From the NCBI GenBank assembly GCA_951812645.1, contig CATOSM010000001.1, positions 1,529,560 through 1,593,559 of the forward strand: a DNA stretch of 64,000 nucleotides. The letters are read 5' to 3'. The position numbers and the translations under genes are program-made. The notes beneath the pieces were generated by a model. It saw only the letters and a list, made by a program, of their open reading frames with translations, was not told the origin of the DNA and searched no databases. Source of the stretch: an uncultured Candidatus Nitrosopumilus sp. GTDB taxonomy: Archaea; Thermoproteota; Nitrososphaeria; Nitrososphaerales; Nitrosopumilaceae. Within the stretch, counting starts at the first letter, position 1. Each line of letters opens with the position of its first letter. Below, piece after piece: positions 1 to 64,000 of this stretch.

Positions 1-53
1 GTTGAAGATTTATTCATTCAATCTTGGATAGAGACAATAATAAATTGAATTTA

Positions 54-476
54 CTATTGCAAAAATCTTGGAGCCTTTTTGAGAATATATGAAATTGATA
101 TTCTTCCAGGGCCAATCACAATTATCACCAGACATCCTGCCAAAAGCAGCAAGTCAAGCTCCACACCTCCTTTTCCTGTAAGGCTTTGTGCTCCCTTTAC
201 CATGAATATGGCACCAAGCATCACAATTGACAGCAACGATGCTGAAAGTCTTGTCAATCCCCCTATGATCAACAACACTCCAGGAACAAATTCTGCCAAT
301 GCTATTGGAAACTGCATTTCAGCAGGCAATCCCATGTTTGGAAGGTTTTCAGCAAATCCGGGGCCAAACTTTCCAAGAGAATGCATAATGAAGATCAGAC
401 CGATGGTGATACGTACGCCAAAGTGCGCAACGTCATGAAGTATTGTCTGTCGGATTACAGTTTCAGCCATTAACAA
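54..476 (-). CDS. DoxX family membrane protein
   Basis: The 140-aa product has four hydrophobic segments (roughly residues 18-34, 55-73, 80-97 and 107-125) and a conserved-looking N-terminal helix with the run IGLIFIMHSLGKFGPGF, typical of DoxX/SURF4-like small membrane proteins. DoxX members are linked to redox or thiosulfate:quinone chemistry, but the substrate cannot be told here. Length matches the family. A start at the third codon (second Met) is equally possible. It is divergent from the secreted peptide at 560. Family assignment is fairly sure, exact function is not. Confidence 0.8.
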   Translation of the reverse strand: MLMAETVIRQTILHDVAHFGVRITIGLIFIMHSLGKFGPGFAENLPNMGLPAEMQFPIALAEFVPGVLLIIGGLTRLSASLLSIVMLGAIFMVKGAQSLTGKGGVELDLLLLAGCLVIIVIGPGRISISYILKKAPRFLQ

Positions 477-559
477 GATAACTTGCAGTCATAAGATAAT
501 AGTGATTTGGGACAAGTGATGAACAAACCTTAAATTTTAAGACTGCCTAGTTACTTGGA

Positions 560-766
560 ATGAATAAAACAATGATGACTTTTGCCATGGCAATTGCTTT
601 GGCTGCAGTGTTTGCAATTGCATCACCTATGGATACGGCAACAGCTCAAACCTCTGATGCCATGCCTGATGGTGAAGGTGGAGAATACAGGGATGGAGAA
701 GGCAAGGAAGGAAAGTCATGTCCTAGTAAAGAAGGAAAGATGCAGAATACAGAACGACTGACATAA
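560..766 (+). CDS. Small secreted acidic peptide
   Basis: A 68-aa protein with a clear Sec signal: Lys near the N terminus, a hydrophobic stretch over residues 8-22 and a likely cleavage after the Ala-rich segment near residue 29 (ATAQ). The mature part is short, rich in Gly, Glu, Asp and Lys and has a single Cys. Small secreted peptides of this style are common in marine ammonia-oxidising archaea. No function recognised. It would act outside the membrane. Confidence 0.6.
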   Translation: MNKTMMTFAMAIALAAVFAIASPMDTATAQTSDAMPDGEGGEYRDGEGKEGKSCPSKEGKMQNTERLT

Positions 767-1424
767 TTCCTGCAAAAATTTTTGTACGCTTGTTTTTACC
801 AATAATGATTCATTCAAAGTTAAATTTTGCGGGAATGTGTTGAGAATTACCACCATTCACACCTAGCTACAAGACAGATATCATGATTTTTTTAAAAAAA
901 ATAACTGATTGTGCTTTTTTTACGACATTACACTAAAAGAAAAGAAATGAAGATGCAAGCGTTGTGTCATGCATAGGACGTATAATTTTGCAAGCATGAT
1001 ATCTCTGTCGGGAGAAATGATCCTCAAGATGACTTGAGGGACTTTCAAGAGAAACAGACTTCTTGTCGTGTTGCATCTTCATTTGTGAATACGAATAATT
1101 ACTTCATAACATGTTTGGTACATTTTACCTATGTACCAGTGCACAGTTGAATCAAAAGATCCATGTGTAATTTTTTTATTTAGTAAAATTTCCTTCCCTG
1201 TGGGATTCACATGATTTGACTAGTACTCCGTCATGATCCTGAATTGTACATCCACAGGAGAAGATTACGTGCATTCCACTGTGTAATAATTAAAAATGCA
1301 ATAAAAGATGCAAGACAATAATTTACAATGAAATGTTAGAACTATTTTTTCATCAATTCACTATATAGAAATCGAAAAGAGTATAGATAAAGAATAAAGA
1401 AAAATCAGGTCCTCAATTAGTCGG
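767..1424. other. Non-coding interval with one hairpin
   Basis: No convincing ORF on either strand. A perfect 7-bp stem with a 4-base loop (CCTCAAG-ATGA-CTTGAGG) lies at 1022-1039. The last 150 bases are very AT-rich and probably hold the pstB promoter. Nothing else recognised. Confidence 0.4.
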
Positions 1425-2252
1425 ATGTTAAAAAGAGAGGAAACCACTTCGGCATTTTATCCAGAAGAACAGATATACAAACATGAATTCAACAAGCCTG
1501 ACAAAGTCAGAACGGATTCTTTGTCAATCTCATTTGGCAGTAAAAAAATCCTATCAGACGTGTCACTCAATTTCAAAGAAAATAATGTCACTGCCATAAT
1601 GGGACCATCAGGATGCGGAAAGACTGTCTTGCTAAGATTGCTGAACAGAATGCATGATATCAACAAGAGTGCAAAAGTCTCAGGGAAGGTGTTTTTTGAC
1701 AGTGTAAACCTGTATTCTGATTCATTTGATCCGTATCATCATAGGCAAAAAATAGGCATGGTATTTCAAAAACCAAATCCGTTTCCGACCATGTCCATTT
1801 TTGACAATGTGGTGGCAGGACTGAAGCTGAACGGATTGAAAGACAAGCACAGCCTGAATAAAATTGCAGAAAGATCCCTCAAGATGGCGTATCTGTGGGA
1901 TGAGATAAAAGACAGGCTGAACATGCCTGCAACGGACCTTTCTGGCGGCCAGCAACAAAGGTTATGCATTGCACGTGCGCTTGCAGTCAAACCTGACGTA
2001 CTGCTAATGGATGAACCGACTTCCGCATTGGATCCTGTTTCTACTGTGATGGTCGAAGATGCCATCAGGGAATTAAAAAAGGACATGACGGTAATCATGG
2101 TTACACATAACTTGGAGCAGGCAAAACGAGTGGCAGATCATGTCGTATTCATGTATCTTGGAAAGGTGATAGAGTCTGGCGATGTCAGACAAATGTTTGA
2201 CAGTCCAAAGGAAGAACTGACAAGAAAGTATCTTTCAGGAATTTTCGGATAG
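1425..2252 (+). CDS. pstB: Phosphate ABC transporter ATPase PstB
   Basis: This is the cytoplasmic ATPase of the high-affinity PstSCAB phosphate importer. Visible motifs are Walker A GPSGCGKT (about residue 60), the Q-loop GMVFQKPNPFP (about 112), the signature LSGGQQQR (about 172), Walker B VLLMDEPTSALDP (about 192) and the switch histidine in VTHN. The length of 275 aa is slightly above the usual 250-260 because of a leader of about 25 residues. A start nearer the core domain is possible, though the ATG at 1425 is the only clear one. The pstSCA partners and PhoU are not in this window, which is unusual but seen in archaea with scattered pst genes. Confidence 0.93.
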   Translation: MLKREETTSAFYPEEQIYKHEFNKPDKVRTDSLSISFGSKKILSDVSLNFKENNVTAIMGPSGCGKTVLLRLLNRMHDINKSAKVSGKVFFDSVNLYSDSFDPYHHRQKIGMVFQKPNPFPTMSIFDNVVAGLKLNGLKDKHSLNKIAERSLKMAYLWDEIKDRLNMPATDLSGGQQQRLCIARALAVKPDVLLMDEPTSALDPVSTVMVEDAIRELKKDMTVIMVTHNLEQAKRVADHVVFMYLGKVIESGDVRQMFDSPKEELTRKYLSGIFG

Positions 2253-2543
2253 CCAAAAATCTTAGTTTTTTGAGTCTTCTGAATCATCCCCACAAGTGAT
2301 TATGTCAAATTTAATAAAAAAATAATCCAAGTTAATTATTCATCTGACTTTGATTGCAATTTGTACATAAAGTCTGACAGAATCAAGGTTTCTTCGTTGG
2401 GATGTTTGTATTTTATTTTTTCATTCATGGTCACCACATGTAAAACGCATATCATGAATCTGTTCTATATAGATTCCAAAAACTCAATTCATTATGTAGA
2501 ATCATTGCAATTCTGTTTTATTGAATTATAGAATACTCTGATC

Positions 2544-2702
2544 ATGGATGCCACAATCTTCCTTGAGCAGAATAATGTTTCATTTTCAAGAATGTTATTG
2601 TCAAAAGAGATGGCAGATATCATAAAACAGATTGTTCGAGAGTCATCTACGCCTATTTATCTAGATTGCAATAACGGGAAGAATTCCAAAGGAAGGATGT
2701 AG
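2544..2702 (+). CDS. Small hypothetical protein, 52 aa
   Basis: A 52-codon ORF starting ATG-GAT-GCC and ending TAG. It lies alone in the 600-base interval after pstB. It has a helical N-terminal half (LLSKEMADIIKQIVRE) and an Asn/Lys-rich tail. No domain recognised. Codon use is like its neighbours, so a real small gene is plausible but unproven. Confidence 0.4.
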   Translation: MDATIFLEQNNVSFSRMLLSKEMADIIKQIVRESSTPIYLDCNNGKNSKGRM

Positions 2703-2703
2703 C

Positions 2704-2757
2704 ATGGCTAAGAATCCAAAGTTCCAATGCAGTCCAAACTGTTGGTGCAAAAAATAA
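2704..2757 (+). CDS. 17-aa Cys-rich micropeptide (possible)
   Basis: Begins one base after the stop of the 52-aa ORF and reads MAKNPKFQCSPNCWCKK. Three cysteines in CxxxCxC spacing suggest a metal-binding micropeptide. Such CSPNCWC-type peptides resemble other tiny Cys-rich ORFs of this lineage, but at 17 codons chance cannot be excluded. Confidence 0.3.
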   Translation: MAKNPKFQCSPNCWCKK

Positions 2758-2851
2758 AAATCTGAAAAAGATGTTTTTGTCAATTAACACTTATTCTTTT
2801 TTTAATTTTACAATGTCAATGAGAATGAAAGAAGAGTCATAGTGTAACAAT

Positions 2852-3232
2852 TTACTTCTTCTTTGACCACCTTCTCATCCATTCAAGTAAACCCGTAACT
2901 GATTCAATTAATTCCTGTCCTTTTTGAGTCAGTTTGTACTCCACACGAGGAGGAACCTCTGCAAATGTCTGCCTTTCTAATATTCCTTCAGAAACTAGCT
3001 CAGACAGTCTTGTAGCCAACGTCTTGCTGCTGATTCCCTTGAGGAATTCTTTAAACTGTTTGTGCCTTACAGGGTCTGTTGTGCAACACAGTGGAAACAA
3101 AATCTCAAGTGTTGCCCTTTTTGTAATTAAATCTCTGATTTTGGCCGTCTCTTTCAAGAGTTGGGATGCATCATAACCAGTAAACTCACACCTGTTTTGA
3201 ATAACTGGTAGTTTTTTTCCTTTAGTTTCCAT
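2852..3232 (-). CDS. HxlR-type winged-helix regulator (arsenic locus)
   Basis: A 126-aa winged-helix protein: ATLEILFPLCC, then a short helix, then SSKTLATRLSELVSEGILERQ (recognition helix about residues 69-82) and the wing with PPRVEYKLTQKGQEL. This is the HxlR/DUF24 layout. An adjacent Cys pair (about residues 49-50) and Cys14 could sense arsenite or redox state. It diverges from arsM across 63 bases holding a perfect dyad at 3275-3289, so autoregulation and control of arsM-arsC are likely (inference). A shorter start downstream cannot be excluded. Confidence 0.8.
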   Translation of the reverse strand: METKGKKLPVIQNRCEFTGYDASQLLKETAKIRDLITKRATLEILFPLCCTTDPVRHKQFKEFLKGISSKTLATRLSELVSEGILERQTFAEVPPRVEYKLTQKGQELIESVTGLLEWMRRWSKKK

Positions 3233-3263
3233 AATGACACTAACTGTAATGGTTTGTACTTGA

Positions 3264-3289
3264 CAACTTTAATAGTTTACATAGTAAAC
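3264..3289 (+). promoter_or_regulatory. arsM promoter with dyad operator
   Basis: A perfect inverted repeat GTTTAC-ATA-GTAAAC occupies 3275-3289, just upstream of the arsM ATG at 3296. An AT-rich box CTTTAATA (3266-3273) sits at about the archaeal TATA distance for a leaderless arsM transcript. A repressor bound to the dyad would cover the transcription start. The likely ligand is the divergent HxlR-type protein. Confidence 0.55.
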
Positions 3290-3295
3290 CATGAC

Positions 3296-4060
3296 ATGGA
3301 AAATTCAATCAAAGAAGACATCAAAAAAAGATATTCCAAGATAGTAATGTCTGGAAACGATGATTGTTGTTGCATGCCCGGAGAGTGCAAAACTGGAGAT
3401 TCTCCAGCTGATGCGACCAAATTGATTGGTTATGATCAAAAGGATCTTGAATCGATTCCCCAAGAGGCAATTTTGGGGGTTGGCTGTGGCGCTCCAATTA
3501 ATCATGCGGATCTAAAGGAAGGGGAGATTGTCGTTGATCTGGGTTCAGGAGCTGGAATTGATATTTTCTTGGCCGCAAGAAAAGTGCTGGATTCAGGAAA
3601 GGCAATAGGAATTGACATGACAGACCAAATGTTAGAAAAAGCAAGAGAAAATGCTGCAAAGGGAAATTATTCCAATGTTGAATTCAAAAAGGGAGACATT
3701 GAAGAAAACATTCCGTTAAATCACAATTCTGTTGATGCCGTTATTAGTAATTGCGTCATTAATCTGACAACAAACAAAACAAACGCATTCAAGGAAGTGT
3801 TTCGAATTCTAAAGAACAATGGAAGGATGGTGATATCTGATTTGATTACAGATGTGGAATTGCCTCTAGGACAAGCAAATTCAGACCAATGGTGTGAATG
3901 CATTGATGGCGCCTTGACAAAAGAAAATTATCTCACATGTATGAGAGAAGCTGGATTTGAGAAAATCGAGGTATTAGAAGAGCGAAATTACATGCAAGGA
4001 GAGAAAATTGACAATAGAAAGATCACCAGTCTGGTAATCAAGGCGGTAAAGCAATCCTAA
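3296..4060 (+). CDS. arsM: Arsenite S-adenosylmethionine methyltransferase
   Basis: Transfers methyl groups from SAM to trivalent arsenic. The start at 3296 (MENSIKED) is preferred over an upstream TTG-type extension because it lies right after the operator. The Rossmann SAM motif [13 protein letters not shown] is at about residues 79-91, and [10 protein letters not shown] follows. Cysteines expected for As(III) binding are present: GVGCGAP, SNCVINL and WCECIDG. An extra N-terminal Cys cluster CCCMPGEC (about residues 24-31) is typical of archaeal and bacterial ArsM. It is followed 14 bases later by arsC, so the two form an arsenic detoxification operon. Confidence 0.93.
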
Positions 4061-4074
4061 TGCTATGAGAAATA

Positions 4075-4470
4075 ATGAAAAAAGTTCTTTTTGTTTGTGT
4101 TGAAAATGCGGGGCGAAGTCAGATGGCAGAAGCATTTTTTAGAAAATACCTACCATCAGGATTTGAGCCAATCAGTGCGGGGACAAAACCTGCTGAAAAA
4201 GTAAATCTGATTGTCATACAAGCAATGAAAGAGATTGGAATTGACATTGAAAAAAACTCTCCACAAAGCATCTCACAGCAAATGATAGATGAGGCTAAAA
4301 TTGCAGTCAACATGGGATGCATGGATGAGGAGGCATGTCCTGCATTGTTTCTAAGGGATGTAACAGATTGGCAAATACAAGATCCCAAGGGAAAATCAAT
4401 CAAAGAGGTAAGGGAAATTCGTAATCAGGTAGAGCAAAGAGTCAAAGAACTAGTTTCACAATTACAGTAA
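4075..4470 (+). CDS. arsC: Arsenate reductase, LMW phosphatase type
   Basis: A 131-aa low-molecular-weight phosphatase fold. The catalytic P-loop CVENAGRS (CX5R, Cys8-Arg14) is near the N terminus and the general-acid region reads VTDWQIQDPKG. Cys79 and Cys84 (MGCMDEEAC) are placed as the resolving pair of the thioredoxin-coupled ArsC class. It reduces As(V) to As(III), which ArsM then methylates. It lies 14 bases downstream of arsM. Confidence 0.9.
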   Translation: MKKVLFVCVENAGRSQMAEAFFRKYLPSGFEPISAGTKPAEKVNLIVIQAMKEIGIDIEKNSPQSISQQMIDEAKIAVNMGCMDEEACPALFLRDVTDWQIQDPKGKSIKEVREIRNQVEQRVKELVSQLQ

Positions 4471-4522
4471 TCTTGAATGCTTGATTCTTTGATAATTTTA
4501 TCAATTGCCAAAAGCCTATTTT

Positions 4523-5341
4523 TCATTTAGAGAAATTCTTTGCCCATCCGCGTTCCATTAACTTAATTTTGGATTCGGGTTTCACGCATGCTTCTGTGTC
4601 GTCAGCTGCCTTTATTGCCCCAACCAGATTGTTTGGACAGATGTAAGTATCAGGAGGATACCCCCACATCTCTGCAATTAACTTTTGAGAATCTTTTGGA
4701 GTGATGACGTCATAGTAATCAGATTCCATCGGAGGCAATACATGAGGACATGTTTTGGCAGGAGGATCGTCAAGATTTTGTGGATGATAAGTTATGTTTA
4801 CCAGAAAATGGCTCACTTCGCCTTTTAGCTCAAAATCAAATGTAATGAACTCAGAGTCTCTGACCGGTTCAATTCTTTCCCATCCCATGACTGGATTTTT
4901 GATTATGGTATTTCCATGCTCATCCGTGGTTTGATGAAACTCGTTTTTTATCGAATAAAACGTGCTATTGTCATACATTCCAGGCCAGAACAAATCATTT
5001 GGAAACTTCATGCTGATTGGCATAGGGATATTTTCTTTGGGCAGAAAAGTGACGGTCATAGTGCAACTTCCAAAGGTTGTCTCACTCAGATGAGGAGACT
5101 TTTCAGTCTTGAAGAAAAAGTGCTTTTCTCCAAACGGCGACAAAGAGTAACGTTCTATGTAATATCCGCCATCAAGAAGTTTCCTTTCATTTTCTGGAAG
5201 AGAATCAACATCCATCCAAAATATTGCCTCAGACTCTGGAATTAATGCAAAAGATCCTGTAACACCGGCAATTACTAAAAAAACCAAGAACTTCAATTGC
5301 TTTGGATAAAATATGTGAGATTCATAAGTACTTCTCCCCAT
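4523..5341 (-). CDS. Membrane-anchored extracellular protein, unknown
   Basis: From the ATG at 5341 (MGRSTYESH) the protein has about 272 aa: one hydrophobic segment (about residues 17-33, LKFLVFLVIAGVTGSFAL), then a long polar, likely extracellular domain. The C terminus has CVKPESKIKLMERGWA, a Cys-plus-ERGWA ending seen in other secreted thaumarchaeal proteins. The reading frame stays open up to 5449, but that extension runs through the iteron region and a perfect palindrome, so the later start is preferred. Function unknown. Confidence 0.7.
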   Translation of the reverse strand: MGRSTYESHIFYPKQLKFLVFLVIAGVTGSFALIPESEAIFWMDVDSLPENERKLLDGGYYIERYSLSPFGEKHFFFKTEKSPHLSETTFGSCTMTVTFLPKENIPMPISMKFPNDLFWPGMYDNSTFYSIKNEFHQTTDEHGNTIIKNPVMGWERIEPVRDSEFITFDFELKGEVSHFLVNITYHPQNLDDPPAKTCPHVLPPMESDYYDVITPKDSQKLIAEMWGYPPDTYICPNNLVGAIKAADDTEACVKPESKIKLMERGWAKNFSK

Positions 5342-5355
5342 TACTCTTGAGAGAT

Positions 5356-5371
5356 AGCACAAATTTGTGCT
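5356..5371. promoter_or_regulatory. 16-bp perfect palindrome upstream of 5341 start
   Basis: AGCACAAATTTGTGCT is fully self-complementary and lies 15-30 bases before the proposed ATG of the minus-strand membrane protein. It may be an operator or a boundary feature between chromosome and casposon. No known consensus matched with confidence. Confidence 0.45.
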
Positions 5372-5429
5372 GTATACTTGCAAAACAACCTGCACGATCA
5401 GAGGATTTTTCGATAGTTTCGACAAAATC

Positions 5430-5589
5430 ACCGAATTGATAGGCATCATAGATCAAACTATCGGAAAGTTTCGGAACATTTTACCGAATTGATAAATTAT
5501 CTCACCGAATTGATACCGAATTGAAAACTTGATGTCTCCGAATTGATATTTCATTTACCGAATTGATAGTTCACACCACCGAATTGATA
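5430..5589 (+). repeat. Iteron array, ACCGAATTGATA x7, about 21-bp pitch
   Basis: Direct repeats begin at 5430, 5483, 5504, 5515 (ACCGAATTGA only), 5537 (first base T), 5557 and 5578. From 5483 on, start-to-start distances are 21, 11, 22, 20 and 21, that is whole or half multiples of two helical turns. The 5430-5483 gap contains decayed CGGAA-type motifs. All copies have the same orientation, as in plasmid or viral replication iterons. The array lies just outside the last gene of the polymerase operon, so it may be a replication or transposition site of the casposon. Confidence 0.75.
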
Positions 5590-5631
5590 AAAAATATCAG
5601 AAAAGCAGTCGTTCAGACTGCCTTTCCAACA

Positions 5632-5976
5632 TCAGTACCTGTTTTCGATGCTGTCCTTTCTTTCATTTTTGTAATGGTTGTACAACCACAATCCTCCAAA
5701 GATTGCAATCGTCGCTACACAAAAAATCAAGAAGGTCTTCACAATTCCAGAGTTTCCAGCAATGTTCACTCCTTTCACATCTTTGAGATATTTTGCAAAC
5801 TCTTCAGGCCTTTCCTTAAACTGTACAAAATTCTTCATGCTGTTTGCACGATAGGTCCTAGGTTTCTTGTCAGGTCCCCTTTCTCTGCTGCGAGGTTTTT
5901 TTCCAGCTAAGATATTTTCAGAGTCATCATAACTTTCAGCTGCAATTGCAACAACTTTGTTTTCATACATCATCAT
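5632..5976 (-). CDS. Small single-pass membrane protein of the casposon
   Basis: A 114-aa protein with a basic middle (KKPRSRERGPDKKPRT, about residues 26-41) and one transmembrane helix near residues 79-98 (VKTFLIFCVATIAIFGGLWLY). It overlaps the end of the polymerase gene by 4 bases, so it is the last gene of the five-gene minus-strand operon. A basic DNA-binding segment next to a membrane anchor suggests tethering of replication to the membrane, but this is speculation. No family recognised. Confidence 0.6.
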   Translation of the reverse strand: MMMYENKVVAIAAESYDDSENILAGKKPRSRERGPDKKPRTYRANSMKNFVQFKERPEEFAKYLKDVKGVNIAGNSGIVKTFLIFCVATIAIFGGLWLYNHYKNERKDSIENRY

Positions 5977-8744
5977 ATTACATCACCTCCCCTGGACATG
6001 ATGCTGCCAGTAATGATTTTCTCGATTGTCTTTTTGTGGAGTTTCAACACTCCATCTGTTTTGCATCTAATCCTCTTCTGCAATGAGATTAGGTTGCTTC
6101 TGGATATTCCAAACTTGTGGGAATCTTTGGGTCTGATGTTCAGTATCTTCTCTTCTAGGTTGTCATAGACAGTGCAACTATCCGAGTCTTCAGAAATGCC
6201 TAGAACATTAGATGCATCAAGGTTTGCGACTTCCTTTCCGACATATTTTATCAGATTCCTGTCTATTTTCATGCGTAATCTGGGCAACAATCCTGTATCT
6301 CCGCCTGACTTTGTCTCCTTGTGGCCTACATAGCCCTCCAACATTTCGCTCAATGGTTTCCAGTAGAGAGATGCATCAGAGTCAGAATATTTTTCTCCAG
6401 TTGTATAATCTGTAAATCCGATATACTGGATGTATTCTCTGCTCTTTGCATCAAGATATGGCAAGGTAGGAATTACCACATTGCCATTATCATCTGCTTT
6501 GCATCCTGCACCAACCAATATCTTGTTGAATGGTCGTAGTTTGGAGAATCTCTTCAAGACGTTTGGTGTAGTGATACTCATCTTGGATACAGCATATTGA
6601 TTATCATACTTGTCAAGTATCTCTTGTTTTCTTTCAGGAGAGTAATGCATTGCAAGTATGTCATGCCACCATCTCTTTTCATCAACATCCAACAAATATC
6701 CAAAACCATGAGATGTGAATTTGTGAATATCAAATCTATTTTCTATGTTATCATGTTCAAACAAGGTGTATCTCTTGGATGAAATTCCAAAAAATAAGAC
6801 ATTCTCCAATAGTTTCCCGTCATCTGATTTTTCAATCTTCATAATCTGCACATTGTTTTCGTATGGGTTTAGTTTCTGGAAAAATTCCTGAATCTCTGTT
6901 GCATGTTTTGGTGACACCATGATGGAATCAGTATCCATGTAAGCAACGTATCCGTCTCTGTGTGATGTAACCAAACTTTCCGCTGCTGCCAAAACCAATC
7001 TCGCTGCTGCAGGCAGGAACACTCCAAGTATCGGATTGAAATGCTTTGCAGGAACTTCCTTTCTTGCTAGAACATTTGGGTTTGCAGAAAATGGCTCATC
7101 AATTCCGTAAACAGTTACTGGTTCGTTTTGCTTTTCAGATTCAGAGTTTACCTGAATGTGAATACCATAGGATGCAGTGTTTGCAATTATCTTGATGGTG
7201 TTCTGTATTGTGGTATGTATTTCAGAATCTAGAAATTGTTTCATCTTTAGTCTCTTCTCAATTAGTTGTCTGATGAAATTCTCTTCTCTAGGATTTACTG
7301 CAACTCCTTGAAAAACATCTATTTTTTCATCAGGAATATTTTGCTGTATTCCTACGGGATGAAACGTAATTGCTTTCTGAATTGTTGGAGTATGGCCAGT
7401 AAGCAACTTTGAGGCTATCAAATCCGATAGCGTGTACCACAAGCTTGTCCCATCTGTGCTTTTGAGGTAGTTTACGCCTATGTTCTGGGTCTTTTTGGAG
7501 CCATATGAACAACGGACAGGCACAATCATGGAGCCGTCTGGCACTACCTTGCATATCGTGGCAAGTTGCTTCCACGTATCTTTTTGAGAAATGTCCTGCA
7601 ACATTATCCCATCAAGGAACTTCTGGGTTTGCTGTGTGGTATCGGAGGTTTCTATTTTTTCTGCTATCAAAAATGAATACATTCCCATCAATGAAAACAA
7701 GGTTGGATAGGTGGAGGTACAATCAAGGTAGGTTGCTGGAACGGGAGTCTTTCTGATTCGAGTTTCGACTCTTCCGCCATAGTATGCACTCATCAAGTTT
7801 CCTAGAATCTCTTTTGGAAACTCTGGATTGTTCTCCAATAATGGCTTTATGTTTAGTTTCTCCAAGTAGAGTTTACTGATAGATGCAGGTGAATACAACT
7901 TGTTTGCGTTATTTGGTTTTACCAAGAATTTATTTTCCAACACAGAAATAATGTTACAATAGAGTCTGTGTACGGTTAATGATTTCTCCATATTGTTTCT
8001 GATTGCATCTTCTGTGATTCCTTTCTTGTTTTTGAAATTGGAAGCAACACCAAATGTCTTGGCAACCTTATCAATTCCATCAAATGATTCATTGCTCATT
8101 GCATATCCCAAAGTTTTCAAATCAAGAAAGTATCCCCTATACACCTTGTGAGTTGGAATGTTTTTCTTTTCACTCTTGGTTCTTAGCGGAGTTGCAAACT
8201 GTATGAATGCTGCATCACTGTTTATGCTCTTTATCTTGATTGCAGGGAGACGTGGAATACCATCAACTAGTTTTATCGAGAACGCATCTTGAATCTTTCT
8301 TGCGGTTCCCCACGATGTTGCAAGTCTTGACAACTCATATGGCAAGTCAAAACCTACACACTTTGCCCTTGCCTCATAGATATACGGATAAAATACCTTT
8401 GTAACAAATTCGGTCTTTGCCATCACTAGGACGATGCAGTTTTTCTGTTGCTGTATTTTCTCGGCAATCTGTCTTATCAATTCGATTTTTTTTGGGTTTA
8501 GATTCTCGTCATGGAATAAAACAATCTTGTACAATGAGTCATTAATCCAGATTCCACAGGAGCCAAAGGTCAAGGATTGCTGTTGGTCGGATGTTGTCTC
8601 TGTGGATGGGGTCAACATCATTCCGTTGTTGACATTCTCATTATGGGAATGATGTTGGATAGGCTTGTAGTTCCCTGTGTAACATCTGAGACTGATTGGC
8701 CCCGGCTGGGGTGAATTGATCGCGCCTATTTTGCCCATTTTCAT
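5973..8744 (-). CDS. polB: B-family DNA polymerase (casposon PolB)
   Basis: 923 aa. Palm motifs are in order: YYGGRVETR (about residue 316), motif A YLDCTSTYPTLF (about 338), motif B KIIANTASYGIH (about 538), motif C YMDTDSIMV (about 627) and a KRYTLF element (about 687). An exonuclease-like region upstream contains VGFDLPYEL and YFLDLKTLGYAM with candidate acidic residues. The long N-terminal 100 residues and the roughly 200-residue tail are unassigned; the tail ends in a possible DNA-binding region (FGISRSNLISLQKRI). Literature on family 1 casposons describes protein-primed polymerases; whether this one needs a terminal protein is not visible. It overlaps the HNH gene by 4 bases (ATGA), indicating translational coupling. 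Confidence 0.92.
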   Translation of the reverse strand: MKMGKIGAINSPQPGPISLRCYTGNYKPIQHHSHNENVNNGMMLTPSTETTSDQQQSLTFGSCGIWINDSLYKIVLFHDENLNPKKIELIRQIAEKIQQQKNCIVLVMAKTEFVTKVFYPYIYEARAKCVGFDLPYELSRLATSWGTARKIQDAFSIKLVDGIPRLPAIKIKSINSDAAFIQFATPLRTKSEKKNIPTHKVYRGYFLDLKTLGYAMSNESFDGIDKVAKTFGVASNFKNKKGITEDAIRNNMEKSLTVHRLYCNIISVLENKFLVKPNNANKLYSPASISKLYLEKLNIKPLLENNPEFPKEILGNLMSAYYGGRVETRIRKTPVPATYLDCTSTYPTLFSLMGMYSFLIAEKIETSDTTQQTQKFLDGIMLQDISQKDTWKQLATICKVVPDGSMIVPVRCSYGSKKTQNIGVNYLKSTDGTSLWYTLSDLIASKLLTGHTPTIQKAITFHPVGIQQNIPDEKIDVFQGVAVNPREENFIRQLIEKRLKMKQFLDSEIHTTIQNTIKIIANTASYGIHIQVNSESEKQNEPVTVYGIDEPFSANPNVLARKEVPAKHFNPILGVFLPAAARLVLAAAESLVTSHRDGYVAYMDTDSIMVSPKHATEIQEFFQKLNPYENNVQIMKIEKSDDGKLLENVLFFGISSKRYTLFEHDNIENRFDIHKFTSHGFGYLLDVDEKRWWHDILAMHYSPERKQEILDKYDNQYAVSKMSITTPNVLKRFSKLRPFNKILVGAGCKADDNGNVVIPTLPYLDAKSREYIQYIGFTDYTTGEKYSDSDASLYWKPLSEMLEGYVGHKETKSGGDTGLLPRLRMKIDRNLIKYVGKEVANLDASNVLGISEDSDSCTVYDNLEEKILNIRPKDSHKFGISRSNLISLQKRIRCKTDGVLKLHKKTIEKIITGSIMSRGGDVI

Positions 8745-9238
8745 GCGTAATCTCCCTTCTCCATATTCAACGTCTGGTAGATTCTCTGGCGCAATTTCTT
8801 TGCCAATTCCCCATATGCACTGTATCCGGTCTTTTTGCCCTTGAGCATCAAAACATCATGAATCCCCATTAGCAAGAACCCGAGACGGACATTTTCTGGC
8901 TGGTCCTTTTGCAACCAACGAGCATCCCAGGTCTTTTGTAATTCACTCAACTCATAGTGGCATTTCTTGTCTACCGTAATGGTTCTGTAATCGTGTTTTC
9001 TTCCTGCAATGTGATGCAATTCTAAATTGTATGATTCCTCTTTAGAGTTACAAATCTCGCATCTGTTCTTCTTTTCCTGCATTGATTTGTTTTTGGGTTT
9101 TGTTACAATCTCATTTATCCACCCTTCAATCTCATCGATTGTATCTAGTGTATCGTCTCTGAGTTTGCCAATACAAAATCCCATCAAGGTTTGCAAACTG
9201 ACAGTTTTATTTACTAGAGTGGTTTCAGAATCAGTCAT
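8741..9238 (-). CDS. HNH endonuclease of the casposon
   Basis: 165 aa with a Zn-binding HNH core: CEIC (Cys60, Cys63), LELHHIAGRKH (His75-His76) and KKCHYELS (Cys93-His94). HNH nucleases are near-universal casposon passengers. It may nick target or element DNA, or act against other elements. It overlaps both neighbours by 4 bases, inside the polymerase operon. Confidence 0.85.
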   Translation of the reverse strand: MTDSETTLVNKTVSLQTLMGFCIGKLRDDTLDTIDEIEGWINEIVTKPKNKSMQEKKNRCEICNSKEESYNLELHHIAGRKHDYRTITVDKKCHYELSELQKTWDARWLQKDQPENVRLGFLLMGIHDVLMLKGKKTGYSAYGELAKKLRQRIYQTLNMEKGDYA

Positions 9239-9747
9239 TTTGTATTATACACCTCGTAGTATTCTGGTTCTTCAATTCTTTGATTGATTCTGATTATCTC
9301 ATCAGGGTTTGTCTCTAGTTTGTGTATCTTTCCTTTGCTGTCTTTTACTTTCTTGTTTCTGAACTTTGAGAGTTTGGATTTGTCTCCAGTGTTTAGGAAT
9401 TGTTTCACTGCATTGTGGTATCGTCCAACAACTGATGCAGTCCTTGAATCTCTAATCTCAACACTCTTTTCCTTTTTGTCAGTGTTGATTCTCATCACTC
9501 TTCTGATTCTGTCCCATCTTTTTACAACTGGTTTTCCATTTACTTTTTTGAAACCGTTTGTGTGTTTGATTACGTTCTTTACAGTAATGTTGTTGTCGTT
9601 TGCTGCTTGTGGCAGCGTCTTTGTTTTGCTGTTACGCAACTTACTAATCACTGCAAGTGATTTTTCGCGCAACATCTTTTGCCTAGGAGTTAGTTTCCTC
9701 CAGGGTCTTCTGTACAACGGTAGGGCCGTCATAGCGAGGGCCTCCAT
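9235..9747 (-). CDS. Basic protein, probable DNA-binding, casposon
   Basis: Up to 170 aa, very basic (many Lys and Arg), with a helix-turn-helix-like segment around LPQAANDNNITVKNVIKHTNGF (about residues 45-66) and a basic central region. A start at the sixth codon (MTALPLYRRPW, 9732) is as likely as the first. It overlaps the HNH gene by 4 bases. No named family recognised; a structural or regulatory DNA-binding role is inferred from composition and operon position. Confidence 0.6.
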   Translation of the reverse strand: MEALAMTALPLYRRPWRKLTPRQKMLREKSLAVISKLRNSKTKTLPQAANDNNITVKNVIKHTNGFKKVNGKPVVKRWDRIRRVMRINTDKKEKSVEIRDSRTASVVGRYHNAVKQFLNTGDKSKLSKFRNKKVKDSKGKIHKLETNPDEIIRINQRIEEPEYYEVYNTK

Positions 9748-9893
9748 TTACCGAAAACCTTTCGGTTCAAGTCATTCTGTGCAGAATGACATTTGGGACG
9801 CCTGATTCTATAATTTGGTATTCCCTTGGTGTATGTCCAACAATATTGGCAGTTAATGCAAACAACAGCAAATTGTGTGATTTTCTTTCTCAT
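9729..9893 (-). CDS. Short Zn-ribbon-like peptide, first gene of polB operon
   Basis: 54 aa from the ATG at 9893 (MRKKITQFAVV); an upstream TTG at 9914 lies inside the operator dyad and is less likely. CINCQYCW provides a CxxC knuckle, and the second knuckle is RRPKC, where the first Cys expected for a zinc ribbon is Arg, so metal binding may be incomplete. It overlaps the next gene by 19 bases. Small Zn-ribbon proteins are common in casposons. Confidence 0.55.
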   Translation of the reverse strand: MRKKITQFAVVCINCQYCWTYTKGIPNYRIRRPKCHSAQNDLNRKVFGKWRPSL

Positions 9894-9910
9894 TACTATA
9901 GTAGAGCGAT

Positions 9911-9957
9911 CCAAGACATATCACAAAGTATGTGTCTTGGGCAAATTCAAGACATAT
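9911..9957. promoter_or_regulatory. Divergent casposon promoter with dyad operator
   Basis: CCAAGACATAT (9911-9921) and ATGTGTCTTGG (9930-9940) form an 8-bp perfect, 10 of 11 overall inverted repeat, and CAAGACATAT recurs as a direct copy at 9948-9957. The site sits between the two divergent operons, 32 bases before the winged-helix gene at 9989. It is the obvious binding site for that regulator. Confidence 0.55.
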
Positions 9958-9988
9958 ACTCCACAACAAATACTAGATTTATTCAGAA

Positions 9989-10510
9989 ATGACCTCAAAT
10001 GACATTGATTTGCTTCGAAAAGGACTCACATCGGAGTATTTTCTAGCCTCATTTCTGGAAAAAGACCCTTCTGGGTACAGATTGGGACAGATAGTACAGG
10101 ATACCAAAGGCAAGCCACCAAACAGCAAGACGCTCTATCCATCATTGAACCAACTTCTAAAGACAAAGTACATTGTTGAAAAAAATGAAAAGTATTATCC
10201 AAATCTTACAAAACTAATCAACACCATGGATTCTACCCACATTCGTGATTGGCAGGAATCTCTTGATCCTGATGAGAAACAGGTATTGATAGAAATGCTG
10301 CAAAACAGGGAATTTTTCAAGGTAGTTTCAGATGAAATATTACGAACCATTCATGATCAACCAAACCGCATTCATAATATAGATGCGCTTGAAACAATTG
10401 CAAACAAGATTGGATTACTAACTGCTGCAATCATTTTGTATAGAACCAATACAAAACAAACTAATCAAGAATCACAAGAAAAATTTTCTCCTGAAAATGA
10501 TTTAAAATAA
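9989..10510 (+). CDS. PadR-like winged-helix regulator of the casposon
   Basis: 173 aa. The N-terminal half has winged-helix spacing: FLASFLEKDPSGYRLGQIV, then NSKTLYPSLNQLLKTKYIVEKN as recognition helix and turn, then a short wing (KYYPNLTKLI). This resembles PadR-type domains. The C-terminal half is helical and may dimerise. It is the first gene of the cas1-side operon and probably binds the dyad at 9911-9957, setting the balance between polymerase and casposase expression (inference). Confidence 0.65.
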   Translation: MTSNDIDLLRKGLTSEYFLASFLEKDPSGYRLGQIVQDTKGKPPNSKTLYPSLNQLLKTKYIVEKNEKYYPNLTKLINTMDSTHIRDWQESLDPDEKQVLIEMLQNREFFKVVSDEILRTIHDQPNRIHNIDALETIANKIGLLTAAIILYRTNTKQTNQESQEKFSPENDLK

Positions 10511-10537
10511 ATCAATGATGAACAGCAAAACTTCAAC

Positions 10538-10888
10538 ATGGTGTGGAATGAACAATTCATTCCAATGATGAAAGAGTTTGCGTTTGAAAGAAAACTATCA
10601 ACAAAAACAAAACAAACCCAAAAACAAATCACAAAAACGTACAAGGATGAAAAAAAGAAACAAAAATACTCTAAAAAGAAAACTCCAATTCAAAAATCAC
10701 CAAGCATGGCAGTTATTTCCGAGGCAATATTGATATTTCTAAAATCAATGCCTTCTTTGAGATTATTTCTATTCGTTCCTGAAAAAACATTATGGAAGTT
10801 GTGTAAATTGTGGGAAAGTTATGGCATGTTTGAATTTGTAACTAAATTTAATCAAGCATTTGAAAATCAAAACAAAAATTCTCAGTAA
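10538..10888 (+). CDS. Hypothetical basic protein between regulator and cas1
   Basis: 116 aa, with an extremely Lys/Gln/Thr-rich stretch (about residues 20-52) and then a hydrophobic helical part (AVISEAILIFLKSMPSLRLFLFVP). It lies 27 bases after the regulator and 26 bases before cas1, so it is co-transcribed. No family recognised. A terminal-protein or DNA-binding role could be considered because the element has a polymerase but no recognised priming protein. Confidence 0.5.
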   Translation: MVWNEQFIPMMKEFAFERKLSTKTKQTQKQITKTYKDEKKKQKYSKKKTPIQKSPSMAVISEAILIFLKSMPSLRLFLFVPEKTLWKLCKLWESYGMFEFVTKFNQAFENQNKNSQ

Positions 10889-10914
10889 ATTAAAATTGCA
10901 AAATCAAATAAATC

Positions 10915-12189
10915 ATGCACAAAGTTCTTGTATCATCAAGTAACAAAAGATGTACTTTGAATCCATTATTGATTACGGGTTTTGGAACTTCAATCAATGT
11001 GGATAAGAGAAAATTGATCATAACTAACAGACTAAAAGATACAAGGCTGGAATTTTATCCCCACACGATTAACCATGACGGAATAATCATTGATGGCCAT
11101 ACTGGCAACATCACGTTTGAGGCGATGAGATGGCTCTCAAAGCACAACATCAACCTGACATTGCTGAACTGGAACGGCCAGTTGTTGGCAAATGTCATGC
11201 CTGAGCAGCCAAAATCAGGTAAATTACGCGTAAAACAGTACCAAAAGTACCTTGATTCTACCAATAGATTTGAAATTGCTCTGAATATAGGACAAACCAA
11301 GGTTGAGCATTCCCTAAATTTGTTGGAGAAATTATCTAAATTCTACGAGTCTGTAGATTTTGTCAAAATCAGAAAATTAGCAGAAAAAGAAGATTTGTTC
11401 TTGTTGGATACAATGAAAAATAATGAGAGTCAGAACATTTCAAAATCAATAAAACAACTGATGACCTATGAAGGAAGAATAGCAAAAATCTACCATGAGA
11501 ATCTAATTGCAATTTTCAATGAATTGTATCCGGAGTTTAATTTTACAGGAAGAAAGAACAAGACAAACTCTAGAAACTATAATGCATCAGATGAAATAAA
11601 CGCCTTGCTGAATTATGGTTATGCTATACTTGAATCAGAAATTAGAAGAGGGATTAATTCAGTGGGGTTAGATTATTCCATTGGATTCTTGCATGAGATT
11701 AATCAGAGCAGAACTCCACTAGTCTATGACGTTCAGGAGTTGTTTAGATGGCTCATCGACATTTCTGTAATTCAATTACTTGAAGAAAAGAAGATCAAGA
11801 AATCCGATTTTATAATTACAGAGAATTATCACACTAGACTAGGTGAAGACGTTGCAAAGTTGTTAATTGAAAAAATTAATTCAAACTTTAATGCCAGATA
11901 CAATTACAAGAATGGAAAGAATTATTCATATCAAGTTATCTTGCAAGATAATTTACAACAGTTGTCTAATTTCATAGTAGGTAAGAAGAGAGAGTTTGAT
12001 TTTGTTATTCCTAAAATGAAACTGATTAGAAATGATAATCTTGAATTAAGAGAGAAGATTTTGAATATGACCCCTAACGAGAGAAAGCAGCTAGGAATCA
12101 ATAAATCCACATTATGGCATATCCAGAAAAATTTGTCTGAAGGTAAAACCCCTAAAATTTATGAAAAAATTCTTTTAAAAATTCAATAG
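10915..12189 (+). CDS. cas1: Cas1 casposase (integrase of the casposon)
   Basis: 424 aa, longer than CRISPR Cas1 because of an extra C-terminal region. The N-terminal beta-domain is followed by the catalytic all-helical domain: active-site Glu in MTYEGRIAKIYHENL (about residue 184), INALLNYGYAILESEIRRG, His in SIGFLHEINQS (about 263), and the acidic pair in LVYDVQELFRW (about 276-280). The last about 40 residues (MTPNERKQLGINKSTLWHIQ) form a helix-turn-helix, a casposase hallmark. It catalyses integration of the element into target DNA. No cas2 is nearby, which supports casposase rather than a CRISPR adaptation gene. Confidence 0.93.
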   Translation: MHKVLVSSSNKRCTLNPLLITGFGTSINVDKRKLIITNRLKDTRLEFYPHTINHDGIIIDGHTGNITFEAMRWLSKHNINLTLLNWNGQLLANVMPEQPKSGKLRVKQYQKYLDSTNRFEIALNIGQTKVEHSLNLLEKLSKFYESVDFVKIRKLAEKEDLFLLDTMKNNESQNISKSIKQLMTYEGRIAKIYHENLIAIFNELYPEFNFTGRKNKTNSRNYNASDEINALLNYGYAILESEIRRGINSVGLDYSIGFLHEINQSRTPLVYDVQELFRWLIDISVIQLLEEKKIKKSDFIITENYHTRLGEDVAKLLIEKINSNFNARYNYKNGKNYSYQVILQDNLQQLSNFIVGKKREFDFVIPKMKLIRNDNLELREKILNMTPNERKQLGINKSTLWHIQKNLSEGKTPKIYEKILLKIQ

Positions 12190-12213
12190 ATTTGTATTTG
12201 AATCATGACTACT

Positions 12214-12267
12214 GTCGGATAAAATGTCGTGAATTAAAATAGACATTTTTTGGAACAATTATCCAAC
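12214..12267. repeat. Nested inverted repeat after cas1
   Basis: Outer arms GTCGGATAA (12214-12222) and TTATCCAAC (12259-12267) match at 8 of 9; inner arms AAAATGTC (12221-12228) and GACATTTT (12242-12249) are perfect. It begins 24 bases after the cas1 stop. It could be a transcription end structure or part of the right casposon terminus. Confidence 0.5.
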
Positions 12268-12316
12268 AAGTTAAAAAAAGAGAAAAATCTTAATTCAATA
12301 CAAACTCATCTAAATC

Positions 12317-13648
12317 ATGGGAGAATGTCATAGATGTTATGCTAAATTAGAATCACAATTAACAGATTCCTTGCATTGTTTAGATTGCGAACAGGATCTA
12401 AAAAACGGTAATAGTTGTGATGTTTGTGATAAACCGAAATTTAGAAATCTTTGGGATCCATTTTTCTATTATCAAGTTCCAATGATGAATGATGGGATTG
12501 AAATTTTGCTTGAAAAAGGTAAAGCACATCATCTTTGCGCATTAGCACTTGTAACTTATACTGAAGTAATGGGCGGTTTAGTCACAGGTAAATTAAAAAA
12601 AGAAATTGGCGCTTCAAAATCAAACTTTGAAGCATTTCTTCCATATTTAGGTGAAAAATATGTTAAATTAAACGAAAATTTCGATATTTACAAAGATGTA
12701 CGAAGCAAATTAGTACATGAATTTGCACCAAGGATGTCTCATGGAATTTGGTTAACTAAAAACGCATTAGATTTTAGAATTGGGATTGAATATAAAACAA
12801 AGCATTTGAATTTCCACCTTAGAGAATATTATCGAGATTTCAAAAAGGGTGTTGAAACATACAAATTAGAATTAGAAAATGATAAACAGAATCCAAAAAT
12901 CTTAGAAAATTTTCTTAAAGCAACAGATGATTCTATTAAAGATGAAATAATTGAGAATAAAATTCCAATACCTACAGATAATCTTAAACGAATTTCTGAA
13001 GGATGCAAAAATCACGTATTTTCTTTACTTGAAGAAGCAACAAATCAACATAATAAAGAAAAATACAATCTAGCAATATTTTTGACAATTATTGCTTTAG
13101 AAGAAACAAGTAAACTTGCAGTATATTATGATCACATACGACAATTAAAACCTGTTTCAGTTAGAATGCAAAAAAGATTAACTGAGCACAATTATAAAAT
13201 TTTTAAAATCTTTAAAACAGAAATAAAAAATAATAAGAATATTTCAACTAAAGATGATCTTTTAATTCCAAAAATGTTGGGTAGTCTAAATTTTGTTAAA
13301 CAATTTATTTTGTATTATGACCAAATTGGTAATACAAACATGACATTAAATCAACATTTTTTAAAACATGATATGACAAAGAACAATTTGGGTCATTACT
13401 CAACATTTCTTTGGAGGTTTACGAATATTTTATTTTTATCTGAATTACTAAAAATTGATTTTGCAAAATCTGATGGAAATGTATATTCTGATTCAAATGT
13501 GTATAATTCTGAAATTTATAAAACTATTCAGATACGAATTAATGAATTTACAAACAATGATCTTCCAGGTTCTGAAAGTAAAGCCCTTTTTGTCATTGAT
13601 GAATTAAAATCACTGGCATCAAAATTTGATATGTTTATTGATTATTAA
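12317..13648 (+). CDS. Zinc-ribbon / AbiV-like fusion protein
   Basis: 443 aa. The N terminus carries three CxxC pairs (Cys4/7, 21/24, 34/37), a treble Zn-ribbon. The middle is helical. Around residues 230-300 is an AbiV-like core: NKEKYNLAIFLTIIALEETSKLAVYY followed by LTEHNYKIFKIF, matching the AbiV pattern of a helix with LAI-ALEE-K and a later H-x2-K motif. AbiV proteins are abortive-infection factors related to HEPN folds. The gene stands alone just outside the casposon with lower GC than the chromosome. The Zn-ribbon may sense nucleic acid (inference). Confidence 0.6.
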   Translation: MGECHRCYAKLESQLTDSLHCLDCEQDLKNGNSCDVCDKPKFRNLWDPFFYYQVPMMNDGIEILLEKGKAHHLCALALVTYTEVMGGLVTGKLKKEIGASKSNFEAFLPYLGEKYVKLNENFDIYKDVRSKLVHEFAPRMSHGIWLTKNALDFRIGIEYKTKHLNFHLREYYRDFKKGVETYKLELENDKQNPKILENFLKATDDSIKDEIIENKIPIPTDNLKRISEGCKNHVFSLLEEATNQHNKEKYNLAIFLTIIALEETSKLAVYYDHIRQLKPVSVRMQKRLTEHNYKIFKIFKTEIKNNKNISTKDDLLIPKMLGSLNFVKQFILYYDQIGNTNMTLNQHFLKHDMTKNNLGHYSTFLWRFTNILFLSELLKIDFAKSDGNVYSDSNVYNSEIYKTIQIRINEFTNNDLPGSESKALFVIDELKSLASKFDMFIDY

Positions 13649-13917
13649 TAAAAAAGGAATGCCCCTTTTGGTGGGTAAAATTGTGCTAGCATCTAGTATT
13701 CTAGATCTTGAAAAAACTAAATTAACTGATTTGATAAGGGGTGTTTTTGAATGAATACGTTAATTTTTCAATCAATTCCTTGAAAAATTTACTATTTGAA
13801 ATTTGTTCTAAGTTGTATTTTTGAGATACTTTTTCATAATTTGATCCTTTACGATGAAAAATACCCGATGAACTAATTTGTTTAATAGTATCTAAATTTT
13901 GAGATAAAATTCAAAAA
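13649..13917 (-). other. Interval with a start-less 62-codon open frame
   Basis: On the minus strand the frame is open from 13910 to the stop at 13722-13724 and reads like protein (ISSSGIFHRKGSNYEKVSQ, FKELIEKLTYSFKN), but it contains no ATG, GTG or TTG start and is preceded by TGA. It lies right after the stop of the 197-aa gene. It may be a decayed third gene of that operon. Confidence 0.35.
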
Positions 13918-14511
13918 TTATTTACTCTTTATCTGTTGCAAAATTTGAAGAACTTCCTCATTTTTTTCAGATAATGTGGCTCTATTTTCTATTGCACTGC
14001 CATGTTTAATTAAATCTGGTTTATGCATAGGATAATAGTCAGTAAGAAGCCAATATAGATCCTTTAATGACAATTCTACCCGTGCTTTGTCTTTAGCTGG
14101 AAGATTTTTCCATTCATTAAGATAAATTCTTGTGAAACGTATTATGTCTCTAATTTTTTCATGATTTTCTTGGAAAAAATAGTCAATTTCAGATATAACT
14201 TCGGATTCCATTTCTTCCGAAGCTGGTCTTCTTGCAGTTTTTGTTAATTTTGCAAAGAGTTTACTTCCTTCATTCAGATTTTCTACAACTGTTTTTCTAG
14301 CATGTTCCTCTTCACGTTTCCTTCTCTTTTTATCTAAAGCATAAACCAGAACACCTACAAGTGCAGTAGCTACAATACTCAATACACTCCAGAAATTTGT
14401 TGTTAGCTCAGTGATTATCCAATCTACTGTTCCCACAATATTTGCCCATGTGATAACGGTATAAAGATTTTCAATCAATTCATGATCGTAACTCCTAAAA
14501 TCGGCTGACAT
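13918..14511 (-). CDS. Membrane protein, second gene of unknown operon
   Basis: 197 aa with one strong transmembrane helix (about residues 39-58, FWSVLSIVATALVGVLVYAL) followed by a very charged coiled-coil-like stretch (DKKRRKREEEHARKTVVENL) and a helical cytoplasmic domain. It overlaps the 252-aa gene by 37 bases. The pair resembles sensor plus membrane effector modules of phage defence, but no known family is recognised. Confidence 0.6.
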   Translation of the reverse strand: MSADFRSYDHELIENLYTVITWANIVGTVDWIITELTTNFWSVLSIVATALVGVLVYALDKKRRKREEEHARKTVVENLNEGSKLFAKLTKTARRPASEEMESEVISEIDYFFQENHEKIRDIIRFTRIYLNEWKNLPAKDKARVELSLKDLYWLLTDYYPMHKPDLIKHGSAIENRATLSEKNEEVLQILQQIKSK

Positions 14512-15233
14512 ACATTAAAGAAAAAATCATCCCATGATTCAGATGGAATATTTTGATAAAATCTTAATTCACCACGTTCATTGATTTCAAGTGGTTTGAA
14601 ATCCATGGCTTCGTCATCTAGTAATCCTCTGCATTGAATTAACCTCATAATCGGATATGTATTATCTGACTTTTCTAAAATTTTTTTATATTCTGCATCT
14701 TCAGTTGCACATTCCGTTGGACTACGCTCAAACCCTTGCCTGCTTCTATTTTTATAACGATTCGAAGTGGTATCAAATCTTGGATCTTCTACACAATTTT
14801 TTTTATGAAATCCAAGTAATTTATTTTGTAATTTAATTATTTTTTCTTTTGGAATATCAAATGGTAAAAAATATCCCTCCTGTGAATCATGAATAATTGC
14901 TGAAATCATTCTTACTATAATGTCTCTTTTTGAAGAACCGTGAACTAGTAAAATTTTTTTTCCTTTTGATATTGTAAAAGAGATGTCTGAAGGCTCTAAA
15001 TGTGTTTTATCTGAAAATTTGTTATCTTTACATCTCACCCATAAACGTGCAGTACTTGATACCCCAAAACCATTTTCATCTGCTTTAATTTCTAACGACT
15101 CTAAATTTACTCCTTGTCTTCGAACTACTTTTGTTCTTATAAGATCGATCTTATTTTTACTGTTTATTTTTTCTATTATTTCAGACTCATCTACCCCATG
15201 AGGATATTTGTAAATCTTAATAGATTGTACCAT
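14475..15233 (-). CDS. Unknown protein, first gene of two-gene operon
   Basis: 252 aa, soluble, no signal or membrane segment. A mixed alpha/beta N-terminal half contains SISFTISKGKKILLVHGSSKRDIIVRM-like content (GKKILLVHGSS around residue 92), followed by a basic linker rich in Arg, Lys and Ser (about residues 155-172) and a charged C-terminal part. It is the upstream partner of the membrane protein with a 37-base overlap. Family not recognised. Confidence 0.6.
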   Translation of the reverse strand: MVQSIKIYKYPHGVDESEIIEKINSKNKIDLIRTKVVRRQGVNLESLEIKADENGFGVSSTARLWVRCKDNKFSDKTHLEPSDISFTISKGKKILLVHGSSKRDIIVRMISAIIHDSQEGYFLPFDIPKEKIIKLQNKLLGFHKKNCVEDPRFDTTSNRYKNRSRQGFERSPTECATEDAEYKKILEKSDNTYPIMRLIQCRGLLDDEAMDFKPLEINERGELRFYQNIPSESWDDFFFNVCQPILGVTIMN

Positions 15234-15371
15234 ATTTACAATATTCTAAGACAATTATAAAAATTAGAAACAAATTCCCTTAAGAAATTGGTTTGAAAAT
15301 GTTTTACAATAAATAGTGTACAAAAAATATTTTTTTCTTTATTTATTTATCATAAGTTCATTTTTTGATTT

Positions 15372-15463
15372 CCACGTGGGTGTACTTTCTCTCTCCTTGA
15401 CTATATCCCCAGCACAACATGCATGGGGTTATAGTTAAAGAAGTAAAAATCATATCCACGTGG
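15372..15463. promoter_or_regulatory. Structured intergenic site: stem-loop between two CCACGTGG palindromes
   Basis: CCACGTGG occurs at 15372-15379 and 15456-15463. Between them a 14-bp stem (12 of 14 pairs; 15397-15410 with 15425-15438) encloses a 14-base loop. The symmetrical layout in a gene-free gap of 280 bases suggests a protein-binding region or a small structured RNA. No known family assigned. Confidence 0.45.
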
Positions 15464-15513
15464 AATAAAGAATCAATGAGTTTAGAATACAAGTAGACTT
15501 TAAATCATTAATT

Positions 15514-15705
15514 TTAATGTCTATCAGGCGTTTTTACATAATCTCGTTTACGTTGACCAAGTAATTTTTTACAACAAGGACATTTTGTAGTTTCTATTAC
15601 AACTAATACATCACAATGTTTACAATAATTTGATCCACGTCTAGACCATGAAAATCTAGCATCTCTTTTCGGATCACATATGCGATTACAAGTATCTCCT
15701 TTCAT
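15514..15705 (-). CDS. Zinc-ribbon protein, 63 aa
   Basis: Basic protein with CNRIC near the N terminus, CKHC at about residues 28-31 and CPCC at about 42-45; the last two form a classic zinc ribbon. The C-terminal tail is basic (GQRKRDYVKTPDRH). Similar tiny zinc ribbons are abundant in this lineage and probably bind nucleic acid. Function unknown. Confidence 0.65.
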   Translation of the reverse strand: MKGDTCNRICDPKRDARFSWSRRGSNYCKHCDVLVVIETTKCPCCKKLLGQRKRDYVKTPDRH

Positions 15706-15869
15706 ATTCTAATTATGATATTTGTATTGATATTGCATAGGTTATAGTAATATAACTACATAATTTCAAATTAATTTTAGAAATCAGTCTTTACAAAATA
15801 AATTATATTTTAAATATGAGATATAAGGTAATGTTAAAAATATAATATTTTGATTAATTGGTTGATATC

Positions 15870-16997
15870 ATGGAAGAAAATATTTGGAAACCAAAAAAAC
15901 TTTGGAAATTTGGATTGTTTTTAGGTGCAGGAGCGTCTGTTTGTGTCAATAAACCAACTACAAAACAATTCAAAGAGAACATGGTTAATTATTCTCCCGG
16001 ATCACAAGACGAAGAAATATTACAATCATTTCTTCAAATGTATGAATTCAAAGATATTGAATATGTTCTACAAGCAATAAAGGACATCAAAAATTTTTCT
16101 GAAAGCAATGGCGGAAAATACTTGAAAAAGATGCAAGAAAATAACAAACTAACGTTTAATTTGCTTAATAATCGATTCTCGGAATTTTCTAAGAAAATTA
16201 ATTCAATTGAGAAAGTATTGGTAAAGAAAATCTTTGATGAGTATCATTGGAAAAAGAATGACTCAGAAATACTTCAAGATGTCCATTATGAAATCATGAA
16301 TTATCTTACTCGTTTAGGAACACTGGCAGTATTTACAACAAATTATGATAATGCAATTGAAGAATTGTGTGAAGAGCACTATGAAGAATTCAGATTGATT
16401 GACGGATTTGTACGTAATCCCTCAGATAGAAATTTCAGTATTTGGGAAGGAGACTTTTCTGACAAGGAAAACAGAAATCCTGCTAGAAACAACATAAGAT
16501 ATTACAAATTACACGGTTCACTTAATTGGAAACATCACGTTATTCATGGAATAGTTAAAACGAACGAAGAATCAATTTCCCTTGATTCAAAATTTACTGA
16601 AAACGTATTGATATTTCCCACATTGTCTCCTAAATTAGAAGAAAAGGCAGAACCTTTCAAGACATTGATATCTGAATTTAGAAAAAGACTCTTTGAATTA
16701 GATTCATGTATTGTTATAGGGTTTTCTTTTCGAGATAGCATGAGTCAAATCTTTAAAGATTTTCTAATGGACAAAGGATCTTTGGTCATAGTTTCTCCTT
16801 CAGGCTATGAGGATTTTATGAAAAATGTTGCTCACATTGAGAAACCAAAACAAATCAAGAAAAAAGTAATTTGTGTGGAAAGATTATTTGATTCAGAAGT
16901 GGATTTGCACTTTATTCAAACAGAAGTATCTCCAAGAAATGGTTTTACTATTGTGAAGCAATTGATGAAAGTGTATGGAAAAATATACAATGATTGA
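15870..16997 (+). CDS. SIR2-like NADase-type defence protein
   Basis: About 375 aa. Rossmann-type SIR2 motifs are in order: FLGAGAS (about residue 17), FTTNYDNAIEE (about 154), YYKLHGSLNW (about 212) and CIVIGFSFRDSMSQIF (about 280). This is the SIR2_2-like class found alone or with partners in anti-phage systems, where NAD depletion kills the infected cell. The ATG at 15870 is preferred to an upstream TTG at 15858. No Argonaute or helicase partner is adjacent, so it appears as a stand-alone gene. Confidence 0.8.
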   Translation: MEENIWKPKKLWKFGLFLGAGASVCVNKPTTKQFKENMVNYSPGSQDEEILQSFLQMYEFKDIEYVLQAIKDIKNFSESNGGKYLKKMQENNKLTFNLLNNRFSEFSKKINSIEKVLVKKIFDEYHWKKNDSEILQDVHYEIMNYLTRLGTLAVFTTNYDNAIEELCEEHYEEFRLIDGFVRNPSDRNFSIWEGDFSDKENRNPARNNIRYYKLHGSLNWKHHVIHGIVKTNEESISLDSKFTENVLIFPTLSPKLEEKAEPFKTLISEFRKRLFELDSCIVIGFSFRDSMSQIFKDFLMDKGSLVIVSPSGYEDFMKNVAHIEKPKQIKKKVICVERLFDSEVDLHFIQTEVSPRNGFTIVKQLMKVYGKIYND

Positions 16998-17349
16998 AGA
17001 TTTCATTTAAAAAGATCAAGGTTACAATAGATATGAATTTGACATTATCTCATATAATTTGTCTCTGCAAACAAAATAGTTTTAGTTGATTGAGGAAAAG
17101 TGAGAAGAGATTTTAATTTTTTACATGATAGATTTCCATTAGTATAATTTGAACATATTATGAGGGGATCAAATATGATTTGAATCTAAGTAAAAATATA
17201 GAATATAGATTAACAGAAACCTAATTCAACAACTCAATATCAGTTTCCAATTCCTTTAGGCCTTGCAACCATTCAATATTTTTTTGCATCTTTCTGGTTT
17301 TGCAGATCTAAGATGGTTTATAGATCTGTCGGTTGTTTGAATTAAAAAA
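16998..17349. other. Non-coding interval
   Basis: Only short fragments are open. A minus-strand piece of about 30 codons (MQKNIEWLQGLKELETDIEL, ending TAG near 17221) has no upstream extension and may be a relic. No RNA or repeat recognised. Confidence 0.3.
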
Positions 17350-17487
17350 TTAGTCTTCACGTACGAACCTTACAAAATTTGGACAGTCCGTATGTGTGAC
17401 CTGACATCCTATACCATGACCTCTACCATCTTGGCTTTGAAAATGATCAATACATTCATGCGTACATGCAGCACATGGTTCAAACAT
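17350..17487 (-). CDS. 45-aa Cys/His-rich peptide
   Basis: Reads MFEPCAACTHECIDHF then a Gly-rich turn, GCQVTHTDCPNF and a charged end. Cys5, Cys8 and Cys12 plus later Cys28 and Cys35 with several His suggest a compact zinc-binding fold. This kind of small protein recurs in Nitrosopumilus-like genomes. It starts at an ATG and is too short for most gene finders. Confidence 0.55.
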   Translation of the reverse strand: MFEPCAACTHECIDHFQSQDGRGHGIGCQVTHTDCPNFVRFVRED

Positions 17488-17541
17488 AATTTTATAAAAA
17501 AATTAATATTTATTTAATTTTATAATGGCAGAACATTTCAT

Positions 17542-17763
17542 TCATTGACTAACATGAGATTCTTCTAGTTCAGGGAACTGTGCTTGTTTTAGTCCAATAT
17601 CATTTTGTAATTTTCTAATTTGTAATGCTTGTTCATATGCATTCTTATGATCACGATCGAATTTGGCTTTTTTATAGTTTATCCAAGATTGTTGTAATTC
17701 ATTCCAAATCTTGTCTATATCCATACCAGACTTTGTTTGGATGGGCTTATCGAACTTGATCAT
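17542..17763 (-). CDS. Small coiled-coil protein
   Basis: About 73 aa from the ATG at 17763 (MIKFDKPIQ); the open frame extends to 17796 with another Met. It is highly helical and charged (IDKIWNELQQSWINYKKAKF, KNAYEQALQIRKLQ). No domain recognised. It lies downstream of the TPR gene on the same strand and could be in its operon (gap 75 bases). Confidence 0.55.
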   Translation of the reverse strand: MIKFDKPIQTKSGMDIDKIWNELQQSWINYKKAKFDRDHKNAYEQALQIRKLQNDIGLKQAQFPELEESHVSQ

Positions 17764-17838
17764 GATTTGAATATAGAAATCAATATTCCATATCAAATGT
17801 AAAAATTGATTAAGTAACGCGTCAAAAAAATAATTTTA

Positions 17839-18309
17839 CTAGACAGAATTTTTTAATGTAACAGCAGTTTTTTTATTAATCAAGGCAATTTTGTTTTGAT
17901 TTTCAAATTGCAGTACTTTATCAAAATGCCATATAGCATCATCATACATACCTAATTCACCTAAAACAAGTCCTTTATTGAGTAAAGAAGATACAGAACT
18001 AGGTTCAATCTTTAAAGATTCATCATAGCAAAAAATTGCATTTAGACAATCCTCCATTGCATGGTATGCTATTCCCTTGTTTAGCCAAGCATTATAACTA
18101 TGGGAGTCTAGTTTCAATGCTTTATCATAGCATGGAATTGCCTGTTCAAATTTTTCTAGATATCCCAAAGTAACACCCTTGTCAATCAACACATTAACGT
18201 TAAAGGGATCTTTTTTCAATACTGCATCAAAATATTCTAGTGCATCCTCAAAATTTTCATTCTCACATAAATTGTAAGTATGATTTAGCAGTTCAGTGAG
18301 ATCATTCAT
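17839..18309 (-). CDS. Tetratricopeptide repeat protein
   Basis: 156 aa made almost entirely of four TPR units of 34 residues, each with the A-x-x-x-Y/F-D-x-A-L pattern (for example ALEYFDAVLKKDPFN, AIPCYDKALKLDSHS, AIFCYDESLKIEPSS, AIWHFDKVLQFENQN). A protein-protein interaction scaffold; the partner is unknown. No signal peptide. Confidence 0.85.
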   Translation of the reverse strand: MNDLTELLNHTYNLCENENFEDALEYFDAVLKKDPFNVNVLIDKGVTLGYLEKFEQAIPCYDKALKLDSHSYNAWLNKGIAYHAMEDCLNAIFCYDESLKIEPSSVSSLLNKGLVLGELGMYDDAIWHFDKVLQFENQNKIALINKKTAVTLKNSV

Positions 18310-18346
18310 ATCTTATTCAAGAGAAACTAACAGAATAATATTTCTG

Positions 18347-19137
18347 CTAATTGATTGTATTTATAAAATTGCTAAATTCTTTTCTTGCAGTAGCAGGGAT
18401 TTCTCCACTTACAGACATAGGAAACTTAAATCGCTTCCTAATTGTATTTACAAAATCTTCCTGTCCTCGCGGATAAAGTTGGTGTTTAAACTGCCATAAA
18501 AAACCATTATTTTCTTCGATGAATTTTCTATGGGCCTCCATCCATCTGCCTGCAAAAACTGGAACTATTCCCAGATGAACACACATTCTAGTTTTTATTG
18601 CAATTTCTGTGATGGGTGTAAGAGATAGGGTATTTTTTACTTCCACGCCGATTGTAAGATTTTTCCATTTGTGACGTGCTATAATATCTAAACTGTGTTT
18701 GGAAATGGTCCATGATTTGCCATTAAACTCTCTAGCGTCCCTGTCTCTCAACATTTCAAAATTTTGAGCACGTAATTCTGTTTTTACCAGATCATGCAGA
18801 TGAGTACCAAGCATATCTGTGACTTTTTTTGAGGCATACTTTTCAATCCAAGATGCATAACTAGTTACTTTTTTGTGGATTTTTTGCCGGAATTCTTTAT
18901 CGTCAAATTCGTTTAAAAAATAAAATTTTGAAATGCCAACCTTTTCAATCGGATATTTTACAGAACATAGTTTTCCAATTTTTTCCAATTTGTTTAACGA
19001 GTTTTGTATCTGTCTTGGGGTATAGTGCTGCACCAACATTACTTCAATTGCAGTTTCGTGTCGGGGGTTACTTTTGGCCTATTTGAAGAATCATGGAATA
19101 TGGACAATACTTTTTCTTCAATTTTTCGCAATACCAT
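18347..19137 (-). pseudogene. PD-(D/E)XK-like nuclease with winged-helix N terminus, frameshifted
   Basis: The main frame (18347-19039) gives 230 aa: wHTH (PRQIQNSLNKLEKIGKLCSV) then a nuclease-like core with SLDIIARHKWKNLTIGVEVKNT, whose D and E-x-K fit a PD-(D/E)XK site. Upstream of the annotated Met the same frame stays coding (NPRHETAIEVM) but hits TAG, while the real start appears to be the ATG at 19137 in another frame (MVLRKIEEKVLSIF). A single-base indel in the TTTT run at 19072-19075 would join the two. It could be a true mutation or an assembly error; an internal start at 19039 may still give protein. Confidence 0.6.
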
Positions 19138-19246
19138 CTTGCTTTTTATTTAAAATTTAATTTTTCGCAAAAACGGACCAAATTCTAACCCAAAACCACC
19201 CTTTTGCGTTGTGCTAGACCTCGATTTTCCACATCTATGATCAAGG

Positions 19247-19281
19247 TACAGTAAGATCAAAGATCTTATTACAGTAGGATC
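19247..19281. promoter_or_regulatory. Operator-like repeats before toxin-antitoxin pair
   Basis: TAAGATC-AAA-GATCTTA is a perfect 7-bp dyad at 19252-19268. The 12-mer TACAGTARGATC is repeated directly at 19247-19258 and 19270-19281. The site is 28 bases before the ATG of the winged-helix gene, as expected for autoregulation by an AbiEi-like antitoxin. Confidence 0.55.
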
Positions 19282-19308
19282 CCTGATCTGACTAGGAGTT
19301 GATCAGAG

Positions 19309-19905
19309 ATGACGGAGTTTAAAACAAAAGAAGAGAACATGCAATTGCGATACATGTTGGAAAATCCTGCATTTACCCAAAGGCAGATGTCTAGGGATAC
19401 TGGCATCAAGCATGGGGCAAGAATTAGCAATTTTGTAAGATGGCTGGAAAATTACAAATTCGTTAAAAAAACAATAGACCCAAAAGGAAAGGCAATTTAC
19501 CAGATTCCATCCAGACAGGCATTACTAACTTTCTATAATCGCTTTAGGGACATGCAGGATGAAAAAATAGGTACTTTCACCATAGGACCCAACCCAGATT
19601 TTACAATGAAGCATCTCAGCAAAAACGGTGCAATAATGTGTTTAACAAGTGCACTGAGGTTCTACGATGATTACTCAAGAGATCCTGAATTGCATGCATA
19701 TGTAGAGAATCCAACGTTACTCGAAGAAGTTAAGGCATCAGAAGGAGAAGTAAAGGTTCATCTATACTGGTACAAATATCCTGATGACTCAAGAGTGGAA
19801 AATGACATTCGCATAACATCCCCAATTAGAACAATCATGGATCTCTATTGCAACAACATGGCATATTTGGGTGAAAGACTAATTCCACGGATATGGCATC
19901 CATGA
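19309..19905 (+). CDS. Winged-helix antitoxin-like protein
   Basis: 198 aa. An N-terminal winged helix (FTQRQMSRDTGIKHGARISNFVRWLENY, about residues 20-47) precedes an alpha/beta domain that ends ITSPIRTIMDLYCNN. This is similar in arrangement to AbiEi-type transcriptional antitoxins. It overlaps the next gene, a nucleotidyltransferase, by 13 bases, the organisation of type IV nucleotidyltransferase toxin-antitoxin systems. Confidence 0.65.
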   Translation: MTEFKTKEENMQLRYMLENPAFTQRQMSRDTGIKHGARISNFVRWLENYKFVKKTIDPKGKAIYQIPSRQALLTFYNRFRDMQDEKIGTFTIGPNPDFTMKHLSKNGAIMCLTSALRFYDDYSRDPELHAYVENPTLLEEVKASEGEVKVHLYWYKYPDDSRVENDIRITSPIRTIMDLYCNNMAYLGERLIPRIWHP

Positions 19906-20630
19906 GTTATGACGATTATGATACAGAATTTACGGATGTAAGTTTTGAGGAATTGAGAAGATTTCTAAAATGGATGAATGAGAAAAAGGGAATATATCCC
20001 ATAATCATTGGAGGGTGGGCAGTTTACGCATACAAGCAAGCATTGGGATCCAAAGACATTGACGTTGTAATGCCAACAGACAAGGATCACAATGAAATGC
20101 TATTACAAGAATATTTTCCGGCTAATGGTTATGATGTAAAAAAAGACAAATATTTCAATCCCAAGTATTACGTAAAAGAGGTAGAGGACAAAGGAAGGAC
20201 AAAAGAGATTATTGTTGATGTGTTTATTGGTGAATTCTCAAAAGAAGACGAAGAAGGATTTGGAATAAAATTCCATTGGGAAAAAGTTCTGCAGTATCAG
20301 GAATTAAAAGAAATAGAAGGACTTTCATTATATGTTCCCAAGCGTGAGCTGTTAATACTTTTGAAGGTGATAGCATCGCTGGAGCGAACTTCAAAATTTG
20401 ATAAAACAGGAGATGGTGCCATTCCGTCTAAAATTTGGAAGGATTACCATGACATTGCAATAATAATTTCATTAAAGAATTTGGACACGAAACTATTGAG
20501 AAAATTTCTGGAAGAATCAAATGTTCAACAATATACAGACAGATTTCTCATAAAATACAAAACAGAATACTCTAGAATTTTAGATGATTTGGATATGTCA
20601 TACCAAGATATTGAAGAATGTTTCAATTGA
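19893..20630 (+). CDS. Nucleotidyltransferase-fold toxin
   Basis: 245 aa. The active site IIIGGWAVYAYKQALGSKDIDVVMP (GG-W-A-x-Y and GS-x2-D-x-D) defines a minimal nucleotidyltransferase of the AbiEii/MenT superfamily, with a third acidic position in EIIVDVFIGEF. Such toxins add nucleotides to tRNA ends or other targets. It overlaps the antitoxin-like gene by 13 bases. It lies 7 bases from the convergent AIPR gene end. Confidence 0.75.
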   Translation: MASMSYDDYDTEFTDVSFEELRRFLKWMNEKKGIYPIIIGGWAVYAYKQALGSKDIDVVMPTDKDHNEMLLQEYFPANGYDVKKDKYFNPKYYVKEVEDKGRTKEIIVDVFIGEFSKEDEEGFGIKFHWEKVLQYQELKEIEGLSLYVPKRELLILLKVIASLERTSKFDKTGDGAIPSKIWKDYHDIAIIISLKNLDTKLLRKFLEESNVQQYTDRFLIKYKTEYSRILDDLDMSYQDIEECFN

Positions 20631-20636
20631 GAAAGA

Positions 20637-22359
20637 TTAAGCAGATTCAAACATGGTTTTGATTTCTTTAAACCTGTCTTTTTTACGTTTCATTATATTT
20701 TTTAGAATTCTCTTGGATTCTAGATTCCAGACATGGCTTGCAAAGAAATTATGCAATGTCATAATATCTCGTCCTTCTTCATCCTGTCGTATGTGAACAG
20801 TCTGATCGAAGAATTGATTCAATATTTCATCAGACAACTTCAATAATTTTTCATTGACTTCAAAGTTTTCAAAATAAGGATCTAGTATTTTTGGTTCTTT
20901 CTTCAATTCAATCTTTTTATTCAGAACGTAATCAGTCAGCGCTTGAAAATAAGTAGTAACAAAGAGCAATCTCGCATATTTTTTTTCATCCATGTTAGCC
21001 TTTTTACTTCCATAATGGAATTTCTTTTCACAGTAAGTTTTCACTAAATATGGGTACAGGAGTAACCGGTAATCATCTTCAATTTCACCTTCTGAGAAAA
21101 TCCTAGTGTATTCAGAGCCACCGGGCATGTATTTGCTTATGCTACCATACGGCTTTGCAGGATTTTGTTCTATTGCAGCAGCCATAGATTGAATAGCATC
21201 ATTGGCAGGAATTACCTTGTCCTTTTTATCAACAAGATATTTGTTTAGAGTCTCATCGCCACGAAAATGTTCTTTTTCTTGTTTAGATTTGGCAATCCAG
21301 GCACCTGCCTGTTGTTCATAATAGTAGCCAAGTTTTGTAGACAATTGTCCGGCGATTATGTTATGGAATCTTTCCAGAGATATTAGATCCCTTCCTTTTA
21401 CAGCATTTTGTGAGTTTCTATATTTTGTAATGTTATTTCTTGTGGTTCTTCCATCTTCTTTGATAATCGTAATCTGAATATTTCCATGAATGTTTGGATC
21501 ACCTCTTACAACATCAGATATTGTTGTAGATGTCTGAGCACCATTAACAATTTGTGGTGCAACTAATCTAATTTTTGCATCTTCTAACAATTGAAAATCC
21601 TTTACTACGATGGTTATGCCATTATTGTAATAAAAGACCTCTTCAGGTTCATCCAACAAAGATTTCCTTAATTGCTTATTCACCTTAGTTTTAACAGGCA
21701 AGAATTTTCTAATATTGGATTCAAAGATGTATTTGTTGCTTCTATTCACTAAATGACCTAATTCAGACAGAGAGATTACGCCGATAAGAGTTTTATCAAA
21801 TTCTAAAGATGTTTCTAAAGTTATTGTTTCATTTTTGTCATCACATGGTTCCGTAATTTCATTCCACAATTTTTGAATAATTTGGTCCAGACCAAAAACA
21901 CGAAAATTTTCTGAATCCTCATATGTGACCTTTTGATCTGTAACATAGATAATTTCCCATTCCCAGTCTTTTCTTTGTATGTCTATTAGTGCATCTCGGA
22001 TACGACCCTACAGAAAGTTCATTGGGATTTGTTTTAAGAAATGGTTCTATTTTTGATTTAAAGGCCTGCAAGTCATCCATACTGTGAGATTTTCCAAATT
22101 TTGTCTGAAAAATCCTGAAAAAGTTCATTTCAGAGCCACGAATTTCTAAAATGGCATCTATTCCTTTATCATTTGGGCCGTCTAAGATTCCATTTTCAGC
22201 ATCATCTTCAGTTGCGTGAAAGACTTCGGTTAGTATCCATTTTAGAAATAATCTTCCTTTTTCAACAGAATTTTCAGCCTTGGAAACTTCATTTTCTAGA
22301 CCTTGCTTCACACTTTCAATAAAATTTTCTGAAGGTAATCTGAATTCATTAGTTGACAA
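20637..22359 (-). pseudogene. AIPR-family abortive infection protein, frameshifted
   Basis: Two frames make one gene of about 573 aa. The N-terminal 118 residues (22359 to about 22008) contain NDKGIDAILEIRG and FFRIFQTKFGKS, the start of the AIPR nuclease-like region. The rest continues in another frame as RIRDALIDIQRKDWEWEII, then the AIPR core LVAPQIVNGAQTSTTI and NITKYRNSQNAVKGRDL. Removing one C from the CCC run at 22006-22008 restores the frame. AIPR proteins act in phage resistance. True inactivation or a base-calling error are both possible. Confidence 0.8.
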
Positions 22360-22539
22360 CTTTACACCATTATATTATTACCAATTTAAGAATGATCATT
22401 ATTTTCTTTGAAAAAATGAAAATGAGATTTACTTGTAATAACATATGAAGTCATTCTGCGTGAGCATCATAGAAATCTGCTTATGTTCATTCAGTAAAAA
22501 CACTAACTAATTAAATAAAATTATAGATAATCATAACAT

Positions 22540-24053
22540 ATGACAAACAAAGAAGAGAATCTAGATTATAAGAAGAGTACAAAGTCAAAAGTGTTAATTG
22601 AAAATGGGATTTACTTCCTGGGTTTTATTCATGCTTACATAATGCCAAAAAATTCTTTGAAACTTCCAAATCACTTTTTGATGAAAAGAATTATCTATCT
22701 TCCATTCCAATAGCCACGATTTCTATGGAGGAATCCATGAAAGGACTGGAACTGCTAACAAAATTTCGGCGCAATCAGGTTATCACGGTTGATGATTGGA
22801 AGGATCTGACTAATCACAAACACAAACTCACTCATGTAATGGAAGACGCAATAGAAGATCTAAAAAAATCTTCTGAGGAAGATATTGCAAAAGCAAGGGA
22901 TGAAGTTTCAAAAACAGGCCAACAAAATAGAGATGTTAGTGTGGAAAGCATCATAAAGAATTTACAAAACAAATCTGGCATACATTCCCATTTTCAAGAA
23001 CTTAGGGAGGGATGTTTCTATTCTGATTGGGACAAACTTCGTGGTAAATGGATTATTTTTGACGAATTGTCTACAGAAATGCAAGAGGCATTGGCCTTTT
23101 TTGTTTATGCAGAAGCACAAACTAATCTTAATTTGTTAAAAATGGGAATTGAAAGATACATTAACAGATTGCGGGAAACTGAACAACTACTAAAAAAATT
23201 ACCATATTCCTCATATGAAGAACTCAGATCTCCTGAAAACTGGGAAAGCAATAATCTTCCTTTTACCATACAAAGTAAGGTAGATCAAATTAGATTTGAT
23301 AAAGGATTCAAAGTGATGAAGCAGTTCATTGAGGAAAAATCATTTGAGTTTTTGTCATTCGGTGTATTTCGTAAAACTATGCTTGAATATCTGAAAGTAA
23401 CTACAAAGCAAGAAGATGAACAATGGTTTCCTCATCCTATGATAAAAGCGATGATGATGGCAATGTCGTTAGCTAAGGAGAAAGGAAAAGAAGGAGAAAA
23501 TGTGGCTGCGTTATCAACCGATGAAAATCAAACATATGAAGGAAAACCAATTATGATGTTTAATGTTATTGCTACTATGAAATCAGGAATATGTGAAATT
23601 ATCAATATAACGGATTTATCTCATCCCGAAGTTAAATTTACACAGGATATGATAGAAAAAATCATTCGGACTGAAACTATCCTTGAAAGAGAACAGGGAA
23701 AAGACATTACTTTTAGCGTTTCAATTGAGGCCATGAATGCAATTGGAATTAAAACAAAGATGATTAGGATGGCTGAAATTCCTGATGCAATCAGAATGAC
23801 AAAAGAGATGATGAAGGATGGACATTTTCAAGGTGTACCAAAAGAAACTCGAGAACAAATTTTGGCGATAAGAGGGAGTGAGGAGTGGGGTGATCTAGAC
23901 ACCATAGTGAGAACAATGATTATTTCAGGATATGGTATGAAAAAATATCCAGAATATAACAGTCATGTAACTCCTGCAGAGAAATATAGGAAATTCAAAA
24001 TTAGGCAGTCTATTCTTTTTGCATTGGAAAAGCCCTATTTACAAACTGCCTAA
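22540..24053 (+). pseudogene. AbiV-like protein with N-terminal frameshift
   Basis: The long frame from ATG 22725 gives 442 aa, but the same frame is open back to 22602 and encodes LHNAKKFFETSKSLFDEKNY then ISMEESMKGLELL, a typical AbiV/HEPN-like N terminus (NA-x2-F ... EE-x2-K). No start codon exists in that part. ATG 22540 opens a different frame, so a one-base indel between about 22602 and 22640 splits the gene. The C-terminal 300 residues are of unknown fold. Translation from 22725 would lack the first AbiV helix. Confidence 0.6.
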
Positions 24054-24181
24054 ACAATATCATGATGAAACAGAATAAGAATATTATGAATGTCATAATA
24101 CATTTGTGATGTACATTTTCTAGAATTTCATTAAGCATTCTGAATGGAAAATAGAATAAGGAGAATAACTATTGATTTAGA

Positions 24182-24901
24182 ATGGTAAAACAAAAACCAG
24201 GCCCTGCTACATTAGATGATGTAATTGCAAAAATGGGATTGACAGTTTATAGATTAACAATTATTGATGAAACAATCGATAGATTAGGCCGTGAAATTAA
24301 TTCAATTAGATTAGAACCAAGCAACATAGTTGTTAATCCTAAAACAAATAGATCAAGAATTAGACCTGAAGCATTAAGGCGAATTAATGAAATTTCCTTT
24401 GAGTCAGAGATTTTATTTCAATCATTAGTAGTCAATCTTTACAGTTTTTATGAAATTTTAGACCAATTACCTGATGACAACGTAATTGTTAACAAGATTA
24501 ATGAATCCATGAGTCCATGTTTACGTGGATTAAAAAATAAACGTGATGTAATTAGCAAGTGGAGAAATTGGATTGCTGCACATGGGAAATTATGGGGTAC
24601 AGAATTGCTCGGACCATTAGATATTACACATAGGCCTCAAAAATTTCAAAAGACCGTCTATCTTTTAACAAAATATGCTTGCATGTATGGGTATGTAATA
24701 ACGGATAATTTAATTTCTAACCGTGTACGTGGAAATAGAAAACTTCACGCTAAATGGAAATCTGATGAAGTGTTAGAAACTAAAGATTATTTCCAACAAC
24801 TTAAACGTTCTAAACAAGTGAAGAAAATAGTAAAAGAAAATCTTAAGAAAAAGAAAGGCTTAGTAGTAAAACCTAGATTTGTAAGAAGTGAAATTAACTA
24901 G
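24182..24901 (+). CDS. HEPN-like protein (RNxxxxH motif)
   Basis: 239 aa, all-helical by appearance. RNWIAAHG (about residues 129-136) fits the catalytic R-polar-x4-6-H motif of HEPN ribonucleases, after a long helix with FQSLVVNLYSFYEILDQL. The C-terminal 60 residues are very basic (KKIVKENLKKKKGLVVKPRF), suggesting RNA binding. No adjacent MNT antitoxin is seen. HEPN assignment rests on the motif and helical context only. Confidence 0.5.
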   Translation: MVKQKPGPATLDDVIAKMGLTVYRLTIIDETIDRLGREINSIRLEPSNIVVNPKTNRSRIRPEALRRINEISFESEILFQSLVVNLYSFYEILDQLPDDNVIVNKINESMSPCLRGLKNKRDVISKWRNWIAAHGKLWGTELLGPLDITHRPQKFQKTVYLLTKYACMYGYVITDNLISNRVRGNRKLHAKWKSDEVLETKDYFQQLKRSKQVKKIVKENLKKKKGLVVKPRFVRSEIN

Positions 24902-25307
24902 CATTAAGGAATTCAAAATCTTAGTTCTACACTCATACATTCAATTCCATTTATAATCTAAATCTCTAAGAGATAGAATCACAGATTAACAGCAACAGAT
25001 ACAAAAATCTTTTGAGGTTGGTAAATTAATTCCTTTTGAGAATCCTGCTCCAATGATATAAACGGTATTTGTCATTTTATAAATTTCTTCAAAGTTGAAA
25101 TTAAACTTGTTCTATCAATAGCATTATTCAACAATATTTTTGTTAGTTTTTTTGCATTGTTTCCAAGAATAAATAATTTGCCAAACATACAATACAAGAT
25201 AACCTATACTAACGCACTAAATGTAATTATAAATGAGATCATGACTTGTTCTGAAGATAAATGTCTGAAGTATCAATCTCAAAATTTTGGGTTTTATTCA
25301 AAAATAA
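24902..25307. other. Non-coding interval
   Basis: AT-rich stretch. The only long frame (61 codons near 25157) overlaps the end of the convergent antitoxin-like gene and looks random. No RNA or repeat seen. Confidence 0.3.
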
Positions 25308-25586
25308 TCACAATGGGGTTGACTCTTGCCATACTTTCTTGAGTTTTGCATCGGAGGAAAATATCCAAACAACTGCACGATCCTTGGTAAATATTATTTT
25401 GTTTGATTTTTCCAGATAATTCAAAATTCTGTTAAATGTCTGGGTCTGTATGGTTCTGGGCAGTGCTCTCTGCAAGGCACTTTTTGATGCAAAGTCGTGA
25501 TGTTTTTTTAAAATGTCTTCTACCATCTCAATGCTGGCCAAACGTGGGTCATGGCCTTTTTCCATAACATTACTCATAATTAACAA
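25308..25586 (-). CDS. Antitoxin-like winged-helix protein
   Basis: 92 aa. SASKSALQRALPRTIQTQTFNRILNYLEKSNKI-type helix-turn-helix (about residues 32-62) followed by a short wing and KKVWQES. It lies 60 bases downstream of the RelE-like gene on the same strand, in toxin-first order. Likely the DNA-binding antitoxin of the pair. Confidence 0.6.
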   Translation of the reverse strand: MLIMSNVMEKGHDPRLASIEMVEDILKKHHDFASKSALQRALPRTIQTQTFNRILNYLEKSNKIIFTKDRAVVWIFSSDAKLKKVWQESTPL

Positions 25587-25646
25587 TAGTACAATCTAGT
25601 ATATAACAAATTTGTATCTATCATGTTTGTTCAATAATAGGTATAA

Positions 25647-25985
25647 TCAGCTCTTGTAACCAAACCTTTTGTTGTAGTTCCCATGGTTCAATGCCTCAAG
25701 TACAAGAATTCCAATGCTGATATCATCAAAGGTCTGAATGGAATACATCAATCGCCAATAATCAACCAATTCTATTCTAAAGAGTGTCTTAATTTTGTAT
25801 TTTTTGATATAGTAAGACGGAATCTTTGCATGTGACACATGGTCTCCCAGTGCAGGATCCTTTTTGATTAGATTGATCGTATCTGTGATTGACTTGAACA
25901 GTTTGCTGTCTGAATCAAGACTTTTGTAAAATGGAACAAAGTCATCAGTTGTGCCCCTGGCTTCCAAGGGAGTTTTTGATTTCAT
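25647..25985 (-). CDS. RelE/ParE-type toxin
   Basis: 112 aa with the archaeal RelE-like C terminus LFRIELVDYWRLMYSI and VLEALNHGNYNKRFGY, which resembles the beta-sheet core of mRNA interferases (RelE superfamily). The N terminus has a helical hairpin (DSKLFKSITDTINLIKKDP). Paired with the 92-aa protein. A decayed inverted copy exists at 40207-40343. Confidence 0.7.
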   Translation of the reverse strand: MKSKTPLEARGTTDDFVPFYKSLDSDSKLFKSITDTINLIKKDPALGDHVSHAKIPSYYIKKYKIKTLFRIELVDYWRLMYSIQTFDDISIGILVLEALNHGNYNKRFGYKS

Positions 25986-26232
25986 TATATTGCAAATACT
26001 ATCGCAACATAATGATATTAAATTTAGTTTGCAAACAATATTCTCTTTAGGGTTTTATTTATCTCTGGTAGAGGCATTTCTAAAATAGATAGTCTTACAA
26101 GATAAAACGGATTATTGATGTCAATAGAGCAAGAATTCACTAAAACGTTATAAAATATGGCAACGTAACTGGGTTGAAGCCTTGAAAATGTCAACAAAAA
26201 CAGGAGGTTTCATATACTGGAGTAAATGGGGA

Positions 26233-26338
26233 CCTTTGGGCCCACTGTTTAAACGGGTTTCTGTAATTATATGAATAGGTATTGCTGAATCAATTATTTT
26301 TAATTTTATTACAAGTTATAGAGTTTAAAGTTGTGTAA
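26233..26338 (-). repeat. Inverted copy of tRNA-Arg 3' end and flank
   Basis: The segment repeats, in opposite orientation and with about five mismatches, the sequence at 59935-60030. It starts with CCTTTGGGCCCA, the last 12 bases of the tRNA-Arg gene, and continues through the tRNA downstream flank. An IS copy begins 6 bases later, just as another IS abuts the original. This looks like a duplicated or inverted junction of an integration site. Confidence 0.7.
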
Positions 26339-26343
26339 TTTTT

Positions 26344-27217
26344 AACTCATCCTAAAACCGATCATTTTGTAAATAATTCATGACAATCGGGATCTGACAA
26401 TGACCCTGTTGATGCATCCTTCATGATTCACAAAGAAATGCCAGACATTCAATGGAACAGTTCTATCACATCTGCCAAAACCTGCAACAACTGGCAGGCC
26501 AGGATGCAATGACAGAAACACAACCAACGGAATTTTGTTTGTCCTAACAACCGGCTGCAGGTGGAGTGAGATGCCAAAAACATGCGGTGATGGTTCAGCT
26601 GCCAATCCAAGGCCAAGAAGATGGCAGGAGTTTGGCACATGGAAAAAGATTTTGGGACGTGCAATCAAATCCGCACACAGACAGGGAAAAATCAGCCTGC
26701 AAAAAATATCGATTGATTCATCGTCAGTTCCCTCCAAAAAAGGGGCGACGTGATCGGATTTGACGGATTCAAGAGAATCACAGGCACGAAATTACACGTT
26801 GCAGTGGATGGTACCGGCCTGCCAGTATCAGTTGTAATGGGCCCTGCAGACATTCACGACAGTACGAAATTTGCAGACGTGATGGAATCAATTTCGGATT
26901 TTGCAGATGATTCCATGATGGAACAGATAGTTTCAGCTTGTGCAGACAGGGGATACGGTTCAAAGCCAATCCGCAGTTATGCAAGATCAAGAAACGTCAT
27001 TCCGTGCATTCCCTTTAGAAAAAACGGCAGGACGGCAGATGATGATGCAGGCAAGGACAGTTACGGCAGGACAGGATTCGTAGTGGAACGGTTCTTTGCC
27101 TGGCTGAAAAACGGGTTTCACAGAACAGGAATCAGATGTGAAAGAAACGCGGGAAATTATCTCGGGCTGGTTAGCATTGCGTCATTTTTGATGTATTGGA
27201 GGGTTTTAAGATGAGTT
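26344..27217 (+). mobile_element. IS5-type element, copy A (mosaic)
   Basis: About 874 bp bounded by 16-bp inverted repeats AACTCATCYTAAAACC. Its first about 200 bases match the 'GIDCCIPYKR' subtype, while the rest matches the 'RNVIPCIPFRK' subtype, with the switch near 26545-26560. The transposase is encoded in two frames joined at an AAAAAAGGGG slippery run near 26739. Confidence 0.85.
26424..27214 (+). pseudogene. Transposase of IS copy A, N-terminally frameshifted
   Basis: The ATG at 26424 (MIHKEMPDIQWN) runs out of frame because of a 2-base deletion that is shared with copies at 52478 and 59057. The C-terminal frame (26750-27214) is intact with the DDE-type residues in VAVDGTG, ACADRGY and VVERFFAWLKNG. 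Confidence 0.75.
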
Positions 27218-27234
27218 GCAAATGTGATTGAGCG

Positions 27235-27586
27235 AATGCATCAGACAATGACTTTTTTGGTTGTCAGTCGAGGCATCCGTGTCATGATATTGTGACCTGA
27301 TATGGAAGGCAATTTCATGAAATAATCGCTCAGACAACGGGGATTATTTTCCACCTTAGTTGAGGAATTAGAAAGGATGAACAATATTCTCAAAAAATCA
27401 TGTCTCAAACAATCGGGGATTATTCTCCCTATTAGTTGCGACATTCAAATGTCATTTGTAGAGTGTCACAAACAATAGTAGTTTATTTTTACTGTCAGTT
27501 GTGACACTATGAATGCAGAATTAGACTGTCATCAGAAAATAACGCCTCACATAATAGTAGTTTTTTTTACTGTTATACGAGGCGTT
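27235..27586 (+). repeat. Cluster of hairpin elements with shared loops
   Basis: At least four consecutive hairpins: 27329-27364 (CTCA...TGAG), 27400-27444 (ATGTC...GACAT), 27462-27508 (perfect 10-bp stem AGTGTCACAA/TTGTGACACT) and 27541-27586 (perfect AACGCCTC/GAGGCGTT). Stems differ, while the inner parts share motifs: GGGGATTATTYTCC in the first two, and AATAGTAGTTTnTTTTTACTGT in the last two. The first about 130 bases recur inverted at 38395-38577. ORFs across this region look spurious. Confidence 0.7.
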
Positions 27587-27832
27587 TATGTATTGTCTTT
27601 GATTACATTTGAGATATTTTCAAAACCAGTTGATATGTTCTCAAGTAATAGGGTGATAAAATTTATTACAAACTCTATTGCCAATTATAAAAAGTTGAAA
27701 AGATCTAGTCCAAGATAGATTCTGGTAAAACCATAGAGATTACCTGAGAAATTGGAACTTTTTGTTGAGAGAATAGTTCAACTACCTCTAAAACGTGATT
27801 TTCGTTGATAGAGTAAGGGATTATTAGAGAAC

Positions 27833-27906
27833 ATGGTTCTGTGTCATCTGCGGGACACAATTCTGCCTGTTTTCAGGCGGGGCATGGATTTCAAATCCAG
27901 AACCAT
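27833..27906 (+). ncRNA. Cloverleaf-like structured RNA candidate
   Basis: A perfect 9-bp closing stem (ATGGTTCTG 27833-27841 with CAGAACCAT 27898-27906) encloses three hairpins: GTGTC/GACAC (27841-27858), CTGCCTG-TTTT-CAGGCGG (27863-27880) and GGAT-TTCAA-ATCC (27886-27898). Stems share one boundary base at each side. The fold is tRNA-like but the loop sizes are wrong for a tRNA. It ends 30 bases before the ATG at 27936, so it could be a leader element of that gene or a degenerate tRNA. Confidence 0.45.
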
Positions 27907-27935
27907 CAAGAGGAGGACTAGTAGCAGATAGATAG

Positions 27936-28124
27936 ATGAGTGACAACAAATCAATTCAAGAAATTTCTATTTTTTTAGGATGTTTGATAATTACTATGAT
28001 TATTTTGAGGATTTACCTCCAAGAATATAGAATCATTTTATTTCAAATTGCTTTTATTATGATTTTCTTACCAATGTTTTTAATTGAATTAACCCATTCA
28101 AAAAAAGGTGAAAACACATACTAA
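27936..28124 (+). CDS. Small two-helix membrane protein
   Basis: 62 aa, two hydrophobic segments (about residues 10-26 and 32-52), ends in a polar tail. Its end overlaps the GTG start of the next, interrupted gene by 17 bases, so they were an operon. No family recognised. Confidence 0.5.
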   Translation: MSDNKSIQEISIFLGCLIITMIILRIYLQEYRIILFQIAFIMIFLPMFLIELTHSKKGENTY

Positions 28125-28381
28125 ACTTGAAAAATATCAACCATATTCAAAATTCTTGATACTTTTAGGATTAGGGATTATTGTCATCCTTGGAATTCCA
28201 TTTTTGGTTTCTGCATGAACAACATATTTGGATGATAAATGTTATTCAAAATATGATTGCAACATTCTTGATTTAAAATTCAATGTTCCATTAAAGGATA
28301 AAGAAGTAATTCAGATGAATGGGACATTACAATTCAGATCAGAATATGCTTTTGGAGTTGATAAAAAAATTCAATATATAG

Positions 28382-29257
28382 AACTTATCCTAAAACCCTC
28401 CAATACATCATGACGCATGCCAGATACACAAATCCAAGATAGTTGTCACAGTTCCTTTCGTATCTGACTGCCGTCCTGTGAAGCCCGCACTTGAGCCAGG
28501 CAAAGAACCGCTCTACGACAAACCTTGTCTTGCCATAATTTTTTTGGTTCCTGTTTTGTGCAACGTTCCTTGAGTTCCTTTTGTATGGAATGCAACAGTC
28601 AATCCCATGGGATCTCAGATAGTCTCTGATGTATGCCGCATCGTATCCCTTGTCGGCATACACTGAGACGATCTGCCGTATCAAATCATCATCTACAAGT
28701 TCTGAGATGTTCTCTAGCACATCAATGAATTTCGTACTGTCATGGACATTTGCAGGGCTGGCCCTAATTGGGATTGGCAGTCCTGTCCTGTTTGCTGCAG
28801 CGTGAATCTTTGTGTCCAGGATCTTCCTGAACCCGTCATATCCTGTTTTGTCCCCCGTTTTTTGGCGGCAACTGATGAGGAATCAACTGAGATTTTTTGC
28901 AGGCTGATTTTTCCCTGTCTGTGTGCGGATTTTATCAGTCCTGATAGAATCCTTTTCCATATTCCCTTTTGCTGCAGTCCTGAGAATCTCATATGCGCGG
29001 TGGATTTTGAGCCGTATCTGTCTGGCATGTCTGCCCACCTGCATCCGGTTGTTAGGACAAACAATATTCCGTTGATTGCATTTCTGTCATTGCATCTTGG
29101 TCTGCCAGTTTTTGCAGGCTTTGGCAGATGTGATGCAACCGTCTTCCATTGAATGTCTGACATTTCTTTGTGAATCATGAAAGATACATCAGTAGGGTCA
29201 TTCTTAGATCCCGATTGTCATGAATTATTTACAAAATGATCGGTTTTAGGATGAGTT
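28382..29257 (-). mobile_element. IS5-type element, copy B
   Basis: About 876 bp with ends AACTTATCCTAAAACC (28382) and GGTTTTAGGATGAGTT (29242-29257), a 15 of 16 inverted repeat. It belongs to the 'GIDCCIPYKR' subtype and splits the membrane-protein gene at 28108-29774. Confidence 0.9.
28385..29178 (-). CDS. Transposase of IS copy B, two frames
   Basis: The upstream frame (28714-29178) has the IS5 N-terminal domain (MIHKEMSDIQWKTVASHLP, TTGCRWADMPDRYG); the downstream frame (28385-28720) has the DDE C-terminal part (VYADKGYDAAYIRDYL, VVERFFAWLKCGL). The usual A6G slippery site reads AAAAAACGGGG here, so frameshifting may be impaired. Confidence 0.75.
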
Positions 29258-29870
29258 GATAATTAAAATCGAAACAAACAATGCCAAACTCATAAAATCA
29301 ATGGATTTTATGATCGGGTCTGAAAGTATTGATTTTAATGAATTCGATAGCATGTCAATTCAAGAAATTCAAGATAAGGGTAAATCTGATCGAAGATTAA
29401 TCAATATGCATTTTCAAGAAAATACGTTATACCGAGAAGGGAATTGGGATTGGCCAATAGAAGAAAAACTTGTTCTAAAACCATATTTGGTTGATTATAC
29501 TGGAAAATTGATTATCTTAAATAAAACAGATGTAGTTGCAGATCTGAAATCCTTCGGTGATATCAAACAAGATGAAAGCAATCATCTCTCAAATGTTTCA
29601 AATTTTGCACTAATAGGACTGTCATGGATGGGAGTAGGGACAATCCCATTAGTTTTAGGCATGGATATTAGACTCCGAATAAACTTGAGAGAAAGTGAAG
29701 TAAATGAATGGGTTAATTCAGAAAATAATAATTTCACATCATGGCGTAAAGGAAAACACGACATTATAACTTAAAAATTATTATTTAAAAAGAATCTCAC
29801 ATAGGGTAAGATTCATCATCTTTAAATTCTGAAAATGTTATAATAGAACATTAGGAAGTGATAAGATACA

Positions 29871-30080
29871 ATGAGTAGTACCGAAAGTCAATTTTTAATG
29901 TCAATGGAAAAAGAGCAATATAAAGGAAAATGGGTTGCCATCTTAGACTCTGAGGTAATTGCTAAAGGTGGTGATTTATCTACCGTATACAAAGAAGCTA
30001 TAGAAAAATCAAATGGAAGAACCCCCTTGTTTGAATATATTTCCGAAAAAACAGATAAAGAAGAAACTTTAATCCTTTAG
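29871..30080 (+). CDS. DUF5678-type small protein
   Basis: 69 aa with the pattern YKGKWVAILDSEVIAKGGDLSTVYKEA, matching DUF5678, a short beta-alpha protein often placed directly upstream of a retropepsin-like protease in archaea, as it is here (18-base gap). Probably a small partner of the protease. Confidence 0.65.
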   Translation: MSSTESQFLMSMEKEQYKGKWVAILDSEVIAKGGDLSTVYKEAIEKSNGRTPLFEYISEKTDKEETLIL

Positions 30081-30098
30081 TTTTTTCTTTGATGTTTA

Positions 30099-30617
30099 TT
30101 GGTTCGAGGAGATCGCTTTGAAGAAAAACCACATTACAAGTACAAGGTAGATTCATTCAAAGATGAAAATGGGGTCGAGGTTTCAAGACAAAGACCACGC
30201 ATAGAAGTTGTTTTTAGGAATCATGCAGAAAGATATGATCCAAAAACAAATCCTGAATTTAGAACTTATGGACTTGTCGATTCTGGAGCTGATGTTTGTT
30301 TTATTCCAAGAACCATCGCAGAAATCTTGAAACTTGAACTGAAAGAGGAATCAAAGAAAGAATCCATAGGGGCAGGTGGAAAGTTCACCACATACAAAAC
30401 GGAAATGTATTTAGAAATTGTATACAAGGGAAAAAGAATAGGCATAGATACAGTAGATGTCATGGTTTCAGAAAAAGATCCAGTGGGTATTGAATTAGAA
30501 AAAAATATCCTCATAGGTCGTAAAGGACTTTTTGACAAATATGAGATCACATTTAATGAACCGCAAAAAGTAATGAATTTTAAAAAAATTCATTCGGATA
30601 GGCATGTAAAGAAGTAA
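30099..30617 (+). CDS. Retropepsin-like aspartic protease
   Basis: 172 aa from a TTG start. FRTYGLVDSGADVCFIPRTIAEIL (about residues 57-80) contains the catalytic D-S-G-A motif of clan AA, and NILIGRKGLFDKYEITFNE near the C terminus is the second conserved hydrophobic-Gly element. One lobe only, so it would act as a homodimer. It forms a unit with DUF5678 and lies close to a trypco2-like gene. Confidence 0.75.
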   Translation: MVRGDRFEEKPHYKYKVDSFKDENGVEVSRQRPRIEVVFRNHAERYDPKTNPEFRTYGLVDSGADVCFIPRTIAEILKLELKEESKKESIGAGGKFTTYKTEMYLEIVYKGKRIGIDTVDVMVSEKDPVGIELEKNILIGRKGLFDKYEITFNEPQKVMNFKKIHSDRHVKK

Positions 30618-30666
30618 TATTACTTCATACCCCTATGAAATTTACATCCACAGTGTTACTGTAATC

Positions 30667-30783
30667 TTATTGCTCGTTTAATTTTTCAATAACTTCCTGA
30701 ACTCTTTTTGGTGATAAACTTCCTTCACTTTCTAAACTAGCCAATAAATGTATTAAAGCACTTCTAGCAACTTTGTCTTCCAT
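30667..30783 (-). CDS. 38-aa helical peptide
   Basis: Begins MEDKVARSALIHLLASLESE and continues with GSLSPKRVQEVIEKL, a two-helix peptide with a normal ATG and codon use. It is convergent with the protease. No family known to me. Confidence 0.45.
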   Translation of the reverse strand: MEDKVARSALIHLLASLESEGSLSPKRVQEVIEKLNEQ

Positions 30784-30852
30784 ACCTTCTTGAAAAATTT
30801 CAAATATTAAAGAGTTTGAAATGTATTTTTATCAGTTCTTGTAATTTGTAAT

Positions 30853-31113
30853 ATGACAATAAATCAACAAGAATTAACAAATTATGTAAAAGCAGTAATT
30901 GAGGGAGTACAAAATGGAATCCCTGAGGATTATGAGATAAAATCAACCATTGATTTTGAACTTGCTGTCATAAATACCAAAGAAGCAAAAGGTGGAATTA
31001 ACATACTTGTGGCTGATGGGAAAGGAAAATATGAAAAAGAAAGTATTTCCAAGATAAAATTTAGTGTAGGGCGAGAAGAATTACATGTCCCACCAATGAT
31101 TGTAAGTGGTTAA
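30853..31113 (+). CDS. trypco2-like domain protein
   Basis: 86 aa. FELAVINTKEAKGGINILVADGKGKYEKESISKIKFSV fits the trypsin-co-occurring domain 2 pattern (short beta-rich module linked to proteases in predicted conflict systems). N-terminal helix TNYVKAVIEGVQNG. Its presence 235 bases after a retropepsin-like protease is consistent with a protease-based module. Last bases overlap the end of a convergent pseudogene. Confidence 0.6.
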   Translation: MTINQQELTNYVKAVIEGVQNGIPEDYEIKSTIDFELAVINTKEAKGGINILVADGKGKYEKESISKIKFSVGREELHVPPMIVSG

Positions 31114-31346
31114 TCAAACCAAATCTTATGTCCCGATGGAAAACACGAAGAAAATGTCCCATGAACTAAACAGAACCGAGAACATGGAACAATTTCAGGT
31201 CTGATGAACTGACTAAATGCACCTGCATCATTTTCTAGATCATAATTGTAAAATGGAATATTTTCAATATAGCACACTTGAGTAGCAAAAGTAACTAAAG
31301 ATTGATCATTTTTCTGTAAATCCTATGATGCTTTTTGTATTTGCAT
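31110..31346 (-). pseudogene. Unknown small protein with early nonsense codon
   Basis: ATG at 31346 reads MQIQKAS then TAG (31323-31325), after which the frame continues coherently for 70 codons (TFATQVCYIENIPFYNYDLE, CSRFCLVHGTFSSCF) to TAA at 31110. Five Cys suggest a structured domain. No start after the stop codon, so it is probably dead. Confidence 0.5.
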
Positions 31347-31516
31347 GATTTATGTAAGTTCTGAGTAATCGTAAAGTAATTTCTCTCAGATGTATGGAGA
31401 TTCAAATAAATTAATGGAGATATGTTTTCCGGACACTGTTGATTCTTAGATAGATTTCACTAATCTTGTTCATTTAGAGTGATAGAGATTTGTTTGTGAG
31501 TGTTCAGTTAGGGATA

Positions 31517-31830
31517 TTATGTTCTCATGACATATCTTGGTAGTGAACCAAATTTTTTGATATATCTTTTATGTAATTCCTCTTCTATTGCAGATGGTCT
31601 GTTAGTAGTAGCCCATCTTACAACAATCTTAGAGAAATCCAATTTTTCTCCTTTCATTCGTTCTCCTGTAGAATGTGGAACTTTACCTTTGACCAATCCC
31701 TGTCTCACTCGCATACGAAGATCAGAAGCTTTGCCAATGGTTAATCTCTCTTCATCGTTTTCATACCTTGAACCTGTCCTAAAACCAAGATTTGCATCTG
31801 ACTTTGAGTGGCTAGAGATGTTTCAGAATA
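31517..31830 (-). pseudogene. GIY-YIG-type nuclease, N-terminally truncated
   Basis: The C-terminal part RLTIGKASDLRMRVRQGL, PHSTGERM and WATTNRPSAIEEELHKRYIK is typical of the GIY-YIG/T5orf172-like fold (GK-x2-DL-x-R-V, HS-TG, E-x2-Lh). The first strand with GIY and YIG is missing and the frame runs into a TGA near 31837, next to an IS-end scar at 31855-31870. Only internal Met starts remain. Confidence 0.55.
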
Positions 31831-31870
31831 TGGCGGACATACGACTGTTTTGTGGTTTTAGGATAAGTTG
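31771..31870. repeat. IS-end scar with inverted partner
   Basis: GGTTTTAGGATAAGTT at 31855-31870 is an exact match to the right end of the resident IS, and AACCTGTCCTAAAACC at 31771-31786 matches the left end at 14 of 16. The 100-bp unit has no transposase. It may be a scar or MITE-like remnant; the left match lies within coding sequence and could be chance. Confidence 0.4.
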
Positions 31871-32044
31871 ATAATAGTTATAGCATATATATAGAATAAT
31901 AGTAAAACTAAACATGGCCGGGCTGTTTGTGTGTAATTGTCGATATTTGATTAAAAATTCCATTTTGTCCGATATTATTTCATCAAAATTGGAAAAGAAT
32001 TTGAGCTCTTTCTTGAACCTGGAAAATCATCAATTGTGAGAATA

Positions 32045-33436
32045 ATGAACGCTTTAATTAAAAAATCTACAAATTTGAAAGGAGAAATAACTGCTCCAGG
32101 TTCCAAGTCTTATACTCATAGGGCAATTGCAGCTGCATCCCTTTACGGTAGTAGTACACTGATTCAAAACCCTTCAAATTCTGATGCAAATGCCGCTATG
32201 ATTAGAGCATGCAGACAACTGGGTGCTTTTGTTGAATGGGATGGAAAAAATATTAAGGTTAAAGGAGTAAAAGGGTATCCTCATACAGTAGACCCAATTG
32301 ATGTTGGAAATTCTGGAACTGCTATGCGAATTGCAGTAGCCCTGGCTAGCTTGGCAACTGGCAGAGTGATCATAACCGGTGATTCTTCATTACAAAACAG
32401 ACCTACAAAACCATTACTTGACGCTTTAAGGGATTTGGGTGCTGATGTTACCGGTATTGTAAGAAATGATCCTAGTGGCAAAGTTGCCGAATATGCGCCA
32501 ATATTTGTCAATGCAACCGGTTCTATTACTGGTGGCAAAGTAGAAATTTCTTGTAAAGAAAGTTCTCAGTATCTTACATCATTACTATTGATTGGTAATT
32601 TTGCAAAAAATGATGTTGAAATTAAGGTAAAAGACACTGTTGTTTCCAAACCTTATGTGAGAATGACTTTGGAAGTATTGCGTAAATTTGGTTTGGATAT
32701 AGAATCCTCTTCGGATTTGTTGACATACAAAATAAAATCACAACAAAATTACACAAAACCTGATGAATATGAAATTCCTGGAGACTATTCGCAGGCGGCA
32801 TTTCCTTTGGCAGCTGCATGTTTAGTCAGTTCTGACATTAGAGTAAGGGGATTAAATCCGAATGATCAACAAGGAGATAAAAGAATTGTAGATATTCTCA
32901 GACAAATGGGTGCAGTAATTGAAGAAGATGGAAATGATTTGATTGTAAAAGGTCCGTTTGATTTACATGGGATTGAAGTTGATTTGATTGACGCTCCTGA
33001 TTTATTCCCGGTATTATCTGTGTTAGGATTGTATGCTAAAGGAAAAATGAGATTATACAATATGCCACAAATTCGTTCCAAGGAAACTGACAGGGTTGCA
33101 GTAATTGAGCGTGAACTGACAAAATATGGCGTTAAGGTAGAATCTAAATCTGATGAAATGACTGTACATCAAATTGATTTGCCTGAAAAAGAATATGTAT
33201 TCAGTGCAAAGGGTGATCAAGGAGTTACTGACCACAGAGTTGCAATGGCATTGTCTTTAATTGGTATTCGTAGTGGATGCTCCGTAATTAAAGAGGCCCA
33301 CAAAATTGACATTTCATATCCTGATTATTTGGATGATATGGCAGGCATTGGCGTCAATATAGATAAAATGGAATCTGAAGCCTCACCTATTGATGTCAAA
33401 CCAAAGAATCAAATTGCTCCCAATATGGCAATGTAG
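32045..33436 (+). CDS. aroA: EPSP synthase (3-phosphoshikimate 1-carboxyvinyltransferase)
   Basis: Catalyses the sixth shikimate-pathway step, joining PEP to shikimate 3-phosphate. About 463 aa with all signature blocks: APGSKSYTHRA, DVGNSGTAMRI, DSSLQNRPTKPLLDAL, ESSQYLTSLL, RSKETDRVAVI and GDQGVTDHRVAMAL. ATG 32045 is chosen; GTG at 32036 is possible. The same frame upstream is open and reads like the tail of another protein (EFELFLEPGKSS), so a former neighbour gene may have been cut away. Usual neighbours such as aroC are absent, and IS copies flank it within 200 bases downstream. It seems to be a core gene caught in the rearranged zone. Confidence 0.93.
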   Translation: MNALIKKSTNLKGEITAPGSKSYTHRAIAAASLYGSSTLIQNPSNSDANAAMIRACRQLGAFVEWDGKNIKVKGVKGYPHTVDPIDVGNSGTAMRIAVALASLATGRVIITGDSSLQNRPTKPLLDALRDLGADVTGIVRNDPSGKVAEYAPIFVNATGSITGGKVEISCKESSQYLTSLLLIGNFAKNDVEIKVKDTVVSKPYVRMTLEVLRKFGLDIESSSDLLTYKIKSQQNYTKPDEYEIPGDYSQAAFPLAAACLVSSDIRVRGLNPNDQQGDKRIVDILRQMGAVIEEDGNDLIVKGPFDLHGIEVDLIDAPDLFPVLSVLGLYAKGKMRLYNMPQIRSKETDRVAVIERELTKYGVKVESKSDEMTVHQIDLPEKEYVFSAKGDQGVTDHRVAMALSLIGIRSGCSVIKEAHKIDISYPDYLDDMAGIGVNIDKMESEASPIDVKPKNQIAPNMAM

Positions 33437-33633
33437 AAAGACTGGCGATTGCTCTAAACGATTTCTATCCTCTGGTCCTCAAACAAATTCTCAAGAAAGA
33501 CAAAAGATCGTTTTGTAGCGTTAGGGATAAACAAAGATGAATTTATCAAATATGTTGAAAATAGAAAATCACTACCCCTCCAAAACTCAACTACCTGTGT
33601 TTTTCTCAAAAACAATGAGTGCTTAATACGTGG

Positions 33634-34508
33634 AACTTATCCTAAAACCCTCCAATGCATCATGATGCATGCCAGATACACAAATCCAAGATAGTTGTCA
33701 CAGTTCCTTTCGTATCTGGCTGCCGTCCCGTAAAGTCCGCACTTGAGCCAGGCAAAGAACCGCTCTACGACAAACCTTGTCTTGCCATAATGCTTTTGAT
33801 TCCTGTTTTGTGCAACGTTCCTTGAGTTCCTTTTGTATGGAATGCAACAGTCAATCCCATGCCATCCCAGATAGTCTCTGATGCATGCCACATCGTATCC
33901 CCTGTCGGCATACGCTGAGATGATCTGCCGTATCAAACCGTCACCTGCAGGTTCTGAGATGTCTTCTGACACATCGATGAATTTCGTACTGTCATGGACA
34001 TTTGCAGGGCTGGCCCTAATTGGGATTGGCAGTCCTGTCCCGTCTGCTGCAACGTGAATCTTTGTGCCCAGGATCCTCCTGAACCCGTCATATCCTGTTT
34101 GTCCCCCCTTTTTTGGCGGCAGCTGATTATGAATCAATCGATATTTTTTGCAGGCAAATCTTTCCCTGTCTGTGTGCGGATTTGATTGAACTGAATAGAA
34201 TCCTTTTCCATGTTCCCTTTTGCTGCAGTTCTGAGAATCTCAGATGCGCGGTGGATTTTGAACCGCATCTGTCCGGCATGTCTGCCCACCTGCAGCCGGT
34301 TGTTAGGACAAACAACATTCCGTTGACTGTGTTTCTGTCATTGCATCCTGGCCTTCCGGTTTTTGCAGGCTTTGGCAGATGTGATAGAACTGCGTTCCAT
34401 TGGATGTCTGACATTTCTTTGTGAATCATGAAGGATGCATCAGCAGGGTCATTGTCAGATCCCGGTTATCATGAATTGTTTACAAAATGATCGGTTTTAG
34501 GATGAGTT
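33634..34508 (-). mobile_element. IS5-type element, copy C
   Basis: About 875 bp, ends AACTTATCCTAAAACC and GGTTTTAGGATGAGTT. Same subtype as copy B. It lies in the gap after aroA. Confidence 0.88.
33637..34429 (-). pseudogene. Transposase of IS copy C
   Basis: The N-terminal frame (34127-34429) ends in a premature TAA at LQKISIDS, just before the frameshift site; the C-terminal frame (33637-34137) is intact with GTKIHVAADGTG, AYADRGYDVACI and VVERFFAWLKCG. A full-length transposase cannot be made without readthrough. Confidence 0.7.
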
Positions 34509-34581
34509 GTATATCGTATTATGGTTATATTTAGATATGATCAATGGTAATATGCCTGAAACTGTACTAACTGATGACTCC

Positions 34582-34693
34582 TTTACTGTACCACCGATGG
34601 AGCAATGACCAGTAGGGGAATAGAAGAGTACCTGCTGTTTTTTGCAACTCCTCATTTTACTGTACCACCGATGGAGCAATGACCAGTAGGGGA
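34582..34693. CRISPR. Two-copy 38-nt repeat with 36-nt spacer (CRISPR-like)
   Basis: An identical 38-base unit containing ACTGTACCACCGATGG and ending AGTAGGGGA occurs at 34582-34619 and 34656-34693, separated by 36 unrelated bases. Unit ends include a TACTG/CAGTA inverted pair. Length and spacing fit a minimal CRISPR, but there are only two repeats, no leader and no adjacent cas genes. It may equally be a small tandem duplication. Confidence 0.35.
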
Positions 34694-34753
34694 GCCATAA
34701 TTTTTTTCTTTAACAACTTTTAAAAATATCAAGGATCATCATACCATTAAACC

Positions 34754-34844
34754 CCTTGGCGGTGGGATTTGAACCCACGAATCGGAGGTTACTCGAAGAT
34801 GAGTTTTTCAGACTCACGCAATAGCCAGGCTATGCGACGCCAAC
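34754..34844 (-). tRNA. Class II tRNA with GAA anticodon
   Basis: Cloverleaf of 91 nt: acceptor GTTGGCG/CGCCAAG (six pairs, first pair G-G mismatch), D-arm with AGCCTGGCTA loop, anticodon stem TGAGT/ACTCA with loop CTGAAAA (anticodon GAA), a variable arm of about 21 bases and a T-arm GTGGG-TTCAAAT-CCCAC. The long variable arm and D-loop are Leu/Ser-like, whereas GAA would read Phe codons. It may be a degenerate or chimeric tRNA. No CCA encoded. Confidence 0.6.
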
Positions 34845-34896
34845 GGCCTCTTATTGTAACAATACGGATATAACTTTTCATCAAGAAAAAAAGGAG

Positions 34897-34958
34897 CTAC
34901 TCCCAGGACTTGTAAATCTCTGAGAGCCTTTGTTCTAGTTCTGCTATCTGCAATATGC
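34897..34958 (-). pseudogene. C-terminal scrap of a coiled-coil protein
   Basis: Reads QIAELEQRLSEIYKSWE then TAG and is cut at 34959 by IS copy D. About 20 codons of helical sequence remain; the parent gene is not elsewhere in the window. Confidence 0.4.
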
Positions 34959-35833
34959 AACTCGTCTTAAAACTAACCCCTTGGACAATATTTGATGATC
35001 ATTTGGATCTATGAACCATTAGTTTCCAAACTGTACATGAAATTCACTGAAATAACAGACAGACAATGGGACATGATAGAGCCGCTGCTGCCAAAACCTG
35101 CCGCCACAGGACGCCCAAGAAGCAATGACCGGATGGTTTTAAATGGAATCATCTGCGTGCTGGTTTCCGGATGCAGGTGGAGTGAGATGCCAAAGACATA
35201 CGGCGATGACTCAACTGCCAACCTAAGGCCAAGAAGATGGCAGGAGTTTGGCATATGGAAAAAGATTTTGGGGCGTGCAATCAAATCCGCACACAGGCAG
35301 GGAAAAATCAGCCTGCAAAAAATATCGATTGATTCATCGTCAATTGCCGCCAAAAAAGGGGCGACGTGATCGGATTTGAAGGGTTCAAGAGAGTCACAGG
35401 CACGAAATTGCATGTTGCAGTAGACGGTACCGGCCTGCCAGTATCAATCGTAATGAGCCCTGCAAATGAGCATGACAGTACGAAATTCGTAGACGTGATG
35501 GAATCAATTTCGGATTTTGCAGATGATTCCATGATGGAACAGATAGTTTCAGTCTATGCAGACAGGGGATACGATTCAAAACCAATCCGCAGTTATGTAA
35601 GATCAAGAAACGTCATTCCGTGCATTTCTTTTAGAAAAAACGGCAGGACGGCAGATGATGATGCAGGCAAGGACAGTTACAGCAGGACAGGATTCGTAGC
35701 GGAACGGTTCTTTGCCTGGCTGAAAAACGGGTTTCACAGAACAGGAATCAGATGTGAAAGAAACGCGGGAAATTATCCCGGGCTGGTTAGCATTGCGCCA
35801 TTTTTGACGTATTGCAGGGTTTTAAGATGAGTT
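34959..35833 (+). mobile_element. IS5-type element, copy D (least damaged)
   Basis: About 875 bp, left end AACTCGTCTTAAAACT (34959) and right end GGTTTTAAGATGAGTT (35818-35833). It carries the 'RNVIPCIPFRK' transposase subtype from end to end, with no visible lesion, so it is the best candidate for an autonomous copy. Confidence 0.9.
35037..35830 (+). CDS. IS5-type transposase via -1 frameshift
   Basis: Frame 1 (35037-35369; MKFTEITDRQWDMIEPLLP ... KISIDSSSIAAKKGAT) and frame 2 (to 35830) overlap at an AAAAAAGGGG run near 35353, where a -1 slip fuses them into about 264 aa. Catalytic DDE candidates are in VAVDGTG, VYADRGYDSKPI and AERFFAWLKNG. This two-frame organisation is that of the IS427 group of IS5. 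Confidence 0.85.
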
Positions 35834-36161
35834 GGATAGCTAATTCTGAGTATGGAATTGCTTGTTATTATCCTGAAATCACTGAACATAGTTTGAATCA
35901 TGATTTTGGAATTTAATTTTTACACCTATCAAGTCTATTTTTATCCCTAAAATGGATGGCTGAATTCCAGTGAAGTGAAATCAAACATGTTCTTTTCCTA
36001 AGAATGATTCTAGTCTCCAAAGATCTGAACCTAAATTCATTCTCAAATATCAAATTCTGAATAATTTTGGTAATTATGACATGACCTTAATTGAATTTTT
36101 TACCTATTAGTGGACGAATAATCACTAAGGTATTATAGTATGTGATCTCCTATTTTTCTAC
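35834..36161. other. Non-coding interval
   Basis: AT-rich. It probably carries the promoter of the 36162 operon near 36130-36155. No repeat or RNA found. Confidence 0.3.
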
Positions 36162-37010
36162 ATGCCGGAAGAAGTTCCTGAAAGATTATGGCTACCATTG
36201 CTAATTCTAGAAACTACAGGCGACTTACATTCAAAAACAAAATTTCAAAAAATTGCATTTCTTGCACAATATGAATCGAAACTTGATGAATATGATTTCA
36301 TAAAGCATCATTATGGCCCTTATTCTGATGGACTTGATTTGGATACTGCATGTTATCCCTCATTAATAACTCAAACAATTTCTCCATCGTATTATGCATC
36401 TAGTAGACATTACTATTCTTATTACATAACTGAACAGGGAAAAAATATTTTATCAGAATTGAAACAAAAAATAAAACCAGATACTATTCAAACAATGGTT
36501 AACAAAATAAAAGAACTAAATGAAAAACCATTATGTGAATTACTTGAAGAAGTGTATGAAAAATTTGCCCTAAAAAAAGATGATTCCAAACAACTTGAAT
36601 TACAAGTAAAAGAAGAACTAATGAAAGTAATACCTCCAATAAATCATATCTATATGAAATTTGGAAATAGACAAACTACTTTCGTTCTAGGTATCTTGGA
36701 AATGATTGACAAAATTCTCTCAAAATCACAAACAGAAGATACCGTACAAAAGGGAGTTATTTTTAATTTATCAAAAGAAATTATTCAACGATGCAAGGAT
36801 TTAGCAAAAGATGTAATTCCTCCCACTGATTCAGATTCCTTACGTCCACAATTTTTAGAAATTCATGATCTATACAACTATCTTATTCAATACTGTGAAA
36901 ATAGAAATATCGTTCAAGATCCTATGTCACAACCATTAGATGAAATTCTAAATGAGGATGAAGCATTACGTCTATCCAAAGCACTGGAAGCAATAGAACT
37001 TCCATCTTAA
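36162..37010 (+). CDS. Antitoxin-like protein with SocA/YwgA-type N terminus
   Basis: 282 aa. The first about 100 residues (SKTKFQKIAFLAQYESKLDEYDFIKHHYGPYSDGLDL) resemble the YwgA/SocA/Panacea-like domain found in several antitoxins (K-x2-FL ... F-x4-YGPYS). The C-terminal two thirds are helical. The downstream PIN-domain gene overlaps its 3' end, so this is probably the neutralising partner of a PIN ribonuclease. Confidence 0.55.
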   Translation: MPEEVPERLWLPLLILETTGDLHSKTKFQKIAFLAQYESKLDEYDFIKHHYGPYSDGLDLDTACYPSLITQTISPSYYASSRHYYSYYITEQGKNILSELKQKIKPDTIQTMVNKIKELNEKPLCELLEEVYEKFALKKDDSKQLELQVKEELMKVIPPINHIYMKFGNRQTTFVLGILEMIDKILSKSQTEDTVQKGVIFNLSKEIIQRCKDLAKDVIPPTDSDSLRPQFLEIHDLYNYLIQYCENRNIVQDPMSQPLDEILNEDEALRLSKALEAIELPS

Positions 37011-37591
37011 CAGTACTTGATACAAACGCCTGTCTTTACTATTCAATTAATCATAGCGTAACAAAATCGGACAAAACAATTCCAATAAAATTAAAGAATT
37101 CTGAGCCTGTAAATAGATATCTAGCACCAAAAATTCCAGAAAACTCCATTTATGTCCTAGAAACCGTAAATCAAGAAACTACAGGAAAAATTTGGGATGA
37201 ATTATCAAAAATAGGATCCAGACATTCATTTCAGGCATCAACTGTACAGAAATTAGTTCATCTATCTTTTTCAAATTTTAACAAATTAACTCAGAATCAA
37301 ATACATCCAGATGATCTGTCTCTTCTCTCTGATGTCAAAAATATGTATGCAACCATTTGGAGTGATTCTACAAAAAATGAAAAAAAGAAAAGATGGGCAG
37401 AAATTAAAAAAACCACAGTAGATAAGGGCCCTCCCAATGGACCAGATCTGAAGATTTTAGCAACTACAGCAAAATTGGCTCAAGGAGGAATTGTAGAATT
37501 ATTGACATTTGATAGTGATTTCATTTTGTTTGCAGATGAAATACTCAGTCAATTTGGAATTTCTATCAAAAATGGTTGGCTTCTAAAATAG
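37004..37591 (+). CDS. PIN-domain ribonuclease without canonical start
   Basis: The frame open from 36962 encodes TVLDTNACLYYSINHS, an N-terminal PIN motif, and later GPPNGPDLKILATTAKLAQG and LLTFDSDFILFADEI, supplying the acidic residues of a VapC-like active site. No ATG, GTG or TTG exists before LDTN: the only options are ATC (37004), ATT (36965) or a -1 frameshift from the upstream gene at its stop. About 195 aa. Either translational coupling with a rare start or decay. Confidence 0.65.
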   Translation: MLTVLDTNACLYYSINHSVTKSDKTIPIKLKNSEPVNRYLAPKIPENSIYVLETVNQETTGKIWDELSKIGSRHSFQASTVQKLVHLSFSNFNKLTQNQIHPDDLSLLSDVKNMYATIWSDSTKNEKKKRWAEIKKTTVDKGPPNGPDLKILATTAKLAQGGIVELLTFDSDFILFADEILSQFGISIKNGWLLK

Positions 37592-37641
37592 TGAATTGAT
37601 CGCAAACTTTAGGACCAATCTAATTGATCACAATTAGATTT

Positions 37642-37920
37642 ATGTCATAAAGATGCACATTACGTAAGCACTGGTTAGGATGGTTAGCAGCTGGAGTACT
37701 TGCATGCGTTGCATATGACAAGTTACCTTCAGAAACTAAACAAAAATGGGAAAGTACAATCAAGTCACATCATGGTGAATGGGGATTGGCTGGAGTTGTT
37801 GGTGGGTTATCTACGGGAAATCCCGGTCTAGCTGCATTTAGTGCAGGTTTAGCCCTACATGATTTACCTGACAAAAGCAAGTGGTTTACTGGTGATAAGA
37901 AAAATAACGTTTCACTCTGA
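37642..37920 (+). pseudogene. Small membrane-associated protein with nonsense codon 3
   Basis: ATG-TCA-TAA at 37642 is followed in frame by 89 coherent codons: HWLGWLAAGVLACVAYDKLP, then HHGEWGLAGVVGG and GLAALSAG-type Gly/Ala-rich helix. No other start exists. A CAA to TAA change would explain it. A second start-less scrap (NWLKTNFGYKGSIHDVIHKA, near 38053-38183) follows downstream. Confidence 0.5.
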
Positions 37921-38383
37921 TCTTTTTCATCCCAAAAAAGGCTCAAACCTTTTAAGATTTAACTCAAAATCTATTTCTAAAACAGGATTTTTAAGTACAC
38001 AAATCTGAGAAAAAACCCATCATCCTAAATATTATGAATTTGAGTAAATCATGACTAATTAAAAACAAAAGAGCCAAAAACTGGTTGAAAACAAATTTTG
38101 GATACAAAGGTTCTATTCATGATGTTATTCATAAAGCAGGTAAATTTGATGTAGAGATTTGGGTAGATCCTGCAGCAAATTGAATGAGAATCCCCTTGTC
38201 AATTTGTGATGCAAAACAAAACATACCTAATTTTCTCAACTAACCGGGAAAAAAATTCCAGGTTAGATGAGAATTTATCTTACAGTACTATATTCATCAG
38301 ATCATTATATTTAATTTTCACATCTAATAATACAAAAAATACTAGTTGAGAGCATCACGCCTAATAATCACAATATCAACTCA

Positions 38384-38577
38384 AATGTCCCAACTAAGGT
38401 GGAAAATAATCCCCGTTGTTTGAGACATTCCACAAGTAACATTTGAACGTCATAGCCAACAGTAAAAGCAGACTGACTGTCTGAGCGATTATTTCATGAA
38501 ATTGCCTTCCATATCCGGTCACAATATCATGACACGGATGCCTCGACTGACAACCAAAAAAGTCATTGTCTGATGTA
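38384..38577 (-). repeat. Inverted copy of the 27.2-kb hairpin cluster
   Basis: Matches 27235-27365 in reverse orientation, including the hairpin with AATGTC (38384-38389) and GACATT (38424-38429) arms and the CCCCGTTGTTTGAG core. It ends at the stop codon of the AbiEii gene, so part may form that gene's terminator. Confidence 0.7.
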
Positions 38578-39372
38578 TCACTCAATCACATTTGGTACTT
38601 GCTCTCTGATTTCAGACAACATTCTCCCAATCTCTATCGGATCATTGGTCAACCTAGTCAAACTGTGCAGATGCTTTTCCAGAGTATCTTCAGTGTTTTC
38701 AGGAAAGAACTGGTCTAAGCCAGTAAATATCACATTCTTGGTCTCACATTTTTTCAAGAAAAGATCTCTTATGTTTCCCTGAACTTTGTTCTCCTTGAGA
38801 AGCCTCCATGCATCATAATAATCTCTGACTTTTCCACGCTGAATAATTGAGCGAAGCTTTTCTGCAAGTATCGTCTCAAGTGAATACACCTTGACTGAAA
38901 ATCTGGGATAGTCATAGTGTCGAGGTACCTGCATTGTTACAGTTTCCCCAATTTCTTCCTCTCTTGTGATCTCTATCTTCACTGTAGCCTGTCCTGTTGG
39001 TCCCATGTACTTGAACTTGCTCTGAGGGTATCCCTGGTTTGTGTGAGGGGTGGTTCTTAGATTTACCGTAATCCCGCCTGACTTTTGCAGAATTGACGGC
39101 ACCTCACTTGAGAGAGGAGTGACAAATGCACTCCAGTCCTGGTCATTAATTGCGGTAAAATCAAGATCTTCGGACAGTCTCCACTGATCTGGAAAGTAAA
39201 CTTTTGAAAGTGCCGTGCCTCCCTGGAAAACAAGTTTGTCTGCAACCGAGCCAGAGGCAATTCCAAAGAGCATCCATCCAAGGACATAGTCTTTTTCAAC
39301 CATGTCCAAGCCAACCCGCATTTCCCGTGCCTTCCTTCTTAGTTCTTGGGATGCAATCACTACTGTCTCCAC
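38578..39372 (-). CDS. abiEii: AbiEii-type nucleotidyltransferase toxin
   Basis: 264 aa. LVFQGGTALSKVYFPDQWRLSEDLDFT is the AbiEii active site (GG-T-A-L-x-K ... R-x-SEDLDF), with ETILAEKLRSIIQRGKVRDYYDAW as the conserved downstream helix containing the K and RDYYD elements. Type IV toxin-antitoxin toxins of this class act as nucleotidyltransferases in abortive infection. It overlaps the antitoxin gene by 13 bases. Confidence 0.9.
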   Translation of the reverse strand: METVVIASQELRRKAREMRVGLDMVEKDYVLGWMLFGIASGSVADKLVFQGGTALSKVYFPDQWRLSEDLDFTAINDQDWSAFVTPLSSEVPSILQKSGGITVNLRTTPHTNQGYPQSKFKYMGPTGQATVKIEITREEEIGETVTMQVPRHYDYPRFSVKVYSLETILAEKLRSIIQRGKVRDYYDAWRLLKENKVQGNIRDLFLKKCETKNVIFTGLDQFFPENTEDTLEKHLHSLTRLTNDPIEIGRMLSEIREQVPNVIE

Positions 39373-40118
39373 CCCTCAGGATCGATTGCTGCGTTAATGA
39401 TCAGTGACCATTTTTCTTTTATCTTGCCCTTTTTTGGAGACAGAGTGTCAAGTGTGGAATATCCTTTTTTTATCGTTGCAATTGAGAGGATCTCTAGGCA
39501 TTCATTCAAATCAAAAATCTCCGAGAGATACCCAAGTCTTTTGATCACTGTGTTGTTTCCAATTTTTATTGCAAGCCTTGCCAGTTTTTTTAATTTCAGC
39601 TCATCCTTGGAGAAGTAGAGTGCCTTGGCAACTTCCTCAATCCCCCCTGCATGTTCTGGATGATCAAGGCAATCAACAAATGTTTTTTCTGCAGATGATA
39701 TGTTCACGTGGTTGTTTTCTACTGTTGTGGATTCTACGTCAAACATTTTTTTTGGCGTGATTGTGACAAACTTGAATTCCGTGTTTAGAATTTTTCGAGA
39801 GTTTCTTGGCTTTGGTGTTACAACATAAACATATGGCGGTGTCTGTTCTGTAAACCCGTAATGATCAAGTGCGCTCCAATACCCGATATAATACGGTCTT
39901 GTCAAAAGAGATCCCAAAACAAAGCTGTGCACAGTGTAGCTGTCTGCTCCCCCTTCTCCAGCTTCAAGGGGAGCAATAAGGTATACCTCTCTTCTGATTC
40001 TCAGTATCCATTTTTTACGGGCAAGCTGATCAAGAAAGTTTTTTGGCCTGTCTACCAGTTTTTTGATATCATCCAAAGTGAAGATGTTTTTATTTTTATA
40101 GCTTAGCTCTGATAGCAC
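39360..40118 (-). CDS. abiEi: AbiEi-type antitoxin
   Basis: 252 aa. N-terminal winged helix (FTLDDIKKLVDRPKNFLDQLARKKWILRI), then the AbiEi core PYYIGYWSALDHYGFTEQ, FKFVTITPKKMF and KTFVDCLDHPEHAGGIEEVAKAL. It represses its own operon and counters AbiEii. First gene of the two-gene operon. A paralogous pair lies at 50289-51945 in the opposite orientation. Confidence 0.9.
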   Translation of the reverse strand: MLSELSYKNKNIFTLDDIKKLVDRPKNFLDQLARKKWILRIRREVYLIAPLEAGEGGADSYTVHSFVLGSLLTRPYYIGYWSALDHYGFTEQTPPYVYVVTPKPRNSRKILNTEFKFVTITPKKMFDVESTTVENNHVNISSAEKTFVDCLDHPEHAGGIEEVAKALYFSKDELKLKKLARLAIKIGNNTVIKRLGYLSEIFDLNECLEILSIATIKKGYSTLDTLSPKKGKIKEKWSLIINAAIDPEGWRQ

Positions 40119-40206
40119 TCTTGACTCCCTGTCTGAGTGTTCGCCTATATTTCTTTATGGACATTCGTCTTATCACACGCTTATTGATAAGAAAATATAG
40201 GTTTTG

Positions 40207-40343
40207 ATGCTTAAAAGATTAACTCATGACGACAAACTGTTCAAGTCAATCACAGATACGATCAATCTGATCAAAAAAATCCTGCATTGGAGACCATGTG
40301 TCCCATGCAAAGATTCCGCCCTTATTACATCAAAAAATACAAG
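40207..40343 (+). pseudogene. Decayed copy of RelE-type toxin gene
   Basis: The start MLKRLTHDDKLFKSITDTIN and INLIKK match residues 25-45 of the toxin at 25647-25985; frames then shift twice, but matches to ALGDHVSHAKIP and YYIKKYK are visible in the other frames. It is truncated by IS copy E at 40345. Confidence 0.7.
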
Positions 40344-40344
40344 C

Positions 40345-41213
40345 AACTTATCCTAAAACCCTCCAATACATCATGACGCATGCCAGATACACAAACCCGA
40401 GACAGTCATCACAGTTCCTTTCGTATCTGACTGCCGTCCTGTGAAGCCCGCACTTGAGCCAGGCAAGGAACCGTTCTACGACAAACCCTGTCTTGCCATG
40501 ATGTCTTTGATTCCTGTTTTGTGCAACGTTCTTTGGGTTCCTTTTGTATGAAATGCAACGGTCAATCCCATGGGATCTCAGTCTCTGATGTATGCCGCAT
40601 CGTATCCCTTGTCGGCATACGCTGAGATGATCTGCCGTATCAAATCATCACCTGCAGGTTCTGAGATGTTCTCTAACACATCAATGAATTTCGTACTGTC
40701 ATGGACATTTGCAGGGCTGGCCCTGATTGAGATTGGCAGTCCTGTCCTGTCTACTGCAACGTGTATTTTTGTGCCTAGGATCTTCTTGAACCCGTCATAT
40801 CCTGTTTTGTCCCCCCTTTTTTGGCGGCAATTGACGATGAATCAATCGATATTTTTTGCAGGCTGATTTTTCCCTGTCTGTGTGCGGATTTGATCAGTCC
40901 TGATAGAATCCCTTTCCATATTCCCTTTTGTTGCAGCTCTGAGAATCTCAGATGCGCAGTGGATTTTGAACCGTATCTGTCCGGCATGTCTGCCCACCTG
41001 CATCCGGTTGTTAGGACAAACAATATTCCGTTGACTGTGTTTCTGTCATTGCATCCTGGCCTGCCAGTTTTTGCAGGCTTTGGCAGATGTGTTGCAACCG
41101 TGTTCCATTGAATGTCTGACATTTCTTTGTGAATCATGAAAGATGTATCAGAGTCATTCTTAGATCCCGATTGTCATGAATTATTTACAAAATGATCGGT
41201 TTTAGGATGAGTT
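40345..41213 (-). mobile_element. IS5-type element, copy E
   Basis: About 869 bp, AACTTATCCTAAAACC (40345) to GGTTTTAGGATGAGTT (41198-41213). Same subtype as copies B and C. It interrupts a stretch between the RelE relic and a methyltransferase relic. Confidence 0.88.
40348..41137 (-). pseudogene. Transposase of IS copy E
   Basis: The N-terminal frame (40775-41137) is intact. The C-terminal frame is broken by a 4-base deletion near 40580 (ATAG missing compared with copies B and C). Confidence 0.7.
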
Positions 41214-41218
41214 GCATC

Positions 41219-41352
41219 TAAAAATTATACCATAGTTTGCCTTTGGGTTAAACGGAGGATTCAGATAAATAAGGTCAACTGATTCGTCTTTGATGTGTTT
41301 TCAAAGGATCTCTAGGTTGTCACCAAAGTATAGTTTGCCTGATTCGCTCAAT
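41219..41352 (-). pseudogene. DNA methyltransferase N-terminal scrap
   Basis: Minus-strand reading gives GKLYFGDNLEIL and, one base later in frame, KHIKDESVDLIYLNPPFNPK, the NPPF/DPPF catalytic motif IV region of amino-methyltransferases. Cut by IS copy E at 41213. It suggests a lost restriction-modification gene next to the helicase-nuclease. Confidence 0.6.
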
Positions 41353-41432
41353 GATTACAGCAATTAACCATTTGAGTTACCAGTGATCAGGAAATTTTTA
41401 TCAACAAAAGTATCAATTGCATGATACTTTAT

Positions 41433-44400
41433 TTAAGACTCGATTGTAGTTGTACAATCACAAAGACTGGTTATTTTGGATATCACCTTATCAATTTCCC
41501 TATCTGGATTTCTCCACCAGTCCCTACTCCATACTCGGACAAGTGTCCATCCTTTGGATTCCAAAAACTTTTGTCGTCTCACATCGCGCTCCTTGGCACT
41601 TGGACTAGAATGATAAGTTGCACCATCACACTCTATACCCAAGATGTACAAGTGGGGGTTGGCAGGATGAACCACCACCAAGTCTATCTTGTATCCTGAT
41701 ACACCATGCGATGTATGAACCGTATAATTTCTCTTTTCTAGTGCAGTGTGCACCTGTCTTTCAAAGTCAGAGTCAAAGTGCAGTGATTTATCATCATCTA
41801 CAAGATGCTCAGAGTTTATTTCACCAATAACATCATTTACCTTGTCTTTGTCTGACTGGCTTGTGGCCTTTGCATATTCAAGAAACTGCCGTAACCGCAA
41901 CGGTCCAAGGTTTTTGCTGGTATCTTTGATGTCTTGTGGGTTTATCGAGCACACTATAACCATCTCAGTACGGGCCCTAGTTACTGCGACATTTAGCCTG
42001 TTCTCACCGCCTGCAACACTTAGAGGACCAAACCTGTTTACAAACTTGCCATCAACATCAGGTGCATATCCTACTGAAAATATTATGACATCGCGCTCAT
42101 CACCCTGAACATTTTCAATGTTTCTAAAAAATGGCTGCTCGTCCCGTCCCTTGTTTACTGTCGCAGCAGTCACATGTCGTGCAAAGTCAATGTCCTCATC
42201 TATTTTTTTGTCATATAGGGTATGAATCAGATCCCTTTGCTCGTCATTAAACGTGATGACACCAATTGATTGATAGTCAGGTGCAGTATTTTTTAGTGTG
42301 TCATAAATTTCTTCTAGGACAGCTTGGGCTTCTTGGTGGTTTTGTCTCTTCTGCCATATGCCACTACATTGCACCCAACGGATTGGAGGATGCTGTGGGT
42401 CAGATATTACGTTTGGTGCCACCTGCAGTTTGCCGTCATAAAATGCATGGTTTGAAAAATTTATCAAATCCTGATACTTTGAGCGGTAGTGCCATGCAAG
42501 CTGCATCGGATGGTGCCGGACTAGTGCCATATCAAGCAGGCTCTTTTCTTCTAGTACATTATCGTCTTCCTCATATGGAATGTCCTCGTCTTTTACCTGG
42601 AACATGTCAAATGGCTGCAGCTGCTTGTCGTCTCCTGCAACTAACACATGCTTTGCCCTATACAGTACGGGTAGTACCCGCTCCACTGCAAGCTGGCTTG
42701 CCTCATCTATAATGACTAAATCAAACAAGTCACGTTGCAATGGAAAGATCTTGGATACTGATTCAGGGGATGCAAGCCAGCATGGTGCAATCTTTAGGAA
42801 TTGTTTTGAGTACTTTCCAAATAATTGCCTGACGGGTTTTACGCGTCTCTTCTTTTTTAACTCAGCACTAAAATCCTTCCAGTTTTGTTTTTCAGGAATC
42901 TTTGCTCGGCCATATATTTCATCAATATTTGCAGACCCTGCAATCTTTGCCTGTATGCTCTTTGCAACAATATCTTTTTTCTCATCTAATAGGGCAGACA
43001 GGGCGTCTCTGTTTTTGTTGTACTGTATGGTGGCATCGCCCTTGAGTATTGTATTTTCTGACTCTATTGTATGAATCCAGTACAGGTATACCTCCTGTCT
43101 TATTACATCAGACCATGCTTCATCTGGATTTAGTTTGTCTTTGCATAAGAGTAGCAGTTTTAAAATGTCAGGGTTTTCTGATATTTTTGCATCGTATGAC
43201 TGTAAGGAGTCAAAGTCAATCAGGCCGCCTTTTAATTTTTGCAGTTTTATCTTTAGTTGATCTGGTGCCTTGTGCAGATCATAAATCTCACTTTGGTGAT
43301 TTTCTTTAAAAAAAGTTGCAAGATGTAGCAATTCCGTCCAAAATGACACGCCCTTTGTTGCAGGTTCGGTTTTGTCTTGCACGTATTGTACTGTGATTTT
43401 ATCCACATCCAAGATGTTGTGTATTGCCTTTGCTGCCTTTTTTTGTCGCAGCCTAAACCATCCGGGATCATTTACGTATGTGTCAAGACTTTTTACCAGC
43501 TCGTCTTGCTGTTCCTTGCTTTGTGTTATTATTGCACTTTGCATGTACAATAGGATATAATCAATTGTGTGCATGATATTGGATTTGTCTTTGATTCCAA
43601 GTGTGTCAAAGCTCCGCCTGCCATGCCATGTATGCTCATCCAGTACAAACTGCTTGAAGAGTATCTCAATTTCTGAGAATGTCTCCAGGTAATCGTTTAG
43701 TTTGTTGTAATCTTCTGGTACCAGGTCAGAGATGTCAATCTTTGATGTGTATTCTGGCTCTGCCATGGAGTAAAGCTGCCGTATAGTTATTTTTCCAAAG
43801 TATGGCTGATGCAGTACACGTTGCCATCTTGTAAGAAACTTTATCTTGTCGTCTATCTGCCTTGATACATCCTCAATTGACGTAATGCCGACATCGTATA
43901 TGGTGTTGTCCTCTATGGTATTGCATAGTTTTTTGTATATCTTTTGCTTGTCTTGGCTTTCCTTGTCAAGCAATACTGTAAACTTGTCAAGGCCCACAGT
44001 GCCAAGTCTGTCATACACTACATCAAGTGCCGCCCTCTTTTGGCATACAAGTAAAACCTTTTTGGAGTTGACAAGTGCATCGCACATTAAATTTGTAATA
44101 ACCTGGGATTTTCCAGTACCAGGTGGCCCGCGTACCACTACCATTGATGACTGCTTTGACTCTAATATCACCATATCTTGAGTAGAGTCAGACTCTAGCA
44201 CGGTGTTTATTTGCTCATCTGCAACATCATCAAGGGAGGGTATGGAAGCATCATCTGCTTCTGTGTCTTCATAAATATCAAACAATACGCCTAGCGGGCC
44301 TGTATCAAGGGATGACGCATCTAGTAGTTTGCTGTAATCCTTGTATATTTCATTGTCAGCTTGTGGAAAGTTGCCAATTACCATATGGTTTTTGAGATGA

Positions 44401-45134
44401 AACTTTTGTTTTTCTAGATCTTCAATATCAGGCCTGCCCATTTCAGGTATTGCAGTTAGTTCAAAGTCATTCAGATTAGTCTCAAGTGGCAGTATGTCCT
44501 GCAGCCACTGGGTAACTCTTTTGAAAAACCCATCTGCAAGATCTGACTGATCATATTGTGTCATGTCATCGATTAGCGTGTCAAAAGTCTCCTCAATGCC
44601 ATCTGCAATGTCAAGCTCTGCATTTTTCTTTATTGCAGAAAGTAGCGCACCGTTAATTATTGGTTTAGAGTCAGAAAGGTTTAGCGTCCAGCCCTTGTTT
44701 ACTTGCGCGTTTTGGGACAAGGATAAGGGAAATAGTATCAGAGGGCCCCTTACAAAAAAGTCATCATTTGCATGGCCATACAAAAATGGAAACCCAAGAT
44801 AGCATACCTGCCGTCCTGTCTCATCTTCAATCTGTTTTATGTTGTAAGATAGTGTCTTTAGCTTGCGCCTTACAGTATCTGCATCATCACCTGTAGTTGA
44901 GTTTGACAATAGTAGTATAGATGAAGTGCTCCCCTTTACGGCCTTTTTGAATATCTTGTCGCATGCGGTCTGGTTAAACTGCGCTAGTGTGGTAAGATTA
45001 AAATTGTGCTTATCATAGGTCTTTTTGTACTGGACTGAGCGGTTTTTCTTTGTTGCCTGTAGTAGTTTTGTTTGATAACGTTTTAGGTTATGTTCAAGCT
45101 TGGTTAGTTGTGTTTTTTCCTCGCTTGTCAACAA
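41433..45134 (-). CDS. Giant SF1 helicase with C-terminal Vsr/MTES_1575-like nuclease
   Basis: 1233 aa. Residues 1-about 320 are an unassigned N-terminal region. Helicase core: Walker A VVRGPPGTGKSQ (about 335), LLVCQKRAALD, Walker B LVIIDEASQLAVE (about 807), VLVAGDDKQLQP, AWHYRSKYQDL, NVQGDERDVIIFSVGY and LNVAVTRAR. The last about 115 residues form a restriction-like nuclease: FDSDFERQVHTAL, GYKIDLVVVHP, GIECDGATYHSSPSAKERD and GWTLVRVWSRDWW. Such Upf1-type helicase plus MTES_1575 proteins occur in defence islands. It is the largest intact minus-strand gene here. Confidence 0.88.
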   Translation of the reverse strand: MLTSEEKTQLTKLEHNLKRYQTKLLQATKKNRSVQYKKTYDKHNFNLTTLAQFNQTACDKIFKKAVKGSTSSILLLSNSTTGDDADTVRRKLKTLSYNIKQIEDETGRQVCYLGFPFLYGHANDDFFVRGPLILFPLSLSQNAQVNKGWTLNLSDSKPIINGALLSAIKKNAELDIADGIEETFDTLIDDMTQYDQSDLADGFFKRVTQWLQDILPLETNLNDFELTAIPEMGRPDIEDLEKQKFHLKNHMVIGNFPQADNEIYKDYSKLLDASSLDTGPLGVLFDIYEDTEADDASIPSLDDVADEQINTVLESDSTQDMVILESKQSSMVVVRGPPGTGKSQVITNLMCDALVNSKKVLLVCQKRAALDVVYDRLGTVGLDKFTVLLDKESQDKQKIYKKLCNTIEDNTIYDVGITSIEDVSRQIDDKIKFLTRWQRVLHQPYFGKITIRQLYSMAEPEYTSKIDISDLVPEDYNKLNDYLETFSEIEILFKQFVLDEHTWHGRRSFDTLGIKDKSNIMHTIDYILLYMQSAIITQSKEQQDELVKSLDTYVNDPGWFRLRQKKAAKAIHNILDVDKITVQYVQDKTEPATKGVSFWTELLHLATFFKENHQSEIYDLHKAPDQLKIKLQKLKGGLIDFDSLQSYDAKISENPDILKLLLLCKDKLNPDEAWSDVIRQEVYLYWIHTIESENTILKGDATIQYNKNRDALSALLDEKKDIVAKSIQAKIAGSANIDEIYGRAKIPEKQNWKDFSAELKKKRRVKPVRQLFGKYSKQFLKIAPCWLASPESVSKIFPLQRDLFDLVIIDEASQLAVERVLPVLYRAKHVLVAGDDKQLQPFDMFQVKDEDIPYEEDDNVLEEKSLLDMALVRHHPMQLAWHYRSKYQDLINFSNHAFYDGKLQVAPNVISDPQHPPIRWVQCSGIWQKRQNHQEAQAVLEEIYDTLKNTAPDYQSIGVITFNDEQRDLIHTLYDKKIDEDIDFARHVTAATVNKGRDEQPFFRNIENVQGDERDVIIFSVGYAPDVDGKFVNRFGPLSVAGGENRLNVAVTRARTEMVIVCSINPQDIKDTSKNLGPLRLRQFLEYAKATSQSDKDKVNDVIGEINSEHLVDDDKSLHFDSDFERQVHTALEKRNYTVHTSHGVSGYKIDLVVVHPANPHLYILGIECDGATYHSSPSAKERDVRRQKFLESKGWTLVRVWSRDWWRNPDREIDKVISKITSLCDCTTTIES

Positions 45135-45238
45135 TTATCACGTATGAATAGTTAGTGATTGGTATGATCTAATTATGTTTTTTGGATCCCCATAACGACA
45201 TGTGTAAGTAATCTAATCATTTTTGCAGTATTATTTTA

Positions 45239-45706
45239 TCAGTTTTTTTTGGATTTATGCCATCCATTTACTAGAACACCTACTACTCCAAACGCTATCA
45301 AAGTGCCTAGAATAATTGTATTAACATGTATTGGATTATCTGGTTTTTTGGTTTTTGGTCTAATACAAGTTATAGGGACAGGCGTATTGGTTTTATAATG
45401 TATGCCTAAATCATTTAATAAATTACGAGTTGCTTGATGTGCAGCAAAACAATTTACATGATCCAAGTGTGCAATAGGATAAGATGCTGGAGGTTCAATT
45501 TCACTTTCAATTAACCCATCAGGCATTACTTTGAAGTGAAGTTGTAACAACTCCTCTAACTTAAGAGTCAAACCAAAAACCTGACCATGATTCTCCTGTG
45601 CTATCGGTAGACGAAAACCCAAATCTTCCAAGCCACCTTTACATTTTTCAATATCACTTTGTTGTGTTTGAAAACATCTGCAGTGTTCTTTATCAGAACC
45701 ATTCAA
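45239..45706 (-). CDS. C-terminally anchored membrane protein, unknown
   Basis: 155 aa. A soluble domain with six Cys/His-rich positions (CRCF, CKGG, HLDHVNCFAAH, CIRP) is followed by one transmembrane helix near the C terminus (about residues 128-147, NTIILGTLIAFGVVGVLVNGW) and a basic tail. Start codon usage normal. No family recognised. It lies 104 bases downstream of nothing obvious and 55 bases after the kinase gene on the same strand. Confidence 0.5.
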   Translation of the reverse strand: MNGSDKEHCRCFQTQQSDIEKCKGGLEDLGFRLPIAQENHGQVFGLTLKLEELLQLHFKVMPDGLIESEIEPPASYPIAHLDHVNCFAAHQATRNLLNDLGIHYKTNTPVPITCIRPKTKKPDNPIHVNTIILGTLIAFGVVGVLVNGWHKSKKN

Positions 45707-45760
45707 TGAAGCATTTGGGTGTTCTTAGTACTTATCTATGATCATGTTTACGATCTTAAT

Positions 45761-46218
45761 TTATTTTATCACCTGTATGTAATTAATTCCCTCATCTATT
45801 TTTGGTGGCTCCAGCTGTGTTGACTGGGATAGCAGCACTGCATCTACCAGCTTGTCTTGTTTGCGTAAACTGTTTTGTTGTAACGCCTTTTGCGTATTAC
45901 TAAAAAATATCACATTGACTGTAGCTTCATACCTTGCTGCAAGGCGGATGTGCCTTTGACGTACTTTTCTTGTTAAATTGGTATCATCAACTACAATGTT
46001 TTTGTTGTGATGTAATGCGTCACATACCATGACATGCTCTATTCTTCTACCCCCGTCTAGTCTTTCTGCACCGTCATACCTAACTTGAATGTTAAGCGCT
46101 GCTTTTTTTGGCATTTGCTTTATGGTATCAAGTGATATGTGTACATGTTTGGGAAATGCATTGGAAGTTAAGTTGTCTTGCCGCTACCAGAGATCCCTAC
46201 CATTAGGATCATTTCCAT
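45761..46218 (-). pseudogene. Small P-loop (AAA_33/polynucleotide kinase-like) kinase, frameshifted
   Basis: ATG at 46218 gives MEMILMVGISGSGKTT, a Walker A, then a stop. The rest of the protein (LTSNAFPKHVHISLDTIKQM, NIVVDDTNLTRKVRQRHI) continues in another frame to 45761, so a one-base indel near 46169-46182 splits the gene. The intact product would be about 152 aa, short for the family. An internal ATG at 46114 would lack the P-loop. Confidence 0.65.
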
Positions 46219-46280
46219 ATTTCATTATTGAAATATTAGCTTAATATCATTTGATTATTTCCACTTTGTTCTCAATTGTT

Positions 46281-46433
46281 TTATGTGATTATTTTAGCGC
46301 AAAATTTTATGTACTCTTCTGGTATGTCATGGCAGTCCTGGCATGACATGACTTTTTTGCCTAGTTGCTTGTCATGATGTTCTGTAAGATCCTGTGTAAC
46401 CTTGTAACAAGGACAGGTTACAATTCCTCCCAT
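46281..46433 (-). CDS. 50-aa zinc-binding peptide
   Basis: Starts MGGIVTCPCYKVTQ and has a second knuckle SCQDCHD; CxC plus CxxCH could bind one metal. Normal ATG and TAA. It lies upstream of the kinase relic on the same strand. Function unknown. Confidence 0.5.
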   Translation of the reverse strand: MGGIVTCPCYKVTQDLTEHHDKQLGKKVMSCQDCHDIPEEYIKFCAKIIT

Positions 46434-46681
46434 ATGCAGTTAAGATAGGGTGGGCATATTTGTATGATCGTTTGTTTTTTTATTTTTGTGATTTTGATGG
46501 TATAATTTGTAAAAACATGTACCGCTAGGATAAGTAATGACAGTGCTGCTTTAATTCTATTTTGCCATCAATATACGGGCTTGACTGTAAAGCATGCAAG
46601 AGGCATGATCGATGCGGCAATTGCACATTATGGTACCATATTACAGAACTAAATGGCATGATAGATTAGTGGGCAATAGTC

Positions 46682-46888
46682 AACTCATCTCAAAACCCCC
46701 CAATACATCAAAAATGACGCAAGGTAAACAAATCCAAGATACTTGCCACATTTCTTTTCGCATCTGGTTCTTGTTCTGTGAAACCCATTCTTCAACCAGC
46801 CAAAGAACCTCTCCACAACATATCTGACTGAATCATACTTGCATGATTTATTTTCAGAGGATCTGCTATTCTTAACTTTGTAGAGCAA
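46682..46888 (-). mobile_element. Remnant of a related IS5-type transposase
   Basis: Begins with AACTCATCTCAAAACC (46682) and encodes only the C-terminal 65 residues of a transposase (YVVERFFGWLKNGFHRTRTR, GKYLGFVYLASFLMYW). It is more divergent than the other copies. The rest is missing. Confidence 0.75.
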
Positions 46889-47034
46889 ATAACAATTTGA
46901 TCAACTTTATCTCATGGCAACAGCTTTGGATCTGGCATATTCTGACTGGTAGGCTATTTTGAATGTGACAGGTGCAGTCTACGTTATATCGTACAATAAC
47001 CAATATAATGTAGAAGGAATGTGTTACTGATCCA
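46889..47034. promoter_or_regulatory. Promoter interval with dyad before 47035
   Basis: TACGTTATAT and ATATAATGTA (about 46979-47011) form a 9 of 10 inverted repeat just upstream of the 47035 operon, a likely operator. The remainder shows no feature. Confidence 0.4.
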
Positions 47035-47571
47035 ATGAATAATCAGTTGTTAAAAGAAATGAATTTTGCTTTAAACAAAATGGAAGAAACGGGGGAAGTT
47101 GATTTAGGTTTTCTTGATAACATATGTGAATTTAGAGAACATATTAACACAATCAAAACACGATGGTTGGAATATACTAGCAATGATGGATTTTACTTCT
47201 ATCAAGCTGCACGCAACGTGGAATTAATTTTAGGCAAAATGTATGATAGATTTAAAAACGCTAAAAAAATGAATGACAGCCCTGTTGTATCTCTTGATAC
47301 TCTTGTACTTTTACCACATTTTGATAAAACACTTGGTTTGTTAGAACATCAAAACATTTCTGCAGAATCAATTGATAAAATTCTTAATCAAACTAAGATT
47401 TTACAAGATGCTGCAGCAAATAGAAACTTGATTGAGTCCATTGAAATAGATAGAAACTCTTTGGATACTGATAACTTGAAAATATGTTTCACTTCTCTCA
47501 TGAATGAATTATCCATACAACCAGATCATCATATAAGTTATACAGATAATGACCACGAAGATAGTTGTTGA
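47035..47571 (+). CDS. Unknown helical protein, partner of PIN gene
   Basis: 178 aa, acidic, all-helical appearance (MNFALNKMEETGEVDLGFLD, FYFYQAARNVELILGKMYDR). Overlaps the PIN-domain gene by 23 bases, so it is likely its antitoxin or regulator. No family recognised. Confidence 0.55.
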   Translation: MNNQLLKEMNFALNKMEETGEVDLGFLDNICEFREHINTIKTRWLEYTSNDGFYFYQAARNVELILGKMYDRFKNAKKMNDSPVVSLDTLVLLPHFDKTLGLLEHQNISAESIDKILNQTKILQDAAANRNLIESIEIDRNSLDTDNLKICFTSLMNELSIQPDHHISYTDNDHEDSC

Positions 47572-48156
47572 CACAAATGTTGTTGTAGCAGCTAGTGCAA
47601 TTCAAAATATCCAAGAGTTAGATCTTACTATAAAACATGAATTCCATGATCAATCTATTCAATTATTTAGTTTATTCAAAGAAAATAATAATTGTTCTGG
47701 GGTTTTGGTTTCTACAGTAAAAACTGAATCCTTTAAAGTATTGTCCAAAGCTGTCCGTAAGGTGTTTGTACCTGATTCTTTAAGCAATCCACAAAGGCGT
47801 GAATTGTTTTACAATGATGCAGTAGCAATTATAGCATCATCAGAAGAAAAAATGAGAGTTTTGATGAAGCGTATGTCCTATGGCAGATTGACTCAAAGGA
47901 ATTCAGCAAGAACCTAAAGGATGTCAAAGACATGTCTAAATATCTCAATGCAGAATGGAAGAAGAAATACACAAAAAGAAATTGGAGAAAACAGGAATCA
48001 AAAATGCGTGCCAAGCCTGTGATGAAAGAAGCGTGGAGAAAAGAGCAAAAGCAAGAAGTTGTTTCTGCGTATAATTCTCAAATAGCAAGGGAATCTCTCC
48101 AGCTCAAAAGATTTGTGAATAAATCTAATTCTAAAGATGAGCAAATTTTAGCATAG
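47549..48156 (+). pseudogene. PIN-domain protein with frameshift at an A6 run
   Basis: The first frame reads MTTKIVVDTNVVVAASAI (PIN start, DTN) through IIASSEEK. From the AAAAAA run at 47847-47852 the continuing sense frame is the next one: NESFDEAYVLWQIDSKEF, then a very basic tail (KKKYTKRNWRKQESKMRAKP) to TAG at 48154-48156. The intact product would be about 202 aa. Programmed slippage, error or mutation are all possible. Confidence 0.6.
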
Positions 48157-48187
48157 ACAATTTCTGTACGATCTTTTGCAGAAAAAA

Positions 48188-48303
48188 ATGTCCCATTGTC
48201 TGTCTGTTATCTCGGCGAATTTCATGGACAGCTTGGAAACTAACAGCTCATGGATCCAAATGATCATCAAATATCGTCTGAAGGGTTAGTTTTAAGATGA
48301 GTT
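48188..48303 (-). mobile_element. Solo left end of a copy-D-type IS
   Basis: Reverse complement matches the first about 115 bases of copy D (34959 onward) including the end repeat, the ATTTGATGATCATTTGGAT stretch and the start of the transposase (EITDRQWD). The rest is absent. Confidence 0.75.
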
Positions 48304-48556
48304 GATTAGGTTAGTTTCAATTGGGTTGTTAATAATTGCATATTTTTTAGTGCTAATAATATTCACAATGAATGCAAATTGAAAGCATAAAATATCTAAA
48401 ACAATTTTTTAATCAACAAGTAAAATAAAATTTGTTAAATCTGGAAATATGATTATCTGGTTACAAAAATTACACAAGTCAAGCAAATTTCATACTGAAG
48501 ATGTGGCGTCTGCAAATGCTCTTGATGTTCCTGATTGCCCGTATTTGCAATGGTTG
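48304..48556. other. Non-coding interval
   Basis: No convincing gene; the plus-strand frame near 48449 is antisense to the membrane-protein fragment region and looks spurious. Confidence 0.3.
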
Positions 48557-48769
48557 TCATTGCAGCATCTGTATACCGAGTCCAAAGATGACATTACCGT
48601 AAATGGCAGGGTCAGTTGCATTTTGTACCAATGGTGATGCGGGAGAGCCGTAATAGTTGAGCGGTGCAATCATCTGACCTATTGCCAGATTCACAATATC
48701 AAAGCCTGCCAGCACAAAACCAAAAAAGGTCAGGACGAGCTCTATCGCGAAGATGATTTTGATTTGCAA
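48557..48769 (-). CDS. Small membrane protein, possibly truncated
   Basis: 70 aa: one long hydrophobic N-terminal segment (IIFAIELVLTFFGFVLAGFD) and a polar loop ending at a weakly hydrophobic segment (GNVIFGLGIQML). Sense-like sequence continues in another frame after the stop (MTTIANTGNQEH), so the C terminus may be frameshifted. Function unknown. Confidence 0.4.
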   Translation of the reverse strand: MQIKIIFAIELVLTFFGFVLAGFDIVNLAIGQMIAPLNYYGSPASPLVQNATDPAIYGNVIFGLGIQMLQ

Positions 48770-48796
48770 AGAGAACAGCTAGCGTAATGTGACTTT

Positions 48797-49179
48797 TTAG
48801 TCAGGATTTCCAACTTCATAAAGATCAAACACGATGTTTTGTTGGCCCAAAACAATTTGAAAAATAACAGATTCAGTTAACGTGATTTGAATTACATCGT
48901 TTGTGATAAAACTTCCATCAATACCAAGAATGGCCAAATTAATTTGTCTGAAATTACTAACCATGTCATTAAGATTGCTTTGAAATAACGGATGCAGTTT
49001 AGTAAAAATAGGAGAGTATCGTTCTGTGAATTTGTCGGGCAATTTCTTTTCTCCGATTACTTGCCATAGATATTTTTCAAGTAATCTTGGTGAGTCGAAA
49101 ATTCTACAGTCTTGATACTCCCATCTTGTAGCCCGTCAAGCAGACTATTTTTTGCGTTTAGAAGCTCATCCTTGGTCAT
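48797..49179 (-). pseudogene. Unknown protein, frameshifted
   Basis: ATG 49179 (MTKDELLNAKNSLLDGLQDG) shifts frame near 49105-49110 and continues as DCRIFDSPRLLEKYLWQVIG and the beta-rich C terminus FITNDVIQITLTESVIFQIV. The joined product would be about 127 aa. An archaeal small conserved-looking protein with no named family. Confidence 0.5.
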
Positions 49180-49231
49180 CGTTGATCAAAAATTATACTT
49201 GAATATAAACTTTAAGCAGTAATAGTATATT

Positions 49232-49444
49232 TTGATCGACAATTCACATCAGAAAAATTATGTAATTTTTAATTGGTGGGGGGTTGAGGACAAAAAACTG
49301 CCTTCATCTGAGCTAAACAAGTACAAAACAACAACGCCGACACTCTACTCCAATACCACGATGAAATATGTTTCTGGATTGTACAGGAAGTGGAAGATAG
49401 AAGGCAAGTACATAATGCAAGAGGCTTGGGATTTTGATGATTAG
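49232..49444 (+). CDS. Hypothetical 70-aa protein (weak)
   Basis: TTG start. The second half (KYVSGLYRKWKIEGKYIMQE) looks protein-like, the first less so. It may be the end of a decayed gene. No family. Confidence 0.3.
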   Translation: MIDNSHQKNYVIFNWWGVEDKKLPSSELNKYKTTTPTLYSNTTMKYVSGLYRKWKIEGKYIMQEAWDFDD

Positions 49445-49575
49445 ATACATCTATTGTACGCTGATAGATAACTCGCTTTTCATCTTTCTGTTTCATTACG
49501 TCAAATTTAACGTAAAACCAGTCGCATAATGACGCTTCCATCTAGTACCGGGATTAGGTAAATCCAATTTTGAGG

Positions 49576-49713
49576 CTAAAGATCTAGCTCATCAATATCT
49601 TTAAGATGAAGATGCTTCTTGTGGATTTCGTACTGTACCAAATGTTCGGTATCTTTATCTTCCCATGTTGTTGCAACAATGGATTTTTCAATACTTTCAG
49701 ACGAGTTCCCCAT
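49576..49713 (-). CDS. 45-aa hypothetical peptide at IS boundary
   Basis: Reads MGNSSESIEKSIVATTWEDK and ends LHLKDIDELDL with TAG at 49576. The ATG is right at the junction with the IS fragment, so the true N terminus may have been removed. Confidence 0.35.
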   Translation of the reverse strand: MGNSSESIEKSIVATTWEDKDTEHLVQYEIHKKHLHLKDIDELDL

Positions 49714-49714
49714 G

Positions 49715-49976
49715 GGGATACGGTTCAAAGCCAATCCGCAGTTATGTAAAATCAAGAAACGTCATTCCGTGCATTCCCTTTAGAAAAAACGGCAGGACGG
49801 CAGATGATGATACGGACAAGGACAGTTACAACAGGACAAGGTTTGTAGTGGAACGGTTCTTTGCCTGGCTGAAAAACGGGTTTCACAGAACAAGATGTGA
49901 AAGAAACGCGGGAAATTATCCCGGGCTGGTTAGCATTGCGTCATTTTTGATGTATTGCAGGGTTTTAAGATGAGTT
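49715..49976 (+). mobile_element. Right-hand fragment of a copy-D-type IS
   Basis: The last about 262 bases of the element, from GGGATACGGTTCAAAGCC to the end repeat GGTTTTAAGATGAGTT. It encodes the transposase C terminus (RNVIPCIPFRKNGRTADD, VVERFFAWLKNGFHRT) with a small internal deletion. Confidence 0.8.
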
Positions 49977-50288
49977 GGAGAGAATTTCTAAAAAACATCA
50001 GTAGAGAAGTAAATCATTGGATAGGGACCATGTCATGACGGATGAAGCTAGAAAATATGAACAGAAGTATGGCATTCAAATCAAAATTGAAGTAAAATGA
50101 CGGCATTTTGGAACAAAAATAAAGGCAATCTGCTACCCTGTCCGATCGATGTTGAATGAGTTACTTTATTTGGCTCTGTTTTATTCTCTATATTTTGCAT
50201 CCCTTGATGATGTTGACCAAGCAGGAGTTATTCATAAAGTATTTACGTATATTTTGTATAGATATAGTAACATGTTAATGTTACTAAA
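49977..50288. other. Intergenic interval before second AbiE operon
   Basis: A short open stretch (50016-50100) reads as a C-terminal scrap (MTDEARKYEQKYGIQIKIEV). The 60 bases before 50289 are AT-rich with a repeated GTTACTAAAT/ATGTTAATGTTAC element, probably the abiE promoter. Confidence 0.3.
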
Positions 50289-51119
50289 TTGACACAAAAC
50301 ATACGTACAGGTATATCAAAAAAAGAAACTCATCTTCTGACTACTTTGTCAAACAAAGGTAAAACCACCATTGATTTGAAAGATATCTCAAAAACTTGGG
50401 GGGCATCATATGAGTATGCCAAAGTAATCGCAGATAGATTACGTAAGAAAAAATGGCTTATTCAAATTACAAAAGGACAATATCTTATTGCTCCTTTGAG
50501 TGCTGGTATGAAATCAGAATATACCGAACATGAATTTGTTATGGCAGCAAATCTTGCTCGCCAAAACCCATATTATATTGCATATTGGACGGCATTAAAT
50601 CACTACGGATATACTGAACAAACTTCATTTACAATTTTTGTAGCAACAACTGCTAGGATCAAAAAAAACAAAGTTCACGGAGTTGATTATCAATTTGTAA
50701 CAATAAACAAAAGAAAATTTTTTGGCACAAAAAATCATTTTATCGGAAATCAAAAAATCATCATATCTGATAAAAATAAAACGATTGTAGATTCTTTAGA
50801 TCATCCAGAATACTGTGGTGGAATTGCAGAAGTTGCCAAATGTTTATGGAATGCAAAAGAAGAAATTTCTTTTGAAAACATGGTTGATTATGCAAAGAAA
50901 ATGAATAACAGTACTGTGATTAAAAGACTTGGATTCCTGATTGATATGCTTGAATTACATGTATCTCCTTTACTCTATAATCAAATGAAGAATTCAATAG
51001 GTTCTGGTCGTTCTTGGTTGGATCCTTATTCTATTAAACACAAAAAATCTAATTTGAAATGGAAATTATTTGTTAATGTTCCACTGGAATCATTTTCAGA
51101 GATAAAATCTGCAACATAG
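50289..51119 (+). CDS. abiEi: AbiEi-type antitoxin (second system)
   Basis: 276 aa from a TTG start. Winged helix (TIDLKDISKTWGASYEYAKV ... RKKKWLIQI) followed by the AbiEi core NPYYIAYWTALNHYGYTEQ, YQFVTINKRKFFG and KTIVDSLDHPEYCGGIAEVA. Paralogue of the 39360-40118 protein but clearly divergent, with lower GC, so acquired separately or long diverged. Confidence 0.88.
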   Translation: MTQNIRTGISKKETHLLTTLSNKGKTTIDLKDISKTWGASYEYAKVIADRLRKKKWLIQITKGQYLIAPLSAGMKSEYTEHEFVMAANLARQNPYYIAYWTALNHYGYTEQTSFTIFVATTARIKKNKVHGVDYQFVTINKRKFFGTKNHFIGNQKIIISDKNKTIVDSLDHPEYCGGIAEVAKCLWNAKEEISFENMVDYAKKMNNSTVIKRLGFLIDMLELHVSPLLYNQMKNSIGSGRSWLDPYSIKHKKSNLKWKLFVNVPLESFSEIKSAT

Positions 51120-51156
51120 GTGATGTGATATTCTAACTAATGAACAAATTCGCATA

Positions 51157-51945
51157 TTGGCAAAAACATATTCAAAACCTGCAGGTGTAATTGACAAAGA
51201 TTATGCATTAGAATGGCTTCTATATGGAATATATCACAAAAATTCTCCAGTTAGAAATGATTTAATTCTCAAAGGGGGAACCTCAATAAGAAAAATTTTC
51301 TTTCCAGGTATTTGGAGATTTTCAGAAGATCTTGATTTTACTGTCATGCCTAATACTGATCCTGATAAGATTATTTCTGGCTTTGATAGCATCTATGAAA
51401 TTTTAGAAGATGAGAGTGGAATTCAATATGAAGGAGAAATAAATGTCCCAGATAGTGGTTTGGCCATGTTTGGGAATATTCATTTTACTGGGCCTATTGG
51501 CATGAAAAATAAAATCAAGGTTGATGCTTCAAGAGTTGAAAGAATGATTGATAGGATAATTCCACAAACGGTTACAGTTGCTTATCCAGATCTATCTGAT
51601 TTTTCTATTAACGGATATTCTCTGAATGAGGTAATTGCAGAAAAAATTCGTAGTATGATGCAACGTAGTAAAGTCAGAGATTATTATGATGTATGGAAGA
51701 TGTTTACAACTGATAAATCTCTAGATTCTTCAAAAATAGGAAAAATGGTTGTAGAAAAATGTAAAATTAGCAATATTGATTACAATCCAGCAAAAATCTT
51801 TGATTCTACACGCTTGAATGGATTGGGAGAATATTGGGAGAAAGATTTAGGGAGATTGATTGTAGACGATTTACCTAGTCCAAAAACAGTTTTTAAAAAC
51901 ATCAAAGGTCTTCTTACTTTCCTTCCTAATTCTGCCAAGACGTAA
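51157..51945 (+). CDS. abiEii: AbiEii-type nucleotidyltransferase toxin (second system)
   Basis: About 262 aa. LILKGGTSIRKIFFPGIWRF and FSEDLDFTVMP form the active site; EVIAEKIRSMMQRSKVRDYYD is the conserved C-terminal helix. The start is uncertain: sense sequence (DILTNEQIRILAKTYSKP) extends upstream of the TTG at 51157 back to a TGA but has no ATG. It lies 37 bases after abiEi. Confidence 0.87.
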   Translation: MAKTYSKPAGVIDKDYALEWLLYGIYHKNSPVRNDLILKGGTSIRKIFFPGIWRFSEDLDFTVMPNTDPDKIISGFDSIYEILEDESGIQYEGEINVPDSGLAMFGNIHFTGPIGMKNKIKVDASRVERMIDRIIPQTVTVAYPDLSDFSINGYSLNEVIAEKIRSMMQRSKVRDYYDVWKMFTTDKSLDSSKIGKMVVEKCKISNIDYNPAKIFDSTRLNGLGEYWEKDLGRLIVDDLPSPKTVFKNIKGLLTFLPNSAKT

Positions 51946-52152
51946 ACTTTTAGAAAAATGGAACTTTTCTAGAGACAAAATGCTAACCTAGTCCGGTCAG
52001 AGTCAAACCTCTATAGATTTCTCAGTATCCCGGTTCAAATTTTGTTAGGAGCACAGTGTGCAGTAGGATACAGTTAGGCGGTTTTTTACTGCACCCATGT
52101 GTAAAAAAATATCTTTCAATATTGCATAAAATTCTTTTAGAAAACAAATGAA
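51946..52152. other. Non-coding interval
   Basis: No gene or repeat recognised. Confidence 0.25.
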
Positions 52153-52401
52153 TTGAAAATCAATATGAATATGCTTGAGATTCAAGAAAATTTTGAATTA
52201 GGAACAACTTTTTGTGATATGAAAATCAAAGAATTACAAACAATTCAGAAATTGGCATCCAATGATGCAAGATTAACATATTTTCGAAAATGTTCACAAA
52301 TCAATGATACTGTTAGATCAAGTTGTGATTTTTATCAGAGATACATGTTAACCGATGTTTATTGGAGAGGAAGATTTCTTTCACCATCTGCGACTCCATA
52401 G
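52153..52401 (+). CDS. Hypothetical protein, up to 82 aa
   Basis: Helical N terminus (MLEIQENFELGTTFCDMKIK) with a polar core (YFRKCSQINDTVRSSCDFYQ) and three Cys. Any of three N-terminal Met may be the start. Ends at a short tandem duplication CCATAGATTATC. No family. Confidence 0.4.
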   Translation: MKINMNMLEIQENFELGTTFCDMKIKELQTIQKLASNDARLTYFRKCSQINDTVRSSCDFYQRYMLTDVYWRGRFLSPSATP

Positions 52402-52477
52402 ATTATCTCCATAGATTATCGCCATAGGATAAAAATTAGGAATCTGATTCAATAAAATCTTCCGGTTTTTGATTATC

Positions 52478-53340
52478 AACTCATCTTAAAACCTTGCAAT
52501 ACATCAAAAATGACGCAATGTTAACCAGCCCGAGATAGTTTCCCGCGTTTCTTTCATGTCTTGTTCTGTGAAACCCGTTTTTTAGCCAGGCAAAGAACCG
52601 TTCCACTGCAAACCTTGTCCTGCTGTAACTGTCCTTGCCTGCATCATCTGTCGTCCTTCTGTTTTTTCTAAAAGGAATGCGCGAAATGATGTTTCTTGAT
52701 TTTGCATAACTGCGGATTGGTTTTGAATCGTATCCCTTGTCTGCATAGACTGAAACTATCTGTTCCATCATGGAATCATCTACAAAATCCGAAATTGATT
52801 CCATCACATCTACGAATTTTGTACTGTCATGCTCATTTGCAGGGCTCATTACAATTGATACTGGCAAGCCGGTACCATCTGTTGCAACGTGTAATTTCGT
52901 GCCCGTGACTCTTGAATCCGTCAAATCCGATCACGTCGCCCCTTTTTTGGAGGGAATTGACGATGAATCAATCGATATTTTTTGCAGGCTGATTTTTTCC
53001 TGTCTGTGTACAGATTTTATCAGTTCTGATAGAATCCTTTTCCATGTTCCCTTTTGCTGCAGTTCTGAGAATCTCAGATGCGCGGTGGATTTTGAACCGT
53101 ATCTGTCCGGCATGTCTGCCCGCCTGCAGCCGGTTGTTAGGACAGACAATATTCCGTTGATTGTGTTTCTGTCATTGCATCCTGGCCTTCCTGTTTTTGC
53201 AGGCTTTGGCAGATGTGATAGAACCGTTCCATTGAACGTCTGACATTTCTTTGTGAATCATGAAAGATACGTCAGCAGGGTCATTCTTAGATCCCGATTG
53301 TCATGAATTATTTACAAAATGATCGGTTTTAGGATGAGTT
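52478..53340 (-). mobile_element. IS5-type element, copy H (mosaic)
   Basis: About 863 bp. Left end AACTCATCTTAAAACC belongs to the 'RNVIPCIPFRK' subtype and the right end GGTTTTAGGATGAGTT to the 'GIDCCIPYKR' subtype. The switch lies in the conserved part around 52930-53000. A recombinant of two ISs. Confidence 0.85.
52481..53249 (-). pseudogene. Transposase of IS copy H
   Basis: The N terminus carries the shared 2-base deletion, leaving a 72-aa middle frame (52931-53149); the C-terminal frame (52481-52924) is open and nearly intact with a few small deletions. Confidence 0.7.
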
Positions 53341-53399
53341 GTAAATGATAAAGAAATGTGTGATTCATTTCCCATTCAGATAAATCTAATAGATCATTA

Positions 53400-56300
53400 T
53401 TAATCAGGACGTTCCATTACACTAAGCAAAGTTAATGCTTCAGGCCATCCTGCCATAGCAAAAGTATCTAAAATAGTCAAACTCCTATTTCTATTTTCTT
53501 TACTTAATGAAGGGATTTGAAAAATTCCATTTAACATTTTGATTGTACCTCTTGCAAAAATTGGTTGGTATGGGGAATAATCTTCAACACTTGAGATTTT
53601 TTCTAAATAATCCAGGGTTTTTTCTGGAAGGTAATCCCAAAAATCTTCTAAGAAATGAACAAGATTTTCAATTATTTTTGGTTGCCAGGGTCTTTGTTCT
53701 ACTTCTTTAGATATAATATCTAAATGTGGAGATATTTTTTCTATCAATTGAGGTAAGTTAGATTCACTACTTTTTTCAATAGAATGAAGTAAGAAAAATG
53801 ATGAAGCTTCGCGTACTTTATGATCTTTATCTCTGGACAAGGTAAGAAATACCTCTAATGAATAATCTTGTGTTTCTAAATCATGCAAATAATGCTCTTT
53901 TAATACAAAAGGGATGTTGCGCCTAATTTCAGTTGCATATTGTTCATTGCTTTTTATAATTTCATCTAGTAGTGCTTTACTTTTTGCATTTTGTTTTTTC
54001 AATGCCAAATCTAATAACACATATTCTAAATTTTGGATGTATCGATAGTTTTTAGTTCCTGAAATTGTTAAAATATTCTTGATGATTGTTACTGTGTCAT
54101 CTGCATTTTTGTTAACTGTGTATCGAAGTATGTTGCTCAAATAAAATAAAACTCGATTATCTGTTTCTAGACTATAACGTAATGCTATTTCTAATGTTAA
54201 ATCATAATCTGTAAAAAACAAGTATTGTAATTCTTGGCCTACTTCTCCACGAACAATATTGACAGGATCCTTAGATAATTCAATAATTGAATTCTTCAAC
54301 GATTGTTCTTTAGTATGATAAAATAATCGTATTAATCCTCGTGCGATTAATCCTCTTATTGTTTGCTGTCTCATGATAAAAGTAGCATCTTCATCAACGG
54401 AATCTTCTTTAGGATCGGTAGAGTTTTTGTTTTGTAATAAATATTCTTTAATTTGGTTTAATTTTCCTTCATCTAATTCTTCAGTTTTTCTTCCTAAATA
54501 TTCAACAATTGAATCTAAGAGTTCGATCTTTTCATTAAATGAAATTTCTTGTTCAATATTTTTTTCGATGATTTTTTCAGGTTTTTCCTTTGGTGGTCTG
54601 GGTGCAGATTCTTCCATAGTTACTGAGATATCAGCGGGAGGTTCTGGAGTCAATAATTGTTTAGTGTACTTTGACAATAATGTTTTATGTTCTTCTGAAA
54701 GTAATGATGAATCAAATTCTGACAAATATTTTGCTTTTATTTCATTTAACATCCTATCATATTGCTCATCAGTAAAATCTTTCTTCTTAAATTCCAATGT
54801 TGAAATATTTTTCAACAAAACATCAATTTGAGTTTGGTTTAACGACATACATATTTTTTTGATTGAGGTTCGTACAGGTATTTCTAAGGAAGATGTTTTT
54901 ATTGCGGCTACAAGGGATATTTCCGTATAGATTTGTTCTTGAAAATCTTTTGGATATCGTAATAACATGTTAAGTAAAATTTTATGAAATAATGCTAGTC
55001 TAGTACTTTGTAGAATTGGCATAAATTCTAGAATTTCGTCTTTATCACATTCTAAAGTATAATTTTCAATTAATGAAACAAATTCATTTTCATCATGTAG
55101 TTTAGAAAACCCCGAGTTTCCATACCAAATATAGCTAAAATCTTCTATGATAGGATCTTCAGAAATCTCGAGATATTCTTTATTCCTCTTTTCAAATATT
55201 GAAATTACTGACTTTAACAAAAAGATCTTATTTTTATTAAATAGTTCTGCAAAGATTTGACCACATTCCCATTTTACATGTTGATTGTCTTGTCTTTTTG
55301 TACTAGTTAGTCCCAGAGTTCCATAAGACATCATTTCAGTATTCTCGTCAGATTTTTCTTCAAAGGTATACACATTAAAGAAAATTTCAGAAGATATTGT
55401 TGGTTCAGTTTCAATTAAGGCTGGTAAGCAAGAGATTGTCCCACTCCTAACTTGTGCTTCTGAATCTTTTGATAATTCAAGATACCATGCAGGTTTATCA
55501 TTCGTAATTATATTAGATGTAGATTCTATTGCTCGTTTTTTGATTAATGGATGTTCATCTTTCTTTATCATAGATTTTATGAGAGGTAGCATTTTTGTAT
55601 GAAGTGTGGAAAAATTTTCTAAAGATTTTATGTATTCAACTAAATATTGACCATTACCATTCTTTTCTTCATACCATTTTTTCAAAAAATTATCTGACCA
55701 ATTATCAAACCAAAAAGAATTCTTTTCCTTAGATACTTCTGCAAGAAAATGTCTTTGCAATGCTAGATCTTTTGTTAAAATTTCCCCTAAAGATGTTAAA
55801 TCATTATCTCCAAATGCCCAAATTTCAGATAAGGATTTCATTGCTGAAATTTTCCAATAATACTTTAGCTCAGACAAACATATTTCTGAAATATTTTCAA
55901 GGTATTTCTTCATATTTTGTGCATATAATAGTGAAAAAGTAAAAAGAATGGTTGGTCTCAAAAATACATTATATTCATTTTTCTTAATATAGTCAATCAT
56001 TGAATCAAATTTTTCCAAAATTAACTTGGATACAACATAATCTAGATATGCATGGTGGAAAAATTGTATTTTAGAATCTTTTAAATCAATTATATTTCTA
56101 CTTGCAATTTCATCTAAATGTGCTGAAGATTGTAAATTTGTTTTAGAAATTATAATCTTTTGTTCAAGAACCATCTCGTTTGCAATATCAAATAATGTAT
56201 TTGTTATTTCAAATGACTTATCTTGTTTGTCAACGTATTCATTCCAATGCTTGTTGTATAATTCAATTTCATTTGTAATTTTTGTAAAATCTATATTTTG

Positions 56301-57812
56301 ATTTTTTTGTATAATGAGCGAAAGTAGTTTTAGACGCAAAGGATTTGTCAAGATCTTTTTTAAGTTAGTAGGAATTGCAGGATTTCCTAATTGAGTTAAC
56401 GTTTGTTCTAATTCTTCATCATATAATTCGTTTAATGGTATTGATTTTCCCCAATCAGTTGTTGAAATTTGTGAAGAATATTCATAATCATACGAACGTA
56501 CTGAACATATTGTTTTAACTTTATTTGTACCCCATAGTAGTTTTAAGAATTGTTTGAACAACCCCATTGCTTTTGCATTTCTACTAATTGCATCTAAAGA
56601 GTCAAAAATTATGTATAATTTAGGCACTACAGGCCACTTTTCTAAAATTTTTGTTAACAATATGTCCAAATTCAGAAGATTGTCCAAATCACTAATTGAA
56701 TCAATATTTAGAAAATCATCACATCTAACAAATAATGTAAATTTTTCTGCTTGAACTAAATCCTCATATAATTGACATAAAATTACACTTTTTCCAGAAC
56801 CTTTGTCACCTGTAATAACAACACGATCATGATTAATCAATTGTGAAGTAATCTTTTTGATTTCGGCAGTTCTCCGAATTTCTTTATCATCTATTTTTCT
56901 GGAAATACTTTGCAAAACTCCATTGCTAATTGTCTTGATTTGTTCGTTAATTGAATCAATTAAAAGAGCCCCATTATTCACGTCATTATTCCCAGAATCT
57001 TGTGAATCAATACCGTTTGTTGGGTCATCTTCTGTTGTAGTTGATGAATTATCAGAATAGATCTCTAGATCTAATAATTTAGATTTTTCTTCAATTATAA
57101 TTTCTAAATACCATGTTTGTGTTTGTTCATTAACATTTTTGTTTGGAACAATAAAATTTTTATTAAATTCCCCATTAGAATTTATTTCAAGATCATCAAA
57201 GTATAATACACTCTCTGGAGGATCACTTAAAACCAAATTCGGAATATGAAGATAAACTTTTGAGTTTTCTGCAATTCGTTCAGAAGGAGAAAACAATACA
57301 TTACCAGATATTGAAACTTCTTCTCCACGATAATAAGATGATTTATTTGTTTGACAGGTGATATTGATTGAATTTTTATTTTTTATCTCTTGATAAATTT
57401 CTGCTTCTTTTTGAAAATAACCTACAGAAACTTTTCCTATTAATTCATCTTTGTTAAATTCATCAAGATTAATTTGATAATTGTTTACGTCAAGATAACG
57501 TATTTGATTTAATACAAATCTGGCATCTGGAAAAACTACGTAAAAGGTCCGTATCTTTCTAGTTTTGCAAAAATCATGTTCCCATTCTAACCAAGGTCTG
57601 CAAACATATCCGGATGTAATTACACAAATTAATAAATCAGAATCAACAATATTGGTTATGATTTTTTTAACAACATCATCACTTGGGGTTATATCATCAT
57701 TTGATAGAAATGCATTCATTTTGATTTCTGGACTTTGAAATTTTTCTTGCACAGACTTGCCATATGTTCCTCCCCCAATTTCTCTATGTGAAATGAAGAC
57801 CTTGCCTACCAC
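53400..57812 (-). CDS. TIR / beta-sandwich / STAND NTPase / repeat immune-type protein
   Basis: 1470 aa from a GTG start. Residues 1-about 140 look TIR-like: GKVFISHREIGGG, ITPSDDVVKKI, DSDLLICVITSGYVCRPWLEWEHDF (candidate catalytic Glu). About 160-260 is a beta-sandwich of the kind seen in archaeal surface proteins (SSYYRGEEVSISGNVLFSPS). A low-complexity linker precedes a NACHT/STAND ATPase: VVITGDKGSGKSVIL (Walker A, about 339), LYIIFDSLDAI (Walker B, about 400) and ICSVRSYDYEY. From about 600 to the end are helical repeats, HEAT-like, split by a charged linker near 1070-1090. The architecture matches intracellular immune receptors (Avs-like STANDs), where ligand binding by repeats triggers a TIR NADase. 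No partner gene needed. Confidence 0.78.
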   Translation of the reverse strand: MVGKVFISHREIGGGTYGKSVQEKFQSPEIKMNAFLSNDDITPSDDVVKKIITNIVDSDLLICVITSGYVCRPWLEWEHDFCKTRKIRTFYVVFPDARFVLNQIRYLDVNNYQINLDEFNKDELIGKVSVGYFQKEAEIYQEIKNKNSINITCQTNKSSYYRGEEVSISGNVLFSPSERIAENSKVYLHIPNLVLSDPPESVLYFDDLEINSNGEFNKNFIVPNKNVNEQTQTWYLEIIIEEKSKLLDLEIYSDNSSTTTEDDPTNGIDSQDSGNNDVNNGALLIDSINEQIKTISNGVLQSISRKIDDKEIRRTAEIKKITSQLINHDRVVITGDKGSGKSVILCQLYEDLVQAEKFTLFVRCDDFLNIDSISDLDNLLNLDILLTKILEKWPVVPKLYIIFDSLDAISRNAKAMGLFKQFLKLLWGTNKVKTICSVRSYDYEYSSQISTTDWGKSIPLNELYDEELEQTLTQLGNPAIPTNLKKILTNPLRLKLLSLIIQKNQNIDFTKITNEIELYNKHWNEYVDKQDKSFEITNTLFDIANEMVLEQKIIISKTNLQSSAHLDEIASRNIIDLKDSKIQFFHHAYLDYVVSKLILEKFDSMIDYIKKNEYNVFLRPTILFTFSLLYAQNMKKYLENISEICLSELKYYWKISAMKSLSEIWAFGDNDLTSLGEILTKDLALQRHFLAEVSKEKNSFWFDNWSDNFLKKWYEEKNGNGQYLVEYIKSLENFSTLHTKMLPLIKSMIKKDEHPLIKKRAIESTSNIITNDKPAWYLELSKDSEAQVRSGTISCLPALIETEPTISSEIFFNVYTFEEKSDENTEMMSYGTLGLTSTKRQDNQHVKWECGQIFAELFNKNKIFLLKSVISIFEKRNKEYLEISEDPIIEDFSYIWYGNSGFSKLHDENEFVSLIENYTLECDKDEILEFMPILQSTRLALFHKILLNMLLRYPKDFQEQIYTEISLVAAIKTSSLEIPVRTSIKKICMSLNQTQIDVLLKNISTLEFKKKDFTDEQYDRMLNEIKAKYLSEFDSSLLSEEHKTLLSKYTKQLLTPEPPADISVTMEESAPRPPKEKPEKIIEKNIEQEISFNEKIELLDSIVEYLGRKTEELDEGKLNQIKEYLLQNKNSTDPKEDSVDEDATFIMRQQTIRGLIARGLIRLFYHTKEQSLKNSIIELSKDPVNIVRGEVGQELQYLFFTDYDLTLEIALRYSLETDNRVLFYLSNILRYTVNKNADDTVTIIKNILTISGTKNYRYIQNLEYVLLDLALKKQNAKSKALLDEIIKSNEQYATEIRRNIPFVLKEHYLHDLETQDYSLEVFLTLSRDKDHKVREASSFFLLHSIEKSSESNLPQLIEKISPHLDIISKEVEQRPWQPKIIENLVHFLEDFWDYLPEKTLDYLEKISSVEDYSPYQPIFARGTIKMLNGIFQIPSLSKENRNRSLTILDTFAMAGWPEALTLLSVMERPD

Positions 57813-57941
57813 AATAATGATTTACCCATCTCGTTTTAAGGATTGTGCCATTTGTTAAGAATTTATGAATAAAATTTTAATTAAATTCTGTAAAAATTAT
57901 ACATTGTACTATTGTTTTATGCCTAATTTTACACTTATAAT

Positions 57942-57996
57942 ACAGAATCCTGTGTAAGCTTTATATTTAACACAGAATATACAGAAAACTGTATAT
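57942..57996 (+). promoter_or_regulatory. Operators and promoter of RHH gene
   Basis: ATATACAG-AAAA-CTGTATAT is a perfect 8-bp dyad at 57977-57996 that covers the ATG at 57995. A second ACAG-N4-CTGT site is at 57942-57953, 39 bases upstream. A TATA-like TTTATATTTAA lies between (57960-57970). Typical spacing for ribbon-helix-helix autoregulation. Confidence 0.6.
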
Positions 57997-58510
57997 GGCT
58001 AAAAATGTAACTATTGCAATCCCAAACGAATTAAATAAAAAAATGGATCAACTTGAAGAAGTTAATTGGTCCGCAGTTGCCAGAAAGGCAATTGAGGAAT
58101 ATCTTGAAACTCGAACACACCCTGAATTAGAATCAATTATTCAGAGATTAACTAAGGAAAAAAAAGAAGAATATGTTAAGGGAGTAAAAACTGCAACTTC
58201 AATTGCAACAACTGCATCTTATCTAGATTTGAATCAGGTTTTTGAACATTATGATTTTGAATATGATAAACAAGTGACTCAAAAGAATCAGAAAATTCAA
58301 GAGAAATTTGAAAGGCTACATCGACATAGTCAAATATTTGGTCTTGAAGCTAATATTCCATATATAATTCTGAAAGATAAAGAAAAATTTTCTATGTTTG
58401 CAAATGTAGTGTATGATGAGGGTTTAATGAAGAAGAAAATAAACACTATAGAATTCAATAGAGGTTTGTTTGAAACATTATTTGATTTTAAAGAGAAACT
58501 TAAGGTGTAA
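57995..58510 (+). CDS. Ribbon-helix-helix DNA-binding protein
   Basis: 171 aa. KNVTIAIPNELNKKMDQLEEVNWSAVARKAIEEYLE (residues 3-38) is a CopG/Arc-type ribbon-helix-helix. The rest is helical with a possible ligand or partner domain (FERLHRHSQIFGLEANIPYI). Divergent from the STAND gene across 182 bases; it overlaps its own operator, so it is probably autoregulated and could also repress the STAND gene. Confidence 0.75.
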   Translation: MAKNVTIAIPNELNKKMDQLEEVNWSAVARKAIEEYLETRTHPELESIIQRLTKEKKEEYVKGVKTATSIATTASYLDLNQVFEHYDFEYDKQVTQKNQKIQEKFERLHRHSQIFGLEANIPYIILKDKEKFSMFANVVYDEGLMKKKINTIEFNRGLFETLFDFKEKLKV

Positions 58511-58514
58511 TATA

Positions 58515-58736
58515 TTGAAAATTAAAAACAAAAATAATTTTAAAATTATTCTTGCTCTAATTTCATGGGTGATTATTATGATAATTTTATTCACAGGTAC
58601 TATTGAATTAGAACCCAAAGGTCACATTGAGATTGCAGCGATTGTTTCGTTTGCAGTATTAATTTTGATGATACATTTAGTTGGAATTATCAAAAAATAT
58701 GTAATTCAACAAGTAAAATTAAAATTTATTAATTAA
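58515..58736 (+). CDS. Small two-helix membrane protein
   Basis: About 73 aa from the TTG at 58515, four bases after the RHH stop. Two hydrophobic helices (IILALISWVIIMIILFTGT and AAIVSFAVLILMIHLVGII) and a basic C terminus. Same operon as the RHH gene. Function unknown. Confidence 0.55.
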   Translation: MKIKNKNNFKIILALISWVIIMIILFTGTIELEPKGHIEIAAIVSFAVLILMIHLVGIIKKYVIQQVKLKFIN

Positions 58737-58739
58737 TTC

Positions 58740-59056
58740 TTGAATTGAAATTTTAATAATTGTAATTTCTTGACACATTGACATTCCATTTTTCATCTTT
58801 CTACCCTGTTTGAACACAAACTCTCTTTCTGATTGAAATTTTCTCTCCAAAACTTCCAAAAACCTCTGAATTAAACCAGAATCCATGACTAATTCCACAC
58901 ACAAACTTGCTAATTTCCCCTGCAAGTACCGTATACCCGTAATTCAGGAGAGCATTTATGATATCTGTAGCATGATTCTTTGATATTCTAAGATAACTCT
59001 GGTTTCTGGAATGAAAACTATACTTTTCAGGAATGAGTTTGGTAAATTCCTTAAAC
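58740..59056 (-). pseudogene. Cas1-family gene relic (second casposase-like)
   Basis: The minus strand encodes MFKEFTKLIPEKYSFHSRNQ then ATDIINALLNYGYTVLAGEI, a clear Cas1 catalytic-domain stretch, followed after a frame change and loss of the GFLH/acidic region by LIQRFLEVLERKF and the C-terminal MKNGMSMCQEITII region. The 5' part is removed by the IS at 59057. It differs from the casposase at 10915, so it derives from another Cas1. CRISPR or casposon origin cannot be told, though the tRNA-Arg next door is a typical integration target. Confidence 0.75.
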
Positions 59057-59928
59057 AACTTATCCTAAAACCGATCATTTTGTAAATAATTCATGACAAT
59101 CGGGATCCAAGAATGACCCTGCTGATGCATCCTTCGTGATTCACAAAGAAATGTCAGACATTCAATGGAACAGTTCTATCACATCTGCCAAAACCTGCAA
59201 AAACCGGAAGGCCAAGATGCAATGACAGAAACACAATCAACGGAATATTGTCTGTCCTAACAACAGGATGCAGGCGGGCAGACATGCCGGACAGATACGG
59301 TTCAAAATCCACCGCACATCTGAGATTCTCAGAGCTGCAGCAAAAGGGAATATGGAAAAGGATTCTATCAGGACTGATAAAATCCGCACACAGACAGGGA
59401 AAAACCAGCCTGCAAAAAATATCAATTGATTCATCGTCAATTGCCGCCAAAAAAGGGGGGACAAAACAGGATATGACGGGTTCAAGAGGATCCTGGGCAC
59501 AAAAATACACGTTGCAGTAGACGGGACAGGACTGCCAATCTCAATCAGGGCCAGCCCTGCAAATGTCCATGACAGTACGAAATTCATTGATGTGTTGGAA
59601 AACATCCCAGAACCTGCAGGTGATGATTTGATACGGGAGATCATCTCAGCGTATGCCGACAGGGGATACGATGCGGCATACATCAGAGACTATCTGGGAT
59701 GCCATGGGATTGACTGTTGCATTCCATACAAAAGGAACCCAAGGAACGTTGCACAAAACAGGAATCAAAGACATTATGGCAAGGCAGGGTTTGTCGTAGA
59801 GCGGTTCCTTGCCTGGCTCAAGTGCGGACTTTACGGGACGGCAGTCAGATACGAAGGGAACTGACAACTATTTTGGATTTGTGTATCTGGCATGCGTCAT
59901 GATGTATTGGAGGGTTTTAGGATAAGTT
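59057..59928 (+). mobile_element. IS5-type element, copy I
   Basis: About 872 bp with perfect 16-bp ends AACTTATCCTAAAACC and GGTTTTAGGATAAGTT. 'GIDCCIPYKR' subtype. It lies between the Cas1 relic and the duplicated tRNA flank. Confidence 0.9.
59150..59890 (+). pseudogene. Transposase of IS copy I
   Basis: The N-terminal frame is broken by the shared 2-base deletion, the middle frame (59248-59520) and the C-terminal frame (59592-59864) are open, and a TGA after YEGN truncates the last residues. Confidence 0.7.
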
Positions 59929-59934
59929 CTACAC

Positions 59935-60030
59935 AACTTTAAACTCTATAACTTGTAATAAAATTAAAAATAATTGATTCGGCAATACCTATTCATATAA
60001 TTACATAAACCCGTCTAAGCAGTGGGCCCA
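59935..60030 (+). repeat. tRNA-Arg downstream flank, duplicated inverted at 26.2 kb
   Basis: Near-identical reverse copy at 26233-26338. It includes the last bases of tRNA-Arg. Directly next to IS copy I. Confidence 0.7.
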
Positions 60031-60097
60031 AAGGGCTTCGATCCCTTGACCATTGGATTAGAAGTCCAACACTCTATCCATGCTGAGCTATAGGCCC
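60023..60097 (-). tRNA. tRNA-Arg (TCT)
   Basis: 75 nt: acceptor GGGCCTA/TGGGCCC with one G-T pair, D-arm GCTC...GAGT, anticodon stem TTGGA/TCCAA with loop CTTCTAA (anticodon TCT), T-arm AAGGG-ATCGAAG-CCCTT, discriminator A, no encoded CCA, no intron. It reads AGA codons. Confidence 0.92.
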
Positions 60098-60130
60098 AAA
60101 AACCTAGCAACCAATTACCATTTTAAGGGT

Positions 60131-60973
60131 TTACAGCCACTTTTTCTGATAGTTTTCCCTTTCCATCTTGAAAAGAAACTGCTGCGCATATCCCGCATAT
60201 GGACCGAAATGTTTTACAATTTTTTCATGAAGAACCTCATATTGTTTTTCTGTGACAGTTTTAGTCTCAAGCTCGAATCTGCCTGAATAATATCTTTCTA
60301 AAATCCTAATCATCCATCTGTCTAATGGAAACGATTCTAACTTGTCTAATGAAAATAGCATAACGCAATCAGCCACCTTGTTCCCTATGCCTGAAATCTG
60401 GCAAATCTCTCGTTTTACGTCCTGATAATTTGATTTTTTTAGATTCTCTAAATCAATTTTTTTTAGCATTACTGTGCTTGCAGCATCTTTAATGAATTTG
60501 GCACGATAGCCCACTCCGCAACTTTTAATCTCACTGATTGCTGCTTTTGCAAGTCTTTCTGGTTTTGGAAACAAAAAAAATTCTTTATTTTCAAATTCTA
60601 CCCTGTTTCCAAACTTCCTAGAAATATTCTCCAAACTGTTTTTTATTTTTTGAATATTGGAATTCGATGACACAATAAACGAAATTAGGCATTGAAACGG
60701 ATCCTGCTCGATAATTCGCAAACCCAAATACCGTTTAACAGCCTTTCTTGTGGTGCTATCTTTTGAAATTGATTTGATTATTCTATCAATATCGTCTCTT
60801 TTTCGGAAAAAGTCTGTTTTGGTATTGTTATATGACTTGATCCTTCCTGATTTGGATACTTTTAAAACATCCTGCCCGTCAATTCCATACCAGTTTTCTT
60901 TGTTTTTTTTCCAAAGAAACACTTGACCGCTATTGATGGAATTTTCAACGTCTATGAAGCAGCTTTTTTCCAT
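60131..60973 (-). CDS. ogg: 8-oxoguanine DNA glycosylase, OGG1 type
   Basis: 280 aa. Bifunctional base-excision repair enzyme: removes 8-oxoguanine and nicks the backbone. N-terminal TBP-like part (SINSGQVFLWKKNKENWYGI), then the helix-hairpin-helix ICQISGIGNKVADCVMLFSL with the catalytic Lys (GNKVADC) and the Asp in FPLDRWM. It abuts the beta-CASP gene (1-base gap), so the two are probably co-transcribed. Confidence 0.9.
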   Translation of the reverse strand: MEKSCFIDVENSINSGQVFLWKKNKENWYGIDGQDVLKVSKSGRIKSYNNTKTDFFRKRDDIDRIIKSISKDSTTRKAVKRYLGLRIIEQDPFQCLISFIVSSNSNIQKIKNSLENISRKFGNRVEFENKEFFLFPKPERLAKAAISEIKSCGVGYRAKFIKDAASTVMLKKIDLENLKKSNYQDVKREICQISGIGNKVADCVMLFSLDKLESFPLDRWMIRILERYYSGRFELETKTVTEKQYEVLHEKIVKHFGPYAGYAQQFLFKMERENYQKKWL

Positions 60974-60974
60974 C

Positions 60975-62240
60975 TCAGACAGTTATTTCATCATTAACTG
61001 CCGGTGAAAATGTCTCCAAACCAAATTTTTCATGTATTTCTCTGGCAAACATTTCACATGATTCGGCATCCCCATGAACCGTGCATACCTTTGGATTTCC
61101 CTTGATTTGCCTGATCATGTCAAACAACTCTTTTCTGTCTGCATGTCCCGAAAATTGAAACTGTCTTACTTCTGCTGTAACATTAAGATCCTTGCCTCTG
61201 GTTGACACCATTCCTGTATCTAGCAGTTTTTTCCCCGGCGTGCCTTCGCCTTGGTACGATACTAGAGCTATGCCGTTTTTACTATCAAAAGACAATTGCT
61301 GTAAATAATATACTGCGTTCCCGCCTACTAACATCCCTGCTGGAGAAATAACTACGCAAGGCTCTCCCATCGCACGTCTTCTTTCTGCATGCTCTCTTAC
61401 TGCCGTTGCACTTTTGATTGCTTCAGAAAACATTTTCGGGTCCCTTAGATATTCTGGGTGTTTGAACATTATCTCATTTACCTTCAGTGCCATTCCGTCC
61501 ATTATGATTTTATGTTTAAAATTTGAATTCCTTAAAATACATGCAATTTCCTGAGAGCGTTCAACAGAGAATGATGGAATAAACAGTATCCCCTTTCTAT
61601 CCATGACCTCACTTGCAAATTCCACCAGTTCTTCTTCTGACTCTTTTCTTGGTTTTTGTTCTGTTTTTGCATAAGTACTCTCAGTGATTAACAAATCAAT
61701 CTCCCCCACATCCAAATCCATCTCTCGAAGCATTCGAGAACCGTTTGTTTTAATATCCCCTGTATAGAAAAGGCGTTTTTTCCCTGATTCTACCAGTACC
61801 GTACTTCCACCAATAACGTGGCCTGATTCCCTTAACTCAAAAGTCGCATTTCCCTTGGTGGTTTTCTGTCCGAACCCTACCTCTTTGGCATTTCTCATCA
61901 TGTTATTCACTTCAGGCAAATCAAACGGATGAGAATTTTTTTCTATTTTGAGCATATCTTCAATTAATAATTTTGACAAATCAAATGTTGGGGGTGTTGC
62001 ATAAACATCGGTATTCCCACTCACAAACAACGATGGGACATTACCTGAATGATCCAAGTGGGCATGAGTGATGATAATCCCATCCAGATCTTTCGGTTTT
62101 ACATGGAGCGGATATTGTGGTGGTGTTCCCCTTCGTCCAAACATTACCCCATAATCCAATAGCAGCTTGGTTCCATCGCAGTCAACCAAAAAGCCCGATC
62201 TGCCAACTTCGTTGGCAGCACCCAAAACTTTAACATTCAA
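60975..62240 (-). CDS. Beta-CASP ribonuclease, aCPSF2 type
   Basis: 421 aa. Metallo-beta-lactamase core: GAANEVGRSG, THAHLDHSGN (motif II), SGHVIGGS, FYTGDIKT and ITESTYA; beta-CASP motifs: SFSVERSQEI, ISPAGMLVGG and FSGHADRKELF, with VHGD near the end. It lacks the N-terminal KH domains of aCPSF1. It probably acts in RNA 3'-end processing or decay. Confidence 0.9.
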   Translation of the reverse strand: MNVKVLGAANEVGRSGFLVDCDGTKLLLDYGVMFGRRGTPPQYPLHVKPKDLDGIIITHAHLDHSGNVPSLFVSGNTDVYATPPTFDLSKLLIEDMLKIEKNSHPFDLPEVNNMMRNAKEVGFGQKTTKGNATFELRESGHVIGGSTVLVESGKKRLFYTGDIKTNGSRMLREMDLDVGEIDLLITESTYAKTEQKPRKESEEELVEFASEVMDRKGILFIPSFSVERSQEIACILRNSNFKHKIIMDGMALKVNEIMFKHPEYLRDPKMFSEAIKSATAVREHAERRRAMGEPCVVISPAGMLVGGNAVYYLQQLSFDSKNGIALVSYQGEGTPGKKLLDTGMVSTRGKDLNVTAEVRQFQFSGHADRKELFDMIRQIKGNPKVCTVHGDAESCEMFAREIHEKFGLETFSPAVNDEITV

Positions 62241-62353
62241 GAATTAAAATGAATCTTAATCTACGTTAAAACCTTTGTAGAGGCGATCCGATCATTGTGC
62301 CTGTCATGGGATCTACAAAAGCTTTAATTAGTGTAAGCTAAGATTCGATCCTC

Positions 62354-62566
62354 ATGGGAAGAAGCTTCCAAGAATGGTTAGGACAACAAGATCAAGCCGT
62401 CGTCGCTAAAACACGTGCTGGTGACGAAGCAAACAAACCGCTCCTAAACCAAATTAACTGGATTTGGGTTAACAATCTGATGAATCAGAAAGCAGACCTT
62501 AATCCTTCTTCAGCAGAACTGCTTGACTGGGTTACTTCTGGTCAAATAGACGCAATGAGAAAATAA
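62354..62566 (+). CDS. Conserved 70-aa protein of unknown function
   Basis: Reads MGRSFQEWLGQQDQAVVAKT and ends AELLDWVTSGQIDAM; soluble, helical, well-formed with a promoter-like AT stretch upstream. A lineage-specific small protein by appearance; no function known to me. Confidence 0.65.
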   Translation: MGRSFQEWLGQQDQAVVAKTRAGDEANKPLLNQINWIWVNNLMNQKADLNPSSAELLDWVTSGQIDAMRK

Positions 62567-62708
62567 ACGTGCACGACACGTTATCTTTTTGTTTTTTAAT
62601 TTTTTTGAATATGGATTCTGCGCATGTATCTGTCATCGATCATTTTCATAACAGGGTTATGAATTTTGATCATGGTTTAAATAGGTACCAGGCAATCTAA
62701 TCATTGTA

Positions 62709-63011
62709 ATGCCAATAGCAATACTTCCAGACATTGACGAACAAAGATGTATCGGATGTGCACTGTGTGTAGAAATCTGTACAACTCTTGGTCCGGATGT
62801 CCTTAGGGTAAAACCTGTTGAAGGCTGGAAGAGAGGTAAGGCATTTGTCTTTTACCCAGAAAGATGTATTTCTGATGGTGCATGCATCGGCGTATGCCCA
62901 ACAAAATCAATCTTTTGGATGAGACCAATGAATTACACTGCTGGACAACCAGTACCTCTTCACAAAAACGGTGTCTTCATCAAAGGTTGGGCAGAAGACG
63001 CTGCACTATAA
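62709..63011 (+). CDS. Ferredoxin, two 4Fe-4S clusters
   Basis: 100 aa. Cluster 1 ligands in CIGCALCVEIC (CxxCxxCxxxC), cluster 2 in CISDGACIGVCP with a modified first spacing. The C-terminal extension (IFWMRPMNYTAGQPVPLHK) is longer than in small ferredoxins. Electron carrier in the cytoplasm. Stand-alone gene with its own promoter region. Confidence 0.88.
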   Translation: MPIAILPDIDEQRCIGCALCVEICTTLGPDVLRVKPVEGWKRGKAFVFYPERCISDGACIGVCPTKSIFWMRPMNYTAGQPVPLHKNGVFIKGWAEDAAL

Positions 63012-63045
63012 GCAGCATCTTTTAGCACATTCTTTTTTCTTATTT

Positions 63046-64000
63046 TTAATTATTGGAGGACTTTCTCTTGATCATTTTGGGCAAACTTTTTACAAAATAT
63101 TTTAGAAATTCATCCTCTTTATCGTAATGTATTTCTGAAAATCTGTTATTTGAAAAAAAGGCATTCCATGTTTCTTCAAATACCGGAAATTCTTTTGGCT
63201 CAAAACCTATTCTGGCAGTTTCATGATGTGCAGCTGGAAAAATATCCGAAATCTCAATTGGAATTAATCCCAGCACTGGATTGTATTGGCACACTTGAAA
63301 CGATGTAAAATCCCCGAGTTTCTTTTTTAATCCAACATATTGACGGGATAGATATCCTGGCTTTGAACTTGATTCCTTCACTATGATCAATTTCGTCTTC
63401 TTTGATTTGAATTTTCTAACTGTCTTATGGAACATCTGAACCTCTGGCCTGTATTGATCTTCTTTATCAAATAGGAAAATGGCCTTTTCTTTAAATTTTG
63501 GAGTGCCCAAGCCCAAGAATTCACGATTTTCAGTCATAACCTCAACCATTTCAAATAGTTTTGGATGTGCCCGTGCTTTTTTAATTACGTATTCCCACAG
63601 CCTTCCTTCGTGAATTGCTTGCTTTACTTTATCAACTTCAAGCTTTATTGCATGCAAGTTATGGATTGCCAGTTCGTTGATTTTTTCAGTAGCATCTAAT
63701 TGACGCAATTCATCTGGAGTATGTTTTGAACATATCTCACAATTGCATGGAAATACGGAAATATCTGACAAATGGCGAGTTCCGTCATCTGTAATGTATC
63801 TTAATTGCTTAGCGTATAGCATGTAAGATGCCGAATCAAACGTGTCACATCCTAACGCCACTGCAAATGGAATAGTTAGAGGGTGACCTGCACCAAAAAG
63901 ATGCAGCGGAATTGAATGCGGCATTTGTTTTTTTGCAGCAACAATCATCTGGGCCAATAACCTATACTCGTATGATTCCATAAATTCAACTGGACTTCCT
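63046..64000 (-). CDS. tgtA: Archaeosine tRNA-guanine transglycosylase, partial
   Basis: The frame continues past the window end, so the first part of the catalytic domain is missing. Visible are HLFGAGHPLTIPFAVALGCDTFDSASYMLYA (catalytic-domain end), the zinc-site Cys pattern CNCEICSKHT, and the helical C1 region. It inserts the archaeosine precursor preQ0 at position 15 of tRNA. The C-terminal part (after about residue 170 of the visible portion) resembles the archaeal C-terminal domains. Strong support for an archaeal host. Confidence 0.88.
   Translation of the reverse strand, partial: GSPVEFMESYEYRLLAQMIVAAKKQMPHSIPLHLFGAGHPLTIPFAVALGCDTFDSASYMLYAKQLRYITDDGTRHLSDISVFPCNCEICSKHTPDELRQLDATEKINELAIHNLHAIKLEVDKVKQAIHEGRLWEYVIKKARAHPKLFEMVEVMTENREFLGLGTPKFKEKAIFLFDKEDQYRPEVQMFHKTVRKFKSKKTKLIIVKESSSKPGYLSRQYVGLKKKLGDFTSFQVCQYNPVLGLIPIEISDIFPAAHHETARIGFEPKEFPVFEETWNAFFSNNRFSEIHYDKEDEFLKYFVKSLPKMIKRKSSNN

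Follow-up and report, generated by a model that had tools for sequence, protein, structure and literature searches.

A casposon, probably of family 2 and incomplete, in a defence-rich island at tRNA-Arg of a Candidatus Nitrosopumilus genome

Casposons are transposons moved by a Cas1 enzyme. The stretch of DNA analysed here (64 kb in full, the window) contains an element which, judged from its sequence, is a real casposon. It is very probably an incomplete member of family 2 that lies inside a 74-kb island, rich in defence-like genes, at a tRNA-Arg gene. The DNA itself shows one terminal inverted repeat (TIR), one copy of the target site duplication (TSD) and the point where a second element joins, and it shows the target motif at neighboring and related sites.

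Genes and limits of the element

Gene prediction and profile searches placed the core genes in two divergent operons. The gene set of the preliminary description, that is, cas1 with a C-terminal helix-turn-helix (HTH), PolB, HNH, a basic protein, a Cys-rich peptide and a PadR-like winged helix, was recovered in full.

54..5449: DoxX, PstB paralogue, HxlR, ArsM-like, ArsC-like and 308-aa proteins, probably cargo on the polB side or else genes of the island
5431..5587: iteron array, CCGAATTGA(TA) repeated seven times in direct orientation; the same repeat lies beside p114/polB in L126, L134, L158 and L131
5632..5976, minus strand: p114, small, basic, with a hydrophobic C-terminal segment; kept beside polB
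5973..8744, minus strand: polB, 923 aa; palm motifs A/B/C intact, acidic residues of Exo I/II/III lost, C-terminal HTH
8741..9238, minus strand: HNH nuclease-like protein; weak HNH matches, position conserved among relatives
9235..9747, minus strand: basic core protein, predicted N-terminal HTH-like fold (three-helix); fold match weak, Z at most 5.1
9729..9914, minus strand: Cys-rich (Zn-ribbon-like) peptide, 61 aa
9989..10510, plus strand: PadR-like winged-helix regulator (E 0.011); homologues in L134, L130 and L126
10538..10888, plus strand: p116, lysine-rich
10915..12189, plus strand: cas1 (casposase); catalytic E, H, D, E kept, C-terminal HTH
12317..13648, plus strand: HEPN-AbiV family protein, cargo on the cas1 side
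13918..14511, minus strand: probable membrane protein, 197 aa, cargo
14475..15233, minus strand: 252-aa protein, cargo
15370..15410, minus strand: right TIR of the casposon, outer end ...TATATCCCC; profile score 47.0 (random maximum 15.5)
15411..15424, plus strand: 14-bp TSD AGCACAACATGCAT
15425..15465, plus strand: TIR of a second, tandem element running rightward; profile score 44.2
15858..16997, plus strand: SIR2 protein of the second element; shares 41% identity with a cargo protein in casposon locus L140

The Cas1 protein matches Pfam Cas_Cas1 at 2e-57, and the ATG of its relatives aligns with the codon at 10957. No cas2 was found within 200 kb of cas1, and the three cas2 genes of the genome are each paired with other cas1 genes. 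The Cas1 is solo, as had been proposed, and has no CRISPR partner. A cas1 of this kind adjoining polB, together with one TIR and a TSD, upholds the earlier casposon call.

The iteron array noticed earlier at the polymerase end is also real. All of its seven copies are on one strand with none elsewhere in the 64 kb, and random windows gave a mean of 0.58 copies and a maximum of 3. The array is conserved and is one of the new features of this lineage. Further out on the polB side, at window 3254-4470, ArsM-like methyltransferase and ArsC-like reductase genes adjoin the HxlR regulator.

The TIRs were scored with a profile built from the TIRs of other genomes, and 60 random windows served as the null (top score 15.5). 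The two high scores set the right end of the element at 15410 and the start of the second element at 15425, and the order from 15370 to 15465 is TTCCACGTGG...TATATCCCC, the TSD AGCACAACATGCAT, and then GGGGTTATAG...CCACGTGGAA. The limits first given to the element, 5430-12267, are consequently too narrow on the right, where the TIR lies 3 kb past 12267 and the HEPN-AbiV gene is taken in. The statement that TIRs are lacking fails at the cas1 end, beyond the limit then claimed, and holds so far at the polB end. The junction check advised for a 14-15 bp target duplication yielded the 14-bp TSD in one copy; a second copy for this element was not found.

A left TIR was found neither in the 64-kb window nor in the 40 kb leftward by inverted repeat, pattern and profile searches, so that the term "complete-looking" lacks support. 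A weak profile score of 4.3 at window -1082 is within the noise. A 452-bp piece at window -4314 to -4765 (92% to element E4 of G021, see below) was rejected as proof of the reach of the element, because it is a closer match than the elements themselves. The missing left TIR indicates a copy that is incomplete or rearranged on the polB side, and the element probably continues leftward of 5430. Since the polB-side TIR is not recognisable, this copy, in which the cas1 and polB reading frames are open, is probably unable to move as a unit now.

The island at tRNA-Arg

The surrounding island of ~74 kb extends from window -13939 to 60022 (G000:C1 about 1515621-1589581) and is absent from seven relatives. 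In these, three genes, those for a DNA glycosylase, tRNA-Arg(TCT) and a 198-aa protein, lie next to one another, with small insertions in two; in the window genome the same neighbors are split by ~74 kb. The casposon thus lies inside an island that its relatives lack. The empty-site comparison suggested previously therefore showed that these genes do not belong to the ancestral chromosome; what the relatives lack, however, is the island and not the element alone. The features of its right part are:

52033..52049, plus strand: leader motif of the casposase GTTCAAATTTTGTTAGG, TCAAATT at -15 to -9
52050..52063, plus strand: TSD-like AGCACAGTGTGCAG
52064..52104, plus strand: decayed TIR of a third element; profile score 27.8 (random maximum 15.5)
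58801..59058, minus strand: casposon-type cas1 relic
60022..60097, minus strand: tRNA-Arg(TCT), right island edge; 9-bp repeat GGGCCCACT, with a further copy near window -13939 at the left edge

The island encodes AbiV, SIR2, AIPR, three AbiE pairs or halves, an SF1 helicase-nuclease and TIR-STAND; IS fragments and remnants of other casposons are present as well. G017, too, has a casposon beside the same tRNA-Arg. Elsewhere in the window genome, further casposon ends are located at G000:C1 705291, 720095 and 894001 and at C6:902, and a degraded polB at 712917-715100 (G000:C1).

Alternatively, a larger integrative island at tRNA-Arg, dependent on another enzyme for its movement, could carry these genes as passengers, with the casposon part a dead relic. 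The island edges, which bear the 9-bp repeat of the tRNA-Arg end and are unlike a casposon TSD, agree with this, as do the missing left TIR and the decay of the third element and of the cas1 relic. However, cas1, polB, HNH and the regulators remain open frames, the right TIR and the TSD are well kept, and no integrase of another type was identified among the island proteins scanned. The passenger explanation is somewhat doubtful, though of real weight. A relic and a nested element are both compatible with the explanation preferred here, an incomplete family 2 casposon within the island.

Tandem arrays and target sites

The related complete chromosome G021 (OX638319.1) carries six family 2 casposons in tandem, E1 to E6 (L054-L059, G021:C1 1415231-1524000), and the TIR-TSD-TIR type of junction occurs there five times. 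In 4/6 elements (E2 to E5), the identical 14-bp TSD AATAACATTGTGCT is found on both sides; the TSD copies of E1 are inverted, perhaps by an inversion between TIRs, and the right end of E6 was not found. Both TIRs are present in E4 and E5. E4 measures 20,468 bp, has cas1, polB and the TIR and TSD of either end, and serves best as a complete model of the window element. A complete-looking 15.9-kb casposon in another genome (L060, G036:C18 616-16515) has a Cas1 of the same clade and a different TIR (108 bp); a TIR of the type seen in the window comes immediately after it.

The family 2 casposase of A. boonei recognises TCAAATC at -15 to -9 and accepts ends in TCCCC (PMC6614799). Upstream of the element ends studied here stands GTTCAAATTT-N5-GG and then AGCAC, which puts TCAAATT exactly at -15 to -9, for instance at window 52035 and at related sites. 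No leader was found beside the window element itself. The leader motif has 43 matches in 13/60 genomes of the genus and the reversed pattern none. The leader is followed by a TIR at 29/29 testable sites, and conservation begins sharply at its first base.

The leader sites resemble the 3′ end of a tRNA. Insertion into tRNA genes is usual, not universal, in family 2, and at L054, L089 and L068 the leader sites gave no tRNA gene with ARAGORN. Targets that mimic a tRNA 3′ end without being a tRNA gene appear to be another new feature of this lineage. At L174, L179 and L182 (G000, G015, G034), ~190 bp before the leader are conserved and the further flanks differ; this piece is possibly an RNA gene or the end of another element.

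The strict leader in 13/60 genomes, the TIR behind every testable site and the sharp start of conservation could mean that the landing pad belongs to the casposons, which would bring it along or remake it: the leader and TSD would then be made at, or moved with, the element end and not found in the chromosome. This reading is weakened by the region upstream of the PpiC gene, which holds two insertions: at the site orthologous to the G036 insertion, a degenerate leader-like sequence is still present in G012, which lacks the insertion, at about equal distance from the PpiC gene. We regard the landing pad as unlikely, and so, to the same degree, its analogy with a CRISPR-leader-like unit on a transposon.

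It is very improbable that the element and its cargo are a domesticated defence locus and not a transposon. The cargo and the island are indeed rich in HEPN-AbiV, SIR2, AIPR, AbiE and TIR-STAND genes, but the TIRs, the TSD, the patchy distribution and the tandem arrays fit mobility, and a CRISPR or cas2 partner is lacking.

Family assignment and comparison with known casposons

The window casposon is best assigned to the tRNA-targeting family 2 and not to family 1. In an alignment over residues 2-398 that takes in the C-terminal HTH, the Cas1 of this element matches the M. mazei casposase 6OPM (E 4e-66). 6OPM is itself a family 2 casposase, as its HTH supports. In a tree of 37 Cas1 sequences (A. 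boonei Cas1 left out), the window Cas1 groups with 6OPM (support 99/97), and the Cas1 proteins beside EF-2 in relatives fall in a separate 100/100 group. The HTH is conserved across the Cas1 clade and is common to Cas1 and PolB (38% over 52 aa, E 5e-7). The core further includes a weak-but-consistent HNH and two HTH proteins, namely the PadR-like winged helix and the HTH-like basic protein (Z 5.1), and the TIRs end in TCCCC, the family 2 end type. HTH domains on Cas1 and PolB, an HNH and two HTH proteins are the recorded traits of family 2 (PMC4046053, PMC9939771).

A genome scan located the Cas1 clade in Nitrosopumilus, Nitrosarchaeum, Micrarchaeota, Thermoplasmatota and Aenigmatarchaeota, among others. 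The order cas1, basic protein, HNH, polB is retained in most loci holding these genes (about 20 loci, several archaeal phyla). No relatives were found in viral contigs and phage records.

The original assignment to family 1, that is, a Nitrosopumilus casposon with decayed ends, finds favor in the host genus and in the literature, which ties Nitrosopumilus casposons to that family, but it is scarcely credible, because the same-genus family 1 loci L213 and L215 have a Cas1 of 338-340 aa without HTH, set apart in the tree, and a PolB of 593-618 aa, with cas1/polB of L213 adjoining EF-2, and the window element shows neither the ~600-aa protein-primed PolB nor the HTH-less Cas1 nor the EF-2 site of family 1. 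EF-2 was rejected as the target, the EF-2 of the window genome being >1 Mb away.

In the PolB of the window, motifs A (DxxSxYP), B and C (DTDS) are intact. Alone it has no Pfam polymerase match; the PolBs of its relatives match DNA_pol_B or DNA_pol_B_2. Relatives also retain Exo I (DTET), Exo II (NLPFD) and Exo III (D). In the window PolB and its four closest relatives, Exo I reads STET, TSET, STEV, ATET or GTET, Exo II is replaced by DLPYE and Exo III by EK/ER, and from these changes we infer that proofreading has been lost. The loss of all three proofreading motifs from several PolBs is a new feature of this lineage, and a polymerase that has apparently lost proofreading would make self-copying of the element error-prone. 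Motif C, used for the PolB_CDTDS group, is YCDTDS or CDTDA in most relatives and YMDTDS in the window and its closest relatives.

The class signals of this highly divergent sequence are split. The PolB model (mean pLDDT 76) has phi29 polymerase as best match (Z 15.5, rmsd 4.4 over 497) and an archaeal PolB as second (Z 12.5), and the profile search leans weakly to the RNA-primed Pol alpha and archaeal PolB. This mixture agrees with the A. boonei casposon PolB, which falls in a group akin to both PolB classes (PMC7544198).

The preferred explanation, an incomplete family 2 casposon within the island, is supported by the Cas1 tree and the 6OPM match, the shared HTH and the conserved core order, and further by the TIR/TSD/junction, the six-element array of G021, the leader counts, the TCAAATC and TCCCC of A. 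boonei and the absence of the island from relatives. Against it are counted the left TIR, the second TSD copy and the adjacent leader, all absent for the window element, a PolB too divergent for clean assignment, and leader sites without the tRNA gene of most family 2 members.

From these features the mobility of the element, its error-prone copying and the role of its iterons may be inferred. Cas1 would join the ...TCCCC ends to a site read through TCAAATT 9-15 bp upstream, and a 14-bp stagger would give the TSD. Repeated insertion at the regenerated site could then build tandem arrays. The element would be copied by its own PolB without proofreading, the HTH common to Cas1 and PolB may bring both to the same element DNA, and the iterons may mark an origin or regulatory region.

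The CRISPR adaptation module is proposed to derive from casposons. The layout of G021, that is, leader, repeat, element, repeat, element, is a large-scale counterpart of a CRISPR array, and its casposase motif spacing is the same as measured in A. boonei. The cargo ties casposons to defence islands. The lineage also shows family 2 spread in Nitrosopumilus and several other archaeal phyla, in contrast to the family 1 of the genus literature.

Compared with AciBoo-C1 and other family 2 casposons (Aciduliprofundum, Methanosarcina; 6OPM), the likeness includes the HTH on Cas1 and PolB, the HNH and HTH core genes, the TCCCC termini, TCAAAT(C/T) at -15 to -9 and the 14-bp TSD. The differences are sites that mimic a tRNA 3′ end with no tRNA gene found there, the loss of the PolB exonuclease motifs, the presence of iterons, and a length of up to ~21 kb in complete relatives versus the 6-16 kb reported. 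NitNCS1-C1 of Nitrosotalea, reported as the first thaumarchaeal family 2 casposon (PMC6563490), is, as compared by description, a family 2 element in the same phylum, but its polB is fragmented, it sits in tRNA-Pro and its host is not Nitrosopumilus. NitAR1-C1, NitNF5-C1/C2 and other family 1 casposons share with the window element the host genus, the Cas1 integrase and TIR with TSD, and differ in their protein-primed PolB of ~600 aa, their Cas1 without HTH and their EF-2 target.

Follow-up and report, generated by a model that had tools for sequence, protein, structure and literature searches.

What is a cluster of helically phased direct repeats doing beside the DNA polymerase gene of a mobile element? 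The repeats lie in a 64,000-nucleotide stretch of DNA from an uncultured Candidatus Nitrosopumilus sp. (contig CATOSM010000001.1), here called the window, and a preliminary description had suggested that they may be either a replication origin or the site where the casposase recognises its element.

Repeats and genes of the window casposon

The features concerned, in window coordinates, are as follows.

5395-5429, + strand: array head CGATCAGA...TCGATAGTTTCGACAAAATC, degenerate phased copies, kept left of related arrays
5430-5589, + strand: seven direct ACCGAATTGATA copies, starting at 5430, 5483, 5504, 5515, 5537, 5557 and 5578
5632-5976, - strand: TM114, a small protein that combines a basic block RSRERGPDKKPR with a predicted membrane helix and accompanies the array
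5973-8744, - strand: PolB, the family B DNA polymerase of the casposon, assigned by homology between casposon loci
8741-9238, - strand: p165, HNH-nuclease-like (phrog HNH, E 4e-4)
9235-9747, - strand: p170, conserved in polB casposons, with a predicted N-terminal helix-turn-helix-like domain
9989-10510, + strand: p173, regulator-like small protein without a family match
10538-10888, + strand: p116, without a family match, fused to p173 in some relatives
10915-12189, + strand: Cas1, the casposase (Pfam Cas_Cas1, E 2e-57)
15361-15475, no strand: tandem casposon junction, a terminal inverted repeat with its outer end at 15410
15411-15424, no strand: 14-bp target duplication; the next element begins at 15425

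A motif search of the window recovered all seven start positions of the preliminary description, with five copies exact and two carrying one mismatch, all on the + strand. The intervals are 53, 21, 11, 22, 20 and 21 bp; the proposed 21-bp pitch therefore holds for four of the six and fails for 53 bp (five turns) and 11 bp (one turn), while the claim that the copies share one face of the helix is upheld by a phasing of R = 0.91 at 10.5 bp, a value reached by a fraction of 0.0001 of 20,000 random placements. The array also reaches further left than 5430, into the degenerate head at 5395-5429, and it is at 5395 that blastn homology with two related loci (L001 and L009) starts. Allowing up to two mismatches, the motif matches 18 times in the 64-kb window, with seven of these matches forming the array, against a mean of 8.26 and a maximum of 15 in 100 shuffles. 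A spread of the motif through the host genome had been raised as a possible objection; in this genome (G000) CCGAATTGATA occurs seven times on the forward strand, six times in the array and a single time outside it (G000:C1:643790), and never on the reverse strand, and a control pattern gave no match. No array-like cluster, defined as at least four copies of which at least three have at most one mismatch, appeared in 1.9 Mb of block-shuffled sequence.

The surrounding element belongs to the family-1 casposons by the joint presence of cas1 and polB, the latter homologous across loci, and what had been described as direct repeats of a casposon is indeed a helically phased direct-repeat array inside such an element. 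Between the array and the outer end at 15410 stand TM114, polB, p165, p170, p173, p116, cas1, an AbiV-like gene and two small ORFs; a search of the PDB with the PolB sequence returned no match. A search that allowed up to five mismatches, over the window and the 20 kb beyond it, found no left end. The ars genes left of the array are common to relatives and lack surrounding synteny, and therefore no empty site could be drawn. The target flank resembles a tRNA 3' end by eye, and ARAGORN and Rfam identified no tRNA there. A further degenerate casposon end lies at 52064, and the window carries defence-like cargo of the AbiV-type HEPN, SIR2-like and AIPR kinds (12317-13648, 15858-16997, 20637-21869).

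Element ends, array position and distribution

Casposon ends were located by self-comparison of 100 kb of the G174 genome (coordinates as in OX638319.1), which revealed a repeated palindromic block made of a pair of terminal inverted repeats that face one another with a 14-bp duplication between them, at the junctions of tandem casposons. An end has the form GGGGWTATAGTTA-N16-ACCCACGTGKAA and is accompanied by a 14-bp target duplication. Tandem casposons at one target, with this duplication, stand in the window, in G174 and in G118. The array itself, with its CGATCA head, was considered as the left terminus of the casposon and rejected, since no inverted copy with a target duplication was found and the self-comparison of the complete genome places the true ends elsewhere.

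Both ends were found for 14 related elements, and ten of them hold exactly one array (E1, E3, E4, E5, F1, F2, F3, H1, H2 and H3), 2.5-11 kb from the nearer end and often near the middle. The four without an array are E2 (8 kb, its second end degenerate with seven mismatches), J1 (26 kb), J2 (7 kb) and the 1.5-kb element of G154. Because Cas1 was found in just five of the 14 bounded elements (E1, E4, E5, F1 and, in broken form, H2), half of the array-bearing elements, five, lack cas1.

Exact motif pairs occur in 11 of 250 Nitrosopumilaceae genomes, all from one genus, and the control pattern in none. The terminal repeat of the window-type casposon is present in 16 of the 94 genomes of the genus and, among the matches listed, arrays with at most one mismatch were found in 12 of these 16 versus none of the 78 genomes without it (Fisher p 4e-12); G000 and G174 are counted here from the exact-pair search, the other mismatch levels extending only up to G159, and the single match of G160, which has no terminal repeats and for which no mismatch level is listed, is counted as none. 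At three mismatches the pair pattern reaches 29 of the 94 genomes and the control pattern also matches in several, and therefore only matches with at most one mismatch were used. A second objection named in the preliminary description was conservation of the array upstream of orthologues of the gene at 4523-5341 in strains without the element; the array follows the casposon type instead, and its neighbours vary.

These patterns bear on the idea that the array is bound by the casposase, or is a transposition enhancer that pairs the element ends, which we regard as improbable. An element-specific cis site in transposons would suit this role, as would the helix-turn-helix-like C-terminal module that Cas1 and PolB share (hhalign 97%). 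However, the element ends are separate terminal inverted repeats that carry sequences other than the array motif, and the shared module is nearly unchanged in L005, a relative in which the array monomer has changed. Relatives of the casposase with at least 57% identity occur in 18 of the 94 genomes, and among the matches listed seven such genomes are without arrays (G134, G138, G098, G119, G127, G115 and G132); conversely, arrays occur in elements without cas1, and G112 and G154 have arrays and no casposase relative of at least 57% identity. In M. mazei, the text of PMC10359463 reports, a mini-casposon consisting solely of terminal repeats and target duplications moved. Recognition of the array by the casposase, one of the two functions first proposed, is thus unlikely. 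The module common to Cas1 and PolB spans about 50 residues (BLASTP 38% identity; motifs REKILNMTP...GINKSTLW... and EEKILNIRP...GISRSNLI...), and the two proteins may share a DNA target, perhaps the terminal repeat.

The other function first proposed, an iteron-type origin of the excised, circular casposon served by an element-encoded initiator such as p170, appears somewhat unlikely. A 21-bp pitch on one helix face is the layout of iterons, the array is internal and often central, it is retained in elements without enzymes of their own, and across ten elements 130,590 of 168,522 coding bases (77%) run away from it. The predicted helix-turn-helix-like domain of p170 would fit an initiator (Pfam and PHROG gave no Rep family match), and a circular intermediate, although undetected, is hypothesised for the M. 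mazei casposon in the text of PMC10359463. In contrast, the family-1 polymerase is closest to protein-primed ones, which have origins at the ends (text of PMC6563490 and PMC4046053), and the published model for family-1 casposons, as worded in the text of PMC4046053, likewise places origins there. Moreover, p170 is present in casposons in which no phased array was found (L018 and L020), and that of L005 is 86% identical although the monomer changed. No strand-composition signal was found beyond that of gene orientation (third-position skew does not differ, p 0.999). A rise of GC skew at the array in nine of ten elements was considered as an origin signal and is accounted for by gene orientation.

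Layouts of the array among relatives

A Cas1 scan of GTDB contigs returned 29 related loci, most of them labelled Nitrosopumilus, and arrays of the same or a variant motif were found in 11 (L001, L002, L003, L004, L005, L007, L008, L009, L014, L024 and L013, the last built from a different monomer). The distinct related arrays in DNA fetched from Nitrosopumilaceae number 45 once a loose cluster is set aside; 46 are listed, and L069, the region around a stray copy, is probably no array. Pooled over 25 arrays and 562 pairs, the best period is 10.55 bp (R 0.87), and copies more than 25 bp apart keep phase (R 0.85). A spacing plan of 11-12, 52-53, 21 and 21 bp is common to coding and non-coding arrays. 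No array match was found in viruses, plasmids or phages.

In layout A, seen in the window, L001, L009, L024 and others, the array is non-coding and lies directly 3' of TM114. Layout B comprises longer mixed arrays of about 350-470 bp in which CCGGAAAGATA and CCGAAAAGATA stand beside CCGAATTGATA; its casposons L002, L003 and L008 have Cas1, with polB, p165, p170 and TM114 not nearby. In L065 a B-type left part continues into an A-type right part, so layouts A and B are one module. In layout C (L004, L007 and L014), CCGGAWTGATA arrays extend across the 3' end of polB and the 5' end of TM114.

The motif is non-coding in the window, and in L004 and L007 it passes from polB, where it is read as R-I-D or R-N-D, into TM114, where it is read as T-G-L-I or A-G-M-I. 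The polB product of L004 ends ...NFRIDNRIDSE... and its TM114 starts MTGMIDDDTGLINQDAGLINDD..., with the change of frame bridged in both loci by 52 bp, or five turns, such that helical phase is kept. Since the motif occurs in two reading frames, one where polB ends and the other where the next gene begins, it is the DNA itself that is conserved. As far as can be shown from sequence, the array is a cis site specific to casposons, phased and internal, and constrained at the level of its DNA.

An explanation by intrinsically curved or histone-positioning DNA, or by selfish expansion of a tandem repeat that has no partner, is most improbable. The AATT and AAA tracts are phased and perfect 21-bp tandem copies in G150 show expansion; however, the phased A-tracts of the window array are ordinary, with 20% of window segments scoring as high, and neither curvature nor slippage would require the degree of conservation seen in the CCG part of the monomer, in its direction and in the 52-53-bp gap. 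The G150 copies (CCGAATTGATAATTGCAGATA; G150:C16:1-116 and G150:C27:51397-51535) stand at two contig ends and are probably one long, recently expanded array; contamination of G150 and G000 is estimated at 8-9%. Repeats of other kinds were also seen. A second monomer, CAGAAMAAATA, forms arrays phased at 10.6 bp in L013 (11379-11894) and L014 (11507-11947) that overlap a distant TM114 relative after cas1, and a 43-bp tandem repeat, CATCGACAAAATCTTGTGGAAACTCTTGTCGATTCTGTAGAGT, follows directly after cas1 in L010 (from about 11280) and L021 (10670-10971), at a contig end in both.

Could the array instead control transcription, as an array of operators or enhancers through which two divergent gene runs are coordinated, much as in an immunity region? 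The layouts make this unlikely. The outward orientation of most coding bases would suit a control region as well as an origin. In most polymerase-less elements the array does lie upstream of a gene start, between two long sets of genes that point away from each other. In E1 and F2 this orientation covers 94-96% of coding bases, L003, L008 and L050 each have a gene start about 80 bp beyond the tail of the array, and a TATA-binding protein gene is present in several elements, in some of them beside the array. However, both neighbours end at the array in L001, L009, L054 and L055 (4 of 28 arrays, with tail-side gene calls that include antisense ORFs over TM114, the window among them, and are unreliable there), so that it precedes no gene in these four, and other elements have it embedded in the polB and TM114 reading frames. 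The TATA-binding protein genes (Pfam TBP, E 2e-28) are at L002 6274-6834, L108 10639-11199 and L092 12366-12929, and a serpin gene (L003 2417-3658; Pfam, E 5e-117) directly follows the array of the polymerase-less casposon L003.

TM114 as candidate partner and known systems

TM114 follows the array better than cas1, polB or p170 do. It matches in 13 of the 94 genomes of the genus, which include all 12 listed array genomes, and the three genomes that have terminal repeats and no TM114 (G127, G134 and G165) have no listed array match with at most one mismatch. Across 400 genomes of the order, TM114 also turned up in a second genus (G013 and G015), and all three loci fetched from it have an array. 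When loci were chosen by TM114 alone, 14 of 20, with all three of the second genus among them, had three or more copies no further than 125 bp from the gene, versus 32 such clusters in 466 kb of shuffled control; several of the 20 also match in the pair-pattern search of the genus, and the three of genus g5 gave no match to the exact pattern. In the other six the gene stands without an adjoining array, one of these loci being cut by a contig end. The divergence of the protein follows the array too. In L005, polB, p165, p170 and Cas1 are 76-88% identical, TM114 is very different and the monomer is changed to CCGAATAAATC; L013 and L014 pair a divergent TM114 with the monomer CAGAAMAAATA; and no such array was seen in L010, L018 and L020, which have Cas1, p170 and a distant polB and no TM114 homologue.

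TM114 is favoured as the partner on the grounds that it occurs, and diverges, together with the array. It adjoins the array, however, and the co-variation may therefore be plain linkage, which alone could account for part of the pattern. Polymerase-less elements have arrays with TM114 not nearby, and the TM114 matches of G118 contain stops where the arrays are intact. The TM114 model is poor (pLDDT 60.5), with a membrane-type helix at residues 77-111 and no known DNA-binding fold. The p170 model is confident (pLDDT 87), with a helix-turn-helix-like part suggested by weak matches; p170 does not follow the array, and its fold search was uninformative (best Foldseek E 0.32; best Z 4.8, to part of MYST acetyltransferases).

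Our tentative first choice, drawn from these sequence comparisons, is that the array may be a cis-acting protein-binding platform with a TM114-type, membrane-anchored partner that acts in casposon maintenance or replication. An element-encoded protein would bind the copies side by side on one helix face, presumably cooperatively along the array, and TM114, with its basic block and one membrane helix, is the best candidate binder. Its complex with the array might tether casposon DNA to the membrane during replication or segregation of the excised element, the weakest step of the proposal, and elements without cas1 and polB would keep the site and rely in trans on the protein made by a sister element. 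It is possible, if doubtful, that array and TM114 form a movable two-part maintenance module in which the phased sites double as TM114 repeat codons (TGMIENS). With such a module, these CRISPR-related transposons would pass through an extrachromosomal stage tethered to the membrane, and their sister elements lacking cas1 and polB would be sustained in trans. A cis site present once per element, retained where the enzymes are lost and overlapping codons in two frames, marks a step of the cycle outside current models, which comprise terminal repeats, Cas1 and PolB; it also names a small set of proteins as candidate binders and offers a handle for finding decayed or enzyme-less casposons.

The element otherwise resembles known family-1 casposons of Thaumarchaeota (e.g. 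NitAR1-C1 and NitNF5-C1) in its Cas1 casposase, its PolB with small conserved upstream genes, and its terminal inverted repeats, target duplications and tandem insertion. The end GGGGATATAG with its 14-bp duplication is similar to the MetMaz-C1 end GGGATATAG and its 14-bp duplication as given in the text of PMC10359463. The preliminary description knew of no iteron array in a casposon, and the literature text searched agrees: that of PMC4046053, PMC6563490, PMC6614799 and PMC10359463, supplements excluded, mentions no internal phased array, and "iteron" appears in the text of PMC6563490 in a reference title only. The array is a real new cis-element of a known type of mobile element, and its mechanism is testable.

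Plasmid iteron origins consist of direct repeats at two-turn pitch on one helix face, gathered in one cluster. The array shares the phased direct repeats and the single cluster; in contrast, no initiator homologue was found for it, its monomers are partly at one-turn pitch, it can be coding, and it is carried by a chromosome-borne transposon. Centromeres of the ParR/parC type have direct repeats of about 11 bp, spaced by one or two turns, beside a gene for a small protein, and the array resembles them in repeat length, pitch and adjoining small-protein gene. The array-adjoining protein differs, however, in having a membrane helix and no predicted ribbon-helix-helix, and no ParM-like motor was found in the element, Pfam and PHROG giving no motor or adaptor family match between the array and 15410. 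Plant transposons such as En/Spm carry subterminal transposase-binding repeats, with many copies of an 11-12 bp motif. The casposon array likewise places many short motif copies in a transposon, but it is absent from both ends and gathered in a single internal cluster.

What the first reader, a model, noticed from the sequence alone, without database searches (positions are those of the whole stretch)
53400..57812. 1470-aa TIR/beta-sandwich/STAND/repeat protein: possible new immune receptor architecture
The sequence shows a TIR-like N terminus with a W-x2-E-x-E region, an extracellular-type beta-sandwich, a STAND P-loop ATPase and about 850 residues of helical repeats in one chain. Known Avs-type receptors combine effector, STAND and repeats; an intervening surface-protein-like beta-sandwich is not an arrangement I recognise. 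It sits beside an RHH regulator with strong operators.
Basis: partly seen in the sequence, partly recalled or inferred. Interest (0 to 1): 0.75.

Follow-up and report, generated by a model that had tools for sequence, protein, structure and literature searches.

The report
Archaeal TIR-STAND receptor with surface-protein domain
An ammonia-oxidising archaeon carries a large, probably antiviral, NLR-like receptor that joins a TIR (NAD-cleaving type) domain to a STAND switch and a long repeat sensor through an Ig-like domain of the kind these archaea normally use on secreted surface proteins, an arrangement found so far in only three genomes.

Summary
ORF 53400-57812 (-) is an intact 1470-aa gene encoding, in order, a TIR domain (1-125), an Ig-like beta-sandwich (149-252), a STAND ATPase (286-625) and an all-helical solenoid (626-1470). 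Two full-length homologues (41% identity; a Cenarchaeum MAG and a Nitrosopumilaceae MAG) keep all four parts, so the order is selected, not a chance fusion. The TIR profile matches NAD-cleaving TIRs (Cat1, AbTIR, SARM1), with Glu78 in the catalytic column. The STAND-solenoid body is related to PADLOC's candidate defence family PDC-M54A. Relatives carry a nuclease, SEFIR or DUF4062 (a TIR-like NADase) in the effector position, so this is an exchangeable-effector defence chassis. The new part is the beta-sandwich. It is homologous to MG2-type repeats of secreted Nitrosopumilaceae surface proteins and absent from every relative with another effector that I examined. Most likely mechanism: the solenoid senses a viral protein, the STAND oligomerises, the TIRs cluster and cleave NAD+, and the MG2-like domain is a rigid spacer or collar. 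A rival, untested and more novel, is a surface-receptor decoy. The RHH gene beside it is self-contained and not conserved with the receptor. New variant of a known kind; function inferred, not shown.

The parts
53400..57812 (-). Whole gene: 1470-aa TIR / MG2-like / STAND / helical-repeat protein, GTG start
   Evidence: Open frame without stops; two full-length homologues at 41% identity
57438..57812 (-). TIR domain, residues 1-125; putative catalytic Glu78 (codon 57579-57581) in W74-x-x-W77-E78
   Evidence: TIR_2; PDB profile hits to Cat1, AbTIR, SARM1, tir-1, RPP1; AF2 topology; E78 invariant in 7 TIRs
57057..57368 (-). MG2-like Ig-fold beta-sandwich, residues 149-252
   Evidence: AF2 model; homology with secreted Nitrosopumilaceae proteins, matches in 101 of 250 genomes; reverse search E 1.6e-14
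56958..57056 (-). Ser/Thr/Asp/Asn-rich flexible linker, residues 253-285
   Evidence: 14-23% identity; pLDDT mostly below 50
55938..56957 (-). STAND NTPase module, residues 286-625: Walker A 333-343 (56784-56816), Walker B 398-409 (56586-56621), NACHT-type winged-helix motif FFHHAYLDY at 584-592 (56037-56063)
   Evidence: nSTAND3/NACHT sub-threshold hits; PDC-M54A E 2e-45; PDB 9n00 E 1.7e-9; motifs conserved in homologues
53403..55937 (-). Helical-repeat (HEAT/ARM-like) solenoid, residues 626-1470, predicted sensor; Pro/Glu-rich linker at about 1054-1090
   Evidence: HEAT hit; AF2 all-helical, pLDDT mostly 60-88 outside linkers; Foldseek to importin-beta, CAND1 and Avs4; PDC-M54A repeat-region matches
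57995..58510 (+). Divergent RHH (CopG/VapB-like) protein, 171 aa; neighbour, probably not part of the system
   Evidence: RHH_3 and VapB-like weak hits; no such gene beside the homologues
57941..57956 (+). Palindrome TACAGAATCCTGTGTA, putative RHH autoregulatory operator 1
   Evidence: 3 matches in window against 0.45 expected; one other site in the genome
57978..57995 (+). Palindrome around ATATACAG-AAAA-CTGTATAT, putative RHH operator 2, overlapping the RHH start

Best explanation
A stand-alone, cytosolic, NLR-like antiviral receptor. The C-terminal helical solenoid binds a viral protein. This loads the STAND ATPase with ATP and drives oligomerisation. The N-terminal TIR domains are brought together and cleave NAD+, stopping growth or killing the infected cell (abortive infection). 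The MG2-like domain most likely acts as a rigid spacer or collar that positions or holds apart the TIRs in the resting and assembled states. Shown here: domain order and its conservation, the TIR catalytic glutamate column, P-loop and winged-helix motifs, homology of the body to candidate defence STANDs, and homology of the insert to secreted-protein MG2 repeats. Inferred: sensing, oligomerisation, NAD+ cleavage, and the role of the insert.
For: Four-part order kept in three lineages at 41% overall identity. STAND 47-64% identical with conserved Walker A/B and FFHHAYLDY. TIR profile matches enzymatic TIRs, and Glu78 falls in the SARM1/tir-1 catalytic column. The body matches PADLOC PDC-M54A (homologues). 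Relatives carry other effectors: the only named N-terminal hit among three full-length PDC-M54A members is LmuA nuclease (one of three), the Nostoc relative carries SEFIR and G037 carries DUF4062; DUF4062 was reported as a TIR-like antiphage NADase (PMC13174449). Avs4 bound to a phage portal is the only STAND among the top 50 PDB fold matches of the body and has the highest TM-score. The gene lies in an island with two AbiE pairs and a nuclease-helicase and is about 28% GC against about 38-40% in much of the flanking sequence. The L017 homologue adjoins SNF2, EcoO109I-type restriction and methylase genes. No hydrophobic segment long or strong enough for a signal peptide or membrane span.
Against: No functional data. 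The window TIR is near the Pfam cut-off (24.7-29.2 bits against 28). No Avs model is matched. The STAND part of the AF2 model has low confidence, so its fold rests on sequence motifs and profiles. No trigger is known. A TIR can scaffold or make signal nucleotides instead of depleting NAD+.
Confidence: 0.68

Rival explanations
1. Same receptor, but the MG2-like domain is an integrated decoy: a copy of a surface-protein domain that a virus's receptor-binding protein recognises, so that newly made viral adhesin binds it inside the cell and fires the receptor.
For: The domain is homologous to secreted Nitrosopumilaceae surface proteins, absent from relatives with other effectors, and among the fastest-diverging domains (27-29% against about 50% in the STAND). 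Plant TIR-NLRs use an Ig-like C-JID to bind pathogen effectors (PMC8813719).
Against: It sits between effector and ATPase, a place suited to a spacer, and the solenoid is the usual sensor. The TIR diverges as fast (30%), so divergence is not specific to the insert. No virus-surface-protein pair is known here.
Confidence: 0.12
2. The TIR makes a signalling nucleotide (Thoeris-like) that activates a separate effector, rather than depleting NAD+.
For: Weak NCBIfam match of the TIR to Thoeris type III ThcB4 (E 1e-7, 31 bits against a 220-bit cut-off).
Against: No conserved partner gene beside any of the three receptors; the DUF4062 relative suggests direct NAD+ hydrolysis.
Confidence: 0.12
3. A toxin-antitoxin pair: the TIR-STAND protein is a toxin regulated or neutralised by the adjacent RHH protein.
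For: Divergent RHH gene 182 bp away with palindromic operators.
Against: The RHH gene is absent beside both homologues; the palindromes hug the RHH start; the genes are divergent, not an operon.
Confidence: 0.04
4. Non-immune STAND regulator of host physiology or surface structure.
For: Surface-type domain; large STAND proteins also act in regulation (general knowledge).
Against: Found in 3 of 250 family genomes, low-GC, in a defence-rich island, on an exchangeable-effector chassis.
Confidence: 0.04

Closest known systems
PADLOC PDC-M54A (candidate STAND defence family; full-length members here: Rhizobium L025, Agrobacterium L027, Streptomyces L023)
   Same: STAND core and parts of the long repeat body match in register
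   Different: Their N-terminal region is not a TIR (LmuA-nuclease-like in the one member with a named hit), and there is no MG2-like insert
Avs / AVAST (e.g. Avs4, PDB 8dgf; Avs5 with Sir2 NADase, PMC12931631)
   Same: Effector-STAND-repeat order; Avs4 among the best fold matches to the body; Avs5 also cleaves NAD+
   Different: No Avs profile matched; effector is a TIR; Ig-like insert; low global TM-score (0.34)
DUF4062-STAND plus HEAT protein of a Nitrosopumilaceae relative (G037; L020:10079-14150)
   Same: Closest other relative of the body (30% identity in the STAND); NADase-type effector by family
   Different: DUF4062 instead of TIR, no MG2, split into two overlapping frames
Nostoc sp. 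C057 SEFIR-STAND protein (L024)
   Same: TIR-like SEFIR effector on a PDC-M54A-type STAND
   Different: No insert: only about 70 residues between SEFIR (8-139) and STAND (from about 212)
Plant TIR-NLRs with C-JID (Roq1, RPP1)
   Same: TIR, STAND-class ATPase, repeats and an Ig-like beta-sandwich in one chain; TIR profile matches Roq1/RPP1
   Different: C-JID is C-terminal, with no sign of homology here; LRR instead of helical repeats; NB-ARC ATPase
Secreted MG2-repeat proteins of Nitrosopumilaceae (L013, L014, L032, L036, L037)
   Same: Homologous MG2-like domain with the pattern T-[DN]-K-x2-Y-x2-G-[DE]-x-V-x-[IV]-[ST]-G
   Different: They have signal peptides, often C-terminal anchors, and no TIR or STAND

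Membership tests
TIR domain (NADase type) | Profile match to TIR | tested here: met
   TIR_2 29.2 bits over the 28 cut-off in the genome scan, 24.7 in plain hmmscan; homologue 33.1; PDB TIRs E 2.6e-9 with the TIR alignment
TIR domain (NADase type) | Catalytic glutamate at W+4 | tested here: met
   E78 invariant in 7 aligned TIRs and aligned with the W-V-H-K-E of tir-1
TIR domain (NADase type) | NAD+ hydrolysis or cyclisation | not testable with these tools
   Needs an enzyme assay
STAND NTPase | Walker A, Walker B and winged-helix motif, effector-NTPase-repeat order | tested here: met
   G-x-K/R-GSGKS, II-x-DSLDAI and FFHHAYLDY conserved in three homologues; nSTAND3 only sub-threshold (25.1 against 27.2)
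PDC-M54A (PADLOC) | Full-length profile match including N-terminus | tested here: not met
   Match starts at residue 318-319, profile 307-309; the N-terminal 300 positions are unmatched, whereas L023/L025/L027 match end to end
Avs1-5 | Match to Avs profiles | tested here: not met
   No Avs model in the hmmscan of PADLOC at E up to 1
Avs1-5 | Direct binding of a viral protein by the repeat domain | not testable with these tools
   Not tested; fold of the body resembles Avs4
Thoeris type III (ThcB4) | Score above the curated cut-off | tested here: not met
   31.1 bits against 220
MG2 / macroglobulin-like domain (PF01835) | Direct Pfam match | tested here: not met
   No hit for the receptor domain itself; the link is through secreted homologues, which do match MG2
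Nitrosopumilaceae secreted-protein MG2-like repeats | Homology in both search directions | tested here: met
   Forward: 101 of 250 genomes; reverse: E 1.6e-14, 1.9e-12, 1.2e-8, real domains 32-51 bits against a best of 11.7 bits in 9000 shuffles
Plant TNL with C-JID | C-terminal Ig-like domain after LRRs | tested here: not met
   The sandwich lies between TIR and STAND; the C-terminus is all-helical

The most novel reading that the evidence does not exclude
An archaeal TIR-NLR that has captured a domain of its own lineage's surface proteins as an integrated decoy for virus attachment proteins, that is, a prokaryotic counterpart of plant NLRs with integrated decoys.
Probability: 0.12. Interest if true: 0.85.

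Novelty: new variant of a known kind. Interest (0 to 1): 0.56.

Why it matters
It puts a TIR-NLR-like receptor, the architecture class best known from plants, in ammonia-oxidising archaea, whose antiviral defences are little studied. It shows effector exchange (nuclease-like, SEFIR, DUF4062, TIR) on one STAND-repeat chassis. It also shows a surface-protein domain family reused inside a cytosolic receptor. That makes a direct test possible of whether prokaryotic NLR-like proteins use integrated decoys, as plant ones do.

Tried and rejected
RHH plus receptor as one system: rejected, since the RHH gene is not beside the homologues.

Secreted or membrane receptor (because of the surface-type domain): rejected, no signal-peptide-like or membrane-spanning segment, and the TIR is at the N-terminus.

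Chance fusion or assembly chimera: rejected, two independent full-length homologues.

Foldseek of the two-domain N-terminal model against PDB and viral structures: uninformative, because the top hits are GH3 enzymes and others matched across both domains with low TM-scores; the TIR call rests on profiles and topology.

Relatives in viral contigs: none found. Plasmids: only partial similarity, no place covering 80% of the query.

Insertion of the island at tRNA-Arg: no second copy of the tRNA 3' end in the window.

Search for the paper behind PDB 9n00: nothing held.
Full report
Observation. The ORF at 53400-57812 on the minus strand is open for 1470 codons. The window lies on a 1.86-Mb contig of a 2.2-Mb assembly. 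Its relatives are Nitrosopumilaceae, since a same-genus genome is the MAG. The bin has 8.8% estimated contamination, but the same contig carries an OGG-type glycosylase, a beta-CASP nuclease and a TGT-family enzyme that read as archaeal.

TIR. Residues 1-125 match TIR_2 close to the curated cut-off (24.7 bits in hmmscan, 29.2 in the genome scan, cut-off 28); the Cenarchaeum homologue is above it (33.1). A profile of seven TIRs finds solved TIR structures, led by Cat1, a bacterial TIR, tir-1 and AbTIR, with SARM1, Roq1 and RPP1 also present. Glu78 is invariant and falls in the catalytic column of tir-1. The predicted model has the alternating strand-helix order of a TIR, with moderate confidence.

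Beta-sandwich. Residues 149-252 are predicted as a beta-sandwich with pLDDT mostly 73-93. Pfam does not recognise it directly. A profile of the three receptor copies finds matches in 101 of 250 family genomes at E up to 0.01, where two or three would be expected by chance. Of 22 fetched hits, nearly all complete ones start with a signal-peptide-like segment and many end in a membrane or PEFG-type anchor. The long ones carry MG2 repeats and a lamin-tail domain. In reverse, a profile of six secreted proteins only finds all three receptors at this place (domain E 1.6e-14, 1.9e-12, 1.2e-8 in a 12-protein set), and 9000 shuffles reach at most 11.7 bits against 51, 44 and 32. The six were chosen because the receptors matched them, so the E-values lean towards homology, but the margin is large. 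The domain family is not confined to this family: matches also occur elsewhere in the phylum.

STAND and solenoid. Walker A, Walker B and a NACHT-type winged-helix motif are conserved. Pfam hits are sub-threshold, but PADLOC PDC-M54A matches at 2e-45, and a solved AAA-family ATPase (PDB 9n00) at 1.7e-9. The body model is an all-helical solenoid with good confidence in the repeats and poor confidence in the STAND part. Its best fold matches are HEAT proteins and Avs4 bound to a phage portal.

Relatives. Two full-length homologues exist, in Cenarchaeum sp. SB0675_bin_21 and Nitrosopumilaceae archaeon p16x60bins.31. TIR domains occur in 41 of 250 family genomes, but only these three are in frames longer than 700 aa. 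In a phylum sample, PDC-M54A matches beyond the P-loop occur only in this genome and in G037. G037 has DUF4062 in the effector position and two overlapping frames; DUF4062 was described in a 2026 preprint as a TIR-like NADase in antiphage defence (PMC13174449). Bacterial relatives carry an LmuA-nuclease-like region (one of three full-length PDC-M54A members) or SEFIR. None of them has the MG2-like insert. TIR-STAND proteins as such are known: N-terminal TIRs on STAND targets are reported in PMC10907252. The genome-wide scan needs short exact peptide patterns, so further members may have been missed.

Surroundings. The gene lies among two AbiE pairs, a nuclease-helicase matching PDC-S37/Hhe and several IS remnants. 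Its GC content is about 28% against about 38-40% in much of the flanking sequence, which fits lateral transfer. The RHH gene starts 182 bp away in the other direction. Two palindromes sit at its start and only one further site exists in the genome, which fits local autoregulation. Neither homologue has such a neighbour, and there is no other shared neighbour, so the receptor appears to work alone.

Mechanism. By analogy with Avs and Avs5 (PMC12931631), the solenoid should bind a viral protein, the STAND should assemble, and the TIRs should become active by clustering. The MG2-like domain and the TIR diverge faster (27-31% identity) than the STAND (47-53%). The insert's position favours a spacer or collar, but plant TIR-NLRs use an Ig-like domain for recognition (PMC8813719), so a recognition or decoy role is not excluded. 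None of this has been tested experimentally.

Verdict. A real, conserved and rare architecture: a new variant of the STAND-type defence receptors. The surprising element is the MG2-like domain between effector and switch.

Noticed in passing
window 38578-40118 (-) and 50289-51945 (+): Two separate AbiEi/AbiEii type IV toxin-antitoxin pairs within 13 kb of each other.
   Followed up: partly
window 41433-45134 (-): 1233-aa helicase-nuclease (AAA_11/AAA_12, DUF4011, MTES_1575) strongly matching PADLOC PDC-S37 and Hhe; probably another defence gene.
   Followed up: partly
L020:10079-14150 (G037): DUF4062-STAND and HEAT relative split into two frames overlapping by 26 bases at the STAND/solenoid border: two-subunit version, frameshifted gene or assembly error.
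   Followed up: partly
window 40775-41137, 49665-49973, 52481-53149, 59154-59902: Several remnants of IS4/IS5-type transposases with near-identical stretches scattered through the island.
   Followed up: no
L017:1577-7742: Upstream of the Cenarchaeum homologue: SNF2 helicase, NO VEIN domain protein, EcoO109I-type restriction enzyme and DNA methylase in a row.
   Followed up: partly
window 58470-58736 (+): 88-aa, probably two-transmembrane, ORF overlapping the end of the RHH gene; no Pfam family.
   Followed up: no
L010:979-1806: Archaeal protein (G406) with a C-terminal TIR domain and an unassigned N-terminal region.
   Followed up: no
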